Assembly (NCBI RefSeq): GCF_013141865.1
Contig: NZ_RCST01000001.1
Span: 4,340,001-4,404,000 of the forward strand
Source: Methylomonas sp. ZR1
GTDB lineage: Bacteria > Pseudomonadota > Gammaproteobacteria > Methylococcales > Methylomonadaceae
Direction of reading: 5' to 3'
Length of the DNA: 64,000 bases
Shown here: positions 1 to 64,000 of the stretch, in pieces
Layout: each line of letters opens with the position of its first letter
How positions within the stretch are numbered: the stretch's first letter is position 1
Position numbers and translations under genes: made by a program
The notes under the pieces: model-generated
What the model was told of the DNA's origin: nothing
Databases searched by the model: none
Seen by the model: only the letters and a program-made list of their open reading frames with translations

Positions 1-408
1 TAAGCCCTTTAATCCGGTATCGAGCTTGGCTCTGACTTCGTCCTTGGTTTCTGCCGATACGGTGTTGCCGAACAGAAACTCCCCATACAGGCGGCGCGCA
101 ATCAGTTCAACGTTCAATTCAAGATGTTGGATAAACTCCCGGCATTTGCCGCGCTCATAAGCATCGGCCGGATACAGCGGATGTTCTGGAAATGCATCTT
201 CCAGATACTCCAGTATCGCTTGCGATTCGGATAGATAACCGTCGCTGGTTTTGATGAACGGGACTTTTCCCAGCGGCGAACGCAGTAACAACTCTTCGCT
301 CTGGCTGGGTGGCGTAAACTCTTCGATGAATGCTATATCCTTTTCCATCAACGCAAATTTGACTTTGTTGTAATAGTTGCTGATTGCCACGCCGTACAAA
401 GTAATCAT
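1..408 (-). CDS. Glutathione S-transferase family protein, C-terminal part cut by the window edge
   Basis: The reading frame begins at an ATG (complement of 406-408) and stays open for 136 codons to the window edge, so the C-terminal part is missing. The N-terminus (MITLYGVAISNYYNKVKFAL) and the later stretch KVPFIKTSDGYLSESQAIL are the thioredoxin-like glutathione-binding half of a GST, with the conserved cis-proline (VPF) and the ES-AI-YL motif that contacts the gamma-glutamyl group. The start of the helical domain follows. It is expected to be a cytosolic glutathione-conjugating or thiol-handling enzyme; the substrate cannot be told. It is divergent from a TetR regulator, with two palindromic operators in between, so it is probably that regulator's target. 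Confidence 0.85.
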   Translation of the reverse strand, partial: MITLYGVAISNYYNKVKFALMEKDIAFIEEFTPPSQSEELLLRSPLGKVPFIKTSDGYLSESQAILEYLEDAFPEHPLYPADAYERGKCREFIQHLELNVELIARRLYGEFLFGNTVSAETKDEVRAKLDTGLKGL

Positions 409-444
409 CGAATAATCTCCAGTAGTTGAATTAAAGACTGCGCT

Positions 445-490
445 ATAACAGACCGGTCAGTCTATTGAAATAATACATACCGGTCTGTAT
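445..490. promoter_or_regulatory. Two TetR-type operator palindromes between the GST and TetR genes
   Basis: The GST-tetR intergenic region holds two related palindromes centred on ACCGGT. The better one (473-490, ATACATACCGGTCTGTAT) is an 18-bp near-perfect palindrome with one mismatched pair. The other (445-464) keeps the core GACCGGTC and the flank ATAACAGACC. Similar core sequences are known from NemR-type TetR operators (TAGACCGGTCTA). Binding of the adjacent TetR protein here, controlling both itself and the GST, is inference. Confidence 0.7.
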
Positions 491-523
491 AGTTGCAAGC
501 TGTTTTTTCCAGGTACTTAAATT

Positions 524-1096
524 ATGGCCCGTAATCTCCAAGATCACATTTTGCAAACTGCCTCTGCGTTGTTTTACAGCCAAGGCATCAAGGCCACCGG
601 CGTCGATGCAATAGTAAAAGCCGCCGGCACCACCAAAATGAGTCTGTATAAGTACTTTCCGTCAAAAGACGATCTAGTCTTGGCGCATCTAAGCAAAAGC
701 AGAGAGGCCATGCTGAATCGTATCCTTATCGGTATGGAACAGCGCGCCAGCGAACCCAAGCAAAAGTTGCTGGCGGTGTTTGCGGTATTCGATGAATTAT
801 CATCCAGCCCGGAGTTTCGTGGCTGCCCGTTTATCAATGCCGCTGCCGAATTTGCCGAGGCCGCCAATCCTGTTCAACGGGCCGCCGCAGAGTTTTCCGA
901 CACCTTTCAACAAGTATTGACAGATTTAGCCCGACAAGCCGGCGCACGGGATCCGGAAGCTCTGTCCCAACAATTGGCAATGCTGATTTCCGGGGCCATC
1001 GTTAGCGAACAGAGACGCCGAGAATCCGGGGCAATGCGCACCGCCGCCGCCGCGGCGAAAGTCCTGATCGAACAAAGTTTAGCCTGCGCAGAATAA
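524..1096 (+). CDS. TetR/AcrR family transcriptional regulator
   Basis: A 190-residue protein of typical TetR length. Residues about 5-50 form the N-terminal helix-turn-helix (ATGVDAIVKAAGTTKMSLYK, then YFPSKDDL). The C-terminal ligand domain contains RGCPFINAAAEF, a signature shared with the group of TetR regulators that control stress and electrophile responses. It reads away from the GST gene and probably represses both genes through the ACCGGT palindromes 30-80 bp upstream. The ATG start follows a poor Shine-Dalgarno (ccaggtac). The ligand is unknown; an electrophile or drug is likely given the GST partner. Confidence 0.88.
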   Translation: MARNLQDHILQTASALFYSQGIKATGVDAIVKAAGTTKMSLYKYFPSKDDLVLAHLSKSREAMLNRILIGMEQRASEPKQKLLAVFAVFDELSSSPEFRGCPFINAAAEFAEAANPVQRAAAEFSDTFQQVLTDLARQAGARDPEALSQQLAMLISGAIVSEQRRRESGAMRTAAAAAKVLIEQSLACAE

Positions 1097-1211
1097 ACGT
1101 AACCCGGGCAGCTGGCTGTGTCGTCTAGAGCGGTAAGCCGGCAACTACCTTACAATATGGCTACCTTAGACCTCAGCGAGAGGTCTCATCATTCTTTGGA
1201 TCCAACTGCTT

Positions 1212-2693
1212 TTGAGCTCACTACGCCAACTCGTCTCCCAAACCGCCATCTACGGTCTCAGCAGCATCGTCGGCCGTTTTTTGAATTATCTGCTGGTGCC
1301 GCTGTACACCTACACCTTCAGCGCCGGTGAATACGGCGTGGTCTCCGAGTTTTACGCCTATGCCGGATTTTTTGCGGTGTTGTTGGTGCTAGGTTTGGAG
1401 ACCGGTTATTTCCGCTTTCGGCAGCGGCCGGAGTTTAGCGGCGACGAGGTTTACCGCGGCGCTTTAAGCTTTTTGCTGATCGCCAATCTCGGCTTCATCG
1501 CGGCAATCTACTATTGGCAACAGCCATTGGCCGACTGGTTGCAATATCCGCGACATCCGGAGTATTTGCTGTGGTTCGGTTGGATTCTGGCGCTGGATGC
1601 CCTGTCGGCATTGCCGTTTGCCCGATTGCGCGCCGAGAACCGGGCCTGGCGTTTTGCCGGTATCAAAATGACCGAGATATTCATCGCCATCGGCTTGAAT
1701 CTGCTGTTTTTGCTGGTTTGGCCCAAGCTGAAAAGCTACTGGCCGGATAGCGCTCTGGTCGCTTATTACCAACCCGAGCTTGGTGTCGGCTATATCTTTC
1801 TGGCCAATCTGGCCGCCAGCGTATGCAAGCTGCTGCTGTTACTGCCGCAATTTCGCGCGGTGCGCTTCCAGCTAGCCCCGTGCGTGCTCAGGCCCATGCT
1901 GCGTTACTCTCTGCCCATGGTCATCATCGGCTTTGCCGGCATGGTCAACGAAATGCTGGATAGGGCGATTCTGAAAGTCTTGTTGCCCTACGATTTACCC
2001 ACCAACCTGAAGATGCTGGGCATCTACGGTGCCTGCTACAAGCTGTCGATTTTGATGAGTTTGTTCGTGCAGGCCTTTCGCTACGCCGGCGAACCGTTTT
2101 TCTTTTCCTATGCCGGCCGCGCCGATGCCAAGCGGGCTTATGCGTTGGTGATGCAGTATTTCGTCATCGCCGGGGTGTTTATCTTTTTAGTGGTGACGCT
2201 GTTCATCGACCTGTTCAAGTATTTTATCGGCGAGGAGTACCGCGCCGGCCTGGACGTGGTGCCGATATTACTGATGGCTAATTTGCTGCTGGGGATTTAT
2301 GTCAATCTGTCAGTCTGGTACAAACTGAGCGACCGCACCGGCCTGGGCGCCTGGGTATCGCTGGCAGGAGCAGGTCTGACGATTGTTTTGAATATCTGTT
2401 GGATACCGGTTTGGGGCTATGTCGGCTCGGCGTGGGCAACGCTGGCTTGTTATTTGTTTATGGTGGTTTGCTCTTGGGCTTTGGGCCGGTACTATTATCC
2501 GGTGAGCTATCCGCTCATGAAGATCACCGGTTATTTTGCATTGGGTCTGGCGCTATATTTTGCCAATCGCTACGTGTTGGATATTTATCAGGTGAATGTC
2601 TGGCTGGCCGGTAGCCTGGGCTTGGCTACTTACATAGGCATTGCGGCTTGGCTGGATGTCAGGCCGATATTACAAAGGCGGCGTAGCGCTTAA
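1212..2693 (+). CDS. Polysaccharide (O-antigen type) flippase, MATE/Wzx-like membrane protein
   Basis: 493 residues with about 12-14 hydrophobic segments. The N-terminal stretch YGLSSIVGRFLNYLLVPLYT followed by a GEYGVV motif is typical of the polysaccharide biosynthesis/Wzx family in the MOP superfamily, which moves lipid-linked saccharides across the inner membrane. A TTG start is used because no in-frame ATG with a ribosome site lies upstream; the true start could be nearby. No glycosyltransferases flank it, so the glycan is not known. It runs convergently into the DUF1289 gene with a 4-bp overlap of the two stop codons. Confidence 0.82.
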   Translation: MSSLRQLVSQTAIYGLSSIVGRFLNYLLVPLYTYTFSAGEYGVVSEFYAYAGFFAVLLVLGLETGYFRFRQRPEFSGDEVYRGALSFLLIANLGFIAAIYYWQQPLADWLQYPRHPEYLLWFGWILALDALSALPFARLRAENRAWRFAGIKMTEIFIAIGLNLLFLLVWPKLKSYWPDSALVAYYQPELGVGYIFLANLAASVCKLLLLLPQFRAVRFQLAPCVLRPMLRYSLPMVIIGFAGMVNEMLDRAILKVLLPYDLPTNLKMLGIYGACYKLSILMSLFVQAFRYAGEPFFFSYAGRADAKRAYALVMQYFVIAGVFIFLVVTLFIDLFKYFIGEEYRAGLDVVPILLMANLLLGIYVNLSVWYKLSDRTGLGAWVSLAGAGLTIVLNICWIPVWGYVGSAWATLACYLFMVVCSWALGRYYYPVSYPLMKITGYFALGLALYFANRYVLDIYQVNVWLAGSLGLATYIGIAAWLDVRPILQRRRSA

Positions 2694-2920
2694 GCTTTCG
2701 GCAACTGTTCGACATAAACAGACCTCAACCGAGTGGCTTGCAAAATCTTGCTACGCCGCTCGGCAGCCTGCTGCAAAAACAGTTCGCGAGTCTGCGTGTC
2801 CGCGCTAGACCACAGGCGGATTTCATCCAGTGAGCGGTAACAGCCCAAGCAAATATCGTCATCGTTCAGACAACAGTTACGGACACAAGGCGATGCCGGG
2901 AAGTTTGCGGAGTTAATCAT
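2690..2920 (-). CDS. DUF1289 domain protein, small cysteine-rich
   Basis: 76 residues. The N-terminal half carries CVRNCCLNDDDICLGCYRS, the cysteine pattern of DUF1289, with a following helix (LDEIRLW). Members are small soluble proteins, presumed metal binding, of unproven role. The start overlaps the ribF stop (ATGA), which implies translational coupling with ribF. Confidence 0.85.
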   Translation of the reverse strand: MINSANFPASPCVRNCCLNDDDICLGCYRSLDEIRLWSSADTQTRELFLQQAAERRSKILQATRLRSVYVEQLPKA

Positions 2921-3861
2921 TTCATATCCAATGTTTCACTGAAAAACTGCTGAGCTTGTTCGACATCCCGGCTGATTTGCAGTTTCAATTCGCTCAGCGA
3001 GGCAAAACGGATTTCGTCGCGCAGCTTCTTTTTAAAATGCACTTCCACGTAATGCCCATAAATGTCTTGATTGAAGTTGAATAAATGCGTTTCCAAGACC
3101 ACTTTAGCGCCACCGTCGAAGGTGGGGCGGGTGCCGACATTGGCGACCCCTTGATACTCGTTGCCATTCAAACCAGTCATCGTCACCGCGAATACGCCCA
3201 CGACCGGCGTATTTTTCCGAAACATCCGCACATTGGCCGTCGGAAAGCCCAGTTCCCGGCCGCGCTTATCGCCGTGTGCTACCCGGCCGCAGACAGAATA
3301 ATCCCGGCCCAGCATCAGCTTGGCCTGCTCCAATTGGCCTTCGCCCAGGGCATCGCGAATCAGCGTGCTGCTGACTCGCAAACCGGCCAGCTCGAAAGAA
3401 TGGCTATCTTCCACCGCAAAACCATACTCCTGACCGCGATGCTGCAACAGCGCAAAATTGCCGCGCCGCGCCTTGCCAAAGTGAAAATCGTCCCCAACCA
3501 CCAAATGCTTGACGCGCAAGCGCTCGACCAAAATATCGCGAATGAAATGCTCCGCATCGCAATCGGCCAGGCTGCGGTTAAAGGGTAAAACCAGTAATTC
3601 GTCGACCGGTAATTTAGCAAACTGAATGGTTTTTTCGCGCAACCGGGTCAGTCTGGATGGCGCATGGTCGCCGAGGAAATACTCCAACGGTTGAGGTTCA
3701 AAGACCATTGCCACCGTTGGCAAATTCAACCGCCGGCCATGCTCGGCCAGCTTTTCGATGACCAACTTGTGCCCAAGATGCAGACCGTCGAAGTTGCCTA
3801 TGGTCAACACGCAGCCGTCACGTAACGGCTCAAGATGATTCAAACCCCTAATTAAGCGCAT
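2917..3861 (-). CDS. ribF: Bifunctional riboflavin kinase / FAD synthetase
   Basis: 314 residues, normal for bacterial RibF. It converts riboflavin to FMN and FMN to FAD in the cytosol. The N-terminal FMN adenylyltransferase half has the nucleotide-binding motif TIGNFDGLHLGHK. The C-terminal kinase half has the flavin and ATP motif RGRELGFPTANV, followed by GVFAV and NVGTRPTF. The ATG start fits the family start (MRLIRGL). It is followed by DUF1289 in a 4-bp overlap rather than by ileS/lspA as in enterobacteria. I see no FMN-riboswitch-like sequence upstream. Confidence 0.96.
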   Translation of the reverse strand: MRLIRGLNHLEPLRDGCVLTIGNFDGLHLGHKLVIEKLAEHGRRLNLPTVAMVFEPQPLEYFLGDHAPSRLTRLREKTIQFAKLPVDELLVLPFNRSLADCDAEHFIRDILVERLRVKHLVVGDDFHFGKARRGNFALLQHRGQEYGFAVEDSHSFELAGLRVSSTLIRDALGEGQLEQAKLMLGRDYSVCGRVAHGDKRGRELGFPTANVRMFRKNTPVVGVFAVTMTGLNGNEYQGVANVGTRPTFDGGAKVVLETHLFNFNQDIYGHYVEVHFKKKLRDEIRFASLSELKLQISRDVEQAQQFFSETLDMK

Positions 3862-4017
3862 GATGGCTGTCTGACTAAAAAGCCTAATTCTATCAGTAAC
3901 AGCCCTTGAGCGAACATGCCGGCAGTTGCCCGTGCATGGGGCGGCAGTAAATTTCGTCTTGCCGCGTCATGGTTTTCCACCGAATATAAGCCACCCTAAT
4001 TCTCCGGCATACCCGAC

Positions 4018-4608
4018 ATGACAACGATAAACAGCATTTGCATCTATTGCGGCTCCAGTCCCGGCCGGCTTGATGCGTATAGCGAGGCCGCGCGGGCGCT
4101 GGCCCAAGCCCTGGTCAGCCGCAACATCCGCTTGATTTATGGCGGCGCCGGGATTGGCATCATGGGCACGGTGGCGGATCAGGTGTTAAAGCTCGGCGGC
4201 CAAGCCATTGGTGTTATTCCCAAAGCCTTGGCGCACAAGGAGGTCGCCCATCCCAATCTCACCGAATTACACGTTACCCAATCCATGCACGAGCGAAAAA
4301 TGCTGATGGCCGAACTGGCGGACGGCTTTATCGCTCTACCCGGCGGCATCGGCACGCTTGAAGAATTATTCGAGATTTGGACCTGGGCGCAGCTGGGTTT
4401 TCATCAAAAGCCCTGCGGCGTATTAAATGTGGCGGGCTATTACGATGCCTTGATTAATTTCCTGGACCACGTCGCGGCGGAACAATTCGTCAAACCGCAT
4501 CATCGCGACATGTTGATGGTCGAGTCCGATCCAAATTTGTTACTGGACCGCTATGTCAATTACCAGCCGCCCGCCGTAAAACAGTGGGTCAGTAAAGACG
4601 ACACCTGA
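4018..4608 (+). CDS. LOG-family nucleoside 5'-monophosphate phosphoribohydrolase (TIGR00730)
   Basis: 196 residues. It has the Rossmann-like start ICIYCGSSPG, the GGAGIGIMG loop and the LOG catalytic signature PGGIGTLEELFEIWTWAQLG. Members cleave the ribose-base bond of nucleoside monophosphates, some releasing cytokinins, and are often annotated as lysine decarboxylases by mistake. It is cytosolic. It is monocistronic between the divergent ribF and a membrane protein, and the physiological nucleotide cannot be told from sequence. Confidence 0.93.
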   Translation: MTTINSICIYCGSSPGRLDAYSEAARALAQALVSRNIRLIYGGAGIGIMGTVADQVLKLGGQAIGVIPKALAHKEVAHPNLTELHVTQSMHERKMLMAELADGFIALPGGIGTLEELFEIWTWAQLGFHQKPCGVLNVAGYYDALINFLDHVAAEQFVKPHHRDMLMVESDPNLLLDRYVNYQPPAVKQWVSKDDT

Positions 4609-4709
4609 GCAATCGCGCCAGTCTGCGTCAGGGCTATTTTTATGCAGATTGAGAGTTTACGGTCTTGGACTATCATCGACAGTACGTAACAGGCGATTTT
4701 TAGGGTTTG

Positions 4710-5609
4710 ATGAATATGGCTAAGGTAAACGGCAAGAAATTAAATCGCAGAGTGGCTTTTCGCATCCACGAGCAAGCCAATCTGTTCTATCGCAAGCTTG
4801 ATCATGATGGACAAATGCAAGCGCCGGAAAATTTCCATGATTTACTCGGCAACAGCAATCCGCCCGATACCGTCTCGCCTCAAGCGCTACCCGATTCGCA
4901 AAGCAGGGAAAACGACACGCTCAACGTCAGTATCAGCGCCAGCGGTATCGCCTTTACTGCGCAAGAGCCGCTGCAAGCCGGCGATTATCTAATGCTGCGA
5001 ATATTGCTGTTATCCAATATGACCGCAATCATGACCTGCTGTAAGGTGGTGTATTGCAAGCCCAGCAACCCTTACGAAAACGACCGTTATCCGTATTTAA
5101 TCGGCGCCCAATTCGTCAATTTGACGCCTGAAGACACGGCGCTGTTAAACAAGCATATCGACAAAACCAAAACACAACAGCGGGCCGTGAACGGCCTGCT
5201 GTTAAGCCTGGTCTTATTAATTCTGGCCATGCCGGATGCAGCATTCGGGCTGCTGATGGGCTTGATCCATCATGTTCTCGAAGTGGTTTTGCATGTGGCA
5301 CACTTGATGTTCGAGTATGCCGAATATAATCTGGATCATGTCATCGAACACGCATTCCATACCGATACGCATACTACCCAAGTCATCGTTTTTTACATTC
5401 TGTGTACGCTAGGCCTGGTTGGCTTGTACTTCATTTGGCGCATTATTCCCCGTCATTGTCGGCGGGCCGGCAATAGCCTGATAGCCTTCTGGTGCCGCAA
5501 AAAAGCCAGTTGTCTTTATTATTGGGGCGAGCAAAGTTTGGCCGACAAGATCAAGTTTGTCGGAATAACGCTAGCCGCTGTGGGTTGTTACGGATATTTC
5601 GCTATTTGA
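4710..5609 (+). CDS. PilZ-like domain protein with C-terminal membrane helices
   Basis: About 299 residues. The first third (NRRVAFRIHEQANLFYRKLD) resembles the start of PilZ-type proteins, and a NVSISASGIAF segment followed by L-AGDYLMLRILL matches the PilZ beta-barrel strands (the D/NxSxxG motif). Residues about 165-190, 225-245 and 285-299 are hydrophobic and likely membrane-spanning, with a His-rich stretch (about 205-220) between the first two. A cyclic-di-GMP-responsive membrane adaptor is a reasonable guess; the usual RxxxR arginine motif is weak, so c-di-GMP binding is unsure. An ATG after a TTG at 4707 was chosen. Confidence 0.6.
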   Translation: MNMAKVNGKKLNRRVAFRIHEQANLFYRKLDHDGQMQAPENFHDLLGNSNPPDTVSPQALPDSQSRENDTLNVSISASGIAFTAQEPLQAGDYLMLRILLLSNMTAIMTCCKVVYCKPSNPYENDRYPYLIGAQFVNLTPEDTALLNKHIDKTKTQQRAVNGLLLSLVLLILAMPDAAFGLLMGLIHHVLEVVLHVAHLMFEYAEYNLDHVIEHAFHTDTHTTQVIVFYILCTLGLVGLYFIWRIIPRHCRRAGNSLIAFWCRKKASCLYYWGEQSLADKIKFVGITLAAVGCYGYFAI

Positions 5610-5780
5610 ATCTGTGCACTGCTAAAGCTGCCAAGCCACCACACCGGCAACAGCATCTGTTTGTCTATCAACAATATTGCGCCAACAAACTCCCGGCTTT
5701 GTTGTTAAAACAACACCTTAGGCTATGGCATGTTAATTGACTGACAAAGGCTCTCTCGCCTCGGAAATAGGGATAGCCAT

Positions 5781-7166
5781 ATGCCAACTGATTTAACACA
5801 AGTTAGCGCCAACGAATTGCTCAACTTGTATAAGCGCAAAGCCGCTTCGCCGGTTGAAGTAAGCAAAGCGGTACTCAGCCACATCGACACCTTACAGCCC
5901 TACTTCAATGCTTATCGGGCAGTAGACCCGGACAATGCGCTGGCGCAAGCCAAAGCCTCCGAAGCGCGCTGGCATAAAGGCAAGCCCCAAGGCTTGCTGG
6001 ACGGTGTGCCGGTTGGTTTTAAGGATTTACTAAACGTACAAGGTTTCCCCACCCGCAAAGGCAGCTTGGCGACGTCGGACAAACCGCAAACCGAAGATAG
6101 TCCTGCCGCTGCCCGGCTACGCGAATCGGGAGCGATTCTGCTCGGAAAAACCCAGACCGCCGAATTCGGTTGGAAAGGTCTTACCGAAACCAAGCTGGCC
6201 GGCGTCACACCCAATGCCTGGGATCGGCAACACGCCAGCGGCGGCAGTAGCGGCGGCGCAGCGGTAGCCGCTGCATTGGGCCTGGGACCCTTGCAAGTAG
6301 GGACCGATGGCGGCGGCTCGATTCGCCAACCCGCGGCCGTGAATGGCGTGTACGGTTTTAAACCCTCATACGGCCGCGTGGCAGGCTTTCCAGCCGCGCA
6401 TAACGGCAGCTTGTTCCATATCGGCCCGCTGACCCGTACCGTCACCGATGCGGCGTTGTTATTAAATGTGATTGCCGCGCCGGATGTTCGCGACTGGAGT
6501 AGTCTCCCCAGCGACGGCCGCAACTGGACCGATAAGCTGAACAATGGCATCAAAGGCTTACGTATCGCCTACAGCCGGACGCTGGGTTATCTGACGGTCG
6601 ATCCGGAAATTCAAACCTTGGTCGACAAAGCCGTATCCGAGCTCGCCAAGCTGGGGGCGATCATCGAAAACGTCGACCCCGGCTTCGAAAATCCGGCGCC
6701 CATCTTGGAGGCGCTGGCGGCGGAACGCGCCATCCGTCTGCGGCGCGACATCGGCGACGCCGGCTTGGCGCTGCTCGATCCGGCCATTCAGGCCTCCATA
6801 GCAAAAGCCGAGAAGCACACGCTGGCCGAAGTGGTGGAAGCGCATGAACGCCGCGCCGCGCTGGGAGCAGCGCTGCGCCGTTTTCACCAGCGCTACGATT
6901 TACTGGTTACGCCGGTCACGTCAAAACCGGTGCCAGCCCTGGGCACCGCGCCGGAAGCGCCGTTTTTGTCGCCGTTTAATCTAACTCAACAACCAGCAGC
7001 ATCGGTGCCTATCGGCTTCGATAGTCATGGCCTGCCGGTCGCTTTGCATATCGTCGGCGCTCAATTTAATGACGCGCTGGTGCTCCGAGCTTCGCGGGCA
7101 TACGAAGCCGCGCATCCCTTCGCGACCCGACCTTTCGACAGTGCCGCCGCTAAAACACCTGCATAA
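5781..7166 (+). CDS. Amidase signature family hydrolase
   Basis: 461 residues. The Ser-cisSer-Lys triad of the amidase signature family is complete: K81 in GFKDLL, S156 in ASGGSSGGAA and S180 in GTDGGGSIRQPA. The spacing between them (75 and 24 residues) equals that of the family reference FAAH. It hydrolyses an amide, carbamate or related C-N bond in the cytosol; there is no signal peptide. It precedes an ABC importer on the same strand with only a 35-bp gap, so the imported compound or a product of it may be the amide substrate. GatA is unlikely because gatB/gatC are absent. Confidence 0.9.
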   Translation: MPTDLTQVSANELLNLYKRKAASPVEVSKAVLSHIDTLQPYFNAYRAVDPDNALAQAKASEARWHKGKPQGLLDGVPVGFKDLLNVQGFPTRKGSLATSDKPQTEDSPAAARLRESGAILLGKTQTAEFGWKGLTETKLAGVTPNAWDRQHASGGSSGGAAVAAALGLGPLQVGTDGGGSIRQPAAVNGVYGFKPSYGRVAGFPAAHNGSLFHIGPLTRTVTDAALLLNVIAAPDVRDWSSLPSDGRNWTDKLNNGIKGLRIAYSRTLGYLTVDPEIQTLVDKAVSELAKLGAIIENVDPGFENPAPILEALAAERAIRLRRDIGDAGLALLDPAIQASIAKAEKHTLAEVVEAHERRAALGAALRRFHQRYDLLVTPVTSKPVPALGTAPEAPFLSPFNLTQQPAASVPIGFDSHGLPVALHIVGAQFNDALVLRASRAYEAAHPFATRPFDSAAAKTPA

Positions 7167-7201
7167 AACTACCGACAAACGTCATTCGCACTCAACAATC
7201 T

Positions 7202-8614
7202 ATGAAAGTAGCACTACGCAATCTGCTTCTATTCCTCAGCCTGCTATCCAGCGATTGGGCTGTTGCCGAAAAAATCCGCATCGCCATTGGCACCCAGGAC
7301 ACCACCATCAACTGCGCCGCCGGCGGCCTAGTGATCCGCGAATTGCAATTGTTGGAAAAATATCTGCCGCACGACGGCAAATATCAAAACGCCGAATACG
7401 ACATCCAATGGCACAACTTTACTTCCGGCGCGCCGTTGACCAACGAAATGGTGGCCGGCAAACTGGATATTGGCTCGATGGCCGATTTTCCGGGCGCGTT
7501 CAATATCGAAGCATTTCGTAAAGCCGGCAAGAAAAGTCTGTTTATCAATGTGCTATCCGGCAGCACGGCCGGCAGCGGTAACGGTGTGGTGGTGCCCAAG
7601 GATTCGCCGGTACAGTCGCTGGCTGAGTTAAAAGGCAAAACCATTTCGGTACCGTTCGCCTCCACCGCCCATGGTATGCTGCTCAGAGCCGTCGCCCAAC
7701 AGGGTTGGAATCCGGACGAAGACGTCAACATCATTACCCAAGCGCCGGAAATCGCCGGTTCCGCGCTGTTGACGCATAAAGTCGATGCCCATGCCGATTT
7801 CGTGCCGTTCGCCGAGTTATTTCCGTACCGCGGTTTTGCCAGAAAAATCTACGACGGCGCGCAATCCAACACCCCCACCTTCCACGGTACGCTGGCCGAT
7901 GCCGATTTTGCGGAAAAGTATCCCGAACTGATCGTGGCCTTTTTGCGCGCCGCGCTGGAAGCCAACCAATTGCTGGCGGCGGAACCGGAAAAATACAGCG
8001 AGTTGATCGCCAAACACACCGGCATCGAAGCGGAAGTGGCTTACCTATTCCACGGCCCGCTGGGCGTGCAAACCCGCGATTTCACCTGGAAGCCGGAATA
8101 CCGGCAAGCTGTGAAAACCGCCTTCGAAACCTTAAAACTGCTGAAGCGTACCAGCACTGACTTGGATGTCGAACAATACATCGACGACCGTTACCTGAGG
8201 ACCGCTTTCAAGCAAGCCGGGCTGGATTACGATGCCCAGCTCAAGGATTATTCACAGGCACCTATTTCCAACGGCCAAGCGATAAGCGACGCCAAGCAAG
8301 CCGCGCAGATCTGGGTTAACGACGAACCGACCGTTCGCAGCTACTCCTCCGCCGCCTCGGCTTTTACCGCGCTGAATGAATTGCATAAAGCCGGCAAAAC
8401 GGCGCGCGCAGTGTATTTGCAGGATAGCGCCAGCGGCATCAAGTTGCTGGCAAACGACGCCTGGTTCGTGCTGGAGCAAAACCGCCTCAGCGCTTTCCTA
8501 TCGAAGGCACAAGCGGATGCCCAAGCCAGCCAACGCGGCGGTCGGGTTTTGGATTTTGCCGGCGCGCAAACAGCCTTTGCCAACCCGTCGGCGTTAGCAA
8601 CTGCGGTTCGGTAA
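7202..8614 (+). CDS. ABC importer substrate-binding protein (NrtA/SsuA/TauA-like) with C-terminal NosL-like domain
   Basis: 470 residues, about 130 longer than ordinary SsuA/TauA-type binding proteins. A signal peptide (MKVALRNLLLFLSLLSSDWA) is followed by the binding-protein fold: IRIAIGTQDTTINCAAGG, then MVAGKLDIGSMADFPG, then LAELKGKTISVPF. From about residue 360 a separate domain begins. Its end (AWFVLEQNRLSAFLSKAQAD followed by RGGRVLDFAGA) resembles the C-terminal part of NosL copper-binding proteins, although the Cys/Met ligands of classical NosL are not evident. It is expected to be periplasmic. It is first in a binding protein-permease-ATPase operon with tight spacing. The substrate is unknown: nitrate, sulfonate, nitrile or pyrimidine-like compounds are all possible for this family. 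Confidence 0.82.
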   Translation: MKVALRNLLLFLSLLSSDWAVAEKIRIAIGTQDTTINCAAGGLVIRELQLLEKYLPHDGKYQNAEYDIQWHNFTSGAPLTNEMVAGKLDIGSMADFPGAFNIEAFRKAGKKSLFINVLSGSTAGSGNGVVVPKDSPVQSLAELKGKTISVPFASTAHGMLLRAVAQQGWNPDEDVNIITQAPEIAGSALLTHKVDAHADFVPFAELFPYRGFARKIYDGAQSNTPTFHGTLADADFAEKYPELIVAFLRAALEANQLLAAEPEKYSELIAKHTGIEAEVAYLFHGPLGVQTRDFTWKPEYRQAVKTAFETLKLLKRTSTDLDVEQYIDDRYLRTAFKQAGLDYDAQLKDYSQAPISNGQAISDAKQAAQIWVNDEPTVRSYSSAASAFTALNELHKAGKTARAVYLQDSASGIKLLANDAWFVLEQNRLSAFLSKAQADAQASQRGGRVLDFAGAQTAFANPSALATAVR

Positions 8615-8622
8615 CAAAAGCG

Positions 8623-9411
8623 TTGAAATATCCAAGCTTTAAACGCCCGTTACTGCGCGCCGTTTCGCTTGGGGTTTGCCTGATCGCCTGGCACTTGCTG
8701 TCCACATTGCATATTGATTTGGGCGTCGTCACTTTTCAAAACGTGCCCACGCCGACCGAGGTGCTTGCAGAAGGCTGGCATTTGCTGCAGTCCAAGAAAA
8801 CCCTGGCGCATTTGACGGCCAGCCTGTCGCGGGTGTTTGGCGGTTTTGTGCTGGCCGGCATCGTCGGCATTGCTTTGGGGCTGTGCGTAGGCAGTTACCA
8901 CTTGGCCGCCGACCTATTGCTGCCGCCGCTGGAAATTCTGCGGCCCATTCCGGCCGTGGCCTGGATACCGTTGGCGATTTTGATGTTTCCCTCCACCGAA
9001 TTGTCGATGGCCTACATCACCTTCACCGGCGCCTTGTTTCCGATCCTGCTCAACACCATCCACGGTGTCGCCGGTGTCGATGCCAGGCTGCTGGCTTCGG
9101 CGCGCAGCCTGGGCGCCAAGCAACCGGCGATATTTTACGAAGTGATATTGCCGGGCGCGGCGCCGAATATCTTCACCGGCTTATCGATAGGCATGGGCAC
9201 CGCCTGGTTTTGCCTGGTCACCGCAGAAATGATCGCCGGGCAATTCGGTATCGGCTACTACACCTGGTCGGCTTACACCATTCAAAATTATGCCGGCATC
9301 GTCGTCGGCATGCTGCTGATCGGCGGTTTGGGCCTGCTCAGCAGCCAGTTAGTCAAAAGGCTCGGCCAGGCCTTGACCCCCTGGCATCGGCCCCAAGCAA
9401 AACCCTTATGA
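8623..9411 (+). CDS. ABC transporter permease (SsuC/TauC/NrtB type)
   Basis: 262 residues with about six membrane helices. The EAA coupling loop is LLASARSLGAKQPAIFYEVI followed by LPGAAPNIFTGL, typical of the taurine/sulfonate/nitrate permease family. A TTG start eight bases after the binding-protein stop is the only one giving the full first helix. The stop overlaps the ATG of the ATPase gene (ATGA). It forms the homodimeric inner-membrane channel of the importer. Confidence 0.88.
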   Translation: MKYPSFKRPLLRAVSLGVCLIAWHLLSTLHIDLGVVTFQNVPTPTEVLAEGWHLLQSKKTLAHLTASLSRVFGGFVLAGIVGIALGLCVGSYHLAADLLLPPLEILRPIPAVAWIPLAILMFPSTELSMAYITFTGALFPILLNTIHGVAGVDARLLASARSLGAKQPAIFYEVILPGAAPNIFTGLSIGMGTAWFCLVTAEMIAGQFGIGYYTWSAYTIQNYAGIVVGMLLIGGLGLLSSQLVKRLGQALTPWHRPQAKPL

Positions 9412-10184
9412 GCCACACCGAACTAGGCCGAGTCGACATCGAAAACCTGTCGATTACTTTAGGCAACGGCAAGCAAGCCTTTGCAGCGGTACAGAACGTC
9501 AGTGTCTCGATAGCCCCCGGCGAATTTATTTGTCTGTTGGGGCCGTCGGGCTGCGGCAAATCGACCATGCTGGGCGCATTGGCCGGCCACTTGCCGGCCA
9601 GTAGCGGCAGCATCCGGGTCGATGCCCGACCGATCAACGGCCCCGCTGCGGAGCGTGGCATCGTGTTTCAGCAACACACACTGTTTCCATGGAAATCGGT
9701 AATCGACAACGTGGCTTTTGGTTTGAAAATGCAAGGCATCCCGCGCGACGCCCGCCGTGAACAAGCGCGCGAGTTATTAAAACTGGTGGGACTGGCCGGT
9801 TTCGAAGAACACTATCCATCCCAATTATCCGGCGGCATGCAGCAGCGGGTCGAAATCGCCAGGGTATTAATCAATTCGCCCAAGGTAATATTGATGGACG
9901 AACCCTTCGGCGCGCTGGACGCGCAAACCCGCATCATGATGCAACAATTGCTGCTGCGGGTTTGGGAACGCTTCAACACCACCATCGTCTTCGTCACCCA
10001 CGACATCGACGAGGCCTTGTTTCTGGCCGACCGAATTCTGGTGATGAGCGCCCGGCCGGGCCGGATCATCGAAGACCTTGCTTTGGATTTTCAGCGGCCG
10101 CGCGATGCGGAACTGCTTACGTCCCAGGCTTTCATGCACTTGAAGCGGCATTGTTTGCAGTTATTGCATCTGCAGGGTGTCTAG
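9408..10184 (+). CDS. ABC transporter ATP-binding protein (SsuB/TauB/NrtD type)
   Basis: 258 residues from the overlapping ATG. Walker A is GPSGCGKST, the signature is LSGGMQQRVEIARVL, Walker B is VILMDEPFGALD, and the switch histidine is in VTHDIDEA. All are intact. The Q-loop region is FQQHTLFPWKSV. The reading frame is open far upstream (to 8883), but that part lies within the permease gene and does not encode ATPase sequence. Together with the two preceding genes it forms a complete importer, probably co-transcribed with the amidase. Confidence 0.93.
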   Translation: MSHTELGRVDIENLSITLGNGKQAFAAVQNVSVSIAPGEFICLLGPSGCGKSTMLGALAGHLPASSGSIRVDARPINGPAAERGIVFQQHTLFPWKSVIDNVAFGLKMQGIPRDARREQARELLKLVGLAGFEEHYPSQLSGGMQQRVEIARVLINSPKVILMDEPFGALDAQTRIMMQQLLLRVWERFNTTIVFVTHDIDEALFLADRILVMSARPGRIIEDLALDFQRPRDAELLTSQAFMHLKRHCLQLLHLQGV

Positions 10185-10306
10185 TTGCCGTTGCGGTGAT
10201 TTTGGTGATGGCCGACCAACGAACAAATTAGATTTTGAATGCTCCAGTCCGGCCAAAAGCGGCCTATGGAAAATACAAAAAATCAGTTTTCCGAATGGCT
10301 GGTTGT

Positions 10307-10765
10307 TTATAGCGAACATTTGAGAACTGTATTGTGCTCATTTTCCAAACGCTTGAAATTCGCCAAGCAACATTGGCCTGACGGGTTCCTGATTTCACAG
10401 GCACATTCTTTGGCTTGGGTACGTTGCATGACGAAAGCTTTGATCGGTTCTGCCCGTTGAACTTTTAACGCCGATAAATACTGCTCGGCGTCTATGTCAA
10501 AGCAGTAACAAAGCGCGTCGTTCTGAATCGCTTGATAGCTGCGTAAATGTTGTTTGGGAATACTGTTGCCCGCTTTGGAGAAGTAAGCCATTGAGCATGT
10601 TTTTGCCGGACAAAAATAATAGTGGTCAATAATGAGTACCTGATTCTCAGGAAACCGTACCTGATGGTATAGCGTCGGCATGCCGATGCTTTTGCACGTG
10701 GTGCCACATTCAGGACAAATCTGTTTGGTTTTGGCGGATGTATTGGGGCAGCAGCAATCGGACAT
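10307..10765 (-). CDS. CopZ N-terminal-like [2Fe-2S]/zinc metallochaperone, last gene of the mer cluster
   Basis: 152 residues with 14 cysteines: CCC at 4-6, C17, C20, C24, C52, C57, CYC at 86-88, CAC at 121-123 and CC at 132-133. The order (ICPECG; YYFCPAKTCSMAYFS; LCYCFDI; C-x-C...CC) matches the N-terminal domain of Archaeoglobus CopZ, which holds a Zn and a [2Fe-2S] centre and can reduce Cu(II). The ferredoxin-like HMA domain of full-length CopZ is missing here; a separate HMA protein, MerP, is encoded 17 bp upstream. It is likely cytosolic. A role in passing or reducing the imported metal is inference. Confidence 0.78.
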   Translation of the reverse strand: MSDCCCPNTSAKTKQICPECGTTCKSIGMPTLYHQVRFPENQVLIIDHYYFCPAKTCSMAYFSKAGNSIPKQHLRSYQAIQNDALCYCFDIDAEQYLSALKVQRAEPIKAFVMQRTQAKECACEIRNPSGQCCLANFKRLENEHNTVLKCSL

Positions 10766-10782
10766 AGACTGTATCCTTGGCT

Positions 10783-11112
10783 TTATCGAGCAACAGGTGT
10801 GGCGAGCGAACCCGGATAACCCGCATCCGTCGTGGCTTTGATCAAAGCTGCACTATCGGTTTTCATACTATCGAAAGTGACCGCCGCCGTTTTGGTATCG
10901 TAATCGACCGTCACTGCTTGCACGCCTTCGACTTGCTGCAAAGCTTTCTTGATGGTAACGGTGCACATCGCGCAGGTCATGTTCTCTATGTTCAGCGTGA
11001 CCGTTTGCTGCCGGTTTGGCTGTGTAACTGTCGTTTCAGCCTGTGCCGCTGGCATCCACAAAGTGGCCGGTAACAACAAACTTATCAGTAATAACCCGGA
11101 TTTAATGGTCAT
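10783..11112 (-). CDS. merP: Periplasmic mercury-binding protein MerP
   Basis: 109 residues from the ATG at 11110-11112; the frame is open further upstream, but that extension lies in merT. A signal peptide (about residues 1-26, ending AAQA) precedes one HMA domain with the metal motif NMTCAMC (C47 and C50). Its ferredoxin-like beta-alpha-beta layout ends in DAGYPG. It binds Hg(II) in the periplasm and hands it to MerT. It sits 11 bp downstream of merT in the same operon. Confidence 0.9.
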   Translation of the reverse strand: MTIKSGLLLISLLLPATLWMPAAQAETTVTQPNRQQTVTLNIENMTCAMCTVTIKKALQQVEGVQAVTVDYDTKTAAVTFDSMKTDSAALIKATTDAGYPGSLATPVAR

Positions 11113-11123
11113 ATCGATTTCTC

Positions 11124-11492
11124 TCAAGCGATGAAAAATGGCGCCAACCAGGGAAAGGCCAGCAGGATCAAAATGAATGCGGAACCCAACCAAAACAGTA
11201 GGCGCTGTCGGCGTTGGTTGTTAGATGGGAAGCAGATTTCACCTACCGCACATCGATCAGGCGTTAGATAGAGTTTTCGATAGCCGAGTCCTATAAAAAT
11301 CAGGGTCAGGATCATGAAAAATGGCCGGGCCGGCTCCAGCGCCGTCAAGGTGCTAATCCATGCGCCGCCAATACCCAACGACAACAGCAAAAAAGGCCCG
11401 ACACAACAGGCCGAAGCCCCGACAGCGGCCAAAAGGGCACCGATACTCAACCATGCCGGGTTTTTGGTGGGGGTTTCAGGGTCTGAATTCAT
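11124..11492 (-). CDS. merT: Mercuric ion transporter MerT
   Basis: 122 residues with three hydrophobic segments. The vicinal pair C29-C30 in the first helix (SACCVGPFLLLSLGIGGAWI) and the loop pair C81/C87 have exactly the spacing of Tn501 MerT (52 residues between pairs, 6 within the loop). It imports Hg(II) across the inner membrane. It is the first gene behind the MerR-type promoter. No mercuric reductase follows. Confidence 0.92.
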   Translation of the reverse strand: MNSDPETPTKNPAWLSIGALLAAVGASACCVGPFLLLSLGIGGAWISTLTALEPARPFFMILTLIFIGLGYRKLYLTPDRCAVGEICFPSNNQRRQRLLFWLGSAFILILLAFPWLAPFFIA

Positions 11493-11532
11493 AGCATTCT
11501 CCTAAGCCAAACCATGCTCAATGTGGCTAAGG

Positions 11533-11564
11533 AGTCTAAACCCTGTTGTTTAGAACAGAGTCAA
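11533..11564 (-). promoter_or_regulatory. MerR-controlled promoter PmerT with elongated spacer
   Basis: On the minus strand a -35 box TTGACT (11564-11559) is followed by a -10-like TAGACT (11538-11533) with a 19-20-bp spacer, the stretched spacing typical of MerR-activated promoters. Between them lies a perfect 7-bp inverted repeat, TCTAAAC and GTTTAGA separated by six bases (11535-11554). The -35 box overlaps the stop codon of merR. MerR bound here should untwist the DNA when Hg(II) is present. Confidence 0.88.
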
Positions 11565-11986
11565 GTGGGTGGTGGTGTCTTACCTAAAGGCGATGCATCA
11601 TCGCTAAACGCATCGAGGATAGCGCAATGAGCGGCGGGAGCGGTTTTCTGACAGTCGTTGACCAGGCCTTCCAACGCCTGGCGAAGAGCCGTTAAATCCC
11701 TGATTTGCTGATCGATTTGCTGGCATTTGTGCTCGGCGAGTTGTCGAACATCAGTACAGTGCGCCCCATCCAGCGATAACAAGGTGGCAATTTCCTTCAA
11801 GGTAAACCCGGCCTGTTGAGCGCGTTTGATAAAGCGTACTCGCTTAATCGAATCAGCTGAATAAACGCGATAACCGCCATGGGGTTTCGCTGGCTCTGTC
11901 AGTAAGCCAATGCGTTGATAGTGACGGATGGTTTCAATGGTGACTTCGGTATGTTTGGCAAGTTTGCCTATGGTTAAAGGCGACAT
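11561..11986 (-). CDS. merR: Hg(II)-responsive regulator MerR
   Basis: 141 residues. The winged HTH is LTIGKLAKHTEVTIETIRHY followed by GGYRVY. The three mercury ligands of Tn501 MerR (C82, C117, C126) are matched by C77, C112 and C121 with identical spacing of 35 and 9 residues, which separates it from copper, zinc and redox MerR relatives. Unlike most Gram-negative mer operons, it is not divergent but lies upstream of merT on the same strand, with the merT promoter at its 3' end. Confidence 0.93.
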   Translation of the reverse strand: MSPLTIGKLAKHTEVTIETIRHYQRIGLLTEPAKPHGGYRVYSADSIKRVRFIKRAQQAGFTLKEIATLLSLDGAHCTDVRQLAEHKCQQIDQQIRDLTALRQALEGLVNDCQKTAPAAHCAILDAFSDDASPLGKTPPPT

Positions 11987-12190
11987 TTCATTGAACCCAA
12001 TGTTAAAGGGATTTTATTGTCCCTCAGTTTTACCACTTACCAGCTATTAACAAATAACTATGAATATTATCTTGAATGGCGGCTAATTGTCAGATGCCTG
12101 CCTATGAGGTAATTGGGGTCACATGGACAGCTTAGGGTCGACCAGAGACTTTGACGCTTTTTGAATTCACCCAAATTGAATGTCAGCTGA

Positions 12191-12564
12191 TGTCACTTTA
12201 CATGCTGTGTGTCGAGTTGCCAAACTCGACCATTGTCCTTATTTTCTCGGGCGACCGAGCTCATTTCCCGATCATTCTCCAAAATAGCTCCGACATTCTA
12301 ACGGCGAACACCGGCGTTGCGGCTCTGAACCGGATCGTTCGAGAAAAAAGCTTGAATGGTTTAGTTCTGAACTGCAATTTTCAAGAAACTTTCTCGATTA
12401 ATGTAGTTAAAAGCTCGGTCATTCGAGAAAATTTCTCGGTTGTTCGAGCTTGGCGCTGAATTGTTTTAGCAAATTACGCCATTGATGCAGCTCAGAGCTG
12501 CAATGCTGCGGAAATTTTCTGGAATGACGTAGAAAATATGCTGATGCCTGGCTATTTCCAGCCA
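12191..12564. repeat. Palindrome-rich non-coding stretch, possible mobile-element end
   Basis: The roughly 600 bp between merR and the HEAT gene show no convincing gene. Five near-perfect hairpins lie within 354 bp: 12211-12230 (8-bp arms), 12246-12259 (5-bp arms), 12411-12451 (outer AAGCTCG/CGAGCTT, inner CGAGAAA/TTTCTCG), 12486-12502 (8-bp arms) and 12549-12564 (5-bp arms). The words TTCTCG/CGAGAA recur at least five times in both directions. TGTCACTTTACAT at 12190-12202 resembles the TGTCA-type termini of Tn5053/Tn7-like transposons, but no partner end or transposase is present. The 102-codon ORF here has no recognisable homology. Confidence 0.5.
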
Positions 12565-12611
12565 TAACCTTTCAATTGTCGGCAAAATCGATTCGGCGGG
12601 TGACGCTGCGC

Positions 12612-13589
12612 TTATCCGCCCTTGGCAGCAAGTAAGGTATCGATACGGGTCAGGGCTATGCGTGCCAGTTTCCTAACCTCCGGGTCGGGATCGGCTTCGG
12701 CGGCGGTCAGTGCCGGTATTGCGGTATCGGCGCCGATTTCGCCGAGCGCGATGGCCGCCTCCTTGCGCAGATTGCTGACCGGATGCGTTAGCGTTTCTAT
12801 CAATGCCGGCAGCGCGTCTGTATGACCGATGCGGCCCAGGGCGCGGGCCGCGCGCAGGCGTACCTGCCAGTAGTCGTCGTTTAATGCGGTAATCAATTCC
12901 GGCACGGCGTCGTTGAATTTCAATTTACCCAAGGTCGTGGCGGCTTCTTCGCGCACCACCCAGGAGGTATCCCGCAAGGCTGCAAGCAGGGCCGGCAGTA
13001 CAGTTTGATCGCTGGCCATGCCCAGCGCGCCGGTCGCGGCGCGTCTTACTTCGATGTCCCGGTCGCGCTCGGCCAAATCCGCCAGTTCCGGCAGGGCCTG
13101 AGCAAATTTCAACCACCCCAAAACGCCCACCGCCTCGCGCCGTACCGAGGCATCGCCATCGGCAAGCGCGGACAAAGCCAGCAATGCCGCTTCAGACAAA
13201 CGCAACTCGCGTACCGCGCGTAATGCGGCGGCGCGTACGAAACCGTCGTTATGTTCCAGCCAAGGTAGTAACTGCAAACCAGCGGCGCGGGTCTTTATGC
13301 CTGATAGGCTTTGCGCCGCAGCCACTCGCACCGCATCATCGGTATCGAGCAGCAAATCGGCCAACGCGGTAATCACCGGGGCGTCTTCCCAACCGGCCAG
13401 CAGCGTCGCAGCTTCGGCGCGAATTTTCGCTTCCGGATCGCTGGTCGCTTGGATCAGCCAAGGTAATTGGCTTTCGTCTTCCGCATCCGCCAGTTCGATC
13501 AAGGCGAGTCGGCGTACCGTGGCATCAGTGCTGGTAAGCCGGGGTAAAAGCTCGGTCAGCTTGGCGTTATTAGTAAAAACATCGGTCAT
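12612..13589 (-). CDS. HEAT-repeat (PBS-lyase type) protein
   Basis: 325 residues made almost wholly of about nine to ten helical repeats of roughly 31 residues, with the recurring pattern D-VR-AAA-LG (examples: DTSWVVREEAATTLGKL, DDYWQVRLRAARALGRIG). Such proteins are protein-protein scaffolds or chaperone-like factors in the cytosol. The ATG at 13587-13589 was chosen; an upstream extension would read through a palindromic repeat. It is the last gene of the minus-strand sulfur cluster, about 180 bp after the binding-protein gene, so it may assist a cluster enzyme such as the AprA-like protein; this is inference from position only. Confidence 0.85.
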   Translation of the reverse strand: MTDVFTNNAKLTELLPRLTSTDATVRRLALIELADAEDESQLPWLIQATSDPEAKIRAEAATLLAGWEDAPVITALADLLLDTDDAVRVAAAQSLSGIKTRAAGLQLLPWLEHNDGFVRAAALRAVRELRLSEAALLALSALADGDASVRREAVGVLGWLKFAQALPELADLAERDRDIEVRRAATGALGMASDQTVLPALLAALRDTSWVVREEAATTLGKLKFNDAVPELITALNDDYWQVRLRAARALGRIGHTDALPALIETLTHPVSNLRKEAAIALGEIGADTAIPALTAAEADPDPEVRKLARIALTRIDTLLAAKGG

Positions 13590-13646
13590 GGTCGGCTCGA
13601 ATTGGACTTTAAGAGAGTTGGCAAGGTTACGGTGAAAATACAATGT

Positions 13647-13716
13647 GTAGGATGTGCTGAGGTACGAAGCGCATCTTTCGCGATTGATGCGCTTCACGTT
13701 GTTCAGCACATCCTAC
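13647..13716. repeat. 70-bp palindromic intergenic repeat
   Basis: An inverted repeat with outer arms GTAGGATGTGCTGA and TTCAGCACATCCTAC (13-14 matching bases) and inner arms GAAGCGCATC and GATGCGCTTC, separated by a short loop. The layout is that of a REP/MITE-type dispersed palindrome. It lies between the importer's binding-protein gene and the HEAT gene, where it could act as a transcript-end or mRNA-stabilising hairpin. Confidence 0.8.
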
Positions 13717-13773
13717 TTATCGTTCATTTTCCGGAGTGGTAGGTGACTTCATGATCGTTAGGCTAAAAATCGA

Positions 13774-14706
13774 TTATTGTTTTGGAAAATCTTGGGCCTG
13801 CTTTATCAAACCCAACTCATGAAATTGTCGCCAGCGCGCTTGATAGAACTGGCGCAGTTCCGGTGTTAAAGCCAGCAGTTCGGCATTGGCCTGCTCGGCT
13901 TTGGTAAAGGTCGGATCTTCGTTCGAAGTCTGCCGGACAAACTTGGCGTCGATACGTAACTTCTCGGCAAACCATTGGCTGGCTTGTTCCGGGTTTTGCG
14001 CGGTATAAACCACTGATTCCCGCAGCGCGGCCAGATAAAGCTCGCGGGCATTAGGCTGCTTTTGCAAAAACTCGCTGCGCAAAACGGTCAGAAAAGGAAA
14101 CGGCCAGCGCTGAATCGGGCGGGCGCCGAATTGTTCTTTAACCCTTGTCGCCTGCGGTTCGCGGATCACGGCCGCATCGACCTGCGCTTGGGCGATCAAC
14201 GCCGGCAGCTCGGCGGGCGGCGTGTTGATCAGTTCCACGTCGGCTGGTTTCAGACCATTTTGCTGGAGCGCGAGTAGCAGGTCGGCATAGGAATCGGAGC
14301 CGAAAGATGCCGCGATTTTCTTGCCTTTCAAGTCCTGGAAGGATTTGCTATTGCTGGCTGCCGGCACCAGCAAGGAATGACTGGAGTAGCCAAGCTGGCC
14401 GACTACCACGGCTTTGTTGGGCTGTTTATCCAGGAAGGTGGCGATCGGTAACGGACTGCTCACCACCGCATCGAGTTGGCCGGCGGCCAGCGCCTCCATC
14501 ATCGGCGGACCGTTCTGGAATACCTGAAATTCTGCAGCCAGCCCGTGCTTATTGGCGATACCGGCCATTTCCATTACCACCGGGTAAACGCCGTTCATGC
14601 CGGATGGATAGCCGATTCTGATCTTGATTGCATCCTGAGCTGAAGCACCCAAGGAGGCCGTGAACAGCAGCAGAGTGGAAAGAATTCGCAGCGTATAAAA
14701 TGACAT
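13774..14706 (-). CDS. ABC importer substrate-binding protein (SsuA/TauA/NMT1-like)
   Basis: 310 residues with a signal peptide (cleavage near SLGASAQD, about residue 23). The mature fold starts IKIRIGYPSGMNGVYPV and contains MMEALAAGQLDAVVSSPLP and FQDLKGKKIAASFGSDSYAD, typical of periplasmic binding proteins for sulfonates, nitrate or thiamin precursors. It lies four bases after the permease gene. The neighbours (sulfatase, sulfotransferases, AprA/B-like proteins) make an organosulfur anion the most likely ligand. No binding-site residue can be assigned by eye. Confidence 0.88.
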   Translation of the reverse strand: MSFYTLRILSTLLLFTASLGASAQDAIKIRIGYPSGMNGVYPVVMEMAGIANKHGLAAEFQVFQNGPPMMEALAAGQLDAVVSSPLPIATFLDKQPNKAVVVGQLGYSSHSLLVPAASNSKSFQDLKGKKIAASFGSDSYADLLLALQQNGLKPADVELINTPPAELPALIAQAQVDAAVIREPQATRVKEQFGARPIQRWPFPFLTVLRSEFLQKQPNARELYLAALRESVVYTAQNPEQASQWFAEKLRIDAKFVRQTSNEDPTFTKAEQANAELLALTPELRQFYQARWRQFHELGLIKQAQDFPKQ

Positions 14707-14709
14707 GAT

Positions 14710-15528
14710 TCACGTTTTGTGTGGGTGATTAGCCTGCCAAGGCAAGACGATCCGCTCGATGCGGACCAGCGCGAAATTCATCAGCGATCCCAACACGCCG
14801 ATGGTGACCATACCCACCAGCACTGCGCCGGTGTCGAGATTGATGCGATGAATTTGAATCATGTAACCCAAGCCGGACTGGGCAGCGACCAGTTCCGCAG
14901 TCACCACGGCCATCCAGGATTGGCCCAGGCCAATCTTCAAACCGGTCCAGATCTGTGGGAAAGCAGCCGGCAGGAACACCCGCAGCAATAAATCGGTTTT
15001 GCCCGCGCCCATGAAACGGGCGGCATGGATATAGTGCGGTTCGACGCCCAGGCCGCCGGCGAAAGCATTCAGAAAAATCGGAAAAAAAGCCGCCAGCGCG
15101 GTGATAAAAAAGCTGGAACCGTTCTTGATGCCAAACCATAAAATCGCCAGCGGAATCCAGGCGATGGGCGGAATCGGCCGCAGCAGCGTGACGATGGGCA
15201 GGAGCAAGCGCCGCAAGGTAGCGAAATAGGCCATGGTCAGAGCTAGCGGCACCGCCAATATCACCGCTAAAAAGAAGCCGATCAGCACCCGCTCCAGGCT
15301 GGCTAATATGTCTTTGGCCAGACTATTGTCGTCAATTAGCTGCCAGAGGCTGGCCATCACCGTGGTCAAATCCGGCAGCAATACCGGGTTAGCGACCATT
15401 TTGGCGGCCAGCAGCCAAACCAGCAGGAACAAGCCATAGCTGACCAGCGGCCAGCCCAGGGCGGCAAGCAGTCGCTTGGCTTTACGATAACCTTGGTGTA
15501 ATGCGATGTTTGCTTCGATTGCCGACAT
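14710..15528 (-). CDS. ABC transporter permease (SsuC type)
   Basis: 272 residues with about six membrane helices. The EAA loop is YIHAARFMGAGKTDLLLRVF followed by LPAAFPQIWTGLK. RPIPPIAWIPLAILWFG is the conserved segment of taurine/sulfonate/nitrate permeases. Spacing to the ATPase gene is seven bases, so the three transport genes form one operon. Confidence 0.92.
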   Translation of the reverse strand: MSAIEANIALHQGYRKAKRLLAALGWPLVSYGLFLLVWLLAAKMVANPVLLPDLTTVMASLWQLIDDNSLAKDILASLERVLIGFFLAVILAVPLALTMAYFATLRRLLLPIVTLLRPIPPIAWIPLAILWFGIKNGSSFFITALAAFFPIFLNAFAGGLGVEPHYIHAARFMGAGKTDLLLRVFLPAAFPQIWTGLKIGLGQSWMAVVTAELVAAQSGLGYMIQIHRINLDTGAVLVGMVTIGVLGSLMNFALVRIERIVLPWQANHPHKT

Positions 15529-15535
15529 GCTTAGC

Positions 15536-16387
15536 TCAACGGTTAAACACTTTCAGGCTTTCTTCCCTGACCGCGCGGTGGATGGTTTTGCGCAGCCGTT
15601 CGAATCCGGGCGAACTTAGGGTTTCCGGGGAGCGCGGACGCGGGAGGTCAATGGCGATGTCGGCTTTGACACCGCCCGGTTCCGTACGCATCACGATCAC
15701 CCGGTCGGCGAGATAGATTGCTTCGTCGACGTCGTGCGTGATAAACACCACGCTGGTGCCGAAGCGGTCCCATATTTTCAACAGTTCTTCCTGCATCACG
15801 CTGCGGGTTTGCGCATCCAGCGCGCCGAAGGGTTCGTCCATCAACAGCAGAGTCGGCTTTGTCGCCAAGGCGCGGGCAATTGCCACGCGCTGCTGCATGC
15901 CGCCGGACAGCGCTTTGGGGTAGGCTTTGGCGAAGCGTTCCAGTCCGACCATTCGCAACAGTTCCAAGGCGATGTTTTCCGGGTCCGGCAGGCCCAGCAT
16001 GCGCGGCCCGAACGCTACGTTTTGCAACGCGGTCAGCCAGGGAAACAGCGAGTGCTGTTGAAAAACCACGTTACATAACGGCGTCGGTTCCTTGACCGGC
16101 ACGCCATCGATACTTACCGTGCCGGTGGTGGGCTTGAGCATGCCGGAGACGATATTCAGCAATGTCGATTTGCCGCAGCCGGACGGGCCGAGCAAGGCTG
16201 TAAAGGCGCCGGCGTGCAAGTCCAGATCGACACGGTCCAGAGCGGTATGCTCGCGTTCCGAGCCGCGAAACACCATAGACACATCGCGTAAAGCAATCCG
16301 TCCCCGGCCGCTTCGCGGCGACGAAGCGCTGTCGGCAAGCGCTGTGTTTATCGCCGGATTGGGTTGGCTTAAAGCGGAATTCAACAT
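15536..16387 (-). CDS. ABC transporter ATP-binding protein (SsuB type)
   Basis: 283 residues. Walker A GPSGCGKST (from about residue 67), Q-loop FQQHSLFPWLTAL, signature LSGGMQQRVAIARAL, Walker B LLLMDEPFGALD and switch ITHDVDEA are all intact. About 30 extra N-terminal residues precede the domain. It energises the adjacent permease. It starts nine bases after the sulfotransferase stop. Confidence 0.94.
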   Translation of the reverse strand: MLNSALSQPNPAINTALADSASSPRSGRGRIALRDVSMVFRGSEREHTALDRVDLDLHAGAFTALLGPSGCGKSTLLNIVSGMLKPTTGTVSIDGVPVKEPTPLCNVVFQQHSLFPWLTALQNVAFGPRMLGLPDPENIALELLRMVGLERFAKAYPKALSGGMQQRVAIARALATKPTLLLMDEPFGALDAQTRSVMQEELLKIWDRFGTSVVFITHDVDEAIYLADRVIVMRTEPGGVKADIAIDLPRPRSPETLSSPGFERLRKTIHRAVREESLKVFNR

Positions 16388-16396
16388 CGTCCGGCC

Positions 16397-17551
16397 TTAC
16401 AATACGACTTCGCTGCTGGTATAGACGCGCTTCACGCCGAAGTGCTCTTTCCAACGCCGTTGCGCGCGGTAGCCGGCGATTTCCTCTTCCTGGGTATGGC
16501 CGTGCGGAAACTCGGCGGGTACGTCGCTATCCGACCATAGGCCAAGCCGTTTGCGTTCCAGGCGCTGATCGATCAGCCAGTCGTTGTAGCTTTCGTGCAC
16601 CAGATGGCCGTCCGGCGCGCCGAGCAAGGCCGCGCGGGTGCGTTGGTCGCGTTCCAAATACAGGTTTAATTCCTTGTCGTCGATCTGAGCCGGTTCTACC
16701 TCCACTGAATAGCCGGCTTCCGTTAACTCTTGGCCGGCGATGGCGGCGAAAATGGCTTGTTCTTCCAGGCTTAATTCGCGCCGATAGCGGCCTATCCATT
16801 GGGTGCTGACCGGCTGGCCCAATGGCGCGTGATCGCGGGTTTGGCCGCGGCGCTGGGCGATGGTGCCTTGATGAAAGTCCAGCAAGGCCGGAGAAAACGC
16901 TTCGCCGAGAAACTCGCAGACCGTCCGCAATACCGGCAGCGGGTCCCGGGCCAACTGTTCGTAGCTGACATCCAGCCATTGCCCGCTGTCGAGTTTTTCC
17001 CGCCACGGTTTTACTGCGTTCTGGCAAAGCTTCCAGGTGCGTGCCGCCGCGTAAATATTGGTGGGGCCGAATGCGGAACGCAGATATTCGGCGCTGGCAT
17101 CACGGCCGTCGCGGGTCAGAAACACAAATTGCGCATTTGGAAAGTCCTCCAGAATCTGCCCGACATAAAACAGGTTGTGCGGGGTCTTTTCGCCCCAGCG
17201 CGGCTTGTTTTGCAGGCGGGCATAGCGTTCGAACATCGCGGTATAGATGCCGGCGAAGCTGGGCTGCGGCGCGCTGGCTAAAATCTCGTCAACGATAGTC
17301 GCCGGATTAACCGGCATATCCCAGAACGGTGTCTTTAAACCAAACACCATTTCATCGGCCAGAGTACGTAGGTTTTGGATTTGTGACAGATCGCCGTAGC
17401 TGAACAGATAAGGCCGGAAACGCGGGTAATACCAGGCCACTTCCGGCACGGCGATGCGCGGGTGATTGCCCAGCATGGCCATCAACAGCGTGGTGCCGGA
17501 GCGCTCCGAGCCGATGATGAATAGCGGTCGTTCCTTCAATGTAATTGCCAT
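16397..17551 (-). CDS. Sulfotransferase family protein (PAPS-type) with C-terminal extension
   Basis: 384 residues. The 5'-phosphosulfate loop is IIGSERSGTTLLMAML (residues about 12-27) and the 3'-phosphate motif is FVFLTRDGRDASAEYLRSAF, as in cytosolic and bacterial PAPS-dependent sulfotransferases (Sulfotransfer_3 type). Residues about 290-384 extend beyond the core, are rich in charged residues (HGHTQEEEIAGYRAQRRWKE) and have no domain I recognise. Placed between an ABC importer and AprA/B-like genes, it may act on a sulfated or sulfonated substrate, possibly in reverse to recover the sulfuryl group; the direction is a guess. Confidence 0.85.
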   Translation of the reverse strand: MAITLKERPLFIIGSERSGTTLLMAMLGNHPRIAVPEVAWYYPRFRPYLFSYGDLSQIQNLRTLADEMVFGLKTPFWDMPVNPATIVDEILASAPQPSFAGIYTAMFERYARLQNKPRWGEKTPHNLFYVGQILEDFPNAQFVFLTRDGRDASAEYLRSAFGPTNIYAAARTWKLCQNAVKPWREKLDSGQWLDVSYEQLARDPLPVLRTVCEFLGEAFSPALLDFHQGTIAQRRGQTRDHAPLGQPVSTQWIGRYRRELSLEEQAIFAAIAGQELTEAGYSVEVEPAQIDDKELNLYLERDQRTRAALLGAPDGHLVHESYNDWLIDQRLERKRLGLWSDSDVPAEFPHGHTQEEEIAGYRAQRRWKEHFGVKRVYTSSEVVL

Positions 17552-17618
17552 AAGGTTTTCTCTCGATCTTTATCACTACGCCGCAAGAATCGGCAGGGTT
17601 GAATGGCTCTGTTTTGTG

Positions 17619-17867
17619 TTAACGCAGCAAATACGGAATTTCCACGCTGACCGCGCCGGTTGGGCAATCCTTCTCACACGGCAAGCAGTACCAACACTCG
17701 TCGAAGGTCATCTGGGCCTTGCCCGTCAGGGGATTGATCGCCAACACATCGAGCGGGCAGGCTTCCACACACACGGTGCAACCCTTGTCGGCGATGCATT
17801 TGTTCTCGTCGATAGTGACCGGCACATTGCTGCGCTGAATCGCGCTGGGGAATGAGGATTTGCTCAT
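17619..17867 (-). CDS. AprB-like ferredoxin with two [4Fe-4S] clusters
   Basis: 82 residues with two four-cysteine sets: KCIADKGCTVCVEACP (CX5CX2CX3C) and ECWYCLPCEKDCPTGA (CX2CX2CX3C). The second matches AprB of adenylylsulfate reductase (CWECYSCVKMCPQGA) more closely than general 2[4Fe-4S] ferredoxins. AprB proteins of sulfate reducers are about 150 residues, so the C-terminal tail that wraps AprA is absent. The ATG overlaps the flavoprotein stop (ATGA), implying a stoichiometric complex of the two. Confidence 0.88.
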   Translation of the reverse strand: MSKSSFPSAIQRSNVPVTIDENKCIADKGCTVCVEACPLDVLAINPLTGKAQMTFDECWYCLPCEKDCPTGAVSVEIPYLLR

Positions 17868-19606
17868 GGTGCAACCGCCTCCGATGTTTGGGTTGGATTG
17901 ATGCGTAAACGCTGATAAGCGGTTTTTTCCTGGTCGTCGACCGGGATGACGTAAGGTTCCAACGGTCGTTTGAAACAGGCCATGTCGCCGCCGGCATTTT
18001 TGTGCAATTGCACGTGCACCAGCCAGTCAGCGTCGTTGCGCGCCGGGTAATCGACTCTGGCGTGGTAAAGCCCCCAACGGCTTTCGGTGCGATATAGAGA
18101 GGCGCGCGCCGCCATTTCCGCGCAATCGCGGATCGCGTGCACTTCCATGGCCCGCATCAATTCGTGGGGATGGTTGGCGTGCAATACCTCCAGGTCGTCG
18201 CGGATGCTGTCGAAGCGTTCCAAGCCGATTTCCATCTTGCGGGTGACTTTAGGCGGCTGCAGATAATCGTTGACCATACGCCTTAATTTGTATTCGACTT
18301 GGGCCGGCGGCAATCCGGATTCGCGTTTTAACGGTGCCCACACCCGTTGCCGTTCGGCGTCCAGTTGCGCCGAATCGACCTCCGCCTGCCCGTGTTCGTT
18401 GGCATGGCGCGCCGCCGATTCGCCGGCAAAGCCGCCATAAACAAAGGCGCCAAGCATGTAATTGTGCGGTACGCATGCCAGATCGCCGGCGGCATACAGG
18501 CCCGGCACGGTGGTGGCTGCGTGTTCGTCCACCCAGACACCGGAAGCCGAATGGCCGCTGCATAAGCCAATTTCGGAGATGTGCATTTCGACCATGCGTT
18601 CGCGGTAATTGGTGCCGCGCCCGGCATGAAAGCGGCCGCGGCTGGGACGTTCGTTGCCGTGCAAGATGGTTTCGATGGTGTCTATGGTTTCCTCAGCCAG
18701 ATGATCCAATTTCAGGAATACCGGACCGTTGCCGCTTTCCAGTTCGTTATAAAACTCCTGCATCATCTGTCCGGACCAGTAATCGCATTCGATAAAACGC
18801 TGGCCTTTGCTGTTGGCGGTATAGCCGCCGAATGGGCCGGTAACATAGGCGCAGGCCGGGCCGTTGTAATCCTTGATTAATGGGTTGATCTGGAAGCATT
18901 CGATGCCGGACAGTTCCGCGCCGGCGTGATAGGCCATGCTGTAACCGTCGCCGGCGTTGGTCGGGTTTTCGTAGGTGCCGAACAAGTAACCGGAGGCCGG
19001 TAAGCCCAAACGGCCGGCGGCGCCGGTGGCCAGCACGACCGATTTGGCCTTGATCACATGAAAATCCGCCGTGCGGCAGTCGAATGCAAACGCGCCGGCA
19101 ATCCGGCCGTCCGCGCCGACAATCAAGCGCGTGGCTACCAGGCGATTAGTGATTTCGACGCGGTTGCGTTTTAACTGCCGGTATAGAATCTTTTTAATAT
19201 CGTGGCCTTCCGGCATCGGCAGTACGTAGGTGCCCATGTGATGCACTTTTTTTACGGCATAATCGCCGGTTTCGTCCTTTTCGAATTTCACGCCCCAGCG
19301 GTCAAGTTCTTCGATCATCGCAAAGCTGTTGCGAGCATAGGCCAGCACGGTTTTCTGATTGACGATGCCGTCGTTGGCGACGGTGATTTCCCGCACGTAT
19401 TGTTCCGGCGTGGCATGACCGGGTACCACGGCGTTGTTCAGGCCGTCCATGCCCATGGAGATGGCACCACTACGTTTGACGTTGGCTTTTTCCAGCAGCA
19501 AAACCTTTAAATTCGGATTGGCTTGCTTGGCTTTGACCGCCGCCATCGGCCCGGCCGTGCCGCCGCCGATGACTAGTACGTCCACTGCGTGTTCGATGGT
19601 ATTCAT
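17864..19606 (-). CDS. AprA-like FAD-dependent oxidoreductase (fumarate reductase/adenylylsulfate reductase family)
   Basis: 580 residues. The FAD-binding Rossmann motif is VDVLVIGGGTAGPMAAVKA; the second FAD contact is TTVPGLYAAGDLA. The stretch CSGHSASGVWVDE recalls the SHSGCCGIWV region of AprA. The HPTG, RGEGG and GANRLGGNS motifs of SdhA/FrdA are absent, so succinate/fumarate is unlikely. Fusion-like coupling to an AprB-like ferredoxin supports an Apr-type electron path. No sat, aprM or qmo genes occur nearby, so classical APS reduction or sulfite oxidation is unproven. It lies in an operon with organosulfur transport and sulfotransferase genes, directly after the GntR gene with a 3-bp gap. 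Confidence 0.85.
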   Translation of the reverse strand: MNTIEHAVDVLVIGGGTAGPMAAVKAKQANPNLKVLLLEKANVKRSGAISMGMDGLNNAVVPGHATPEQYVREITVANDGIVNQKTVLAYARNSFAMIEELDRWGVKFEKDETGDYAVKKVHHMGTYVLPMPEGHDIKKILYRQLKRNRVEITNRLVATRLIVGADGRIAGAFAFDCRTADFHVIKAKSVVLATGAAGRLGLPASGYLFGTYENPTNAGDGYSMAYHAGAELSGIECFQINPLIKDYNGPACAYVTGPFGGYTANSKGQRFIECDYWSGQMMQEFYNELESGNGPVFLKLDHLAEETIDTIETILHGNERPSRGRFHAGRGTNYRERMVEMHISEIGLCSGHSASGVWVDEHAATTVPGLYAAGDLACVPHNYMLGAFVYGGFAGESAARHANEHGQAEVDSAQLDAERQRVWAPLKRESGLPPAQVEYKLRRMVNDYLQPPKVTRKMEIGLERFDSIRDDLEVLHANHPHELMRAMEVHAIRDCAEMAARASLYRTESRWGLYHARVDYPARNDADWLVHVQLHKNAGGDMACFKRPLEPYVIPVDDQEKTAYQRLRINPTQTSEAVAP

Positions 19607-19609
19607 GGT

Positions 19610-20347
19610 TTATCGCTCGATGCGTGCGCGTAGTTGAAAGTTATCCGCCCGGCAATACAGGTATTCGAAATCCAGCGGCGCCCCGTCCTTGGTGTGCGTC
19701 AGCCGTTCGATACGCAAAACGGGCGAGCCGTCCGCAATTTGCAGCAAGGCCGCGAGTTCTGCATCGGCCAGCACGGCGTCTATGCTCAGATCGGCATAAC
19801 CCAATGCAATGGCGTAGTCGTTTTCCAGAATCAGGAAGATGTCGCGCGTGGCGAGGTTTTCCTGCGCTAGCCGCTTGCCGAGGGGAGCGGTCACATAAGT
19901 CACATCCAAAGATACCGGCTGGCGATTCAGATGGCGGACCCGCTTTAGTTCGGTAACCGGTTCGCCTTCCGCCAGACCCAGCTTTTGCGCAACAGCCGGG
20001 CCTGCCGGCAGATGTTTGATGCCGACCACGCGGTTGTAGATTTCGTGGCCTTGCTTCGAGAAAGCTTCGGCAAACCCTTGTAGACGGGCCAAGGATTGAA
20101 ATGGCTTGGGCAAGGAAACGAACATGCCTTTGCCGGCCACCTTGAACAACACACCCTCCTTTTCCAACTCGCCCAAGGCCTGGCGTACCGTGATACGGCT
20201 AACGCCGTAGCGGCTCATCAACTCGCTTTCCGACGGTAGGCGTGCGTGAGGTTTATAGACGCCGGCCACGATGCGCGTCCGCAATTCATCGCGGATGCGG
20301 GCGTATAAGGAACCGGGCGGTGTGATGTGGGCTTTGTCGGCAAGCAT
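19610..20347 (-). CDS. GntR family regulator with UTRA ligand domain (HutC type)
   Basis: 245 residues. An N-terminal winged HTH (PSESELMSRYGVSRITVRQA then LGELEKEGVLFKVAGKGMFV) is followed by a UTRA ligand domain with conserved RLTHTKDGAPLDFEYLYCR near the C-terminus. It is the first gene of the operon that continues into the AprA/B-like, sulfotransferase and importer genes, so it probably senses a pathway substrate or intermediate and autoregulates through the palindrome just upstream. Confidence 0.92.
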   Translation of the reverse strand: MLADKAHITPPGSLYARIRDELRTRIVAGVYKPHARLPSESELMSRYGVSRITVRQALGELEKEGVLFKVAGKGMFVSLPKPFQSLARLQGFAEAFSKQGHEIYNRVVGIKHLPAGPAVAQKLGLAEGEPVTELKRVRHLNRQPVSLDVTYVTAPLGKRLAQENLATRDIFLILENDYAIALGYADLSIDAVLADAELAALLQIADGSPVLRIERLTHTKDGAPLDFEYLYCRADNFQLRARIER

Positions 20348-20351
20348 TTAA

Positions 20352-20379
20352 GTCATAACTGGTCATTACGGGTTATGAC
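20352..20379. promoter_or_regulatory. Candidate operator for the GntR regulator
   Basis: A perfect 8-bp inverted repeat GTCATAAC and GTTATGAC lies five bases upstream of the GntR start, with the related word TGGTCATTA between the arms and a further TGACTCGTCA to its right. GntR/HutC operators are short palindromes of this kind. Similar words (GATGACTGGTCAA) recur at about 24190, some 245 bp upstream of the arylsulfate sulfotransferase start, hinting at a shared regulon. Confidence 0.55.
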
Positions 20380-20583
20380 TCGTCAACGCAAATGACATGC
20401 CAGCGCTAGAGACGCATTGCTTATATGCCGCTAACCAAATGATTTTATGAAATAAGTTGTGAGTTGACGTCGAGCGGCGTAACGACTTTGGCGACTGCAA
20501 AACGTTGCCAAGTGCTGATCAGGGAACAGCGATTGCTGGTGCATTGATCGAATACAAGCAGACCATCGATATGGCTCCTAGGC

Positions 20584-20991
20584 TCATTCTAGGGAAAAGG
20601 TCAGCGGTACTGCTACCCAATGGAACGGGGCTATCGATGCGTCATAAGGTTCAAACTGCCATTGCGATACGGCTTTCACCGCATACTGGTTCAGCGCTTC
20701 GCGAGATGATTTTAAGACTTTGGTCCCACATGTAGTTCCGTTTGGTTTAATGCATAGTTGAATAACGACTACGTCTTTAGAACCAGGTATTTGAAATTTG
20801 CTAGGAAATTCAGGGGCCACCATTTTTAGTACTTTTAACTTCGTTCCTTGAGGTCCTCGCGCAAAACCACCGGAATTATCGACCAACCGAGCACCATTTG
20901 AGGAACAACCCAACAGCAGTATTGTCATCAGCACGATGATCCCGTTGCGCCAAAATCCGCAGGGAAATCCTGGATTTTTCTTGATCAGCAT
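20584..20991 (-). CDS. Lipoprotein with TonB C-terminal-like domain
   Basis: 135 residues. Positively charged N-terminus, a hydrophobic stretch and a lipobox ending LLLGCSS (about residues 26-31) indicate a lipoprotein. The rest (VLKMVAPEFPSKF, then VVVIQLCIKPNGTTCGTKVL and YAVKAVSQWQFEPY) follows the TonB C-terminal fold used by TonB and by TonB-C carrier proteins. It has no proline-rich spacer, so it is not a functional energy transducer by itself. It sits between the sulfatase and the GntR gene; its role there is unknown. Confidence 0.75.
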   Translation of the reverse strand: MLIKKNPGFPCGFWRNGIIVLMTILLLGCSSNGARLVDNSGGFARGPQGTKLKVLKMVAPEFPSKFQIPGSKDVVVIQLCIKPNGTTCGTKVLKSSREALNQYAVKAVSQWQFEPYDASIAPFHWVAVPLTFSLE

Positions 20992-21050
20992 TCGATTTTT
21001 GTTGCCGTATACAGGGAGGCTGGTTTGAAAGGTAAATGTACACTCAGTCG

Positions 21051-22472
21051 CTAATCTCCCACCAAAGAACGGTAACGATCCGCCTGGACTTTGCCGTCCA
21101 CGGCATGGCTGCCCACATCGTCAGTAATGGGCAGCATCGACGCATTCCACTCATCCCATTGTTGTTTGAGCCGGGTAAACACCTCGGGATTTTTTTCCGC
21201 CAGATTGGCGCGTTCGCGCTGATCCGCGACGACATCGAACAGAAATTCGTTGTCGGCGATTTTCAGATATTTCCAGTTACCCAAACGCACGGCGCGCTGT
21301 TTGTTGGCCTTGTAGCGCCAGAACAGAGTGCGCGGATACGGATTCTCGGCTCCTAAAATCACCGGCAGCAGGTTTTCACCGTCCGGCTTGTAGGCGGCAT
21401 CCGGTGTGCCACTGGCGGCGGCCAGCAAAGTGGGCAGCCAATCCATGCTAATCGCCACTTGCTCCGTCACCTGAGCCGGTTTGATTTTTTCCGGCCAGCG
21501 CACCAGCGCCGGCACCCGGATACCGCCTTCGAGTAACTCGGTTTTTTGGCCGGAAAATGGCCAGGTCTTGGAGAAGCGCTCGCCGCCGTTATCGCTGGTG
21601 AACACCACGATGGTGTTTTGATCCAGACCGCGTTGTTCCAGGGTTTGCAAAACCCGGCCAATCGCGGCATCCAGTGTGGTCACCATCTTGGCGTAGGTTG
21701 CCAGATTGCCGCCGTCGTAATGAAATAGGCTTTTGATTTCCCGGGAAGTAGCTTCGTCTTGCGGCCCTTCCCAAGGCCAGTGCGGCGCGGTGAAATGCAG
21801 GGACAGAAAAAACGGTTTGTTGCCATCCTGTTTGCCGATGTAGTCTACGGCGCGGTTGGCAAGCAGATCGGTGTAATAACCCACCTGATGTACCGGCACT
21901 TCGCCTTCGAACAAATCTTCCCTGGCATTTTCACCGCTGCCGGCTTTGTGGGTGAAATAATCGATGGCGCCGCCGTAGTTGCCAAAAAACACATCGTAGC
22001 CGCTTTTTAACGGGCCGAATTTCGGCAACGAACCCAGATGCCATTTGCCGAACAAAGCCGTGGTGTAGCCGGTTTTCTTTAGTAACGAAGGTAGGGTTGG
22101 ATGTTCCGGCGGCAGGCCGATGGTGTCCGATGCGCCGGCGATGGGTTCTTCCAAACCGCCGCGCAAACGATATTGATAGCGGCCGGTTATCAAACCAAAG
22201 CGCGTCGCCGAGCACACCGCCGAGTTGGAGTAGGCCTGAGTAAAGCGCAGCCCTTGCTGGGCAAGCCTATCGAGTTGCGGCGTTTGAAAATCGGTTTGAC
22301 CGTAGACGCTCAGGTCGCCGTAACCCAGATCGTCGGCCAGGATGAAAATGATATTGGGCTGGCCTTTTTTATCGGCGGCAAACGGAAAATTCCAGCTAGT
22401 GGCAATGGATGCCAGCGAGAGCGCCGAGAGCCCTTTCAGCACGCGGCGACGATTGTTGTTAAATGAGCTCAA
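21051..22472 (-). CDS. Tat-exported sulfatase (arylsulfatase family)
   Basis: 473 residues. The N-terminus NNNRRRVLKGLSALSL is a twin-arginine signal, so the folded enzyme is exported to the periplasm. The metal site starts IIFILADDLGYGDL (D47, D48). The catalytic motif is C87-S-A-T-R-F-G-L-I-T-G-R, a CxAxR variant of the CxPxR sulfatase signature in which the cysteine is oxidised to formylglycine. It hydrolyses sulfate esters to free sulfate. The start codon is TTG, with GGAA upstream; no ATG fits. It is followed by a TonB-C lipoprotein and preceded by the arylsulfate sulfotransferase on the same strand. A formylglycine-generating enzyme is not encoded in the window. Confidence 0.9.
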   Translation of the reverse strand: MSSFNNNRRRVLKGLSALSLASIATSWNFPFAADKKGQPNIIFILADDLGYGDLSVYGQTDFQTPQLDRLAQQGLRFTQAYSNSAVCSATRFGLITGRYQYRLRGGLEEPIAGASDTIGLPPEHPTLPSLLKKTGYTTALFGKWHLGSLPKFGPLKSGYDVFFGNYGGAIDYFTHKAGSGENAREDLFEGEVPVHQVGYYTDLLANRAVDYIGKQDGNKPFFLSLHFTAPHWPWEGPQDEATSREIKSLFHYDGGNLATYAKMVTTLDAAIGRVLQTLEQRGLDQNTIVVFTSDNGGERFSKTWPFSGQKTELLEGGIRVPALVRWPEKIKPAQVTEQVAISMDWLPTLLAAASGTPDAAYKPDGENLLPVILGAENPYPRTLFWRYKANKQRAVRLGNWKYLKIADNEFLFDVVADQRERANLAEKNPEVFTRLKQQWDEWNASMLPITDDVGSHAVDGKVQADRYRSLVGD

Positions 22473-22528
22473 AGCTTATTCCAATGTATGGTTCAAAGTG
22501 ACGGTTTGGAAGCTCTACGTAGTTAAAT

Positions 22529-23947
22529 TCAAGGATTGGCCGGAACGCGATAGTGGGTGACGTCCTGAGCTTTAACCGGCTTCTCGGAATGCGGTGTGCC
22601 GGTTGGCGCCCAATCGTACGGTACCGGCTGCGCGCGGTACACGGTGTTGCTGGATATTGGCTGAGGATCGTCGGCACGCAGTTGGCTGAAATAGGGACTG
22701 ATATATTCCCAGACGATTTCGCCCTTGGCGGTTACCTGCAAGAAGCGGCCATTCATGCCTTCATCGATCAGGGTATTGCCGTTGGGCAAACGACGCGCGC
22801 TGCTGATGTACGAGCTATAAAAGCTGTAATTGGGCCGGCCGGAGTCGGCACCGGTATATTGCCAGACGATTTCCTTCTTGACCGGGTCTATCTCCAATAC
22901 CCGCGAACCGAGTTGGCCGCCAACGCCCAATGTTACCGGTGGATAGCCGGCGGCGCCTTGATTATCGAACACTAGTAAATTGCCCTCGCCGGGCAGGCCT
23001 TTGGGAATGATGTGCGCATCATGCTGACCGCTGATCTGGTCAACCGGCCGAGGCACTTTGTTCTCGAAACTTGCTGGCGTAAAATCCGGACCGATGCGCC
23101 AGACGACCTTGCCGGTCTTTTTCTCGATGATGGCGATGAAGTTGGCTTCGCGCGAATCGATCAATAAATTATCGGGATGAAAACGCTGATCGCCGGCATC
23201 GAACCATTTGTTGGGGCCGACGACGGACATATTGTTGAAATGCAAATAGTCGAACGGCTTGGTTTTATCGTTGCCCCGGCCCAGAGTTTCGTGCAGATAT
23301 TTAAGTGAGGCCTTGCTAAAGCCAAACTCGTTCAAGTGATCGTAGGCATGCCATTTCCAGACCGCCTGGCCTTTGGGGTCGACTTCGTAAATACCGTCGT
23401 CCAGCAATTTATCGGCCTTGAAGCCTTTGACCGGCTTTTCGTAGTTAATCAAAATTACGGTATTGCCGTTGGGTAATCGGTGCCAGTCGTGATGCTGTCT
23501 GATGGCAGTGCCGTAACCGTTGGTGTCGTTACTGTTACCGGACGCCGCATAGGAATCCTGGGCTTTGGCGCCGCCCCACTGCCAAACCACCTTGCCATCC
23601 CAATCCACTTCACCTATCGATTGCGGCTCTTTGCTATTGTTACCGCCACCGGTAGGGCCGGAAAACTGCAACAACACATGGCCTTGCTGGCCGTTGATCA
23701 ATTGCGGGTCAAGGAATAGAGGCGGTTGACCGGTATTCGCCCATTGATGCACCTCGTTACCGTTCAAGTCGATCAGATGGGTCTTTTTGTCCGCGCCGGA
23801 AAACAACACATAACTGTTATAGCTTTTACCTGGATCGTAGCGGGTAACGCCGGTGGGATAAATGCTCGGCGCTGCGAAGGAGAGATTCGCGGTGGCCGAG
23901 GCCAAAACCAGAGGTATTAGTGCGAAATGGGGGTGTTTTTTAAGCAT
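22529..23947 (-). CDS. Arylsulfate sulfotransferase (ASST family), periplasmic
   Basis: 472 residues with a signal peptide (MLKKHPHFALIPLVLASATA, cleaved near SFAAPS). Several blades of the ASST propeller are visible as repeats such as GEVDWDGKVVWQWGG, YEVDPKGQAVWKWHAYDH and LEIDPVKKEIVWQYTG. The histidine motifs IRQHHDWHRLPNGNTVI and SGQHDAHIIPKG are candidate active-site residues of this PAPS-independent family, which moves sulfate from one phenol ester to another through a sulfo-histidine. A clear ribosome site (agaggaa) precedes the ATG. It appears to head the sulfatase segment of the cluster. No dsbA/dsbB homologue is directly attached, unlike some assT loci. Confidence 0.85.
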   Translation of the reverse strand: MLKKHPHFALIPLVLASATANLSFAAPSIYPTGVTRYDPGKSYNSYVLFSGADKKTHLIDLNGNEVHQWANTGQPPLFLDPQLINGQQGHVLLQFSGPTGGGNNSKEPQSIGEVDWDGKVVWQWGGAKAQDSYAASGNSNDTNGYGTAIRQHHDWHRLPNGNTVILINYEKPVKGFKADKLLDDGIYEVDPKGQAVWKWHAYDHLNEFGFSKASLKYLHETLGRGNDKTKPFDYLHFNNMSVVGPNKWFDAGDQRFHPDNLLIDSREANFIAIIEKKTGKVVWRIGPDFTPASFENKVPRPVDQISGQHDAHIIPKGLPGEGNLLVFDNQGAAGYPPVTLGVGGQLGSRVLEIDPVKKEIVWQYTGADSGRPNYSFYSSYISSARRLPNGNTLIDEGMNGRFLQVTAKGEIVWEYISPYFSQLRADDPQPISSNTVYRAQPVPYDWAPTGTPHSEKPVKAQDVTHYRVPANP

Positions 23948-24370
23948 GAAGCCTATTCCTCTTAATTAAAGTCGGCAAAATCCAAGGGGCGAACAGTGAG
24001 GGGCTATGCACTCGCCATCCCCACCGCGTTAATCATGAGTATTCAGCAACTTCCATACCATCTGCAAACTCTGGTGCGCAAGCGGGATGGCCTAGGCTTT
24101 ATTTACTTCAAGCAATTGATTTTTATTGATTTATATAAAGCGCATAGGCGGCGAATGTACCAATGACTGGCTATCGATGACCTTGAAAGTGATGACTGGT
24201 CAACAGTGTTGCAGCAATATCAGTCTCGGGAGAAGCTGTCTGGAGTCAGGGGACTTTTATGTTCTGGGCACGGCCATCGTGATCGATTAGCCTGGAATAA
24301 AGTGGTCGCTTTGGATTTTGCAGGATAGGCTGAAATTGATGCCTATGTTTAGGGGACGGCGAAGTTTGTA
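23948..24370. other. Intergenic region upstream of the arylsulfate sulfotransferase
   Basis: About 420 bp without a convincing gene. A 43-codon plus-strand frame (24035-24166) has no ribosome site or recognisable product. Words like TGACTGG and GATGACTGGTCAA (about 24163-24203) resemble the candidate GntR operator upstream of the regulator gene. The region should contain the promoter for the sulfotransferase-sulfatase genes. Confidence 0.4.
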
Positions 24371-24403
24371 AAAAATCGCTGGGCTTTAGCGAAACAGCCC
24401 AGC
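24371..24403 (-). terminator. Rho-independent terminator of the small secreted-protein gene
   Basis: On the minus strand an 8-bp perfect stem (GCTGGGCT and AGCCCAGC, loop of 10) is followed by GATTTTTTA. It lies 12 bp after the stop codon of the 118-residue protein gene. Confidence 0.88.
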
Positions 24404-24415
24404 ACTATTCAAGCC

Positions 24416-24772
24416 TTACAGTGCTTTATACAGTTCGATAGTCTTGGTCAATTCTTCAGTGGCTTTAGCTACGTTACCGGCTTTAGACTGGATCTGTCCT
24501 TGCATCAAAGAGGCGTGAGCTTTTTTCGCGGCTTCGGAGTTGCCGGCAATCGCTTCGGAACTGGTTCTGGCGGCTTTCAGATGAATCTGCGCAGCGGAGA
24601 AATCGCTTTTGCTGACTTCAACCAGCGCTTTTTCGATGTGAGCGATAATGCCTGCGGCGCCTGATTGTGCTGCTGCAACTGGCGCTTCTTCAGCAGCAAA
24701 GGCACAAACGTTGACCAGGCTCAAAGATGTTGCCAATGACAGAGTTAACACTGCTTTTGTAAATAATTTCAT
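24416..24772 (-). CDS. Small secreted alanine-rich helical protein, function unknown
   Basis: 118 residues. A clear signal peptide (MKLFTKAVLTLSLATSLSLV, cleaved near AFAAEE) leaves a mature protein of about 90 residues that is almost all amphipathic helix (IIAHIEKALVEVSKSDFSAA; KAGNVAKATEELTKTIELYK), reminiscent of TPR-like or four-helix periplasmic proteins. No catalytic motif is seen. It has its own terminator, so it is a single-gene transcript, possibly well expressed. Confidence 0.8.
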   Translation of the reverse strand: MKLFTKAVLTLSLATSLSLVNVCAFAAEEAPVAAAQSGAAGIIAHIEKALVEVSKSDFSAAQIHLKAARTSSEAIAGNSEAAKKAHASLMQGQIQSKAGNVAKATEELTKTIELYKAL

Positions 24773-25163
24773 TAAGTAGATTTCGTGTGATGGTTAATAG
24801 GTCCAATGCCCTAAAAAACACGTCATCACAGAATAGATTTTTTGCACCGGCAACTTATAGGTCTAAGTTCGTCGTGAAGTAGCACCGGTACAGCACCCTT
24901 TGCCATATAGCCGGCAAAAGGCTTGAAGCAAATCCATGCTGATGGGAAGTATCTTTTTTCCTACTGGGTCCAATTGAAAAACGTTATTGCTTTTCAAGCG
25001 CCATCATAACGGATTTAGCGTGCCGGCAACGGACCATTTGCGCCGGGCAGTTGCGACAAGTGGCCGCAACGCGCCGATTTGCAGATTTATCGGGCGCAAG
25101 CTGGCGCCCCGTCGCCGGCAATCATTTATAATGCTCTCCCGCCTTTTGCCGCATTCAGCCATC

Positions 25164-26156
25164 ATGATAGACACGCTATACATCGAATCCGCTATCGAGC
25201 AGCACCCGCGCGTAGCGACGATTCGGCGGCGTTTTCCGCAAGCGCGGACGGTGGTTTGTGAGCGATACGGTGAGGTGTTTAATCCAAAGGCGCAAAACTT
25301 TCGCTTACAAAAGCAACATCCGGCGCTGATTCTGGCGGAAAAATACCAAAAGTTCGTGTTGCCCGCGCCGGCCGGTTACGGTATCGGCGGCCAGCAAAAT
25401 TATTATTTTTCGCACATGCTCAATTGCTTGTACGACTGCCGCTACTGTTTTTTACAGGGCATGTACCAGTCGGCCAACTATGTGCTGTTTGTGAATTACG
25501 AGGACTTTCAGGAACAGATTCGCCAAATCTGCCGAGAAACGCCCAATCAGGATGTGTATTTTTTCTCGGGTTACGATTGCGACAGCTTGGCTTTTGAGCC
25601 GGTCACCGACTTTGCCGAACAGTTTTTGCCGGTGTTCGCGGACTTGCCCAATGCCTGGCTGGAGCTGCGTACCAAGAGCACACAGATCAGAAGCCTATTA
25701 AACCGTGAGGTGGTGCCGCGCTGCGTGGTGGCGTTTAGCCTGTCGCCGGATGCGGTGGCCGATAAAGTGGAAGCCAAGGCGCCAAACGTAGCCAAGCGCA
25801 TCGAAGCCGCTGCCAAATTGCAGCAACAGGGCTGGCAAATCGGTTTGCGTTTCGACCCGTTGATTTATCAGCACGACTATCGGCAGCAATACCGGGCCTT
25901 GTTCGAGCAAGTCTTTGCGGCCATCGATGCCCAAGCCCTGCACTCTGTCAGTCTGGGGGTGTTTCGTTTGCCGGAACAATATTTCAAAAAAATGCATAAG
26001 CTATATCCGGATGAAAGATTGTTCGCCAGCCCGCTGCAAACCGCGTCCGGCATGGTGTCTTACCGCGCCGACCTGGAGCAGGCGATGATGGCCGATTGCG
26101 CGCAAATGTTGCTGGAATACATCCCGCACAGCGCTTATTTCCCATGCACACTGTAA
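25164..26156 (+). CDS. SPL-family (spore photoproduct lyase-like) radical SAM protein
   Basis: 330 residues from the ATG at 25164; the upstream frame lacks homology. The radical SAM cluster is C88-LYD-C92-RY-C95, a CX3CX2C motif in NYYFSHMLNCLYDCRYCF. Other family stretches include VYFFSGYDCDSLAFEP and WLELRTKSTQIRSLL. Members outside spore-formers are widespread in Gammaproteobacteria and of unproven role; DNA lesion repair is suggested by the SPL similarity. The last 13 bases overlap the SDR gene, indicating translational coupling. Confidence 0.85.
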   Translation: MIDTLYIESAIEQHPRVATIRRRFPQARTVVCERYGEVFNPKAQNFRLQKQHPALILAEKYQKFVLPAPAGYGIGGQQNYYFSHMLNCLYDCRYCFLQGMYQSANYVLFVNYEDFQEQIRQICRETPNQDVYFFSGYDCDSLAFEPVTDFAEQFLPVFADLPNAWLELRTKSTQIRSLLNREVVPRCVVAFSLSPDAVADKVEAKAPNVAKRIEAAAKLQQQGWQIGLRFDPLIYQHDYRQQYRALFEQVFAAIDAQALHSVSLGVFRLPEQYFKKMHKLYPDERLFASPLQTASGMVSYRADLEQAMMADCAQMLLEYIPHSAYFPCTL

Positions 26157-26857
26157 AGCGCACGGTACTGGTGACCGGCGCCAGTTCCGGAATTGGTCGG
26201 GCGATAGCCAGGCAATTGCTGGCGCAAGGTCATCAAGTGATTGGCACATCGCGCGACTGCCGGAAGTTTTCCAAACATCACCCCCATTTTATCGGCCGCG
26301 AGCTGGATTTAGCGCAATTGGCCGACCTGCCGCCGTTTGCCAAACAACTGCAAAGCGATTTCCCGGCACTGGATGCGGTGGTATTTGCCGCCGGTTACGG
26401 TCAATTCGGCGGTTTGGAGCAGTTTTCCTACGCGCAAATTGAGACGCTGATGACCGTCAACTTTACCGCCCAAGCCTATCTGACGCGGGCGTTGTTACCG
26501 AAATTGAAGCAAAAAGCACACGCCAACCTGGTGTATATCGGTTCGGAAGCCGCGTTAAAAGGCAGCCGCAACGGCAGCATCTATTGCGCCAGCAAATTTG
26601 CCTTACGCGGCTTTAGTCAGGCCTTGCGTGACGAGTGCGGTAAAAGTTCGGTGCGGGTGTCCTTGGTTAATCCGGGCATGGTCGATACCGCATTTTTTGC
26701 TACCTTGTCATTCGCCCCCGGCAAACAGTCCGGCCAAGCCTTGCTGGCGGAGGATATTGCCGACGCGGTGTCTTATATCCTGCAAGCCGGCCCGCACTGC
26801 GTCATCGACGAAATCAATTTAAACCCCTCCAGCAAAGTGATCGAATTTAAGAAATAA
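26144..26857 (+). CDS. Short-chain dehydrogenase/reductase
   Basis: 237 residues. The NAD(P) motif is VLVTGASSGIGRAIARQL and the catalytic motif is YCASKFALRGFSQALRDE (YxxxK), with the serine in YIGSEAALKGSRNGS. The ATG inside the end of the radical SAM gene is used; a start further upstream would overlap more. The substrate is unknown. The constant coupling to the SPL-like gene suggests a shared pathway. Confidence 0.9.
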   Translation: MHTVKRTVLVTGASSGIGRAIARQLLAQGHQVIGTSRDCRKFSKHHPHFIGRELDLAQLADLPPFAKQLQSDFPALDAVVFAAGYGQFGGLEQFSYAQIETLMTVNFTAQAYLTRALLPKLKQKAHANLVYIGSEAALKGSRNGSIYCASKFALRGFSQALRDECGKSSVRVSLVNPGMVDTAFFATLSFAPGKQSGQALLAEDIADAVSYILQAGPHCVIDEINLNPSSKVIEFKK

Positions 26858-26863
26858 CCCCAC

Positions 26864-28468
26864 ATGCTAGCCAAACTCATCGTTTATTGCGCTTATTACC
26901 TCAAATCCGCCGACGGGTATCGCAGAGCCAAGCTGTTTTTTTACGATTTGTTAGAAAACAGCCATAGCCGCAAAAAGAAATATTTCGACGCGACAATGAT
27001 CGGCTTGCTGATTTTGAGCGTGATTTTTCTGATTTACGATATAGAGCACGAAGACAGCAAAATGGGGGGGTATTTCGAGCTGGCGATTTTGATGATATTC
27101 ATCATCGAATATCTGATCAGGGGTTGGATTTACTCGGACACCTATAAAGTCATTATCGAGGAATACGAGAAAGCGCTGTATTTGAATCTGGATTTCAATC
27201 TGCTCGGGGTGTTTCGCAAAGCCTTCGTCAGGGATATTGAGTACATCACCTCGCCGTTTGCGATTATCGATATTCTGGCCATTTTGCCCAGCTACCGGCC
27301 GTTGGCGATCCTGCGTATCTTCATCATATTCCGGCTGTTCAAGCTATTTCGTTACTCCAATAGCGCCAAGTTGTTCGCCGACGCCTTGGCCAGCAAACGC
27401 TTCGAATTGATGACTTTGTTGATATTCACCTGCTTTTTGGTGTTTATCGCCAGCGTGTCGATTTACATGTTCGAGTATCAGGCCACCGATAGCGGCATCC
27501 ATAATTTATTCGACGCCTTTTATTGGACCATCGTGACTTTGGCGACGGTGGGCTTTGGCGACATTACCCCGCAAACCACCGGCGGCCGCTGGGTGACAAT
27601 TTTTTTGATACTGGCCAGTTTGGGTGTGTTGTCGTTCTTCACCTCCATCCTGATTGCCGCCTTCAGCGAGAAAATGCTATCGGTGCGTGAATCCAGAACC
27701 TACGCCGAACTGGACCGCTATGACAATTTCATCATCATTTGCGGTTTTGGCCGGGTAGGGCAGGAAATTGCCCGGCATTTACACAACGACAGACAAAAAT
27801 TTTTAATCATCGATAGGGTGCCGGCGCGGATTGATTTGGCTAAGAAACGGGGTTATTTGGCGATAGAAAGCGATGCCAGTAACAATGAAGTGTTGATCAA
27901 CGCCGGTATTTGCCGCGGTGCCAGCGCCATTCTGTGCATCACTGGCGACGATGTGATTAACGTTTATGTGACCTTAACCAGCCGACACTTAAATAAAAAC
28001 CTGCGCATAATTTCCCGTGCCAATCGGCATGACAACGTCAATAAGCTCTACCAGGCCGGTGCTGATAATGTCATCAGGCCGTTTGAGATTGCCGGGTTGC
28101 TGGCGGCGGAATTTGTCGGTCAGCCCGTTGCTTTCGAGGCCATCTCCGGTATTTTGCATAATCAAACCGAGACGGTGATGGAGTCGGTATTGGTCAGCGA
28201 AAAGTCGCCGCTGGATAATCAAAAAATCGGCCAACTGGATTTACAGCAGCGCAAGCTCACCTTGTTGGGGGTGATCAGCGACAATCCGATTCATCTGAAA
28301 CATAAAAATAAATACCAGGTGAACCAGCAACATTTTTATTTCAATCCGGAAGTGGACTTTATCCTGCGGCACGGCGACATGCTGGTGTTATTGGGCCGTA
28401 AGTACGGTATCGATCATTTTCGGGATCAGGTGGAACAGCGCCGTTTATTCAGCAGGCATCCCAAATGA
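26864..28468 (+). CDS. Voltage-gated-type K+ channel with RCK (TrkA-N) domains
   Basis: 534 residues. An N-terminal membrane region (about residues 45-265) contains S1-S6-like helices with an arginine-bearing S4-like segment (YRPLAILRIFIIFRLFKLF). The pore loop is TIVTLATVGFGDITP, with the K+ filter TVGFGD. A cytosolic RCK domain follows (NFIIICGFGRVGQEIARHL, Rossmann GFGRVG) and then a TrkA-C-like segment near 450-530. It should conduct K+ across the inner membrane under nucleotide or Ca2+ control. The stop overlaps the next RCK gene (ATGA). Confidence 0.92.
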   Translation: MLAKLIVYCAYYLKSADGYRRAKLFFYDLLENSHSRKKKYFDATMIGLLILSVIFLIYDIEHEDSKMGGYFELAILMIFIIEYLIRGWIYSDTYKVIIEEYEKALYLNLDFNLLGVFRKAFVRDIEYITSPFAIIDILAILPSYRPLAILRIFIIFRLFKLFRYSNSAKLFADALASKRFELMTLLIFTCFLVFIASVSIYMFEYQATDSGIHNLFDAFYWTIVTLATVGFGDITPQTTGGRWVTIFLILASLGVLSFFTSILIAAFSEKMLSVRESRTYAELDRYDNFIIICGFGRVGQEIARHLHNDRQKFLIIDRVPARIDLAKKRGYLAIESDASNNEVLINAGICRGASAILCITGDDVINVYVTLTSRHLNKNLRIISRANRHDNVNKLYQAGADNVIRPFEIAGLLAAEFVGQPVAFEAISGILHNQTETVMESVLVSEKSPLDNQKIGQLDLQQRKLTLLGVISDNPIHLKHKNKYQVNQQHFYFNPEVDFILRHGDMLVLLGRKYGIDHFRDQVEQRRLFSRHPK

Positions 28469-29169
28469 AAAACATCGCCGTATTCGGTTACAACCGGCTG
28501 TCGTTCGAGGCCATTAGCCGGCTGGACAAAGAGCTATATCAAATCACCGTGATCGATCACGATCCGGCCAAAGCGGCGCTGGCGCGGGAAAACGGCTTCG
28601 AAACCGCCAATATCGATTTCCGTAGCGACGACGATTTGAAGCTGATCGGCATTGGGGCGCATATCGATACGCTGTTTTGCTTTTTCGACACGGACTCGGA
28701 AAATGTATTTCTGACGCTATCAGCGCGGGCACTCGATAAGGCCTTGAATATCGTGGCGATTGTCGACAGTCCGGAGTCGGCGGAAAAACTCATAGCGGCC
28801 GGTGCCAACAAAATTATCGACCCGTATGAAATCTGCGGGCGCAAAATTCACGATATGCTGAAGCGGCCGGACATTAATGATATTTTCGATCACACTGTAT
28901 TCGGCAGACACGATTTACATCTGGCCGAGGTGGCGATTCCGGAAAACAGCTATCTGGAGAATGCCCATGTCAGCCAGCTGCATTTAAGTTCGCAGTACAA
29001 TTTGATACTGATCGGTATCGTCAATAAACAAGTCAGCGAACGCCTGCATTTTGTGGCGGAGGAATTTGATCGCCGTTTGAGTGTTGGCGATATATTGGTG
29101 ATTTTGGGGCCCTCGCGGGAGATTAGAGCGTTTAAGAAAGACGTTGAAAATGAGTTTTGTAAAATCTAG
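28465..29169 (+). CDS. Stand-alone RCK/TrkA-type NAD-binding protein
   Basis: 234 residues with a TrkA-N Rossmann domain (KNIAVFGYNRLSFEAISRL) and a TrkA-C domain (LAEVAIPENSYLENAHV to ILGPSREI). The canonical GxGxxG is modified to GYNRLS, so nucleotide binding may be altered. It overlaps the channel gene by 4 bp, so it likely forms mixed RCK rings with that channel. Alternatively it could regulate the convergent antiporter, which lacks its own RCK tail. Confidence 0.88.
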   Translation: MKNIAVFGYNRLSFEAISRLDKELYQITVIDHDPAKAALARENGFETANIDFRSDDDLKLIGIGAHIDTLFCFFDTDSENVFLTLSARALDKALNIVAIVDSPESAEKLIAAGANKIIDPYEICGRKIHDMLKRPDINDIFDHTVFGRHDLHLAEVAIPENSYLENAHVSQLHLSSQYNLILIGIVNKQVSERLHFVAEEFDRRLSVGDILVILGPSREIRAFKKDVENEFCKI

Positions 29170-29197
29170 CCGGCACTTGGACTGCGCCCTGCCGATT

Positions 29198-30418
29198 TTA
29201 TTTTTTCTCTGCCAATCCCAGCCAACGCGCCAAAGCTGCTAGCGAAAACCCCTGAATCAACACCGACATCACCACAATAAAACTGATCAGGACAAAAATC
29301 TCCCCGGCTTCTTTGATGCCGGCCGCCAACGGGAACGTTGCCAGTACGATAGGTACGGAACCGCGCAAACCCACCCAGGAAACCAGCAGCTTTTCCTTAA
29401 AACTGATCTTGGCCCACAGCAAACTGATGAAGACGCTGACCGGGCGGGCTACAAACATCAGAAACAAACTAATCGCCACGGCCACACTGGCCAAGGACGA
29501 CAATTCGGCGCGATAGGGTACCGACAGCATGCCCAAGGTTAAAAACATAATGATCTGCATCAGCCAGGCGAAGCTGTCATGGAAGGCATTGATGTAATGG
29601 TGGTGGGTAACTTCCCGGTTTCCGGCCACAATGCCGGCCACGTAAACGGCCAAAAAGCCATTGCCATGCATAAACGTAGCGCCGCTATACGTCAGCAACA
29701 CCAATGCTATGGAGGCTATGGCATACAAGCCGGCCGAGCTTAAGCCCATGTGATTCAGCAACCAGACCATGAAACGCCCGCCGCCATAACCCACGGCCAC
29801 ACCGATCAACAGTTGCATAACCAAAAACATGCCGCCTTCCAGAAAAGCCGATTCGGCCCCGGTCGCATAATTCAGCAAGGTAACAGTCAGTAGCACGGCC
29901 ATCGGATCGTTGCTGCTGGATTCCAACTCAAGCAAAGGTTGCAACTTGCCCTTCAAAACAATGTGACTGGAGCGCAGCACGGAAAACACCGCGGCAGCAT
30001 CCGTGGAAGAGACAATAGCGGCCAGCAACAGGCCTTGAGTCAGCGTAATGCCATGAACGCCCAGCGAAAAGGTGCTGAATGAGCCGAGGATAAACCAAGC
30101 AAAGCTGCCTAACAGCAGCATCGTGATAAACACGCCCAGTGTGGAAAGGCATAACCCCTGCCATAACACCGGGCGAATATTGGGCCAATGCGAGTCCAGG
30201 CCGCCGGTAAATAAAATAAAAATCAATGCAAAATCGCCGATAAATTTTGCAATTTCCGGGCTATGCAGTTCCGGTCCGCCGAACTCGCCGATCAGCCAGC
30301 CGGTCAAGAGAAAAAACAGCAGCGAAGGAATGCCCACTTTGCTGGCCAGTTTGCTGGAAAACACGCTGATTAATAGCAGGCTGGCGCTAACTAGACTGAC
30401 CAATTCAATGGAGGGCAT
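29198..30418 (-). CDS. Cation:proton antiporter, CPA1/NhaP-CvrA type, membrane domain only
   Basis: 406 residues with about 12 membrane helices. SSTDAAAVFSVLRSSHIVLK, ELESSSNDPMAVLLTV and SWVGLRGSVPIVLATFPLA are hallmarks of K+/H+ antiporters of the CvrA (NhaP2) group; the ND pair sits in the transport site. Full-length CvrA proteins are about 570 residues with a C-terminal TrkA-C domain, which is absent here, so gating may be supplied in trans by the neighbouring RCK protein. It is convergent with the channel operon. Confidence 0.9.
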   Translation of the reverse strand: MPSIELVSLVSASLLLISVFSSKLASKVGIPSLLFFLLTGWLIGEFGGPELHSPEIAKFIGDFALIFILFTGGLDSHWPNIRPVLWQGLCLSTLGVFITMLLLGSFAWFILGSFSTFSLGVHGITLTQGLLLAAIVSSTDAAAVFSVLRSSHIVLKGKLQPLLELESSSNDPMAVLLTVTLLNYATGAESAFLEGGMFLVMQLLIGVAVGYGGGRFMVWLLNHMGLSSAGLYAIASIALVLLTYSGATFMHGNGFLAVYVAGIVAGNREVTHHHYINAFHDSFAWLMQIIMFLTLGMLSVPYRAELSSLASVAVAISLFLMFVARPVSVFISLLWAKISFKEKLLVSWVGLRGSVPIVLATFPLAAGIKEAGEIFVLISFIVVMSVLIQGFSLAALARWLGLAEKK

Positions 30419-30739
30419 GGGCGATTCTCTGTGATCAGGAATTTACGGTAGTTAAGATGTATGGGCAAATGAGCGGTCTTGCAAGCTTGAGCCGGCATGT
30501 TCGGTCCAAGCAAATCGTGTCTTACTTCCCACGTCGATTTGTGCCGTGCCGATGAACAGCGGCGATTGCCTCACTTGCCGTGACGCGGTAAAGTCTGAGG
30601 CCGGAGTGTAAGCGCATGGCCCCGCTGAAAACGGAATTTTTTGGTACTGGACGCGCATCCGCCGCCAAAGTGGCTTTCGATTGCCCGGACAATATAGCCG
30701 GAATCTAAGCATTTCGGCTATTTATACGATCTCAACACC
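30419..30739. other. Divergent intergenic region, antiporter / universal stress protein
   Basis: About 320 bp between two divergent genes. It presumably holds both promoters. An 86-codon minus-strand frame here has no recognisable domain or ribosome site and was not called. Confidence 0.4.
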
Positions 30740-31693
30740 ATGGCTATGAACCGATTCAAAAACATCCTGTATGTCGCCGAATTTGCCGTCGACCAGCGGC
30801 AGGCTATCGAGCGGGTGATCGCGTTGGCGGCAAACAATCAAGCCAGATTGACGTTTTTACAGGTCGTCGAACAACCGCGTCTGGGCGCGTTGCTTGAGCT
30901 TTATACGCCGGAGCAAATCGACAATCAGCTGCGCGAGCAGGAGCGCCAGAAGCTGGAAGCCTTACTGCTTGGCTACAGCAGCGTGAACCCCGTTGATGTG
31001 CAAATCCGGGTTGGCAGCCCGTTTATCGAAATCGTGCGCCAGACCCTGGATGGCGACCATGATTTGGTCATTAAATTGGCCGCCGGCGACCATGGTATCC
31101 ATGACCATTTGTTCGGCAGTACGGATATGCATTTGTTACGCAAGTGTCCGCGTCCGGTCTGGTTGATGCGGTCTGAAGAAACGAACAATTATGCCAAAAT
31201 CATGGCCGCCGTCGATTTCGATCCGTGGTCCGCGGAGGTGACGGACGACGGTTTGAACCGCAGAATTTTGGAGCTCGCCAGTTCTCTCGCGCTCGCCGAT
31301 TTCGCCGAACTGCATCTGGTACACGTTTGGGACTCGATGTTGAGCGCGTGGGCAGGCGAAATTCCGAGTAAAACCGTCGAAATGCAGATTGAAGCCGAAA
31401 GAGCCCGCTATCAGGCCGGGCTCGATGGCTTGGCTGCTAAATTACGGCATTGGATAGGCGATGAGGCTTACAATTACTTATCGCCGAGGCTGCACTTGGT
31501 CAGGGGGAGTGCGCGGGACGATATTCCGGCTTTGGCGGCAAGATTGGACGTCAATTTACTGGTGATGGGAACGGTGGCGCGTACCGGCATCAAAGGTTTG
31601 ATCATTGGCAACACTGCCGAAGTCATCCTTAACGGTATCCACTGTTCAGTGCTCGCAGTCAAGCCGGACGGTTTTGTTTCTCCTTTGGCATGA
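30740..31693 (+). CDS. Tandem-domain universal stress protein (UspE-like)
   Basis: 317 residues, the double-UspA size. The first domain starts FKNILYVAEFAVDQRQAIER. The second runs to LLVMGTVARTGIKGLIIGNT then AEVILNGIHCSVLAVKP, with the G-x2-G-x9-G(S/T) nucleotide-binding signature preserved in the second domain only. It is cytosolic and likely a stress-survival factor. It is monocistronic with dsbB following 70 bp later. Confidence 0.92.
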   Translation: MAMNRFKNILYVAEFAVDQRQAIERVIALAANNQARLTFLQVVEQPRLGALLELYTPEQIDNQLREQERQKLEALLLGYSSVNPVDVQIRVGSPFIEIVRQTLDGDHDLVIKLAAGDHGIHDHLFGSTDMHLLRKCPRPVWLMRSEETNNYAKIMAAVDFDPWSAEVTDDGLNRRILELASSLALADFAELHLVHVWDSMLSAWAGEIPSKTVEMQIEAERARYQAGLDGLAAKLRHWIGDEAYNYLSPRLHLVRGSARDDIPALAARLDVNLLVMGTVARTGIKGLIIGNTAEVILNGIHCSVLAVKPDGFVSPLA

Positions 31694-31763
31694 ACAGGGT
31701 TGGAGCCAGCTTTTACCCTAAACCGAAGTTTTGCAGTTTCCGTATTAATCCAAGACATAGAAA

Positions 31764-32261
31764 ATGAATTTTTTAAAATTTAATCCGCGTATTTGTTTTT
31801 TCCTGGGCTTTGCCGCTTGCGCTGGGCTATTGGCGGTTGGCGCGTATTTGCAATTTGTCGAAGAGCTGGAGCCTTGCCCGCTGTGTATTTCGCAGCGCTT
31901 GGCCATTTTGGCGACAGGCGTGATTTTTTTAATCGCTGGTTTGCATAATCGCGGCCGCAAAATTTACGCGCTGTGCAGTGCCGCCGCGGCGCTGATTGGC
32001 GCCAGCGTCTCGGCCCGGCATGTCTGGTTGCAACATCTGCCGCCCGAAGAGGTGCCGGAATGCAGTCCGGGGCTGGAATACGTGTTTCAGCATTTCCCGC
32101 TGGCGGATACGATCAAATTAATGCTGACCGGTACCGGCGAATGCGCGAAAGTCGATTGGACCTTGCTGGGCCTGAGTATTCCGGCCTGGACCTTATTCGC
32201 GTTTTTGTTGTTGGCGGGTTGGGCATGCCTGCAATTTTTTAACGATGCCGATGCCGTCTAG
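31764..32261 (+). CDS. dsbB: Disulfide bond formation protein B
   Basis: 165 residues with four membrane helices. The first periplasmic pair is in EPCPLCISQRLAI and the second is C...C in PECSPGLEYVF and GTGECAKVDWTLLGLSIPAW; both pairs of the DsbB relay are present. It reoxidises DsbA and passes electrons to quinone in the inner membrane. dsbA is not in the window. Confidence 0.94.
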   Translation: MNFLKFNPRICFFLGFAACAGLLAVGAYLQFVEELEPCPLCISQRLAILATGVIFLIAGLHNRGRKIYALCSAAAALIGASVSARHVWLQHLPPEEVPECSPGLEYVFQHFPLADTIKLMLTGTGECAKVDWTLLGLSIPAWTLFAFLLLAGWACLQFFNDADAV

Positions 32262-32389
32262 CTTCGGGATTCGCAAATTGGTTCAGCTATGTCAAAAGTC
32301 GCCGGTGTCGGCCCCCTGATTTTTTCGAGGCACCGAATTGTTGCAACTGCAGCAGTTACCGCGTCGAATCGACACAGCTTCGCAACAGG

Positions 32390-32600
32390 TTATGCACAAA
32401 AACGGCGCATAGCCTGCGCGGCATTGCGATAGCGCCTGCGATATTTAACACAGATTAATTTTTTACGTAAGTCATTGATTTATAATTGGCAAATCAGCTG
32501 GCTTAAATTTGCACAATTTAACAAATGTGTAATAAAAACCGACACTAAGCGATTCTCTCAAAAGCCTATCCACAGAGTTATCCACAGCTTTTGTGGGTAA
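32390..32600. promoter_or_regulatory. DnaA-box element, copy A (upstream of priA)
   Basis: Contains TTATGCACA (32390-32398), CTATCCACA (32566-32574), a perfect DnaA box TTATCCACA (32578-32586) and its near-inverted partner TGTGGGTAA (32592-32600); the last two make a 23-bp palindrome with loop GCTTT. An AT-rich block GTAAGTCATTGATTTATAAT lies at 32467-32486. A second copy with the same order and nearly the same spacing lies at 47556-47767. Its function is unknown; DnaA binding to regulate priA or to titrate DnaA is plausible. Confidence 0.7.
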
Positions 32601-32661
32601 CTCAGATTCCTCAATCCTGTTAACCACTTAGCGATCTAATATCAAAAAAACATCACGAGAC

Positions 32662-34869
32662 ATGCCTAACTGTGATACTTCCGGCAATTTAATTTTGAAA
32701 GTTGCCGTGCCAGTTCCGCTGGACCGCTTATTCGATTATTTGCCGCCACTTGGCGTTAATGTGTCGGAATTGCAAGCAGGTGTCAGAGTGTTGGTGCCTT
32801 TCGGTAAGCGCCAGCAGGTAGGGATTTTGCTGGCTGTCGCGGACAATTCCAGCGTCCGGATGGATAAACTCAAACCGGCTATCGCCGTTCTGGATACCCA
32901 GCCGCTATTGGCGGACACAGACATTCAGTTATTACGCTGGGCCAGCCGCTATTATCACCACCCGATTGGTGAAGTGCTGGCCGCGGCGTTTCCGGTGGCC
33001 TTGCGCCAAGGCCGGCCGGCTTTACTGCAACACCAACCCTGTTTCGGCCTCAGCCCGCAGGGTCGGCTGGTTTCCCCGGAACAATTACGCCGCGCACCCA
33101 AGCAACAAGCACTATTGGCTTTGTTGCAGTCCACCGGGAGTGCGATGACAGCTGCCGCGCTTAGCGCCTACAAGCCGGCGTTGAAAGCCTTGCTCGACAA
33201 GGGCTTGGTCACGGCGCAAGAACCCGTTCCGGGCACCGGATTAGCCCTCACTGAGAGCGTGTTACCGGCCAACCCCGAACAGCAGGCGGCTATCGATGCG
33301 GTCATCGCCAATCTGGGCCGCTTTGCCGTATCCTTGCTGGAAGGCGTGACCGGTAGCGGCAAAACCGAAGTGTATATGCAGATCATCGCCGAGGTGTTGG
33401 CGCAGGGCAAACAGGTGCTGGTTTTACTGCCGGAGATCAGCCTGACGCCGCAATTGGAGCAGCGTTTTCTAAAGCGTTTTGCCGTGAACATGGTGTCCAC
33501 CCATTCCAAATTAACCGATAACCAGCGTTTGCAGGCCTGGCTGAGTATGCAGCAAGGCCATGCCGCCATCATGCTCGGTACCCGGTCCGCGTTGTTTACG
33601 CCGCTGCCGCGCCCCGGCCTGATCATTCTCGATGAAGAGCACGACAGCTCGTTCAAACAACAGGAAGGTTTTCGCTTTTCCGCGCGGGACGTTGCCATTG
33701 CCAGAGCCAAGGGATTGGGTATCCCGGTGTTATTGGGTTCGGCGACGCCGTCGCTGGAGAGCATGGCGAACGTTGCCCAGCGCCGCTACCAATTACTGCA
33801 TTTGCCCAATCGGGCCGGCAATGCCACGGTACCGAGCTTTCAGTTATTGGACATGCGCAATAAAAGAATGCAAGCCGGTCTGTCCGAACCGCTGCTGGCG
33901 GAAATCCAAGCCACGCTGGCCAAAAAACAACAAGCGCTGATTTTTCTCAACCGCCGCGGCTACGCGCCGGTGCAGATTTGCCATGGCTGCGGCTGGGTGT
34001 CGCGCTGCCGGCGTTGCGATGCCAATCTGGTGATTCACGCCGCCGACCGCTTGCTGCGCTGCCATCACTGCGGCAGCGAACAACCCTTGCTCAAACAGTG
34101 TCCGGCCTGTAAAACCGGCGAACTACAGGCGCTAGGTTTGGGTACCGAACGTATCGAACAGACCCTGGCAAGCTTGTTTCCGGACAAGGTGGTGGTGCGT
34201 TTGGACCGGGACACCACACAACGCAAGGGTTCCCTGGAACAATATCTGGAGCGAATTAACGATGGCCAGGTCGATATAATTCTCGGGACGCAAATGCTCG
34301 CCAAGGGCCACCATTTTCCGGGGGTGACGCTGGTCGCCATTCTGGATATAGACAGCGGCCTGTTCAGTATCGATTACCACGGTAGCGAAAGACTGGCGCA
34401 ATTGATCGTGCAGGTCGCGGGCCGGGCCGGGCGAGCCGATCAACCCGGCAAGGTGGTATTGCAAACTCGGCATCCGCAACATCCCTTGCTGGAGACCCTG
34501 CTAAGCAAAGGCTATCGGGCTTTCGCACAAAGTGCGCTGCAGGAGCGGCGGCAGGCTGGTTTGCCACCGTTCGGCCATCAGGCCTTGCTGCGGGTGCAAG
34601 CTGGCAAGGCCGAGGAACCGCAACAGTTTTTACAGGCGGTTTGTCAGAAAATCAGCGAGCTAAATCCCGGCAAAGTGCAGGTTCTGGGGCCGGTGGCGGC
34701 ACCGATGGCTAGGCGCGCAGGTTTATTCCGTTACCAGTTGCTGTTGCAGAGTCCGCAGCGCAAAGAATTGCATCAGTTGCTGGACAATTTGTTACCCGCC
34801 ATTTATGGGTTGAAGGAAGCCAAAAAGGTACGTTGGTCGCTGGATGTCGATCCGGTGGATTTGTACTAG
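32662..34869 (+). CDS. priA: Primosomal protein N', replication-restart helicase
   Basis: 735 residues, normal PriA length. Walker A is EGVTGSGKTEVYMQ, the helicase box II is LIILDEEHDSSFKQQ, and eight zinc-binding cysteines lie in CHGCGWVSRCRRCD and CHHCGSEQPLLKQCPAC. LAKGHHFPGVTLVAILDID is a conserved PriA helicase motif. It reloads DnaB at stalled forks. Its 5' region carries the DnaA-box element, so its expression may be linked to initiation. Confidence 0.97.
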   Translation: MPNCDTSGNLILKVAVPVPLDRLFDYLPPLGVNVSELQAGVRVLVPFGKRQQVGILLAVADNSSVRMDKLKPAIAVLDTQPLLADTDIQLLRWASRYYHHPIGEVLAAAFPVALRQGRPALLQHQPCFGLSPQGRLVSPEQLRRAPKQQALLALLQSTGSAMTAAALSAYKPALKALLDKGLVTAQEPVPGTGLALTESVLPANPEQQAAIDAVIANLGRFAVSLLEGVTGSGKTEVYMQIIAEVLAQGKQVLVLLPEISLTPQLEQRFLKRFAVNMVSTHSKLTDNQRLQAWLSMQQGHAAIMLGTRSALFTPLPRPGLIILDEEHDSSFKQQEGFRFSARDVAIARAKGLGIPVLLGSATPSLESMANVAQRRYQLLHLPNRAGNATVPSFQLLDMRNKRMQAGLSEPLLAEIQATLAKKQQALIFLNRRGYAPVQICHGCGWVSRCRRCDANLVIHAADRLLRCHHCGSEQPLLKQCPACKTGELQALGLGTERIEQTLASLFPDKVVVRLDRDTTQRKGSLEQYLERINDGQVDIILGTQMLAKGHHFPGVTLVAILDIDSGLFSIDYHGSERLAQLIVQVAGRAGRADQPGKVVLQTRHPQHPLLETLLSKGYRAFAQSALQERRQAGLPPFGHQALLRVQAGKAEEPQQFLQAVCQKISELNPGKVQVLGPVAAPMARRAGLFRYQLLLQSPQRKELHQLLDNLLPAIYGLKEAKKVRWSLDVDPVDLY

Positions 34870-35043
34870 CCTGATCCGCCAAAATCCGGCGATTTAGTCC
34901 GGTTTATGTAATAATTCCCGCCCTTTACGACGGACCGTAGCAAAACCCATAGACATCTGAATCACTAAATTAAGCGCCGTCGGATTGCACGCTTACAAAC
35001 TAGGTGTCTATGCCTATAACTAAAATAAAGAAGGTATTTTTCA

Positions 35044-35796
35044 ATGTGTTGGAGTGGAGAAGCGTCAGGCGTTCTGGCTGCCGCAGGTTTAACGACCGCC
35101 GTTTACGTGGCTTACAAAGGCGAATCCAAGGAATTATGGATTCCATTAACGTATTTTGCCTTGATGGAACTGCTGCAGGCGGCAACGTATGTGTATATCA
35201 ATTTGTGCGATAACCCCAATAATCAGGTGCTCACCCTGCTCGGTTATCTGCATATCGCCTTCCAGCCGTTTTTCGTGAATATGGTGGCGATGTACTTCAT
35301 TCCGGAAAGCGTCAAATTAAAGATTAGAACCACGGTTTACACCTTATGTGCCATCAGTTCGTTGGCGATGCTGATCAAGATGTATCCGTTCGCCTGGGCC
35401 GGCGACTGCGTGCCCGGTACTGAAGGCTTTTGCGGAGTACAGACCTGCTCAGTCTCCGGCGAGTGGCACATTGCCTGGCAAATGCCTTTGAACGGTTTGA
35501 TGTCGCAACCCGTGACTTGGTTGTTTGGGTTTAATTGGGGCTTGCATGCGTTTTCGTATATTTTGGCGGCGTTCTATTTGCCGATCATTTATGGTTCGTG
35601 GCGCTTTGTAGGGTTCCACTACTTGATCGGACCCTGGATTTCCGACGTGACCACCAACGATCCGAACGAGTATTGTGCGGTATGGTGTTTGTTCTCGATT
35701 GCGTTGTGCGTATCGGTAATCAAAACCCCGATCAGAAAACATTTGCATGTGAAGAAATGGCCGTTCTATCAACGTGAAGTAGGCGACAGCTTGTAA
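35044..35796 (+). CDS. DUF5765-like polytopic membrane protein
   Basis: 250 residues with about seven hydrophobic segments. The N-terminus MCWSGEASGVLAAAGLTTAV and the LMELLQAATYVYINLC segment match the DUF5765 family as I recall it. A cysteine-rich loop (AGDCVPGTEGFCGVQTCSVSG) faces one side and HLHVKKWPFYQREVGD is a basic tail. No enzymatic motif is identified. It is followed two bases later by a nitroreductase gene, so the pair is likely co-transcribed. Seven-helix layout recalls receptors or heme proteins, but there is no evidence for either. Confidence 0.6.
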   Translation: MCWSGEASGVLAAAGLTTAVYVAYKGESKELWIPLTYFALMELLQAATYVYINLCDNPNNQVLTLLGYLHIAFQPFFVNMVAMYFIPESVKLKIRTTVYTLCAISSLAMLIKMYPFAWAGDCVPGTEGFCGVQTCSVSGEWHIAWQMPLNGLMSQPVTWLFGFNWGLHAFSYILAAFYLPIIYGSWRFVGFHYLIGPWISDVTTNDPNEYCAVWCLFSIALCVSVIKTPIRKHLHVKKWPFYQREVGDSL

Positions 35797-35797
35797 C

Positions 35798-36469
35798 ATG
35801 ACTATCAGTAAACAGGATATTCTCGACGCATTTCAATTTCGTCACGCCTGTAAGGAATTCGACGCCGAGCGCAAGATCGCCGGCGCGGATTTCGATTTTA
35901 TTTTGGAAGTTGCCAGACTCTCGCCCAGTTCGTTTGGACTGGAGCCTTGGCAGTTTCTAGTCGTGCAAAACCCGGACTTGCGGGAAAAACTGCGGGCGTT
36001 TACCTGGGGTGGGCAAAAGCAACTGCCTACCGCCAGTCATGTGGTGTTGACGCTGGTGCGGAAAAGCCATTTCATGCGCTACGACAGCGCTTATCTGCAA
36101 CACATCATGCGCGAGGTGCAGCAGTTTCCGGAAGACATCATCAGCTTGCGTAGCGGTTTGATCGAAAAATTCCAGCGCAGCGATTTTGATTTGCTGGGTT
36201 CCGAACGCACCCTCACCGACTGGGCCACCCGGCAAACCTACCTGCCACTGGCGAATATGATGACGGCGGCGGCGCTGATTGGTATCGATTCCTGTCCGAT
36301 AGAAGGTTTCGAGCGCTTGGAAGTAGAACGGATCTTGGCGGAAGACGCCAACGTAAATTTAGAACACTGGTCCGCGGCGTATATGGTGGCCTTCGGCTAC
36401 CGGAAAAATCCGCCGGCGCGGCCGAAGACCCGGCAATCGCGCGATGCAGTGGTGCGCTGGCTGGATTAA
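35798..36469 (+). CDS. Nitroreductase-family NAD(P)H oxidoreductase
   Basis: 223 residues. RHACKEFDAERKIAGADF is the FMN-phosphate contact region, LSPSSFGLEPWQFLVVQN is the substrate and flavin segment, and AAALIGIDSCPIEGF is the conserved C-terminal block. It is close to E. coli NfsB type enzymes, FMN-dependent and cytosolic. It overlaps the NlpC/P60 gene tail-to-tail by 4 bp. Confidence 0.92.
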   Translation: MTISKQDILDAFQFRHACKEFDAERKIAGADFDFILEVARLSPSSFGLEPWQFLVVQNPDLREKLRAFTWGGQKQLPTASHVVLTLVRKSHFMRYDSAYLQHIMREVQQFPEDIISLRSGLIEKFQRSDFDLLGSERTLTDWATRQTYLPLANMMTAAALIGIDSCPIEGFERLEVERILAEDANVNLEHWSAAYMVAFGYRKNPPARPKTRQSRDAVVRWLD

Positions 36470-37023
36470 TTCAGACGACAGCCGCTGTAATCGCTGTCGT
36501 TCAGCGACAAGGAATAACGCGCCACAGGACGGCGCACCCCGATAAAGCGTTCCCGCCAATACGGCTGCCTTAAGTCGGAAACCATCACCTGCCCGGTCCG
36601 GCTACTCGGTGCATGCACGAACCTTTCATCGCCGATATAAATCCCCACATGCGAAAACGGCCGGTCGGTAGTAAAAAACAACAAATCACCCGGCTGTCTT
36701 TGTTCCGGTTGCACAGCCGGCAATTGTCTGGCTAAGGATTGGGTATCGCGCGGCAGACGCACCCCCTGACGGTTATACACGTAATACACCAAACCGCTGC
36801 AGTCAAAGCCCTGGCTGGGAGACTCCCCTCCGTAAACATAAGGCGCACCTTGTAATTGCAGCGCATCATTCGCTGCGATCCGGTTGCCGCCTTCGGGCGC
36901 CGGCAACACGGTCAGCGGTGCTTTTTCCTTACTGGCGCAGCCGGTCAGCTGACTCAGCATGGCAACCGCCACTATCTGAACCAACAGTAATAAAGCGCGG
37001 CGGTAAGATAGGCAGATGGACAT
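36466..37023 (-). CDS. NlpC/P60 family lipoprotein peptidase
   Basis: 185 residues from the ATG at 37021-37023. A signal with lipobox ends LSQLTGCAS. The NlpC/P60 catalytic triad is visible: Cys in QGFDCSGLVYYVYN, His in FSHVGIYIGDERFVHA and the third residue (His) in that same stretch. It is an outer-membrane or periplasmic endopeptidase that trims peptidoglycan peptides. The longer frame upstream lacks a signal peptide and was rejected. Confidence 0.92.
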   Translation of the reverse strand: MSICLSYRRALLLLVQIVAVAMLSQLTGCASKEKAPLTVLPAPEGGNRIAANDALQLQGAPYVYGGESPSQGFDCSGLVYYVYNRQGVRLPRDTQSLARQLPAVQPEQRQPGDLLFFTTDRPFSHVGIYIGDERFVHAPSSRTGQVMVSDLRQPYWRERFIGVRRPVARYSLSLNDSDYSGCRLN

Positions 37024-37069
37024 CGGATTTATCGGCAATAAAATCATCAATTTGCATATTATAGACAGG

Positions 37070-38548
37070 CTATTCAACGCGCGCTCGCCGTTTATCAACA
37101 ACATTAAACGCTTGCCAGTGAACAGACTCCCGTTTTGCCAACCAGGGGCGCGCCAGCAATAGCAAACTAAGCAGGCTGCAAAAAACCATGTAGTGTGAGT
37201 AACGAAAATCGGGCGATGGGGCTGCCAGCATCAAGCCCAGCTCATGCAGGATGGCGCTGGAAGTTAGGCAAATGACTTCGATATTAGCCGTCACGCCAAG
37301 AAACACAGCGGCAAAAAATAGACAAATTGTCAGCATAAAATAAGGCCAGGGTTGAAAAAACCAGTATTCGACATATTTGGTCATACCTGCCTCAAGCCAC
37401 TCTTGCAATTTGGTCGCTTTTGGATGAGATCCATAAAAGCGTTCTAAGTCGCTGGGAAAATCTTTAGCCATCATCACCGGGCTCCAACTGCTATCCGGCA
37501 CCAAACCCAGCACATACTTCGATACAGCCAAGCGGTGACGCGCCCATAAAACCGGCTCTGCGAGTATGGTGTTTATCCACAGCGTATGCAGCGTTTGCCG
37601 TTGCTGGTCGGAGATACTTTCAAAGCCATGGATCTGCGATTCCATCGAATTTTTTGGCAGTTGCAAGGTGGGCGGCTTGGTGCGGAAAACCTCCCGCCAA
37701 TACATCGGCGTATAGGCGTTTAGCAATGGCTCGACAGAGCCCGTTGAATTTAGGCTACCAGCCAATTGATCGAAAATAGCTTGTTGCCTGCTTTTATCTT
37801 CAAGCCGTTTGATGACACCGGCAATATCAAATGAGGCGTTAGCGACCCAGGGATAGGTATGTCGGTCGGCAAGCCGGTTGTTTATCGCTCCGGTCGCTAC
37901 AAATAAGATCAGCGTAAGCGCCGCACCGGGAACGGCTGCGCGCACCAAGCCGAATAGGCTATTTTTTGGATATAGGCGATATAAAGCAAAGCTGAGTATG
38001 GGTATTGCAGCGAACAATGCATTGTGTCTGATCAGGATGGCTAACCATAAAACCAAAATTGTCAGCGCGAACAATACAAACGCAATGCGCGGGAGTTGTT
38101 CGTCATGAGTTTTTATCTGTCCCGCCATGCCAAAAGCCGTGAATAGCGCGCCCCACATCAGCATGTCTTTCAAAATCGCGCCGCTGATACCGAACAACGG
38201 CGGCAAAAATAATAGTGCGCAAAGCAATGGCGCTAAGGCCTTGTCGCCATAGGGCTTAAAAAAGGCTTGAAAGGTCAAGTAGGCGCCGGTCCACACCAAC
38301 CCAAGTTGCAGAAACAGCATGCCCGCAGGGCCTGGTGCGATGTTGTCGGTGAAGCGCCAGATAGTAGCCATTAACGGCGGATGCCAGTCGGAATAGACGC
38401 CTTCGCGAGCTTCGAGGATTTGATTGACCGCGTCATAACACATGAAGCCCGGATACATGATGCCGAAATGGATAAGGAATCCGCAGATAAAAATCCATTC
38501 GGCCTGCCGCATTTCCGACACCGCGCTAATTTTTCGAGCCAATGACAT
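37070..38548 (-). CDS. Polytopic GT-C-like membrane protein
   Basis: About 492 residues with some ten hydrophobic segments. The first loop contains MCYDAVNQILEAREG and SDWHPPLMATIW, the arrangement of membrane glycosyltransferases of the GT-C fold (DUF6020-like), where acidic residues in the first loop bind the lipid-phosphate donor. An ATG at 38546-38548 was preferred to a TTG 26 codons earlier. Substrate and acceptor are unknown, and no glycan genes are adjacent. Confidence 0.65.
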   Translation of the reverse strand: MSLARKISAVSEMRQAEWIFICGFLIHFGIMYPGFMCYDAVNQILEAREGVYSDWHPPLMATIWRFTDNIAPGPAGMLFLQLGLVWTGAYLTFQAFFKPYGDKALAPLLCALLFLPPLFGISGAILKDMLMWGALFTAFGMAGQIKTHDEQLPRIAFVLFALTILVLWLAILIRHNALFAAIPILSFALYRLYPKNSLFGLVRAAVPGAALTLILFVATGAINNRLADRHTYPWVANASFDIAGVIKRLEDKSRQQAIFDQLAGSLNSTGSVEPLLNAYTPMYWREVFRTKPPTLQLPKNSMESQIHGFESISDQQRQTLHTLWINTILAEPVLWARHRLAVSKYVLGLVPDSSWSPVMMAKDFPSDLERFYGSHPKATKLQEWLEAGMTKYVEYWFFQPWPYFMLTICLFFAAVFLGVTANIEVICLTSSAILHELGLMLAAPSPDFRYSHYMVFCSLLSLLLLARPWLAKRESVHWQAFNVVDKRRARVE

Positions 38549-38715
38549 TAAGTTTGACAATATTTGAAACCGCAATGTTGAAACCGAAGTATTTCCGGTG
38601 GGTTCAAAGCTTGTTGAGCCGAACAATCCCCACCCCGATTAAGACTGTCGTGAAAGCCACTATCTTGAAGAAAGGAACTGCCCCGATGATAGCCTCGTAT
38701 TATGGCAAATCCGCT

Positions 38716-39807
38716 TCAGCCCAGGTCGAACAAATCCATCTGCCTATACTGACCCAAGCGCTTATCGCCATTTTCCAACCCGGATAAGGTCACACCCAGT
38801 AATCGAACTTTGGCGGTGCCGATGCCGGTATTTTTCAGTAATTCGGTCAATAGCAGTCTAGTGTTCGGGCTATCGCTGATCGGTTCCGCCAAGGTGCGTC
38901 CTCGGGTAATTTGCACAAAGTTTTGATATTTGATTTTCACAGTTAGCGTATAAGCTGTCAGCTGTTTTTCCGCCAATCTGATTAGGGCTTTTTCCAGCAA
39001 ATCCTGTAAATAGCGCAGAATGGTGGTCAAGTCGGCTATATCGTGGTCGAACGTGGTTTCGATACCCACCGATTTGCGGGCTCGATTGGCATTGACCTGG
39101 CGCGGATCAATACCCCGGGCGATATTGTAATAATGTTGGCCGGCTTTGCCGAAATGCCGTTGCAATTCCATTAGCGGCAGTTGCTTTAGATCTTTGCCGG
39201 TCACGATGCCCAAGTCGTACATTTTCTGTTCGGTAGCGCGGCCGATGCCATGAAACTTGCCGATAGCCAGATTTTCCACAAACTCCGGACCTTGTTCGGG
39301 CGTAATCAGATACAAGCCGTCCGGTTTGCCCAGATCCGAGGCGATTTTCGCGAGAAATTTATTGTAGGAAATGCCGGCGGATGCCACTAACTCGGTTTGT
39401 CGGCGTATCTCCTGCTTGATGTGCTTGGCCAGCAAGGTCGCGGAGCCTTGGTATAGTTCGCTATCACTAACATCCAGATAGGCTTCGTCCAGCGACAAGG
39501 GTTCGAAACGCTCACAGTAACGAGCAAAAATACCCCTGATAATCTCGGAGGCCTCCCGGTAAACATCAAAACGCGGCTTAACGAAAATGGCTTGCGGGCA
39601 AATCCGGTAAGCATGCGAGGAAGGCATGGCGGATCGCACGCCAAATTGGCGGGCTTCGTAACTACAGGTGGCGACTACACCGCGTGAATCGGGCTTGCCG
39701 CCGACGATGATGGGTTTATTTCGATAGTGGGGATGGTCGCGTTGTTCAACCGCCGCATAAAATGCATCCATGTCGATGTGGATGATTTTGCGCGGCGCTG
39801 ACTCCAT
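38716..39807 (-). CDS. dinB: DNA polymerase IV (Y family)
   Basis: 363 residues. The catalytic acidic residues are in IHIDMDAFYAAVEQRD and FEPLSLDEAYLDVSD; the little-finger domain with TLTVKIKYQNF is present, and the extreme C-terminal QMDLF is a beta-clamp binding motif. It performs error-prone translesion synthesis. It heads a possible unit with DUF4389 and DUF2333 genes upstream (5 and 7 bp gaps). No LexA box was seen directly before it. Confidence 0.96.
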   Translation of the reverse strand: MESAPRKIIHIDMDAFYAAVEQRDHPHYRNKPIIVGGKPDSRGVVATCSYEARQFGVRSAMPSSHAYRICPQAIFVKPRFDVYREASEIIRGIFARYCERFEPLSLDEAYLDVSDSELYQGSATLLAKHIKQEIRRQTELVASAGISYNKFLAKIASDLGKPDGLYLITPEQGPEFVENLAIGKFHGIGRATEQKMYDLGIVTGKDLKQLPLMELQRHFGKAGQHYYNIARGIDPRQVNANRARKSVGIETTFDHDIADLTTILRYLQDLLEKALIRLAEKQLTAYTLTVKIKYQNFVQITRGRTLAEPISDSPNTRLLLTELLKNTGIGTAKVRLLGVTLSGLENGDKRLGQYRQMDLFDLG

Positions 39808-39812
39808 GGAGC

Positions 39813-40115
39813 TTACTGCTTGCCGAGCAATTCCAGTTTGGCGGTTTCATTCCAATCGGAAAATGGGAACGGCAGTTGCTCGGTGTTGAACGTCAAAAAC
39901 AGCAGAATATGATAATGGTAAGTGGACAGGCTACGGCCGAAGTTAAGGATGTTGGCATTAGCTTCGCCGGTAAACAGCACGGAACCGACCTGCAACAAGA
40001 TTACCAGCCACAACAACAGTTTAACCAAGCTGTCGATGGCCGCGAACACCAGCATGAAAATGATGCGTTTCCACGTCTCGATTTTTTTCAGGTTTTCGTT
40101 AATTTGTTCCTGCAT
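39813..40115 (-). CDS. DUF4389 membrane protein
   Basis: 100 residues with a hydrophobic core (RIIFMLVFAAIDSLVKLLLW LVILLQ). Later NILNFGRSLSTYHYHILLFL and FPFSDW match DUF4389, a small membrane family usually next to DUF2333 in Gammaproteobacteria, as seen here. Function unknown. It lies between dinB and the DUF2333 gene in a tight array. Confidence 0.85.
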   Translation of the reverse strand: MQEQINENLKKIETWKRIIFMLVFAAIDSLVKLLLWLVILLQVGSVLFTGEANANILNFGRSLSTYHYHILLFLTFNTEQLPFPFSDWNETAKLELLGKQ

Positions 40116-40122
40116 GATGGCA

Positions 40123-41142
40123 TTAACCTCTGTTCATCACGTCCCGCAAGTCCAGCGCAGCGGCATTGGCGCGAGCAATGTAGTTAGCCATCGCCAGCGA
40201 ATAGTTGGCGAAGATACCAAAACCGTCGCCGTTCAAGACCACCGGACTCAGGGTTGGCGACAAGGCATTTTCCAGGGCCTGGATCATATTGTCCAAGGTA
40301 TTCATCGCCCGCTTGTCCAACAAAATGTCGGAAAAGTCATGCTTGATGGCTTTCAGAATATGTAATAACGCCCAGCAGGAGCCGCGCGCTTCGTAGAATA
40401 CGTTATCGATTTCCATCCAGGGCGTTTGGCCGATGGTCGGCATATTGATGTCGATCGGATTGGATGGATCGCCGTGGGTTGCGCCGGAAAATTTGTCGGT
40501 ACTGGCCGCCAAGCGGGTCGAGAGACCACCCAGCCGTTTAATCACCACTTCGGTATATTGCCAAAGGTTATCGGCTCTGGAGTGAAACTGCGCGGCCTTT
40601 GAAGTGGAAGACGGATTTTGCAGGCGAACCATGTAAGCGTGCAGTGCTTCGATACCTTTTACGTATTCGGATTCGGTGGACGGCAAAGCCCAGGAATTGC
40701 GTTCGTAGTAAAAATAAGGTTCGGCTTTTGCCAAATCAGGGTCTTCCGCGGATTGCGATTGGTCGCGGGCGAAATGGTTACGTAATGCGGTGGTGCCGTC
40801 GCGCAACATGACCAGTGCACCGTATTCGAAGTTTTGAATGTTATCGCAAAACAGACCGGGAGGCGCCACGTCGTTGGACAGGTAACCGCCGGATTTGAAC
40901 AGAATCACGTCGGCGATATGCGCCAGCGTGTTGGCATACACGTAGCCAATCGGCATTTGATCGGTATGCGTGACATTCATCCGTTCGATCGCTTCGTCCT
41001 GAACGCTGAATTGCTCGGGCTCGCGGCTCCACCATTCGCCTAACACCAGCATGACAATCAGAACAACGCCTAACAGCGAACCAAAACCCCAAAGTATGCC
41101 CTTAGACTTTGCGTCTTCGTAAGCTAATGGATTATCTGACAT
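40123..41142 (-). CDS. DUF2333 family protein
   Basis: 339 residues. One N-terminal membrane helix (about 20-40, ILWGFGSLLGVVLIVMLVLG) anchors a helical periplasmic domain. FKSGGYLSNDVAPPGLFCDN and FEYGALVMLRDGTTALRNHF are typical family stretches. Function unknown. It is likely co-transcribed with DUF4389 and dinB. Confidence 0.9.
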   Translation of the reverse strand: MSDNPLAYEDAKSKGILWGFGSLLGVVLIVMLVLGEWWSREPEQFSVQDEAIERMNVTHTDQMPIGYVYANTLAHIADVILFKSGGYLSNDVAPPGLFCDNIQNFEYGALVMLRDGTTALRNHFARDQSQSAEDPDLAKAEPYFYYERNSWALPSTESEYVKGIEALHAYMVRLQNPSSTSKAAQFHSRADNLWQYTEVVIKRLGGLSTRLAASTDKFSGATHGDPSNPIDINMPTIGQTPWMEIDNVFYEARGSCWALLHILKAIKHDFSDILLDKRAMNTLDNMIQALENALSPTLSPVVLNGDGFGIFANYSLAMANYIARANAAALDLRDVMNRG

Positions 41143-41250
41143 GTGGTGCGTATCCTGGTCTGACTAAATAAGTGAGCAAAAACCGTGCTTTCCGATAAAG
41201 ATTTTTTGTGACCATGTTAGCACGGATATACCAATATGGCGCGCCCGATT

Positions 41251-41523
41251 TCAGTGCAGTTGCTTGTCCAGCGACGCCGGCATGGCACTGATCAATGTCG
41301 GTGGTAATTGCACGAAAAAGCCTTTGCTTTGCAGGCTGGCAATGACTTTTTCCGGATTTTCCCGGGCTAATTTGCGATCCGGGCTCAACTGCAACTCCAT
41401 CACAAATGTTAAGCGGCCAAGGCTTTTGAACAAGGCTTCCGGCACCGCGGAAAAGTCGTCCTTTTTGTCCAGATATAAATAGAGTTCGTCTTTTTTCAGG
41501 CTTTTATAGATGAAACATTGCAT
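41251..41523 (-). CDS. YcgL domain protein
   Basis: 90 residues. The N-terminus MQCFIYKSLKKDELYLYLDK and the middle LTFVMELQLSPDRKLA are the YcgL family pattern. It is small, cytosolic, of unknown function, and conserved in Gammaproteobacteria. Confidence 0.9.
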   Translation of the reverse strand: MQCFIYKSLKKDELYLYLDKKDDFSAVPEALFKSLGRLTFVMELQLSPDRKLARENPEKVIASLQSKGFFVQLPPTLISAMPASLDKQLH

Positions 41524-41610
41524 GATGATGACCAGTGATCGCTAATGCTGCCAATTCTAATGGTTTTTGTTTAGAATTTTCAGTCCCCCGTTTGCCTAAA
41601 GCCCAACATC

Positions 41611-42201
41611 ATGGAAAACCAGTCCGCCGCTTCAAACGCTTTTTTCAGAATTGCCTGTTATTTCGAGGGTTCTTTAGCGGTATTGGCGCTGGCTTTGGGC
41701 TGGCTTGCCGACCTCGATCCGTTCGCCAATCTGGCGTTTTCCGAGGCAGCATTAGGGATTGGCTTATTCGCAACCGGGCCGCTACTGGTATTGTTTTTTG
41801 CGATGCAACAGCTTAGCTATCCGCCCATCCAAAAGATTCGCGATTTACTGCTGGAAACCTTGGGCGCTAGGCTGGCATATCGGCATTGGACCGATTTGCT
41901 GATACTGGCTGCGATTGCCGGCTTTGCCGAAGAAGCGCTGTTTCGCGGGTTTTTACAGCCTTGGCTGGAAAATGGCTGGGGTGCGAGTGTAGGCTTGTGG
42001 GTTAGCAATGTGCTGTTTGCCTTGGTGCATGCGGTTACGCCGCTTTACGCGGTTTTAGCGATGTTGATGGGCTTGTATATGGGGGTAATGCTGGATTACG
42101 GCGGCGAACGCAATCTGCTGATGCCCATGGTGATTCATGCCGTTTATGACTTTGTGGCGTTTGTTGTTATCCTCCGCGACTACCGCAACCGCGCTCGTTA
42201 G
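41611..42201 (+). CDS. CPBP-family intramembrane metalloprotease
   Basis: 196 residues with about five to six membrane helices. The ABI/CPBP motifs EEALFRGFLQPWLE, SNVLFALVHA and a third histidine near MPMVIHAVYDFVAF are present; they form the metal site of Rce1-like proteases. In bacteria these may process bacteriocins or signalling peptides; no such gene is near. The next gene follows by 9 bp. Confidence 0.9.
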   Translation: MENQSAASNAFFRIACYFEGSLAVLALALGWLADLDPFANLAFSEAALGIGLFATGPLLVLFFAMQQLSYPPIQKIRDLLLETLGARLAYRHWTDLLILAAIAGFAEEALFRGFLQPWLENGWGASVGLWVSNVLFALVHAVTPLYAVLAMLMGLYMGVMLDYGGERNLLMPMVIHAVYDFVAFVVILRDYRNRAR

Positions 42202-42210
42202 GAGTTATCG

Positions 42211-42696
42211 ATGTCCGTTCAAACCCAGCCATCAGCCGAAGATCTGCGTCCGCACTGGCTTATCTGTGCAGGCGCGTTGCTAACGGTATTGGGCTACAAT
42301 CTGGCTTGCCATTTCTGGGCCAGCGAACTGCAACTAGGCGTTGACGAAGCGCAACGAGTGTTGATTAGGAGTGTGCTCTACGGCTTAGCGATTTTGTTGT
42401 TTCCTGTTACTAAACTGCTGCGGCACATCCTGCTGCGTCTGAATCAAACCATGCCGGGACCGAAAACAGCTAAGCAGCGCTACTTGTCTACGATAATAGT
42501 CACGCAGTTTCTGATCGAACTCGTAAGTTTGTTCGGCTTCGCGATGTTCTTTCTCGGCGATGGATTTAACACCTTGTATATTTTCAGTGCGATGGGCGTG
42601 CTGGGAGTTTTCCTGCATAAGCCCAATACCAGCGAATATTTAGCGATTGCGGCGGCACTCTCAAGCGAAAACCAGCACGGACCTAAATACCATTGA
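42211..42696 (+). CDS. Small membrane protein of unknown function
   Basis: 161 residues with four hydrophobic segments (for example LICAGALLTVLGYNLACHFW and LFGFAMFFLGDGFNTLYIFS). No family is recognised. It is likely co-transcribed with the CPBP protease. It ends 76 bp before guaB. Confidence 0.7.
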   Translation: MSVQTQPSAEDLRPHWLICAGALLTVLGYNLACHFWASELQLGVDEAQRVLIRSVLYGLAILLFPVTKLLRHILLRLNQTMPGPKTAKQRYLSTIIVTQFLIELVSLFGFAMFFLGDGFNTLYIFSAMGVLGVFLHKPNTSEYLAIAAALSSENQHGPKYH

Positions 42697-42757
42697 CTAT
42701 TTCCGATTTTTCGGATTGCAGGTTAAGTTGTACAATGGCTGGCTTATTTACGATTAG

Positions 42758-44239
<1,482 letters not shown>

Positions 44240-44321
44240 ACCGGCCCTCAGGCTGTTGCTCTCGGGTCTGCGCTTTCGCGTCGACCCGCTTTAATCGAAC
44301 ACAAATCACAGAAGTAGCTTA

Positions 44322-45281
44322 ATGTCCGAAACGTCTTCAACTCCATGCAATCTTTGCGGCGGCAACCACGTTGCCGTGTTATCCATGCGCAGCCGCAGCG
44401 GCGCAGAGTTACGCAGCGTCATCTGCAAGGACTGCGGACTGGTCTGGAGCGATCCGTTTCCGCACGATCCTCGCCAGTTTTACGAAGAAGATTATCGGCT
44501 GGCATACAAAAACACCTATGCCCCCAAAGCCAAACACATCCTGCGTGCCGGCCGAGTTGCGCTGACCAGGCATGAAAAAATCAAACACTTACTGCATAAA
44601 CCGCAAACCCTACTGGACGTAGGCACCGGCGGCGGCGAGTTTGCTTATTTAATCAAATCGCTGGGCCACGATTTGCACGGCATCGAACCGAACAAGGGTT
44701 ACGGCCAATATTCCGCTGCGCAATACGATCTGAATTTACAGTTCGGCTTTATTCAAGATGCACAGTTTGCAGAAAACAGTTTTGATGTGATCACCATTTG
44801 GCATGTACTGGAACACACCGAAGACCCGTTTTTTGTATTGGGCAAGTTGCGCAGCTTGTTGAAACCGGACGGCGTGTTAGTAGTGGAAGTACCGAATATC
44901 GAGGCCACCTGTCAATCACCCAGCAGCACTTTTCATGAGGCGCATCTGTACAATTTCAATTTGGCGACACTGCGGCGCATGGGTGAAAAAGCCGGCTTAG
45001 TTGAAGACATGCATTTGTTTTCCGAAGACGGCGGCAATGTCACGCTGTTTTTCAAAAAAGCCGAACACCCGGCCGACCAAGCTATGGGTTGGGGAATCCC
45101 AGAAAATGCCGAACGAATCTCCGCGATTGTACGCGGCCACACCAATTTAAGGCATTACATGCGCGCGGCGCCCTATTTACGGTTTATCAAACGCATGAGT
45201 CGTTCGCTGTTCGAAAATCGGGACGTCAAAGGTTTCGATAACAATAAAAGCCTGCTTGACCAATTGTATCGGGGCTTATAG
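44322..45281 (+). CDS. SAM-dependent methyltransferase with N-terminal zinc-ribbon-like cysteines
   Basis: 319 residues. The first 40 residues hold CNLCGG and CKDCGLVW, a zinc-binding pair (CX2C...CX2C) typical of C-methyltransferase-like proteins that precede a class I methyltransferase. The SAM motif I is LLDVGTGGGEFAYLIKSLG, motif II/III ITIWHVLEHTEDPFFVLGKL. The remaining C-terminal domain is helical. The acceptor is unknown: a sugar or a quinone precursor is possible. It is inserted between guaB and guaA. Confidence 0.85.
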   Translation: MSETSSTPCNLCGGNHVAVLSMRSRSGAELRSVICKDCGLVWSDPFPHDPRQFYEEDYRLAYKNTYAPKAKHILRAGRVALTRHEKIKHLLHKPQTLLDVGTGGGEFAYLIKSLGHDLHGIEPNKGYGQYSAAQYDLNLQFGFIQDAQFAENSFDVITIWHVLEHTEDPFFVLGKLRSLLKPDGVLVVEVPNIEATCQSPSSTFHEAHLYNFNLATLRRMGEKAGLVEDMHLFSEDGGNVTLFFKKAEHPADQAMGWGIPENAERISAIVRGHTNLRHYMRAAPYLRFIKRMSRSLFENRDVKGFDNNKSLLDQLYRGL

Positions 45282-45353
45282 TACGCTCGTCACTTAGATT
45301 TTCCGGTGGGTACGCTAGTCGGCCCACCCCACATTTTTGAAAGGTTTCCCGTC

Positions 45354-46940
45354 ATGTCATCCCACGCCGCCAACATCCATTCCGACAAGATCCTGATTCT
45401 CGATTTCGGTTCGCAATACACGCAATTGATTGCCCGCCGCATCCGTGAAATTGGTGTGTACTGTGAGATATATTCCTGCGATTGCAGCGCCGATGAAGTC
45501 AAAAACTTCGCACCCAACGGCATCATCCTCTCCGGCGGCCCGGAAACCGTCACCAGCAGCGACACCCCTCGCGCGCCGCAAATTGTTTTTGAGTTGGGCG
45601 TACCGGTCTTGGGTATTTGCTACGGCATGCAAACCATGGCCGAGCAGCTGGGCGGCAGAGTGGAATCCTCCGATCACCGCGAATTCGGCTACGCGCAGAT
45701 TCGCGCTCGCGGCCATTCCAAATTGTTGTTGAACATCGAAGATCACGCTTCACCGGAAGGTTTCGGCTTATTGGATGTCTGGATGAGCCACGGCGACCGT
45801 GTCGTCGAATTGCCGACCGGCTTCAAATTGATCGCCAGCTCCGACGGCGCGCCAATTGCCGGCATCGCCGATGAAGACAAACACTTCTATGCTCTGCAAT
45901 TTCATCCGGAAGTGACGCACACCAAGCAGGGTGGCCGGATATTGAGTCGGTTTGTGTTGGAAATTTGCGGCTGCCAAGCGTTGTGGAATGCCAGCAATAT
46001 CATTGAAGACAGCATTACTGCCGTGCGCGAAAAAGTCGGCAACGACCAAGTTATTTTGGGCCTATCCGGCGGCGTCGACTCATCGGTGGTAGCCGCACTG
46101 CTGCACCGCGCCATCGGCGAGCAACTGACTTGCGTGTTCGTAGATACCGGCTTGCTGCGTCTGCACGAAGGCGATCAGGTTATGGCGATGTTCGCCCAAC
46201 ATATGGGCATCAAGGTAATCCGTGTCGATGCCGAAGCCCGTTACATGGCGGCACTAGCCGGCGTTAACGACCCTGAACAAAAACGCAAAATCATCGGCGG
46301 CCTGTTCGTGGAAATCTTCGACGAAGAAGCCGGCAAACTCACCGACGCTAAATGGCTGGCGCAAGGCACCATTTACCCGGACGTCATCGAATCGGCCGGT
46401 GCGAAAAGCGGCAAGGCGCATTTGATCAAATCGCATCACAATGTCGGCGGCCTGCCGGAAAATATGAAGTTGAAACTGGTCGAACCCTTGCGCGAATTGT
46501 TCAAGGACGAAGTACGCAAGCTGGGCTTGGAGCTGGGCTTACCGGCCGATATGATTCATCGTCACCCCTTCCCCGGCCCCGGCCTAGGCGTACGTATCCT
46601 CGGTGAAGTCAAAAAGCAATATGCAGACTTATTGCGCCAAGCCGATGCGATTTTCATCGAAGAGCTGTATCGCCACGACCTGTATCATAAAGTCAGCCAG
46701 GCCTTCGCGGTGTTCTTGCCGGTGAAATCGGTGGGTGTGATGGGAGACGGCCGAAAATACGACTATGTCATCGCGATCCGCGCTGTCGAAACCATAGATT
46801 TCATGACCGCGCGCTGGGCGCATCTGCCTTACGATTTCCTCGATTTGATCTCACGCCGCATCATCAACGAAGTGCCGGGCATTTCCCGCGTCACCTACGA
46901 CATCTCCGGCAAGCCGCCCGCGACGATAGAGTGGGAGTAA
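45354..46940 (+). CDS. guaA: GMP synthase (glutamine-hydrolysing)
   Basis: 528 residues from the ATG at 45354; the open frame begins earlier but without homology. The N-terminal amidotransferase has the Cys motif [20 protein letters not shown] and the FHPEVTHT histidine. The synthetase domain has the P-loop [18 protein letters not shown]. It converts XMP to GMP. A strong terminator follows about 100 bp later. Confidence 0.97.
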
Positions 46941-47044
46941 TAGCCTCAAATTAAAATGGAACTTTGAAAATGACTTCCGGTCAACGCAAGCGCGGGGTGT
47001 GAAAATTTGCTCCGCGCAATAGCTTATTCATTGTTTCTCCCAAG

Positions 47045-47079
47045 CCGGTAGTCAATTGTTTTGACTACCGGTTTTTTTT
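47045..47079 (+). terminator. Rho-independent terminator after guaA
   Basis: A perfect 11-bp stem CCGGTAGTCAA / TTGACTACCGG with a 5-nt loop is followed by a run of eight T. This is the strongest terminator in the window. Confidence 0.95.
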
Positions 47080-48306
47080 GCGATGAATGAGCAGTCTCGG
47101 TCGCCATGCCGAATTAAAGTTAATAAAACGCAGCTTAACCTGCGCCGGTTCTTACAGGCAAACGTCCGTCATTCGCCTAACAACCCATCATTGGCGCCCC
47201 CCGGTCTTAGTAGGTATAGGCTGGGTCATGTCGATGCCGGCAGCTTCTTTTCTTGAGTATTGGATGTTTCGTAACTGGGCTGTTTATGCTGTACGTTGCG
47301 AAAAAAACCTTAAGTTGAGGGTTTGTCCAAATCATTTCCTTTGTGGCTGGTAACGGTTTGCCAAATCAACCAGTCATTCTCGATTTGTTGACGATATTGA
47401 CGTTGGTCAAAGCCATTGAATAACAGCCTGTGTCCGATACGGCAATTGTTGGGTATTTGATGACAGTAAGATGAATGCTCCCAGGCACATTTAGAATGGT
47501 TTCAGGTGGAAAACGGTTAGATTATTTGGGCAAAAATGCAAGGGATTAATTTTAATTATGCACAAAAAATTACTTGACACTGTCGGCGGCCAAAGACTGC
47601 CTGGTCTTGGGCTCTAATGTTCGTATATTGCATGTAAGTTATTGATTTTAAATTGTATAAACTGTTGTCTAAAATTGAGTCAATTTAAGCAAAGGCCCCA
47701 AAAATTAGGCATTTAGAGCGCGAAAAAACTTTTTATCCCCAAGGTTATCCACAGCTTTTGTGGATAACACCATAACTTAGTTGCCTGTCAGTCAGTTAGC
47801 GCTAAAAGCTATATTCCCGTGCAGGTTTTTGTCTTATTTCCGACACGGTTGCAACTTGGCCTGCCTGGGATTTTGCAAAGGAATGTCAGCGGATGGCTAC
47901 ATTGGCGGAGGCATTTGATTACAGTATTTTAAATGCGGAGTTCCTTGCGGTGCTGCTTCTAGTGTTATGACAGGGCTCTTAAAAACCGTTCGCCTTATGC
48001 TCTTGAGCGAACTCAGCCTGTCGATGGACGCACTCACCTGGGCTCAGACGAGCTCAGCCCGGACGGATTACCCGAGATAAAATACTGCCGGGTTAATAAG
48101 CTATCGGCTCCAACTGCGCTGGATAGAAATTAACTATGTTAAATAACTTTTCCAATTAGGTCATATCCCGCATTATTTGTAGCGTGTTGCTCCGGTAATG
48201 CCGGGCAATTTGCCGCCAAATGCCCTAAATATCGCTATTTTAGTGCTATGGCATGAATCTTGGTTGTTCGCCCAATTAACGACACCAAAATCCGCATATC
48301 CTAACC
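47080..48306. other. Long non-coding stretch between guaA terminator and ECF sigma gene
   Basis: About 1.2 kb, of which only the DnaA-box element is recognised. An 88-codon frame near 47087-47353 has no domain and no ribosome site, and other frames are short. The last 150 bp presumably contain the promoter of the FecI-like gene. I see no tRNA or other RNA gene in it. Confidence 0.5.
47556..47767. promoter_or_regulatory. DnaA-box element, copy B (between guaA and the FecI-like gene)
   Basis: Holds TTATGCACA (47556-47564), TTATCCCCA (47733-47741) and a perfect 23-bp palindrome TTATCCACA-GCTTT-TGTGGATAA (47745-47767). The AT-rich block GTAAGTTATTGATTTTAAAT is at 47634-47653. Compared with copy A, the TTATGCACA-to-block distance is 78 vs 77 bp and the block-to-palindrome distance is 111 bp in both. 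It lies in a 1.2-kb stretch without a convincing gene (47080-48306). Confidence 0.7.
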
Positions 48307-48813
48307 ATGAGCAACGCTCTCCACATCTCCCGCCTGATTGAGGCTTACGACGAGGAATTACGCCGGGTGATGTTTAGACGCTGTGGCTGCCTGGATACCG
48401 CCGCCGACATCGTACAGGAGACCTACCAGCGCATGTTTACCGGCAATTTGTGGCAGCAAGCGGATAACCCGCGCGCCTTGCTGCATCGCATCGCCGCCAA
48501 TCTGGCCACTGATTACGAGCGCCGCCGCAATACTCGCAATCAACATGTAGAGCATGACGATACCGGCGACGCGGCCTTGCAGGTTAGCGATGGTATCGAT
48601 CCGGAGCAAATCAGTCTGGCGTGCGAGCGCTTGGACCGCTTGGTCGCGGCGATAGATAGACTCCCCGCCAAATGCCGGACGGTTTTCGTGCTGCGCAAGT
48701 TCGAGGAACTGAGCCACGCCGAAATCGCCCAGCGCCTAGGCATATCCCGCAATATGGTGGAAAAGCATCTACGCAATGCCTTGGCCGCCTTGCAAGAACA
48801 CGACGATTTTTAG
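48307..48813 (+). CDS. ECF sigma factor, FecI-like
   Basis: 168 residues. Region 2 (CLDTAADIVQETYQRMFTG) and region 4 (CRTVFVLRKFEELSHAEIAQ then RLGISRNMVEKHLRNALAAL) are complete. It belongs to the FecI group that works with an inner-membrane FecR sensor; the next gene is a FecR-type protein. It would direct RNA polymerase to iron or organic-iron uptake genes. No TonB-dependent receptor lies downstream, so the target operon is elsewhere or is the PEP-CTERM-type gene. Confidence 0.92.
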   Translation: MSNALHISRLIEAYDEELRRVMFRRCGCLDTAADIVQETYQRMFTGNLWQQADNPRALLHRIAANLATDYERRRNTRNQHVEHDDTGDAALQVSDGIDPEQISLACERLDRLVAAIDRLPAKCRTVFVLRKFEELSHAEIAQRLGISRNMVEKHLRNALAALQEHDDF

Positions 48814-48963
48814 CTGATTCGCTCCTGTTTTCACAGGGTTATGCGTCCTATAATGGCGAGCCACCAACCCTGAATTGCGCCCGATGAAAAACTTCAGCCT
48901 TTATCGCTCACCGCTAAGCAGCAGGATGCATTGCCGCCTGCCGGCTGTAAACGGACATAGGCA

Positions 48964-49908
48964 ATGAAAATCTCTGCCGAGATTAAAGCCGCTGCCCGCG
49001 ACTGGTGGGTCAGGCTGGATAGCGGCAAACTTAGCCCTAATGAGCACGCCGAATTTACCCGCTGGTTGGCTGCCGATCCTTTGCATCGTCAGGCTTACGA
49101 GCAATTACGCGAGATATGGGGGGCGCTGGACGCTATCGCGCCGAGAATAACGATTCCGGCCGCCAGCAAACCCAAGCAGCTTGCTTGGCGATGGCAGTGG
49201 GCGCTGCCTGCTTTAGCCGGCGGCTGCCTGGCCTTGTGGTTGTTCAATCCGCTATGGCTTATATTGCGCGCCGATTTTCATACCGGCTTTGGCGAGCGGC
49301 GCGACGTGCATCTTAGCGACGGCTCGACGGTGCATCTGAACAGCAACAGCGCATTGGAAGTACATATCGACGGCGCACAGCGGCAATTGACCCTGCTACA
49401 AGGCGAAGCCTGGTTTGAAGTCAGCCCCGACAAAGCCAGGCCTTTCCGGGTAGGTACCGCGCACGGCAGCGTGACCGCGCTGGGTACGGCCTTTAATGTG
49501 CGGCTGCATCACGATAAAACCGAAGTCAGTGTCACGGAACACAGCGTGGCGGTGGACTTGCAACAAGCCGACGGCAAAACGCTGCACACCGTGGTTGCCG
49601 AAGGTCAGCAAATAGCCTATAGCGCCGAATCGGGACTGGGCAATTTGCAACACATCGATAGCCAGGCCGTTACCGCCTGGCAACGCGGCAAACTGGTGTT
49701 CGAAAACCGGCCCTTGGGCGAGGTGCTTGCCGAGCTGAATCGCTATCATCGCGGCTTTTTGCTGATCAACGATCCTGAACTGGCCCAACGCCGCGTCAAT
49801 GGTGTGTTTCGTACCGACCAAGCCCTATCGGTGCTGGCGGCCTTGGAAACCTCGCTGCAACTGCGCTCAACGCGGTTTGGTGATTATTTGATCGTGCTGC
49901 ACCGCTAA
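48964..49908 (+). CDS. FecR-like transmembrane anti-sigma/sensor protein
   Basis: 314 residues. An N-terminal DUF4880-type cytosolic part (ARDWWVRLDSGKLSPNEHAE) is followed by a membrane helix (WALPALAGGCLALWLFNP, about residues 79-96), the FecR beta domain (HLSDGSTVHLNSNSALEVH; GEAWFEVSPDKARPFRV) and a secretin/STN-like C-terminal piece (GKLVFENRPLGEVLAELNRY). It relays a signal from an outer-membrane receptor to the sigma factor. The two genes are separated by 150 bp. Confidence 0.93.
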   Translation: MKISAEIKAAARDWWVRLDSGKLSPNEHAEFTRWLAADPLHRQAYEQLREIWGALDAIAPRITIPAASKPKQLAWRWQWALPALAGGCLALWLFNPLWLILRADFHTGFGERRDVHLSDGSTVHLNSNSALEVHIDGAQRQLTLLQGEAWFEVSPDKARPFRVGTAHGSVTALGTAFNVRLHHDKTEVSVTEHSVAVDLQQADGKTLHTVVAEGQQIAYSAESGLGNLQHIDSQAVTAWQRGKLVFENRPLGEVLAELNRYHRGFLLINDPELAQRRVNGVFRTDQALSVLAALETSLQLRSTRFGDYLIVLHR

Positions 49909-50301
49909 ACGAGTTTACGGCATCGGTGGCGTTTATTGACCGGGCAAAGGCATTCAGGCGAATGCTATTTAAGGGCCGGGTTAATAACGCTCCCGGCAAA
50001 TTACCGTTTTGACCTACTCGATAGTTGTTGTCAGCGCATTGCTGAAATTATCCCTCTACCAATTATCCGAAAAATAAATTTCAAACGCATTGAACTTGGC
50101 AACTACTTAGCGGAATTAACCTCGGAATGCAGTTCGCTTTGAGCAAGTCCCCTAAGTTGCCTCAAGGCAGAGCCGCATTCACCCTCGGCAGTTGGTCAAT
50201 GCCGACGCAGCATCGTTCCCATGGAACAAAAATCGCAGCCAACCTGAGGCTTGCCGCTGGTTAGCTGTACCTTAATGATCTTATCGACAGAGGATAGAAG
50301 T
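49909..50301. other. Intergenic region with one weak hairpin
   Basis: About 390 bp without a gene. GCCGGG and CCCGGC (49975-49980 and 49992-49997) form a short hairpin without a T-run, possibly a weak fecR terminator. The 68-codon frame here has no domain. The promoter of the PEP-CTERM-type gene should lie near its right end. Confidence 0.4.
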
Positions 50302-50979
50302 ATGAGATTAAACATTGCTAAAACAGTAATTGCCGCCGTTTTGTTAATCGGTGCGGCGCCAGCGAATGCCAGTGCCGTGCATGATGCCGCCGGCGATTAT
50401 CTGGCAACTTATTTCGGCAGTAAGACCGGCGATCTGGATGTGATCAGTGCCTCGGTTACTTACAATCCGGCCAGCGATCTTTTTCATTTCGAAAGTACCT
50501 TTGCCGGTAACCTCGGCGGCTCGCCGTCCGGTTTCTACATTTGGGGCTTCGATCGGGGCGCCGGTACCGGGCGGTTTACCGCAAACGGCTTGCCGCAAGT
50601 ACTGTTCGATTCGGTCGTGCGTTTCAACATGGACGGCAGCGGCGTGGTAAGCCTGTTGACACCGACTTCTTCCACTACGGCCTTCGCCGCGGGGACCGCC
50701 AAAATTAAAGACAACCAGTTGATTGCCGACATTGCCGCGAGCTTGCTGCCCTCGAATGGTCTTGCCAAATCGAGCTACACCTGGAATCTCTGGCCGCGCG
50801 ACGGAGCTCTGCCGGCGGGTTTTGGACAAATCTCCGATTTCGCTCCCGATGCCATCAACGCCACCGTGCAAGTCGTACCGCTCCCCGGGGCGTTTTGGCT
50901 GTTTGGTTCGGTGTTTGCTATGTTCAAGTTAGCCGGCAACAGCAAGCAGCGTTTTGCGGTAACAGTAAAATCCATTTGA
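50302..50979 (+). CDS. PEP-CTERM-type (VPLPGA) secreted protein
   Basis: 225 residues from an ATG behind a good ribosome site (gaggatagaag). A signal peptide (MRLNIAKTVIAAVLLIGAAP, then ANASA) leads into a beta-rich domain. The C-terminus VVPLPGAFWLFGSVFAMFKL followed by a basic tail (GNSKQR) is a variant PEP-CTERM/VPLPA sorting signal, cut by an exosortase and linked to the cell envelope or exopolysaccharide. No exosortase gene is in the window. The function of the main domain is unknown. Confidence 0.8.
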   Translation: MRLNIAKTVIAAVLLIGAAPANASAVHDAAGDYLATYFGSKTGDLDVISASVTYNPASDLFHFESTFAGNLGGSPSGFYIWGFDRGAGTGRFTANGLPQVLFDSVVRFNMDGSGVVSLLTPTSSTTAFAAGTAKIKDNQLIADIAASLLPSNGLAKSSYTWNLWPRDGALPAGFGQISDFAPDAINATVQVVPLPGAFWLFGSVFAMFKLAGNSKQRFAVTVKSI

Positions 50980-51047
50980 TAGCAGCACATTGAAAGCTGG
51001 CAAACCCGTTCCTGTTGTTTTATAGAGGCTTGAGCGGGTTTGCGACT

Positions 51048-51548
51048 TCATTCCTCGCCGGACGGCGCTGCCAGATAACTTACCTCTACCTCCGTCAAGC
51101 CGCTGATGCCGATTTGCTTGGCCGCGCCTTGCGATAAATCGATCAACCGATTCGGGCTGAACGGACCTCTATCATTAATCAGCACATCCACATAACGGCC
51201 ATTGCGTAAATTGGTAACCCGCACTTTCGACGGAATCGGCAAGGTTTTATGCGCTGCCGAAAAGCCTTGCGGATCGAACCGGCTGCCGTCGGCCGTGCGA
51301 TTGCCCGATTCCGCACCGTACCAGGAAGCCAGACCGGTTTCCCGGTAACCATTTCCTGATGCCAAAGGGTAATACGTGATGCCTTTGACGGTGTAAGGCT
51401 TGTTGTAAGCGGCGTTGTTTTGATACGCCGGCAACCGGGCCGGCATGGAAGGCTGCGGCGGCTCGGATGCGCAACCCGCCAGCAGGCTGAGTAAAATCAA
51501 TAAAAAACCTGGATGGGCAAGTGCCTGGATTAGTTGGTTTCGCGGCAT
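51048..51548 (-). CDS. RlpA-like septal ring lytic transglycosylase lipoprotein
   Basis: 166 residues from the ATG at 51546-51548. A lipobox (LLSLLAGCAS) gives an outer-membrane lipoprotein. The double-psi beta-barrel has the family motif GLASWYGAESGNRTADGSRF followed by AAHKTLPIPSKVRVTNLRNG and INDRGPFSPNRLIDLSQGAA, which contains the catalytic Asp. RlpA cleaves denuded glycan at the septum. The SPOR domain of the E. coli protein is missing. Confidence 0.9.
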   Translation of the reverse strand: MPRNQLIQALAHPGFLLILLSLLAGCASEPPQPSMPARLPAYQNNAAYNKPYTVKGITYYPLASGNGYRETGLASWYGAESGNRTADGSRFDPQGFSAAHKTLPIPSKVRVTNLRNGRYVDVLINDRGPFSPNRLIDLSQGAAKQIGISGLTEVEVSYLAAPSGEE

Positions 51549-51822
51549 TCGATAACTCCACAGGGCGTAATTTATTTGGCGCGCATGCACTGGCAATAAT
51601 CTAAGCATAATTTAAAGCACTCGTTAAACTCCGTTCGCTTGGGTCGCACCTTTCCGGTCTTCGCGCAGGCAGACCGTTGCCGCCGCGAGTTCATCCCGTC
51701 AAAATCGGTCAGCCCTGACCGGTTTGGTTATAATGCCGGCATCAGGAAATAGACAACTAGGGCCGGGATAGCGATTTCTTTGTTTGCCGACGCGGCAAAC
51801 GCCACTTGAGGGGGAAAGATAC

Positions 51823-53124
51823 ATGGCGGGTGAATTACATAAAATCTTGATTGTTGGCGGCGGCGCGGCGGGATTGGAGTTGGCCAGCGAATTGGGGCAA
51901 AAACTTGGCAAAGCCGGCAAGGCGCAAATTACATTGCTGGATGCCGCGTCCACCCATATCTGGAAACCTTTGCTGCACGAAGTGGCGTCCGGCACCTTAG
52001 CAGAAGCCGAGGAAATCGAATACTTGGCCCAAGCGCACAGCAATCACTTCCGCTTCTTGTTCGGCAGAATGGAAGGTTTGGATCGGGCCAATAAAGAAAT
52101 TATCGTCAGCGCGATTACCAACAAGAAAGGCGAAGAGATCATTCCGCAACGCCGCTTCAAGTACGACACGCTGGTGATGGCGGTCGGCAGTGTCAGCAAC
52201 ACCTTCGGCATCAAGGGCGTGGATAAATATTGCCGGTTTATCGATACCACTAAGGAAGCCTTCCGCTTTCAAAAACAACTGGTGGAAACCTATTACATTC
52301 AGTCTTACGCCAACCAGAGCCATCAACGTGACAAGCCGCTGTCGATTGTGATCATCGGCGCCGGCGCCACGGGCGTGGAATTGTCAGCCGAGTTACACGA
52401 AGTGACCAAATTGCTGGCCACCTACGGGCTGGAAGGTTCGATAGACGTCAACATTACCATCATTGAAGCCGCGACTAAATTGTTGCCAGCCCTGCCGCCA
52501 CGGCTGTCGCAAGCCACCCAGGAGCAATTGATCAAGCTGGGCATCCAGTTAAAGCTGGGTCGCAAGGTCACGGAAGTGACCGAAACCGAAGTACACACTT
52601 ACGATGGCGAAGTATTCGATGCGGACTTAAAAGTCTGGGCCGCCGGCATCAAAGCCCCGGATTGGATGAAAGACCTGGATGGTTTGGAGTCCAATCACAT
52701 CAACCAATTAGTGGTCGATCAAACTTTGCAAACCAGCGACCCCGACATTTTTGCTATCGGCGATTGCGCCGCTTGCGAATGGGTCGGCCACGGCGGCAAC
52801 GTACCACCGCGCGCTCAGTCCGCCCACCAAATGGCCTCTACCGTGGCCAAAACCATCATCAACCGCTTGAAAGGCAAACCGGCGGCGAAATTTGTTTATC
52901 GCGATTACGGCTCGCTGGTGTCGCTGGGTAAATTCAGCACGGTCGGCAGCTTGATGGGTAGCTTGATGGGCACGGTCAGCGTCGGCGGCTTGATTGCCTA
53001 TGGCGTGTATTTGTCCTTGTACAAAATGCACCAAGTGGCTATCCACGGTTACTTCCGCACCGCGATGCTGACCTTATCCAATCTGTTCCGGCGCAGTACC
53101 CACGCCAAAATGAAAATGCACTAA
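51823..53124 (+). CDS. ndh: Type II NADH:quinone oxidoreductase (NDH-2)
   Basis: 433 residues from the ATG at 51823, which follows a strong ribosome site (gaggggga). FAD motif is KILIVGGGAAGLELASELGQ, NAD motif is VIIGAGATGVELSAELHE, and the second FAD contact is DPDIFAIGDCAACEWVG. The C-terminus (LGKFSTVGSLMGSLMG then LIAYGVYLSLYKMHQVAIHG) is the membrane anchor. It moves electrons from NADH to quinone without proton pumping. It is followed by a small membrane protein. Confidence 0.94.
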   Translation: MAGELHKILIVGGGAAGLELASELGQKLGKAGKAQITLLDAASTHIWKPLLHEVASGTLAEAEEIEYLAQAHSNHFRFLFGRMEGLDRANKEIIVSAITNKKGEEIIPQRRFKYDTLVMAVGSVSNTFGIKGVDKYCRFIDTTKEAFRFQKQLVETYYIQSYANQSHQRDKPLSIVIIGAGATGVELSAELHEVTKLLATYGLEGSIDVNITIIEAATKLLPALPPRLSQATQEQLIKLGIQLKLGRKVTEVTETEVHTYDGEVFDADLKVWAAGIKAPDWMKDLDGLESNHINQLVVDQTLQTSDPDIFAIGDCAACEWVGHGGNVPPRAQSAHQMASTVAKTIINRLKGKPAAKFVYRDYGSLVSLGKFSTVGSLMGSLMGTVSVGGLIAYGVYLSLYKMHQVAIHGYFRTAMLTLSNLFRRSTHAKMKMH

Positions 53125-53149
53125 CCCACAACTCCATTGAGCGATACAC

Positions 53150-53671
53150 ATGTTAGAAATCGAATACGAATTCCGCGAAGAAGACCTGGTCCACTTTAAT
53201 GAGGAAAGGCTGAAAAAAGACCCGGAAATGCAGAAAAAAATCCGCCAAAACCGCATCTTCGCGCCCGGCGTGATGATGGCCATCGGCTTGTTTTATTACG
53301 TGTACTACGTGGATATGACCACCACCGCCTACATTACCATCCTGGCGCTGGCCTGGTCGTTCGCTTCGCCGTATATCATGAAGATGGATTTACGCCGCCA
53401 GTTTTTCAACAAATACACCGAAGCGGAGAAAAAGGCTTTATTCGGTATTCATTGGCTGAGCATCGAGCCGGAATTCCTGCAAGAACGCGCTCCCGGCGGT
53501 AAGAGCAAAACTCCGTGGAAAGACATGTTGCGGGTGGAAAAACATAAAGATTACGTTTACATCTATGTGGATATTGATGCAGCGATTGTGATTCCGCGCG
53601 CTACGGTCAAGAAAGGCGATTTGAAGGCGTTTGCCAAGCAGGCTGAGGGGATGATTGAGAGGGCAGGATGA
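53150..53671 (+). CDS. YcxB-like membrane protein
   Basis: 173 residues with two hydrophobic helices (VMMAIGLFYYVYYVDMTTTA, YITILALAWSFASPYIM) after a charged N-terminus. The C-terminal WLSIEPEFLQERAPGGK and PWKDMLRVEKHKDYVYIYV follow the YcxB-family pattern. Function unknown. It is 25 bp after ndh and likely co-transcribed with it. Confidence 0.75.
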   Translation: MLEIEYEFREEDLVHFNEERLKKDPEMQKKIRQNRIFAPGVMMAIGLFYYVYYVDMTTTAYITILALAWSFASPYIMKMDLRRQFFNKYTEAEKKALFGIHWLSIEPEFLQERAPGGKSKTPWKDMLRVEKHKDYVYIYVDIDAAIVIPRATVKKGDLKAFAKQAEGMIERAG

Positions 53672-53785
53672 GGTTTTTGTGCCGTGGCAGTTATAGGCAC
53701 TTATGTTGTATATCCTGCGAATTAAGAGTTATGTGCAGACTAGCTAATAAGTTGTTTAGTAGCATGTCAAATTTTCGGAGTATTC

Positions 53786-54544
53786 ATGGGCACTGATAAA
53801 GATTGGGAACAATGGGGGGCGGCTGACCCATACTTTGGCGTCCTTAGCAGCGACGAATTTCGTAAGGACAGGCTCGACGCCAGAGCAAAGGACGAGTTTT
53901 TTGCTTCAGGGAGGAGGCATATTGAACGTGTCTTCCAACTAATCAGCGAAAACTTCGGTCACGCATTTTTTCCAAATACAGCACTTGATTTTGGCTGTGG
54001 AGTGGGTCGGCTCGTCTTAACATTGGCTGAGCGCACTGAACGGACTGTCGGCATTGATATTTCGCCTTCCATGATTGCCGAGGCTCTCGATAATACTAAG
54101 TATGCCGGCATCACCAATGTCAGTTTCGTATTGTCTGATGACGCGCTTACGAATGTTGTCGGTGAATTCAGTTTTGTCCATTCTTGCATAGTGTTACAAC
54201 ATATCCCATGGGCACGTGGTCGACTAATATTACAACAACTCGCAGATAGAGTAGAGCCAGGCGGCTATTTAGCTGTTCACTTTTTAACATCGTCTAGTGC
54301 CCCTAAGCTTATTAGAGCAGCAGTTCGTCTTCGATATGTGTTCCCCCCGCTAAATTGGTTGAGGAACTTAACAAAACGCCGTCCACTATTCGAGCCAGCC
54401 ATGCAATTGCACATTTATAATACTGGCAAAATTATTCTCGATCTGAAGGAACGAAACTTTGAAACGCCGGTATGTTGTAACGAACCAGACATGGACGGAT
54501 TTACGAGCATTCTATTACTTGCTCGACGCTTGCCAAAGCCTTAG
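53786..54544 (+). CDS. Class I SAM-dependent methyltransferase, lower GC
   Basis: 252 residues. Motif I is ALDFGCGVGRLVLTLAERTE followed by VGIDISPSMIAEALDN; a later VHSCIVLQHIPWARGRLILQ is motif IV/V. The C-terminus (FTSILLLARR) ends the beta strand. The sequence is visibly less GC-rich than its neighbours and is followed directly by REP repeats and an IS110 element, which suggests acquisition by transfer. The acceptor is unknown. Confidence 0.85.
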   Translation: MGTDKDWEQWGAADPYFGVLSSDEFRKDRLDARAKDEFFASGRRHIERVFQLISENFGHAFFPNTALDFGCGVGRLVLTLAERTERTVGIDISPSMIAEALDNTKYAGITNVSFVLSDDALTNVVGEFSFVHSCIVLQHIPWARGRLILQQLADRVEPGGYLAVHFLTSSSAPKLIRAAVRLRYVFPPLNWLRNLTKRRPLFEPAMQLHIYNTGKIILDLKERNFETPVCCNEPDMDGFTSILLLARRLPKP

Positions 54545-54614
54545 TTCCGTAGACACTGTTATCCAAGTCAAGCCAAATGAATAACCGAGTCGAAGGGTTT
54601 TGCGGATTTTTCAT

Positions 54615-54658
54615 CGTTCCCACGCGCCGCGTGGTAATGCAAACCAACCGCGCTGCGG
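54615..54658. repeat. REP-like double hairpin (left of RAYT relic)
   Basis: CCACGC-GCC-GCGTGG (54620-54634) followed by CCGCGCTGCGG (54648-54658). This is the two-hairpin REP layout beginning CGTTCCCACGC, shared with a second copy 250 bp to the right. Confidence 0.8.
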
Positions 54659-54685
54659 TGAGCTAAAACCAATCCCGATTCCATC

Positions 54686-54801
54686 CTACCCGGCATAAAT
54701 CCAGGCACTTGAATAACGCCAATGCTCCGGTAAATCAACATAACCGCATTTACCGGATTCAGGTGGATATAATCCAAGGCCAAGGCGCAATTGGTAGGGC
54801 G
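54686..54801 (-). pseudogene. Frameshifted fragment of a REP-associated tyrosine transposase (RAYT)
   Basis: On the minus strand one frame reads ALDYIHLNPVNA, and the next frame reads GYVDLPEHWRYSSAWIYAG followed by TAG (complement of 54686-54688). Joined, these give the C-terminal motif of RAYT/IS200-like proteins (YIHLNPV-AG-VD-PE-W-YSS-YAG). Restoring one G in GTAAATGCGGTTATG would fuse the frames, so it is a recent single-base frameshift in an otherwise truncated relic (no upstream transposase domain in frame). It lies between two REP-like hairpins, the usual REPtron setting. Confidence 0.8.
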
Positions 54802-54866
54802 TCAATAGGCGTTGCCGTGTTGTGCCGTATGTTGGCCTTAAATCATTCGGCGCATTACGCTATTTA

Positions 54867-54915
54867 TCGTTCCCACGCTCCAGCGTGGTAACGCATCCCT
54901 AGACGCTCTGCGTCG
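54867..54915. repeat. REP-like double hairpin (right of RAYT relic)
   Basis: CCACGCT-CC-AGCGTGG (54873-54888) followed by GACGC-TCT-GCGTC (54902-54914), with the same CGTTCCCACGC lead as the copy to the left. The pair flanks the transposase relic. Confidence 0.8.
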
Positions 54916-54949
54916 TCCTGCGAAAACAATGTCTCGCTTCCACGAAACC

Positions 54950-55265
54950 GGGAAGTGTTGACACGGTTTTTTACCCACGCTGTCAATAGGCCTTTGTGTT
55001 TGGTGTCGCTAACGCGACGGCTGGTTTTAATGTCGGGTCTCGGCCCGACAGCCGAGATACTTTTCTTTGCTTGTCCAAAGAAAAGTATCCAAAAGAAAAG
55101 ACACCCGGATGCCGCTTATTCCCTGTGCTCCTCGCTTTTGAACGGGGTTGCCGAAAGGGGCTTCCTGCCCCTTCGTCAACGTGCGGCATCCATGCCGCAC
55201 CCCTTCGGGCTATTCCGTTCAAAAGTTCCGGTGCTCGGCGCGGCATACGGGAATAAAACTATCCC
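54950..55265. repeat. Structured repeat with perfect hairpins, likely non-coding
   Basis: Carries a hairpin TGTCGGG / CCCGACA (55031-55050) and a 12-bp perfect inverted repeat TACTTTTCTTTG / CAAAGAAAAGTA (55058-55087). Similar sequence is, to my recollection, dispersed in many proteobacterial genomes and often translated wrongly as small proteins with FFACPKK or YFSLDKQRK. Open frames exist on both strands here, but no domain or ribosome site supports them. Confidence 0.65.
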
Positions 55266-55321
55266 GATTTCACTGTAGTCTCTTAGATACTCTGTTCAAA
55301 AGCAACAAATTTCATCATCTT

Positions 55322-56365
55322 TTACTCGGCGATGATGGATTCAGGGATGGCATAAAACCGCGTGTTATCGAACGGCTGATCGTGCTTCAACATGCCATGG
55401 ATCGCATGCAGTAATTTACGCATCACGGAGCAGACGGCTTGTAACGGTTTCTTGCCATTGTCGATCAAATGCTGGAAATACGCTCGCACATGCGGATCGT
55501 GCTGTTTGGCACTCAAGGCCGGCATATACAACGCCGAACGAATATGCCGGTTACCGGCCTTGGATAACCGCATTTTCTTGTGTACGCTTTTGCCCGACTC
55601 AAAGGCCTTGGGATCGAGTCCGGCAAACTTGACCCATTCGCGATGCGACAGGTTGGGCGGCAATAGCAGTAGTTCGCCCATCAAGGCAATGGCGCTGGTT
55701 TGGGCAATGCCTTTGATGCCGGTCAACAGGTCGAATATTCGTTGCAGTTCCGGATGCTGGTCGATCAACGCCAGCGCCTCGCCAGCCAACGTATCGATGC
55801 GTTTTTCCAGCTGACTAATCGCCAATTTGGCATCGCGTAGTAGGGCCTTCGGCGTTTCCTCGGTCGCACTCAGCGCATGTAGATGATTTTTCGCGGCGGC
55901 CTTCTGACCGGTTAGCGCGTCGATACGGCGAGCATAGCCGCGCAAAGCCAGCGCTTGATTCGAAGGACGAGTCCAGGCGACGAAATCCATGCGCTCGACA
56001 TATTCGGCCAAGGTGTTGGCATCGACGGCGTCGGTTTTACTGTTTTTCATCAAGACCTTGGCGAAGTTATGAGAGGCCTTGGGATTGACCACCATCACCG
56101 GAATGCCGGCGTCATGCACCGCAATCGCCAGATCGAAGTGGTAAATACCGGTCGCTTCCAGGCATACCTTGATGCCGGGTAATTTGATCAGTTTATTGAC
56201 CAAACGCGCACGGTCAGCGCGGGTATTGGCAAATTTTTGCGGGTCGAACGGCTTGCCGTTCTTGCGGATCACTAAAACCAATTCGTCGGCGCCGACATCC
56301 ACGCCGGCAAACAGGCGAGGGATAGATTCAGCGGGGGTGTTGAGCGAGCGGTTCGTCATCATCAT
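55322..56365 (-). mobile_element. IS110-family transposase
   Basis: 347 residues from the first ATG of an MMM run (complement of 56363-56365). The N-terminal DEDD-type RuvC-like domain begins FAGVDVGADELVLVIRKNG, with later CLEATGIYHFDLAIAVHDAG and KNSKTDAVDANTLAEYVER; the C-terminal transposase_20 domain contains IKGIAQTSAIALMGE and AGNRHIRSALYMPAL with the serine. The reading frame is intact, so the element is probably active. IS110 elements have no terminal inverted repeats, so the exact ends cannot be read by eye. Confidence 0.93.
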
Positions 56366-56565
56366 TTTTAAATACAGTTTAAAGGGAAGTACACTATTCA
56401 CCGGTTCCCGACCCTGTGCATGCACCTACCTTCCTTGCGTATGCAGGCTCTCAGCCTCGGATACTCCACGGTATGGGTGAATAGGGCGGGGGCCAATCTA
56501 CGGAACAGGCTCGGGCCAACGACCCGTCCTCAGGATGCGACAGCCTCCCAATGAACAATCACAGC
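56366..56565 (-). ncRNA. Candidate IS110 bridge-RNA region
   Basis: About 200 bp of non-coding DNA upstream of the transposase start. IS110 elements (for example IS621) encode a structured bridge RNA in the non-coding end next to the transposase, whose two loops pair with target and donor DNA. The stretch holds candidate stems such as TGCATACGC-CTACC-type arms around 56420-56455 and GGGAGGCTGTCGCATCCT on the minus strand. No loop assignment was attempted by eye, so this is a positional prediction. Confidence 0.45.
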
Positions 56566-56613
56566 TTAATCGGTTTTTCTGCGCTGTCGGTTGTTAAAAT
56601 TCATCATACAAGG

Positions 56614-56652
56614 GTGGGCACGGTTTTTGTGCCCACGCGGATTGCTCTCCGC
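56614..56652. repeat. REP-like double hairpin right of IS110
   Basis: GTGGGCAC / GTGCCCAC (56614-56636, loop GGTTTTT) followed directly by GCGGA / TCCGC (56637-56652). It is a different subtype from the two CGTTCCCACGC elements. The remaining 290 bp up to the CheW gene hold no supported gene. Confidence 0.78.
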
Positions 56653-56942
56653 GACGCAATGATCCCCACAAAATATTAGTGCGTGCTAATCTATACTTGC
56701 TTTGGATGTTAGACAATGGCGAATTAGGTTAGACTCTGGTTGCATGTGCTTATGCTGACGGTTAAGCCACGACAAAAGACGCATCCGCTATCTACGCCAA
56801 GGCGATGGGCCGGCCCGTCTCACCCACAGGGAGACTCAGCATCTATAAGGGCATTCGCCGTAATGTCGTTCGAAAGCAGAGGACCTGCAAATTATTGGGA
56901 AATTAACGAAGCCCACCGGTTCATCGGGTGGGAGGAGCAAGC

Positions 56943-57737
56943 ATGGAACTGTTACTTTTTCTTATCGGTGAAAAATATTTTTGCCTACCGCTATCCAGCG
57001 TCAAACGGATTGTGCCCATTTCCCCGGTTTATCCCTACAGCGGGCAGAACTCCGACCCCTTCTACGGTATCGATGGCGAGGTTTTTCCTTATGTGTCGCT
57101 TTGGGATTTGTTGGATATCAAGTCGAAATACTTTGAATACGAGGAATTAAAGTCTTTTTTGGAAATTCGCAGAAAGGATCACCTGGAATGGATTGCCGAG
57201 CTGGAATACTCGGTCCGCAACCACGGCACCTTCAGCAAGGCCAGAAACCCCAGAGAATGCGCATTCGGTAAGTGGTATTACGCTTACACACCCCGGCACA
57301 AAAGGCTGCATTTGCTGTTGTCTTGTTTCGAAAGGCCGCACGCCGCCATACATGAACTAGCCGATAAATTGCTGAATATGGCGGAAACCGGCCGTGTCGA
57401 TGAAGCCTTGTCGGCTTTGAATCAGGCTAAACACGGCACGTTAACGGAGCTTTTGAATATTTTCGACTCAACGATTGAATTGGTTGTCGACCTGCAAAGA
57501 CGCCTAGTCCTGCTTGCCAAACATGATGCCAATTACCTAGCTATCGGCATTGATGAGGTGTCTGACATCGTTAAAGTGAAGGCGTCGATGCGTCGTGACA
57601 ACCCTATTGCAAGGTCCGAGCATTTTTCTGAGTTCGTCTCTTTTGAGAATGGACAGGCTGTGCCGATTATTAATCTTGCATCCTTAGCCAACAATGCGCC
57701 GGGGTTGACGGGTAAATCAGATAATCCGGTAATTTAG
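56943..57737 (+). CDS. CheW-like protein with inserted CZB zinc-binding domain
   Basis: 264 residues. The first CheW half (LFLIGEKYFCLPLSSVKRIV, then DGEVFPYVSLWDLLDIKSKY) is interrupted by a CZB domain: H in RRKDHLEWIAELE, the C-x-FG-WYY motif (RECAFGKWYYAYTP) and a final H in ERPHAAIHELADKLL. The second CheW half resumes around NYLAIGIDEVSDIVKVKASM. CZB binds Zn and is redox-sensitive (hypochlorite) in chemoreceptors and diguanylate cyclases. A good ribosome site (ggaggagc) precedes the ATG. No receptor or CheA is adjacent. Confidence 0.88.
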   Translation: MELLLFLIGEKYFCLPLSSVKRIVPISPVYPYSGQNSDPFYGIDGEVFPYVSLWDLLDIKSKYFEYEELKSFLEIRRKDHLEWIAELEYSVRNHGTFSKARNPRECAFGKWYYAYTPRHKRLHLLLSCFERPHAAIHELADKLLNMAETGRVDEALSALNQAKHGTLTELLNIFDSTIELVVDLQRRLVLLAKHDANYLAIGIDEVSDIVKVKASMRRDNPIARSEHFSEFVSFENGQAVPIINLASLANNAPGLTGKSDNPVI

Positions 57738-57883
57738 CGCCCGCAGTGCTGGGTGGATGATGAAATCTCCTGACTTCCAAGTTGTGGTTCTATATTTCAA
57801 TACCGACGGCTTGGGCTACCAGTTTTTGATTCAGGACGGCAGCGGTTCGTGATAAATTTCCATACATTCTTCTTCGTAGCCCG

Positions 57884-59413
57884 ATGACCACCATGACCAC
57901 CATTCGCCAAGCCGATTTCATCCAAAGCATCGCTGATGCCTTGCAGTTCATTTCCTATTACCACCCCAAGGATTTCATCGATGCCTTGTATGTGGCTTAC
58001 CAAAAGGAGGAAAGCCCGGCGGCGAAAGATGCGATGGCGCAGATTTTGATCAATTCGCGGATGTGCGCCGAGGGCCAGCGGCCGATTTGTCAGGATACCG
58101 GCATTGTCACCGTTTTTTTAAAAATTGGTATGGACGTGCGCTGGGATGCGGCATTGAGCGTGACCGAGATGGTTAACGAAGGTGTGCGCCAGGCTTATCT
58201 GCATCCGGACAACGTGTTGCGGGCGTCCATCCTGGCCGATCCGGCCGGCAAGCGTATCAATACCAAAGATAACACACCGGCGGTGGTGCATATGGAACTG
58301 GTGCCTGGCGACAAAGTGGACGTGGAAGTCGCCGCGAAGGGCGGGGGTTCGGAAGCCAAGTCCAAATTCGTGATGTTGAACCCGGCCGACAACATCGTCG
58401 ATTGGGTGATGAAAACCGTGCCGACCATGGGCGCGGGTTGGTGTCCGCCCGGCATTTTGGGCATCGGCATCGGCGGCACCGCCGAGAAAGCCATGATTTT
58501 GGCTAAGCAGGCGTGCATGGGCTCGATCGACATTCAGGAGCTGATCGCCCGCGGCCCATCGAATGCTATTGAAGAGTTGCGCCTGGAGCTATACGACAAG
58601 GTCAACGCGCTGGGCATCGGCGCGCAAGGCTTGGGCGGCCTGACCACGGTGTTGGACGTGAAAATCCTGGATTACCCGACTCACGCCGCCAACAAGCCGG
58701 TGGCGATGATTCCCAACTGCGCTGCCACCCGTCACGCCCATTTCGTGTTAGACGGTTCCGGTCCAGCGTTGCTGACGCAGCCCAAACTAAGCGACTGGCC
58801 GGCAATCACCCAATCGGCCAGTAGCGCTCGCCGGGTCAATATCGATGGTTTGACCAAGCAAGACGTTGCCGACTGGAAGCCCGGCGAAACCTTGCTGCTG
58901 AGCGGCACCTTATTGACCGGCCGCGATGCCGCCCACAAGCGTATCGTTGATCTTTTGAACAAGGGAGAACCCTTGCCGGATGGCGTGGACTTAAAAGACA
59001 AATTCATTTACTACGTCGGACCGGTCGATGCGGTGCGCGATGAAGTGGTCGGCCCGGCCGGCCCCACCACCGCCACGCGAATGGACAGTTTCACCGACAC
59101 GGTACTGGAAAAAACAGGCCTGCTGGGCATGATAGGCAAATCCGAACGCGGCCCGATAGCGATAGCAGCCATCGCCAAGCATAAAGCAGTGTATTTGATC
59201 GCGGTCGGCGGCGCGGCTTACTTGGTGTCAAAAGCCATCAAACAAGCGCGGGTCGTGGCGTTTCCGGAATTGGGCATGGAAGCGATTCACGAGTTTGTGG
59301 TGGAAGATATGCCGGTAACGGTGGCGGTGGATAGTCGCGGCGAGTCGATTCATGCGACCGCGCCGAAAGAGTGGCAATCAAAAATTGGGAAGATTCCGGT
59401 GGTGCTGGCTTAG
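57884..59413 (+). CDS. Class I fumarate hydratase
   Basis: 509 residues. Interconverts fumarate and malate using an O2-sensitive [4Fe-4S] cluster. Family signatures include RPICQDTGIVTVFLKIGMDV (Cys ligand), MGAGWCPPGILGIGIGGTAE (second Cys) and MIPNCAATRHAHFVLDGSG (third Cys). The C-terminal half contains LIAVGGAAYLVSKAIKQARV. It sits alone, upstream of a convergent Uma2 gene. Confidence 0.94.
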   Translation: MTTMTTIRQADFIQSIADALQFISYYHPKDFIDALYVAYQKEESPAAKDAMAQILINSRMCAEGQRPICQDTGIVTVFLKIGMDVRWDAALSVTEMVNEGVRQAYLHPDNVLRASILADPAGKRINTKDNTPAVVHMELVPGDKVDVEVAAKGGGSEAKSKFVMLNPADNIVDWVMKTVPTMGAGWCPPGILGIGIGGTAEKAMILAKQACMGSIDIQELIARGPSNAIEELRLELYDKVNALGIGAQGLGGLTTVLDVKILDYPTHAANKPVAMIPNCAATRHAHFVLDGSGPALLTQPKLSDWPAITQSASSARRVNIDGLTKQDVADWKPGETLLLSGTLLTGRDAAHKRIVDLLNKGEPLPDGVDLKDKFIYYVGPVDAVRDEVVGPAGPTTATRMDSFTDTVLEKTGLLGMIGKSERGPIAIAAIAKHKAVYLIAVGGAAYLVSKAIKQARVVAFPELGMEAIHEFVVEDMPVTVAVDSRGESIHATAPKEWQSKIGKIPVVLA

Positions 59414-59433
59414 GCTTTAGTGCGAGAGGGAGT

Positions 59434-60009
59434 TTACGCCGGGCCTTCAAACACGATGCCTTCATAAATCTCGGCGACCGGCAGTTCCAGGCCGATGGAT
59501 TGCAACAACGCCCGCTCCCCGGCTTGATATAGCCGTAAATCCCATTGCTCGGCGCGGCGGTAACACTCCACGCGCTGCGTGTCCTGAGCGATCAGCACAT
59601 ACTCTTCCAAACTGGGCAACTTGCGGTAGTGATGAAACTTTTCGGCTCGGTCATAGCGCTCAGTAGCGTCCGATAACACTTCAATAATCAGTTTCGGCTG
59701 GCTGTTGTAGTGCTCGGCGGTGTCGGCTGCCGAGCAGGTGACGTGTAAATCCGGGTAGAAGAAACAGTCGTCGTGGGCGGTTTGCACGCGAACTTTCATT
59801 TCTCCGGAATGAACCCGGCAAGGTGTTCCGCGCAGGTAAGTATGCAAAAAAGCGATTAAATTGGTTGTGACGGTGTCGTGTGCCCGTTTCACGCCGACCA
59901 TCGCATACACCTCGCCATTAATATATTCATGCTTGATGTCGCTGACTAATTCGCCTTGCAGATAATCCGCGACGCTGATCGATAATTTTTCCGCTAAAGC
60001 CATGTGCAT
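59434..60009 (-). CDS. Uma2/DUF820 family PD-(D/E)XK nuclease-like protein
   Basis: 191 residues (or 189 from the second Met). Family motif YINGEVYAM, then a D in CFFYPDLHVTC and E in KLIIEVLSDATERYDRAEKF, then YRKLPSLEEYVLI. It has the predicted nuclease fold common in cyanobacteria and some proteobacteria; biological role unknown. It is convergent with the fumarase gene and not linked to a toxin-antitoxin partner. Confidence 0.88.
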   Translation of the reverse strand: MHMALAEKLSISVADYLQGELVSDIKHEYINGEVYAMVGVKRAHDTVTTNLIAFLHTYLRGTPCRVHSGEMKVRVQTAHDDCFFYPDLHVTCSAADTAEHYNSQPKLIIEVLSDATERYDRAEKFHHYRKLPSLEEYVLIAQDTQRVECYRRAEQWDLRLYQAGERALLQSIGLELPVAEIYEGIVFEGPA

Positions 60010-60131
60010 GTCCTCGTGTTTACCCGCCAGCGATTTTAACGGCTAGAGTCGTCAATAGATAGTGCCGGCCCAAACCTTGGCCGGCCTAAAAACACGGGCT
60101 AAACTCAAATCTCTTTTTCGCCTGGTCATCC

Positions 60132-61136
60132 ATGTCTATCGTTGCGCTGTTATTTATCGGTTTTTCGCTCGGTGCGGCCTTGCTGTTGCTGGCCGGCAAT
60201 ATCTTGCAAGCCAGGGAACCCGTACGCTTTACGTCGAAATTGGCCGGTTTTCTGTTGATAGCCGGCTTGGCCGGCATCCAAAGCCTGCATTTAGGCTACT
60301 TGCTGAATCGATACGAGCTGGTACATTCCGCGCTGTACCTGTTTCTGCTGTACGGGATTGCTCCCAGCTTCTATTTTTACAGCCGGCAACTGTTGCGTAA
60401 TGCAGCCGGTTATAGCCGGCACGTTGTATTGCATGTCCTGCCGTTCGCGCTGTGCCTGATTTTGCCTTATCGGTTGGCCCTGCCCGGCGCTTTTTTGGTT
60501 GGCGGCGGCTATTTGCTGTGGTTGGCGAAAACAGTCTATGCGCTACGCGGACAAAGGCAGCGCTTTCATTGGGAGTTATTGGCGCTGGGGGTTTTGTTTG
60601 CCATAGCGGTGGCGGTTTTGGTGTTGGGCTTCATCTGGCCGCTACTGGATGAAGCAGACTTTATTGCTGTTTACAGCATCTTGATCGGTTTGGCCTTTTT
60701 CGCGGTGGCGTTGACCTTATTGCGTTTTCCCGGCATCGCCGCCGACGTGTCGGAAGCGGTGCAGGCGGCTTATGCGGAATCGACTTTAAAAAATATCGAT
60801 AAGCCGGCAGTGCTGGCCAAACTGGATACATTGATGACACAGGACAAGTTATATGCGCTGGAAACCCTGAATCTAGGTTTGCTGGCCGAGCAATTGGAGC
60901 TGAGTCAGCATCAGTTGTCCGAACTGATCAATACCGAGTTTCAACAAGGTTTTTCCCGCTACATTCGCGAACAACGTATCGCCGCCGCCAAAAAATTGCT
61001 ATTGGCGGAACCCAATGCGTCGGTGTTGTCGATAGGCTTGACGGTGGGCTTTAGCACCCAGTCCAATTTCTACGCGGCGTTTCGCGACATCGTCGGCGTC
61101 GCGCCCGGACAGTATCGAAAAACACACGCCGGCTAA
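60132..61136 (+). CDS. Membrane-anchored AraC-type regulator
   Basis: 334 residues. The N-terminal 200 residues contain about seven hydrophobic helices, and the C-terminal 100 form the AraC double HTH (LLAEQLELSQHQLSELINTE; SVLSIGLTVGFSTQSNFYAA; GVAPGQYRK). It is likely an inner-membrane sensor acting directly on DNA. It lies 160 bp upstream of the SDR-DoxX operon on the same strand and may control it. Confidence 0.9.
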   Translation: MSIVALLFIGFSLGAALLLLAGNILQAREPVRFTSKLAGFLLIAGLAGIQSLHLGYLLNRYELVHSALYLFLLYGIAPSFYFYSRQLLRNAAGYSRHVVLHVLPFALCLILPYRLALPGAFLVGGGYLLWLAKTVYALRGQRQRFHWELLALGVLFAIAVAVLVLGFIWPLLDEADFIAVYSILIGLAFFAVALTLLRFPGIAADVSEAVQAAYAESTLKNIDKPAVLAKLDTLMTQDKLYALETLNLGLLAEQLELSQHQLSELINTEFQQGFSRYIREQRIAAAKKLLLAEPNASVLSIGLTVGFSTQSNFYAAFRDIVGVAPGQYRKTHAG

Positions 61137-61298
61137 ACAAAAAACTCCAGTTTTATCATTTTGTAAATCCGTAACGCTTTGAAGTTTATCGGGTTATATC
61201 CCGCGTAAATTATTTCTATTCCTGTCCTATCAATTCGGAAGTTCCGCCGTTTCGCGGTCGTTAATCTGCTCCTGCCTCTCAACATTTGGAGCAAAACC

Positions 61299-62588
61299 AT
61301 GAACATTCTATTAACCGGCGCGACCGGTTTTATCGGCAGCGCCGTATTACACGAGTTGCTGCGACGGGGTCATCAGGTCACGGCCTGTTGCCGCCACCCC
61401 GAACGCCTACTCATCGATAATCCAAACCTGACCCGATTAAACTTGGATTTTGCCCAAGCCGGCGTAATTGACTACTGGCTACCGCACCTGCAAGCTGCCG
61501 ACGCAATCGTCAATTGCGTGGGCATCATTGCCGAGAACAATAACCAAAGCTTTGCCCAGTTGCATAGTCAGGCACCGATAGCCTTGTTTCAAGCCGGTGC
61601 ACGTGCTGGGGTAAAAAAGATCGTGCAAGTTTCGGCTTTGGGTGCCGACGCGGGTGCCGAATCGAATTACCATCTCAGCAAAAAAGCTGCCGACGATGCC
61701 TTGCGTGAATTGGCCCTGGACTGGTTTGTATTGCAGCCCTCGCTGGTTTATGGCCCCGGCGGGCAAAGTAGCGGCTTGTTTCATGCGTTGGCGGCATTAC
61801 CCGTGCATTTGCTGCCGGATGGTGGCCGCCAGCTTTTGCAACCCATTCATATTGCCGATGTGGCCGCCATCGTCTGCCCTTGTCTTGAGCCGGCTGTCTC
61901 CGGTCGTAAAACCTTGGCTTTGGTCGGCCCCAGTCCGATAAGTTATGCGGACTGGCTTCGGGGGCTTAGGCGGCGACTGGGCAAACCAACAGCCAGAACT
62001 TGCTCTGTGCCTTACCCATTTGCGCTGAGCATGGCGGGGATGGGCAAATGGCTGGGCGAGCCGATTTTAAGCAAAGACAACGTAGCGATGCTGAATCGCG
62101 GCAATTGCGCAGATCCAGAACCCCTCACTCAGTTTTTGGGCCGAGCGCCCATCAACGTGAACGAGCAATGGTTCGAACAAGCGGCCTGCCCAGCCGAGCG
62201 TTGGCATGCGGGTTTGTATTTTCTCAAGCCTTTATTGCGATACGTGATTGCCTTCGTCTGGTTATGGAGCGGCATCACCTCGCTGTTTTTCTACCCGCAT
62301 CAACTGAGTTATCAGCTATTGGCAGCGCTTGGCATCACCGGCATGGGCGCGCCAATTGCCTTATACGGCTTGGCAGCCATGGATATGGGCTTGGGATTGG
62401 CGACCTTGGCGCGGTTTAGGATCAACATGCTAATGCTTTGGCAGTTCTGGATCGTCCTCGGCTATAGCCTGACAGTGGCTGTTTGTTTACCGGAATTTGT
62501 ATTCCACCCGTTCGGTCCGCTGTTGAAAAACCTGCCGTTTTTAATGTGCTTGTTGCTTGTCAGAATATTGGAAGGAGAGCCGTCATGA
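61299..62588 (+). CDS. NAD(P)H-binding SDR with C-terminal DoxX-like membrane domain
   Basis: 429 residues. N-terminal Rossmann domain (MNILLTGATGFIGSAVLHEL) of the extended SDR/NmrA type, residues about 1-290; the C-terminal 130 residues are four membrane helices (LRYVIAFVWLWSGITSLFFY) of the DoxX kind. A fusion of a cytosolic nucleotide-sensing domain to a membrane domain. It is translationally coupled to DUF2269 (ATGA overlap) and DUF4166, a set often found together. Function unknown. Confidence 0.88.
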   Translation: MNILLTGATGFIGSAVLHELLRRGHQVTACCRHPERLLIDNPNLTRLNLDFAQAGVIDYWLPHLQAADAIVNCVGIIAENNNQSFAQLHSQAPIALFQAGARAGVKKIVQVSALGADAGAESNYHLSKKAADDALRELALDWFVLQPSLVYGPGGQSSGLFHALAALPVHLLPDGGRQLLQPIHIADVAAIVCPCLEPAVSGRKTLALVGPSPISYADWLRGLRRRLGKPTARTCSVPYPFALSMAGMGKWLGEPILSKDNVAMLNRGNCADPEPLTQFLGRAPINVNEQWFEQAACPAERWHAGLYFLKPLLRYVIAFVWLWSGITSLFFYPHQLSYQLLAALGITGMGAPIALYGLAAMDMGLGLATLARFRINMLMLWQFWIVLGYSLTVAVCLPEFVFHPFGPLLKNLPFLMCLLLVRILEGEPS

Positions 62589-63058
62589 TGTATTTATCGT
62601 TAAAATTGATCCATATCCTCAGCGCCATCGTATTGTTTGGCTTGGGTTCCGGTACGGTGTTTTACAAAGTGATGGCCGATAAAAGCGGCGATCACGCGGC
62701 AATCGCCTCGACCAGCAAACATGTAGTGCTGGCCGATTGGTGGTTCACCACGCCGACTGTGATTATCCAGCCGTTAACCGGCGTGTTATTGGCCGATCAA
62801 TTGTCGGCTTCGTTCGGCGACGGCTGGCTGTGGTGGACAGTGGTGCTGTATTTAATCACCGGACTGTGCTGGTTGCCGGTGGTAATTTTGCAGATCCGCA
62901 TGCGCGACATTGCCGCCGAATCACTGGCTCAAGGCCGGACTTTGCCGTACCTGTATCACTATTATTCCAAGATTTGGCTATGGTTGGGCGTGCCGGCTTT
63001 CTTCGGCATGATAGGCGTCACCACCTTGATGGTGTTTCATAATTCACTCTGGAGCTGA
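62585..63058 (+). CDS. DUF2269 membrane protein
   Basis: 157 residues from the overlapping ATG. Four membrane helices with the family start LSLKLIHILSAIVLFGLGSG and a conserved HxxxADWWFTTPTVIIQPLTG segment. It is the middle gene of the SDR-DoxX / DUF2269 / DUF4166 operon. Function unknown. Confidence 0.9.
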   Translation: MMYLSLKLIHILSAIVLFGLGSGTVFYKVMADKSGDHAAIASTSKHVVLADWWFTTPTVIIQPLTGVLLADQLSASFGDGWLWWTVVLYLITGLCWLPVVILQIRMRDIAAESLAQGRTLPYLYHYYSKIWLWLGVPAFFGMIGVTTLMVFHNSLWS

Positions 63059-63061
63059 GCC

Positions 63062-63643
63062 ATGTCTGTGTCATTAATGCAAAAAGTGTTGGGCGCCGAT
63101 TGGCAACAATTGCCTGAGGTTATTCAAAGACATTACCGAATTAGCAATGGCCAACAAAGCCGCCTGGTCGGAACGATGGAAATTGGCTATCCAATTTACC
63201 TGTTTCCGTTGATTTGGCTGATTCATTTGTTCGGCGGCTTGTTACTGTGGCGCGGGCAGGCGGCACAAGCCGAAGTGGACAAGACCGCCGACGGCGAACT
63301 ATTGCATTGGCATAGGACGATGACTTACGCCGATGGTAAAACTGATTGCTTTAGTTCCAGGATGAGTTATGCGGCTGACCACGAGTTGGTCGAACTCATA
63401 GGCTTTGGTTTTGGCTTGCGCTTGCACGTCAGCGTCGAAAACGGCGAATTGCTGTATCGCAGTAACGGCCATTTCTGGCAATGCGGGTCGCTACGCCTGA
63501 ATATTCCGGATTACTTATTGCTAGGTTCGGCCAGCATCAGCGAACGTGCTGTTTCAGAAGACGAGTTCTATCTGGATTTTTGCATCCGCCATCCCTGGTG
63601 GGGTGTGAGTTATTACTACCGGGGAAACTTTCGCTATGGCTGA
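63062..63643 (+). CDS. DUF4166 domain protein
   Basis: 193 residues. KVLGADWQQLPEVIQRHYRI is the family start, and later HWHRTMTYADGKTDCFSSRM and FRLNIPDYLLLG-like (SLRLNIPDYLLLGSASISER) motifs match. It is usually the partner of SDR-DoxX/DUF2269 proteins, as here. Function unknown. Confidence 0.88.
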   Translation: MSVSLMQKVLGADWQQLPEVIQRHYRISNGQQSRLVGTMEIGYPIYLFPLIWLIHLFGGLLLWRGQAAQAEVDKTADGELLHWHRTMTYADGKTDCFSSRMSYAADHELVELIGFGFGLRLHVSVENGELLYRSNGHFWQCGSLRLNIPDYLLLGSASISERAVSEDEFYLDFCIRHPWWGVSYYYRGNFRYG

Positions 63644-64000
63644 TAGGGTTTATCAATGGGAAGGGCGGCTACAGAGCGGGATCCAAACGTGGCTCTTCCC
63701 AAGCATGCATGCCCGCTATACCGCTGTGTTCCGGTTTTCAAAACGACCCGGAATAATCGCGGATAAGTTCGAATATTGTGGGGTGAGCTCTTGCATGGCG
63801 GTGCAACCGGAGTGGGTTTGAGCCTGGTTAGTCCAGGCACCATCCGGTTGAGGGCGAACAGCTGCGACGTTTTGGCTGAAGAAACCCAGCATGGCTGGTT
63901 GGCGCGTCTTGACCAACTGTGTTTGCCAAGCTGGATGTCTAAAATATCGCCAGATTTGGCTGGAATTATTGCAGGATATGGCGTTGTCTGAAGTTCCGCG
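63644..64000 (+). other. Window tail without a supported gene
   Basis: About 360 bp after the DUF4166 stop. Two short frames (61 and 71 codons) overlap and lack domains and ribosome sites. A gene may start beyond the edge. Confidence 0.4.

Follow-up and report, generated by a model that had tools for sequence, protein, structure and literature searches.

The analysed window is a 64,000-nucleotide stretch of the Methylomonas sp. ZR1 genome, and it contains an 18.8 kb accessory genomic island (positions 5567 to 24393). In particular, when window positions 1 to 27000 were compared by blastn with a genome of the same species (G458, L168), only 82 bp occupied the place of the 18.8 kb, while both flanks (1 to 5566 and 24394 to 27000) were collinear at 96% and the genes flanking the island were direct neighbours; the region is therefore an accessory island, missing from that genome. 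Moreover, five 2-kb blocks (6 to 10 and 14 to 20 kb) have GC contents of 57.5 to 58.5%, the other 27 blocks having 48.9 to 56.9%, and the island's flavoprotein clusters in a phylogenetic tree with those of Jeongeupia, Andreprevotia and Silvimonas (support 0.999). The island was probably acquired horizontally and varies between strains. It also carries a minus-strand block of mercury genes (10307 to 11986), identified by Pfam as encoding a zf_CopZ protein, an HMA/MerP-like protein, MerT and MerR. A promoter and terminator scan gave counts near those of shuffled sequences, and gene clustering by longest open reading frame, which returned many antisense frames, served as a lead only.

The original prediction grouped nine minus-strand genes within this region, all of which are intact open reading frames with the expected domain families. 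They encode an SsuA-like binding protein (13774 to 14706), a permease (14710 to 15528; PF00528) and an ATPase (15536 to 16387; PF00005), which together form an importer; a PAPS-type sulfotransferase (16397 to 17551; PF13469, 130.3 bits with a cut-off of 27); an 82-residue ferredoxin (17619 to 17867; PF12838) whose sequence has eight Cys in two 4Fe-4S motifs; an FAD flavoprotein of the PRK08275/NF006131 family (17864 to 19606; 1092.7 bits with a cut-off of 587); a GntR/UTRA regulator (19610 to 20347; PF00392 and PF07702); a Tat-type sulfatase (21051 to 22472; PF00884); and an arylsulfotransferase-like protein, ASST (22529 to 23947; PF05935 at 98.1 bits with a cut-off of 24.2, and PF14269 at 88 bits, also over its cut-off). 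The genes are real, but the boundaries drawn around them were wrong, as they excluded the minus-strand gene of a HEAT-repeat protein (12612 to 13709; PF13646, 175 bits; a shorter start is possible), located 64 bp after the binding protein gene, and a plus-strand importer at 7202 to 10184. Gaps inside the ABC-sulfotransferase and AprBA segments had been given as 3 to 67 bp; over the whole stretch between GntR and the binding protein, spacings range from a 4-bp overlap to 67 bp. The sulfatase gene does not adjoin the GntR gene, since a minus-strand gene for a TonB_C-domain protein (20584 to 20991; PF03544) lies between them; this protein had no match in the regions taken from two genomes of the genus (G025 and G031; L138 and L139).

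Conservation was assessed across 94 loci, all picked by the presence of the flavoprotein and with the window and its two same-genus relatives left out. They comprise 80 of at least 592 confirmed genome-contig stretches, 12 of 51 matching plasmid records and the regions of two further genomes (G057 and G230); they are a non-random sample with many related, non-independent members, and their stretches end at 10 to 20 kb or at contig ends. Both the ferredoxin and the HEAT protein are encoded in 93 of these loci, the remaining one stopping at a contig edge, and a GntR gene is located immediately upstream in 81. A core-type binding protein (at least 37% identity) was found in 71 of the 94 loci, and none was found within the stretch in 21. 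The gene order flavoprotein, ferredoxin, binding protein occurs in 49; in the window, the sulfotransferase and a second importer are located in between. Within the phylum, the flavoprotein is encoded by 21 of 398 genomes, including this one. The conserved unit is a core of GntR, flavoprotein, ferredoxin, ABC importer and HEAT protein, together with its own putative operator. A single NCBIfam model covers both the flavoprotein and the HEAT protein: in NF010374 (PRK13800), the flavoprotein and HEAT parts share one chain, matching flavoprotein residues 3 to 565 (model 9 to 573) and HEAT residues 65 to 354 (model 611 to 896), whereas in the window they are two genes with others between them. The window's HEAT protein is 53% identical to that of a Cupriavidus locus (L052). 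Further, electron-supply genes accompany the core in some lineages (FdxA in 17 of 94 loci; an Nfn-like fusion or FNR in 14), which point to an enzyme fed by ferredoxin. One core locus has ammonium and histidine genes nearby.

The two importers differ in their relationship to the core. The plus-strand importer consists of a binding protein with an NMT1/SsuA-like domain and a NosL-like C-terminal tail (7202 to 8614), a permease (8623 to 9411; PF00528) and an ATPase (9420 to 10184; its NCBIfam taurine/Sao-type ATPase matches are below cut-off), which are 67%, 63% and 65% identical, respectively, to their counterparts in the Cupriavidus core. The minus-strand importer was considered as the core's transporter and rejected, as its binding protein is only 27% identical to the same Cupriavidus protein; by sequence identity, it is the plus-strand importer that corresponds to the core transporter found elsewhere. 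Both binding proteins score below the SsuA_fam (TIGR01728) cut-off of 163.5 bits (123.5 on the plus strand, 135.6 on the minus strand). The NosL tail was matched in nine of ten core-type binding proteins scanned (E ≤ 0.1, best 2.9e-6), and the window's own copy scores 21.2 bits, under Pfam's 24. In the plasmid search, the second binding protein had only relatives of less than 60% identity (28 to 36%, 15 records).

Upstream of the plus-strand importer, and on the same strand, is an amidase gene (5781 to 7166; PF01425, 305 bits), and a 70% identical amidase is encoded beside the core on a Methylocystis plasmid (L054). This proximity would favor a reading in which the core processes nitrogen or another non-sulfur substrate, of the nitrate, nitrile or amide type, as would the binding proteins' additional matches to NMT1/THI5 and phosphonate-type families and an ammonium transporter near one locus. 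We regard this reading as distinctly improbable, because ssu-type gene runs end in the core in several relatives, because a TauE/SafE-family gene neighbours the core in Aquabacterium, and because the best solved relatives of both binding proteins are sulfonate and taurine proteins, a nitrate protein ranking third.

The GntR regulator is 58% identical to that of the Cupriavidus core, and directly upstream of its gene is a putative operator with two inverted half-sites, GTCATAAC and GTTATGAC (20352 to 20379, minus strand). These facing half-sites match the window once, compared to a mean of 0.00 matches in shuffled sequences. Of 77 loci, 56 have the same half-site in their GntR gap, and elsewhere in those loci it occurs at 0.007 per kb. 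A similar site before the amidase (5701 to 5714, 3 mismatches) is not counted as an operator copy, since 5.3 such matches are expected in the window and 3 were found. Five alphaproteobacterial plasmid loci carry Crp/Fnr regulators.

The flavoprotein and ferredoxin had been described as an AprA/AprB-like pair, which is correct for the fold alone; neither the model scores nor the residues are compatible with the chemistry of an APS reductase. The pair shares with AprAB and the assimilatory PAPS reductase an FrdA/AprA-family FAD subunit and a two-cluster ferredoxin partner, but it falls far below the model cut-offs (177.7 bits versus 641.75 for aprA; 28 versus 135.65 for aprB). Moreover, Tyr95, Trp234 and Arg265 of Archaeoglobus fulgidus AprA, which we take to be its substrate-contact residues, align with Glu73, Tyr212 and Leu243, which are invariant across 36 aligned flavoprotein members, whereas PAPS reductase retains Tyr, Trp and Arg at these positions. 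AprA Glu141 aligns with Lys119, beside an inserted invariant segment (K-V-H-H-x-G-x-Y-V-L-P-M-P). Of the AprA positions presumed to lie near the flavin, Asn74 has a counterpart in Asn57, which is conserved in all 36 members; the stretch around His398 lies outside the AprA alignment, and the flavoprotein's invariant His352 aligns with a PAPS reductase His. The structure model has a mean pLDDT of 61.8, with residues 196 to 355 below 50. A reading of the pair as an assimilatory APS or PAPS reductase, with the sulfotransferase making or using the same PAPS pool, would be consistent with the closest solved relatives by profile (the Methanothermococcus PAPS reductase alpha subunit, 8a8o, at 267.7 bits, followed by A. 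fulgidus AprA at 196.4) and with an APS kinase encoded in the window's own genome. It is nevertheless highly improbable and was rejected on the model scores and replaced residues; an intracellular nucleotide would also need no importer.

The sulfotransferase, located inside the core, has the motifs GSERSGTT, GEKTPH and TRDGRD, which presumably bind PAPS. Its ortholog, again with the second importer within the core, is found in 3 of 37 genomes of the genus; at E ≤ 1e-60, the window's own genome is alone among 369 genomes of the class, and the plasmid search returned only relatives of less than 60% identity (24 to 31%, 9 records). A neighbourhood of AprA-like protein and sulfotransferase, as had been proposed for a search, exists in those three genomes and in none of the 94 loci outside the genus set. 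The full gene mix is rare, being present in three genomes, and the core is far more widespread, with many carriers; neither is confined to one strain, the outcome that would have refuted the original prediction.

The sulfatase begins with a twin-arginine sequence, as judged by eye, and carries a Cys-type CSATR motif at residue 87, features shared with Cys-type S1 sulfatases, but its nearest solved relative is a carrageenan sulfatase (6prm, an exo-4S-kappa-carrageenan S1 sulfatase, 272.7 bits). The genome has three matches over cut-off to the formylglycine-generating-enzyme family (PF03781) and none to the alkylsulfatase domain PF14863. The ASST shares its over-cut-off domains with PF05935 arylsulfotransferases but is only distantly like solved enzymes (9kf4); the structure of the E. 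coli enzyme, which presumably uses a catalytic His, is absent from its profile matches (E ≤ 1), and several His are invariant in 11 aligned sequences. Orthologs of the sulfatase and ASST (at least 90% identity) lie beside the core in all three sulfotransferase-bearing genomes of the genus, and ASST orthologs of this identity are found only in those 3 of 37 genomes. These observations would fit the idea that the nine genes are a single purpose-built pathway, in which the periplasmic sulfatase and ASST free or shift sulfuryl groups and the cytosolic arm handles the product; their joint presence is equally expected from a common island. This idea of one nine-gene unit is unlikely and did not hold up, as the sulfotransferase is missing from all 94 core loci, the sulfatase-ASST pair is upstream of GntR in two genus genomes but downstream of the HEAT gene in the third (G031), where gene order is also changed, no copy of the putative operator was found before the pair, and its GC content resembles the surroundings, unlike that of the core.

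The connection to organosulfur metabolism comes from relatives. In three loci (L081, L083 and L084), the flavoprotein, ferredoxin and HEAT genes close a co-directional run of ssu-type genes that includes an SsuD over the TIGR03565 cut-off. For example, the L081 order is SsuE-like, two SsuA-family, SsuD, SsuC-like, SsuB-like, DszC/SfnB-like, amidohydrolase, flavoprotein, ferredoxin, HEAT and CysT sulfate permease, where SsuA-family, SsuD and CysT score above their cut-offs and SsuE, SsuC, SsuB and DszC/SfnB below. Counting against this linkage, only 5 of the 94 loci encode an SsuD (at least 55% identity), and the remaining neighbours of the core differ between loci, as in those with Crp/Fnr regulators or with ammonium and histidine genes. 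Because the core continues an ssu operon in some relatives, and with SfnB/DszC-like and NtaA/DmoA-type genes neighbouring some core loci, the earlier proposal that the cytosolic arm acts on organosulfur compounds gains support. The core thus resembles the ssuEADCB alkanesulfonate system in its SsuA-like importer and, in these three loci, in its neighbourhood, but the window's own genome has no SsuD match (TIGR03565, E ≤ 0.001; 8 of 14 control genomes match, 2 over the cut-off). The importer is therefore not expected to feed the usual ssu enzyme, and a core that depended on SsuD would not work in this genome. Overall, we consider it probable, at roughly two chances in three, that a widespread organosulfur-scavenging module under GntR control forms the core of a mobile, strain-variable island.

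Going by its general description, the closest known system to the core appears to be the Pseudomonas putida S-313 asfRABC aryl-desulfonation locus, which reportedly encodes the reductase AsfA, the ferredoxin AsfB and the substrate-binding AsfC in that order, and is said to be sulfur-controlled, to have the LysR-type regulator AsfR and to act together with ssu. The two would share the order of flavoprotein or reductase, ferredoxin and binding protein, as seen in 49 of the 94 loci; in contrast, the core has a GntR in place of a LysR regulator and includes a HEAT protein, a permease and an ATPase. The asfA carriers, which we take to include Variovorax, Cupriavidus, Burkholderia and Pseudomonas, overlap with taxa holding the core.

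As an organosulfur-scavenging module, the core would take up a sulfonate-like compound through its NMT1/SsuA-type ABC importer, and the cytosolic flavoprotein would help to strip the sulfur group, probably yielding sulfite; the two-cluster ferredoxin may pass electrons to the flavoprotein, with the HEAT-repeat subunit holding the complex. The GntR regulator would repress the operon via the palindromic operator until relieved by the substrate or product. In this lineage, rearrangement may have moved the core's own importer to the opposite strand beside the amidase, and the sulfotransferase and second SsuA-like importer, inserted between ferredoxin and HEAT, would presumably broaden or pre-modify the substrate. 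The sulfatase and ASST, variable in position relative to the operon, may be co-travelling cargo that could yield sulfate from sulfate esters. A more specific proposal, which is tentative and rather improbable, is that the core acts as a desulfonating complex on a HEAT scaffold, reductive and fed by ferredoxin, where an AprA-fold flavoenzyme with a retooled active site (Leu243, Tyr212, Glu73 and the inserted invariant segment) would form a flavin-sulfite adduct directly from the sulfonate and free sulfite without oxygen, with FdxA plus an Nfn-like or FNR donor in some lineages; the sulfotransferase may then run from sulfate ester and PAP to PAPS, bringing imported esters into assimilation.

In soil, sulfonates account for a major part of the organic sulfur. 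An apparent one-strain curiosity becomes a defined, testable gene set across Pseudomonadota, consisting of the flavoprotein, ferredoxin, HEAT protein, NosL-tailed binding protein and conserved operator-like site, the last of which offers a handle for finding the inducer. As the island illustrates, a module of this kind can change place and recombine, here with a sulfotransferase, an additional importer and enzymes acting on sulfate esters.

In relatives chosen for holding the flavoprotein, the regulator and redox genes recur as a core with its own importer. On a Cupriavidus plasmid, the homologous locus runs GntR, flavoprotein, ferredoxin, a 474-aa binding protein, permease, ATPase and HEAT-repeat protein, all co-directional, and the same order is found on plasmids of Acinetobacter, Aquabacterium and Paraburkholderia. 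Methylocystis, Methylobacterium, Rhizobium and Bradyrhizobium have flavoprotein, ferredoxin and HEAT genes in a row, with a transporter nearby but placed elsewhere than in the Cupriavidus order; Acidithiobacillus has only the permease and ATPase of the core-type transporter nearby, and none of that transporter was found within the Mesorhizobium stretch. Scanning named genomes added 80 loci, kept from among at least 592 confirmed stretches. Across the resulting 94 loci, a non-random sample with many related members and stretches ending at 10-20 kb or at contig ends, 49 have the order flavoprotein, ferredoxin, importer (ABC1), HEAT; 16 have flavoprotein, ferredoxin, HEAT, FdxA; 6 have flavoprotein, ferredoxin, HEAT and, at another position, a core-type binding protein; and 21 have these three genes with no such binding protein in the stretch. 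Two loci were left unclassed: L090, which a contig end truncates, and L140, with its operon on the minus strand. In L140, an ORF between binding protein and permease (5596-6378) resembles a class D beta-lactamase by eye. The HEAT gene is part of the core machine, because it recurs with the flavoprotein over these loci. NCBIfam PRK13800 also joins flavoprotein and HEAT parts on one chain; the fused gene was not observed in 14 control genomes (no match at E ≤ 1e-100). In 67 of the loci the core comes with a small gene encoding a DUF971 domain, which has no match in the window.

All the minus-strand genes named in the original prediction are intact and of the families named, and a TonB_C protein (20584-20991) lies among them. 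By coordinates, the flavoprotein (17864-19606) and ferredoxin (17619-17867) genes overlap by 4 bases, 67 bp separate ferredoxin from sulfotransferase (16397-17551), and the sulfotransferase, ATPase (15536-16387), permease (14710-15528) and binding protein (13774-14706) are spaced by 9, 7 and 3 bp. The HEAT-repeat gene (12612-13709) begins 64 bp further on. The window's core-type transporter sits away from the rest of the core, on the plus strand (7202-10184). With the Cupriavidus core binding protein, its binding protein (7202-8614) shares 67% identity and the minus-strand one 27%; for the permeases the values are 63% and 41%. The minus-strand importer was accordingly rejected as the core's own. 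Although of sulfonate type, core-type binding proteins carry a C-terminal tail resembling NosL, a domain associated with copper handling; of 10 members scanned, 9 match it at E ≤ 0.1 (best 2.9e-6), and the window copy has 21.2 bits, below Pfam's 24.

A profile of 12 flavoproteins, searched against solved structures, matched the PAPS reductase alpha subunit 8a8o best (267.7 bits), ahead of A. fulgidus AprA (196.4) and E. coli SdhA (130). The AprA residues compared here are ones with assigned functional roles. In the profile alignments, with residue pairs recounted by script, AprA Asn74, Tyr95, Glu141, Trp234 and Arg265 correspond to Asn57, Glu73, Lys119, Tyr212 and Leu243 of the window protein, and at the equivalents of AprA 74, 95, 234 and 265 the PAPS reductase carries Asn, Tyr, Trp and Arg. 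His352 aligns with a PAPS reductase His and may correspond to AprA His398, although the AprA alignment has no match across that stretch. Asn57, Glu73, Tyr212, Leu243 and His352 are invariant in 36 members. The predicted AprA likeness does not go beyond the fold; judged from these alignments, the family retains it and not the APS site, where Tyr95, Trp234 and Arg265 are replaced.

Several core loci adjoin sulfonate genes. For example, L081, from a Methylococcales MAG, encodes an SsuE-like protein, two SsuA-family proteins, SsuD, SsuC-like, SsuB-like and DszC/SfnB-like proteins and an amidohydrolase, followed by flavoprotein, ferredoxin, HEAT and CysT. SsuD scores 606.4, 607.6 and 605.5 bits in L081, L083 and L084, where TIGR03565 requires 518.2. 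In L081 the SsuE, SsuC and SsuB matches fall below their cut-offs, as do the DszC/SfnB matches generally, and SsuE of L084 exceeds its own. In a Cupriavidus locus (L052), the core has two such neighbours, an SfnB-like oxidoreductase whose match is below cut-off and an NtaA/DmoA monooxygenase whose match is above. SsuD at ≥55% identity occurs in 5 of the 94 loci and the sulfotransferase in none (tblastn, E ≤ 1e-7). SsuD has no match in the window's own genome. FdxA (17/94) and an Nfn-like fusion or FNR (14/94) are neighbours that fit an enzyme dependent on ferredoxin, with the direction in which electrons move being our inference. The fusion, 1150-1200 aa long, combines FAD/NAD domains of glutamate-synthase-beta-like and DHOD-B-like type and lies near the core in 11 loci (e.g. 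L073:16839-20423 and L056:10574-14035). Its matches to the NAD-binding models of glutamate-synthase-beta and dihydroorotate-dehydrogenase-B stay under the cut-offs, and it may serve as a dedicated NAD(P)H:ferredoxin oxidoreductase.

A putative operator accompanies the regulator. Of the 77 loci where GntR is clear, 56 have GTCATAAC or GTTATGAC either upstream of that gene or in the gap separating it from the flavoprotein, against 0.007 of these 8-mers per kb elsewhere in these loci. The full CTTGTYATRACAAG occurs in 29 of the 77, with 29 sites within GntR gaps and one elsewhere, between ferredoxin and binding protein in L098. The window has no full CTTGTYATRACAAG site; two facing half-sites (mean in shuffles 0.00) lie at 20352-20379, beside GntR (19610-20347), and no such pair precedes its sulfatase (21051-22472), ASST (22529-23947) or amidase (5781-7166). 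An operator-like match before the amidase, with 3 mismatches, is at chance level.

The whole arrangement lies on an island. In a same-species genome, the flanking genes, for a PilZ protein and a 118-aa protein (24416-24772), adjoin; by blastn, window 1-5566 and 24394-27000 are collinear with it, and 82 bases replace 18.8 kb. GC reaches 57.5-58.5% in the five 2-kb blocks that make up 6-10 and 14-20 kb, and is 53-54% in sulfatase-ASST and 48.9-56.9% in the other blocks of the window; a search of the window for tRNA genes found none. Mercury genes (zf_CopZ protein, HMA/MerP-like, MerT, MerR; 10307-11986) lie between the two importers on the same island. The sulfotransferase is not confined to this strain, with orthologs in 3 of 37 genus genomes and 32% relatives in two more; the flavoprotein family has members in 3 of 36 genus genomes and 1 of 25 others of the family and order. 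In the same-genus genome G025, one contig carries the left flank, amidase and importer, and another the right flank, ASST, sulfatase and core; its second-importer ATPase (L139:13343-14193) spans two frames, by assembly error or decay. In G031, also of the genus, the block is at a different place, sulfatase-ASST follows HEAT, and the core-type importer is reduced, with a partial permease beside a phage-type integrase and no ortholog of its binding protein in the genome; the integrase gene immediately precedes the truncated permease (L138:375-1926).

The original prediction placed sulfatase and ASST in one scheme with the cytosolic arm. ASST orthologs (≥91%) are present in the same 3 of 37 genus genomes as the sulfotransferase, and a full-length paralog (58-61%) lies elsewhere in 12 of the 37, including the window's own (G000:C1:1935548-1936876, 61%); ten of these 12 paralogs were inspected and no sulfatase was seen next to any, the flanks covered being about 1.5 kb or shorter on either side for 7. 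The position of sulfatase-ASST varies, and co-presence with the core is expected from one island, which suffices to account for it and does not demonstrate a shared pathway. Among solved structures the sulfatase is most like an exo-4S-kappa-carrageenan sulfatase, so its substrate is as likely a carbohydrate as an aryl sulfate.

A FastTree phylogeny of 90 flavoproteins places the three genus members with Jeongeupia, Andreprevotia and Silvimonas (support 0.999), whose operons have the standard core order. That order is probably older than the window arrangement, because these tree neighbours have it, and we infer that the sulfotransferase and second importer were inserted later. The closest known match to the core is probably the asfRABC aryl-desulfonation locus, to whose type it may belong; compared with that locus, the one here has a fuller gene set. 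Overall, the locus is probably of the sulfonate-scavenging type, with this fuller set and a rare rearrangement.
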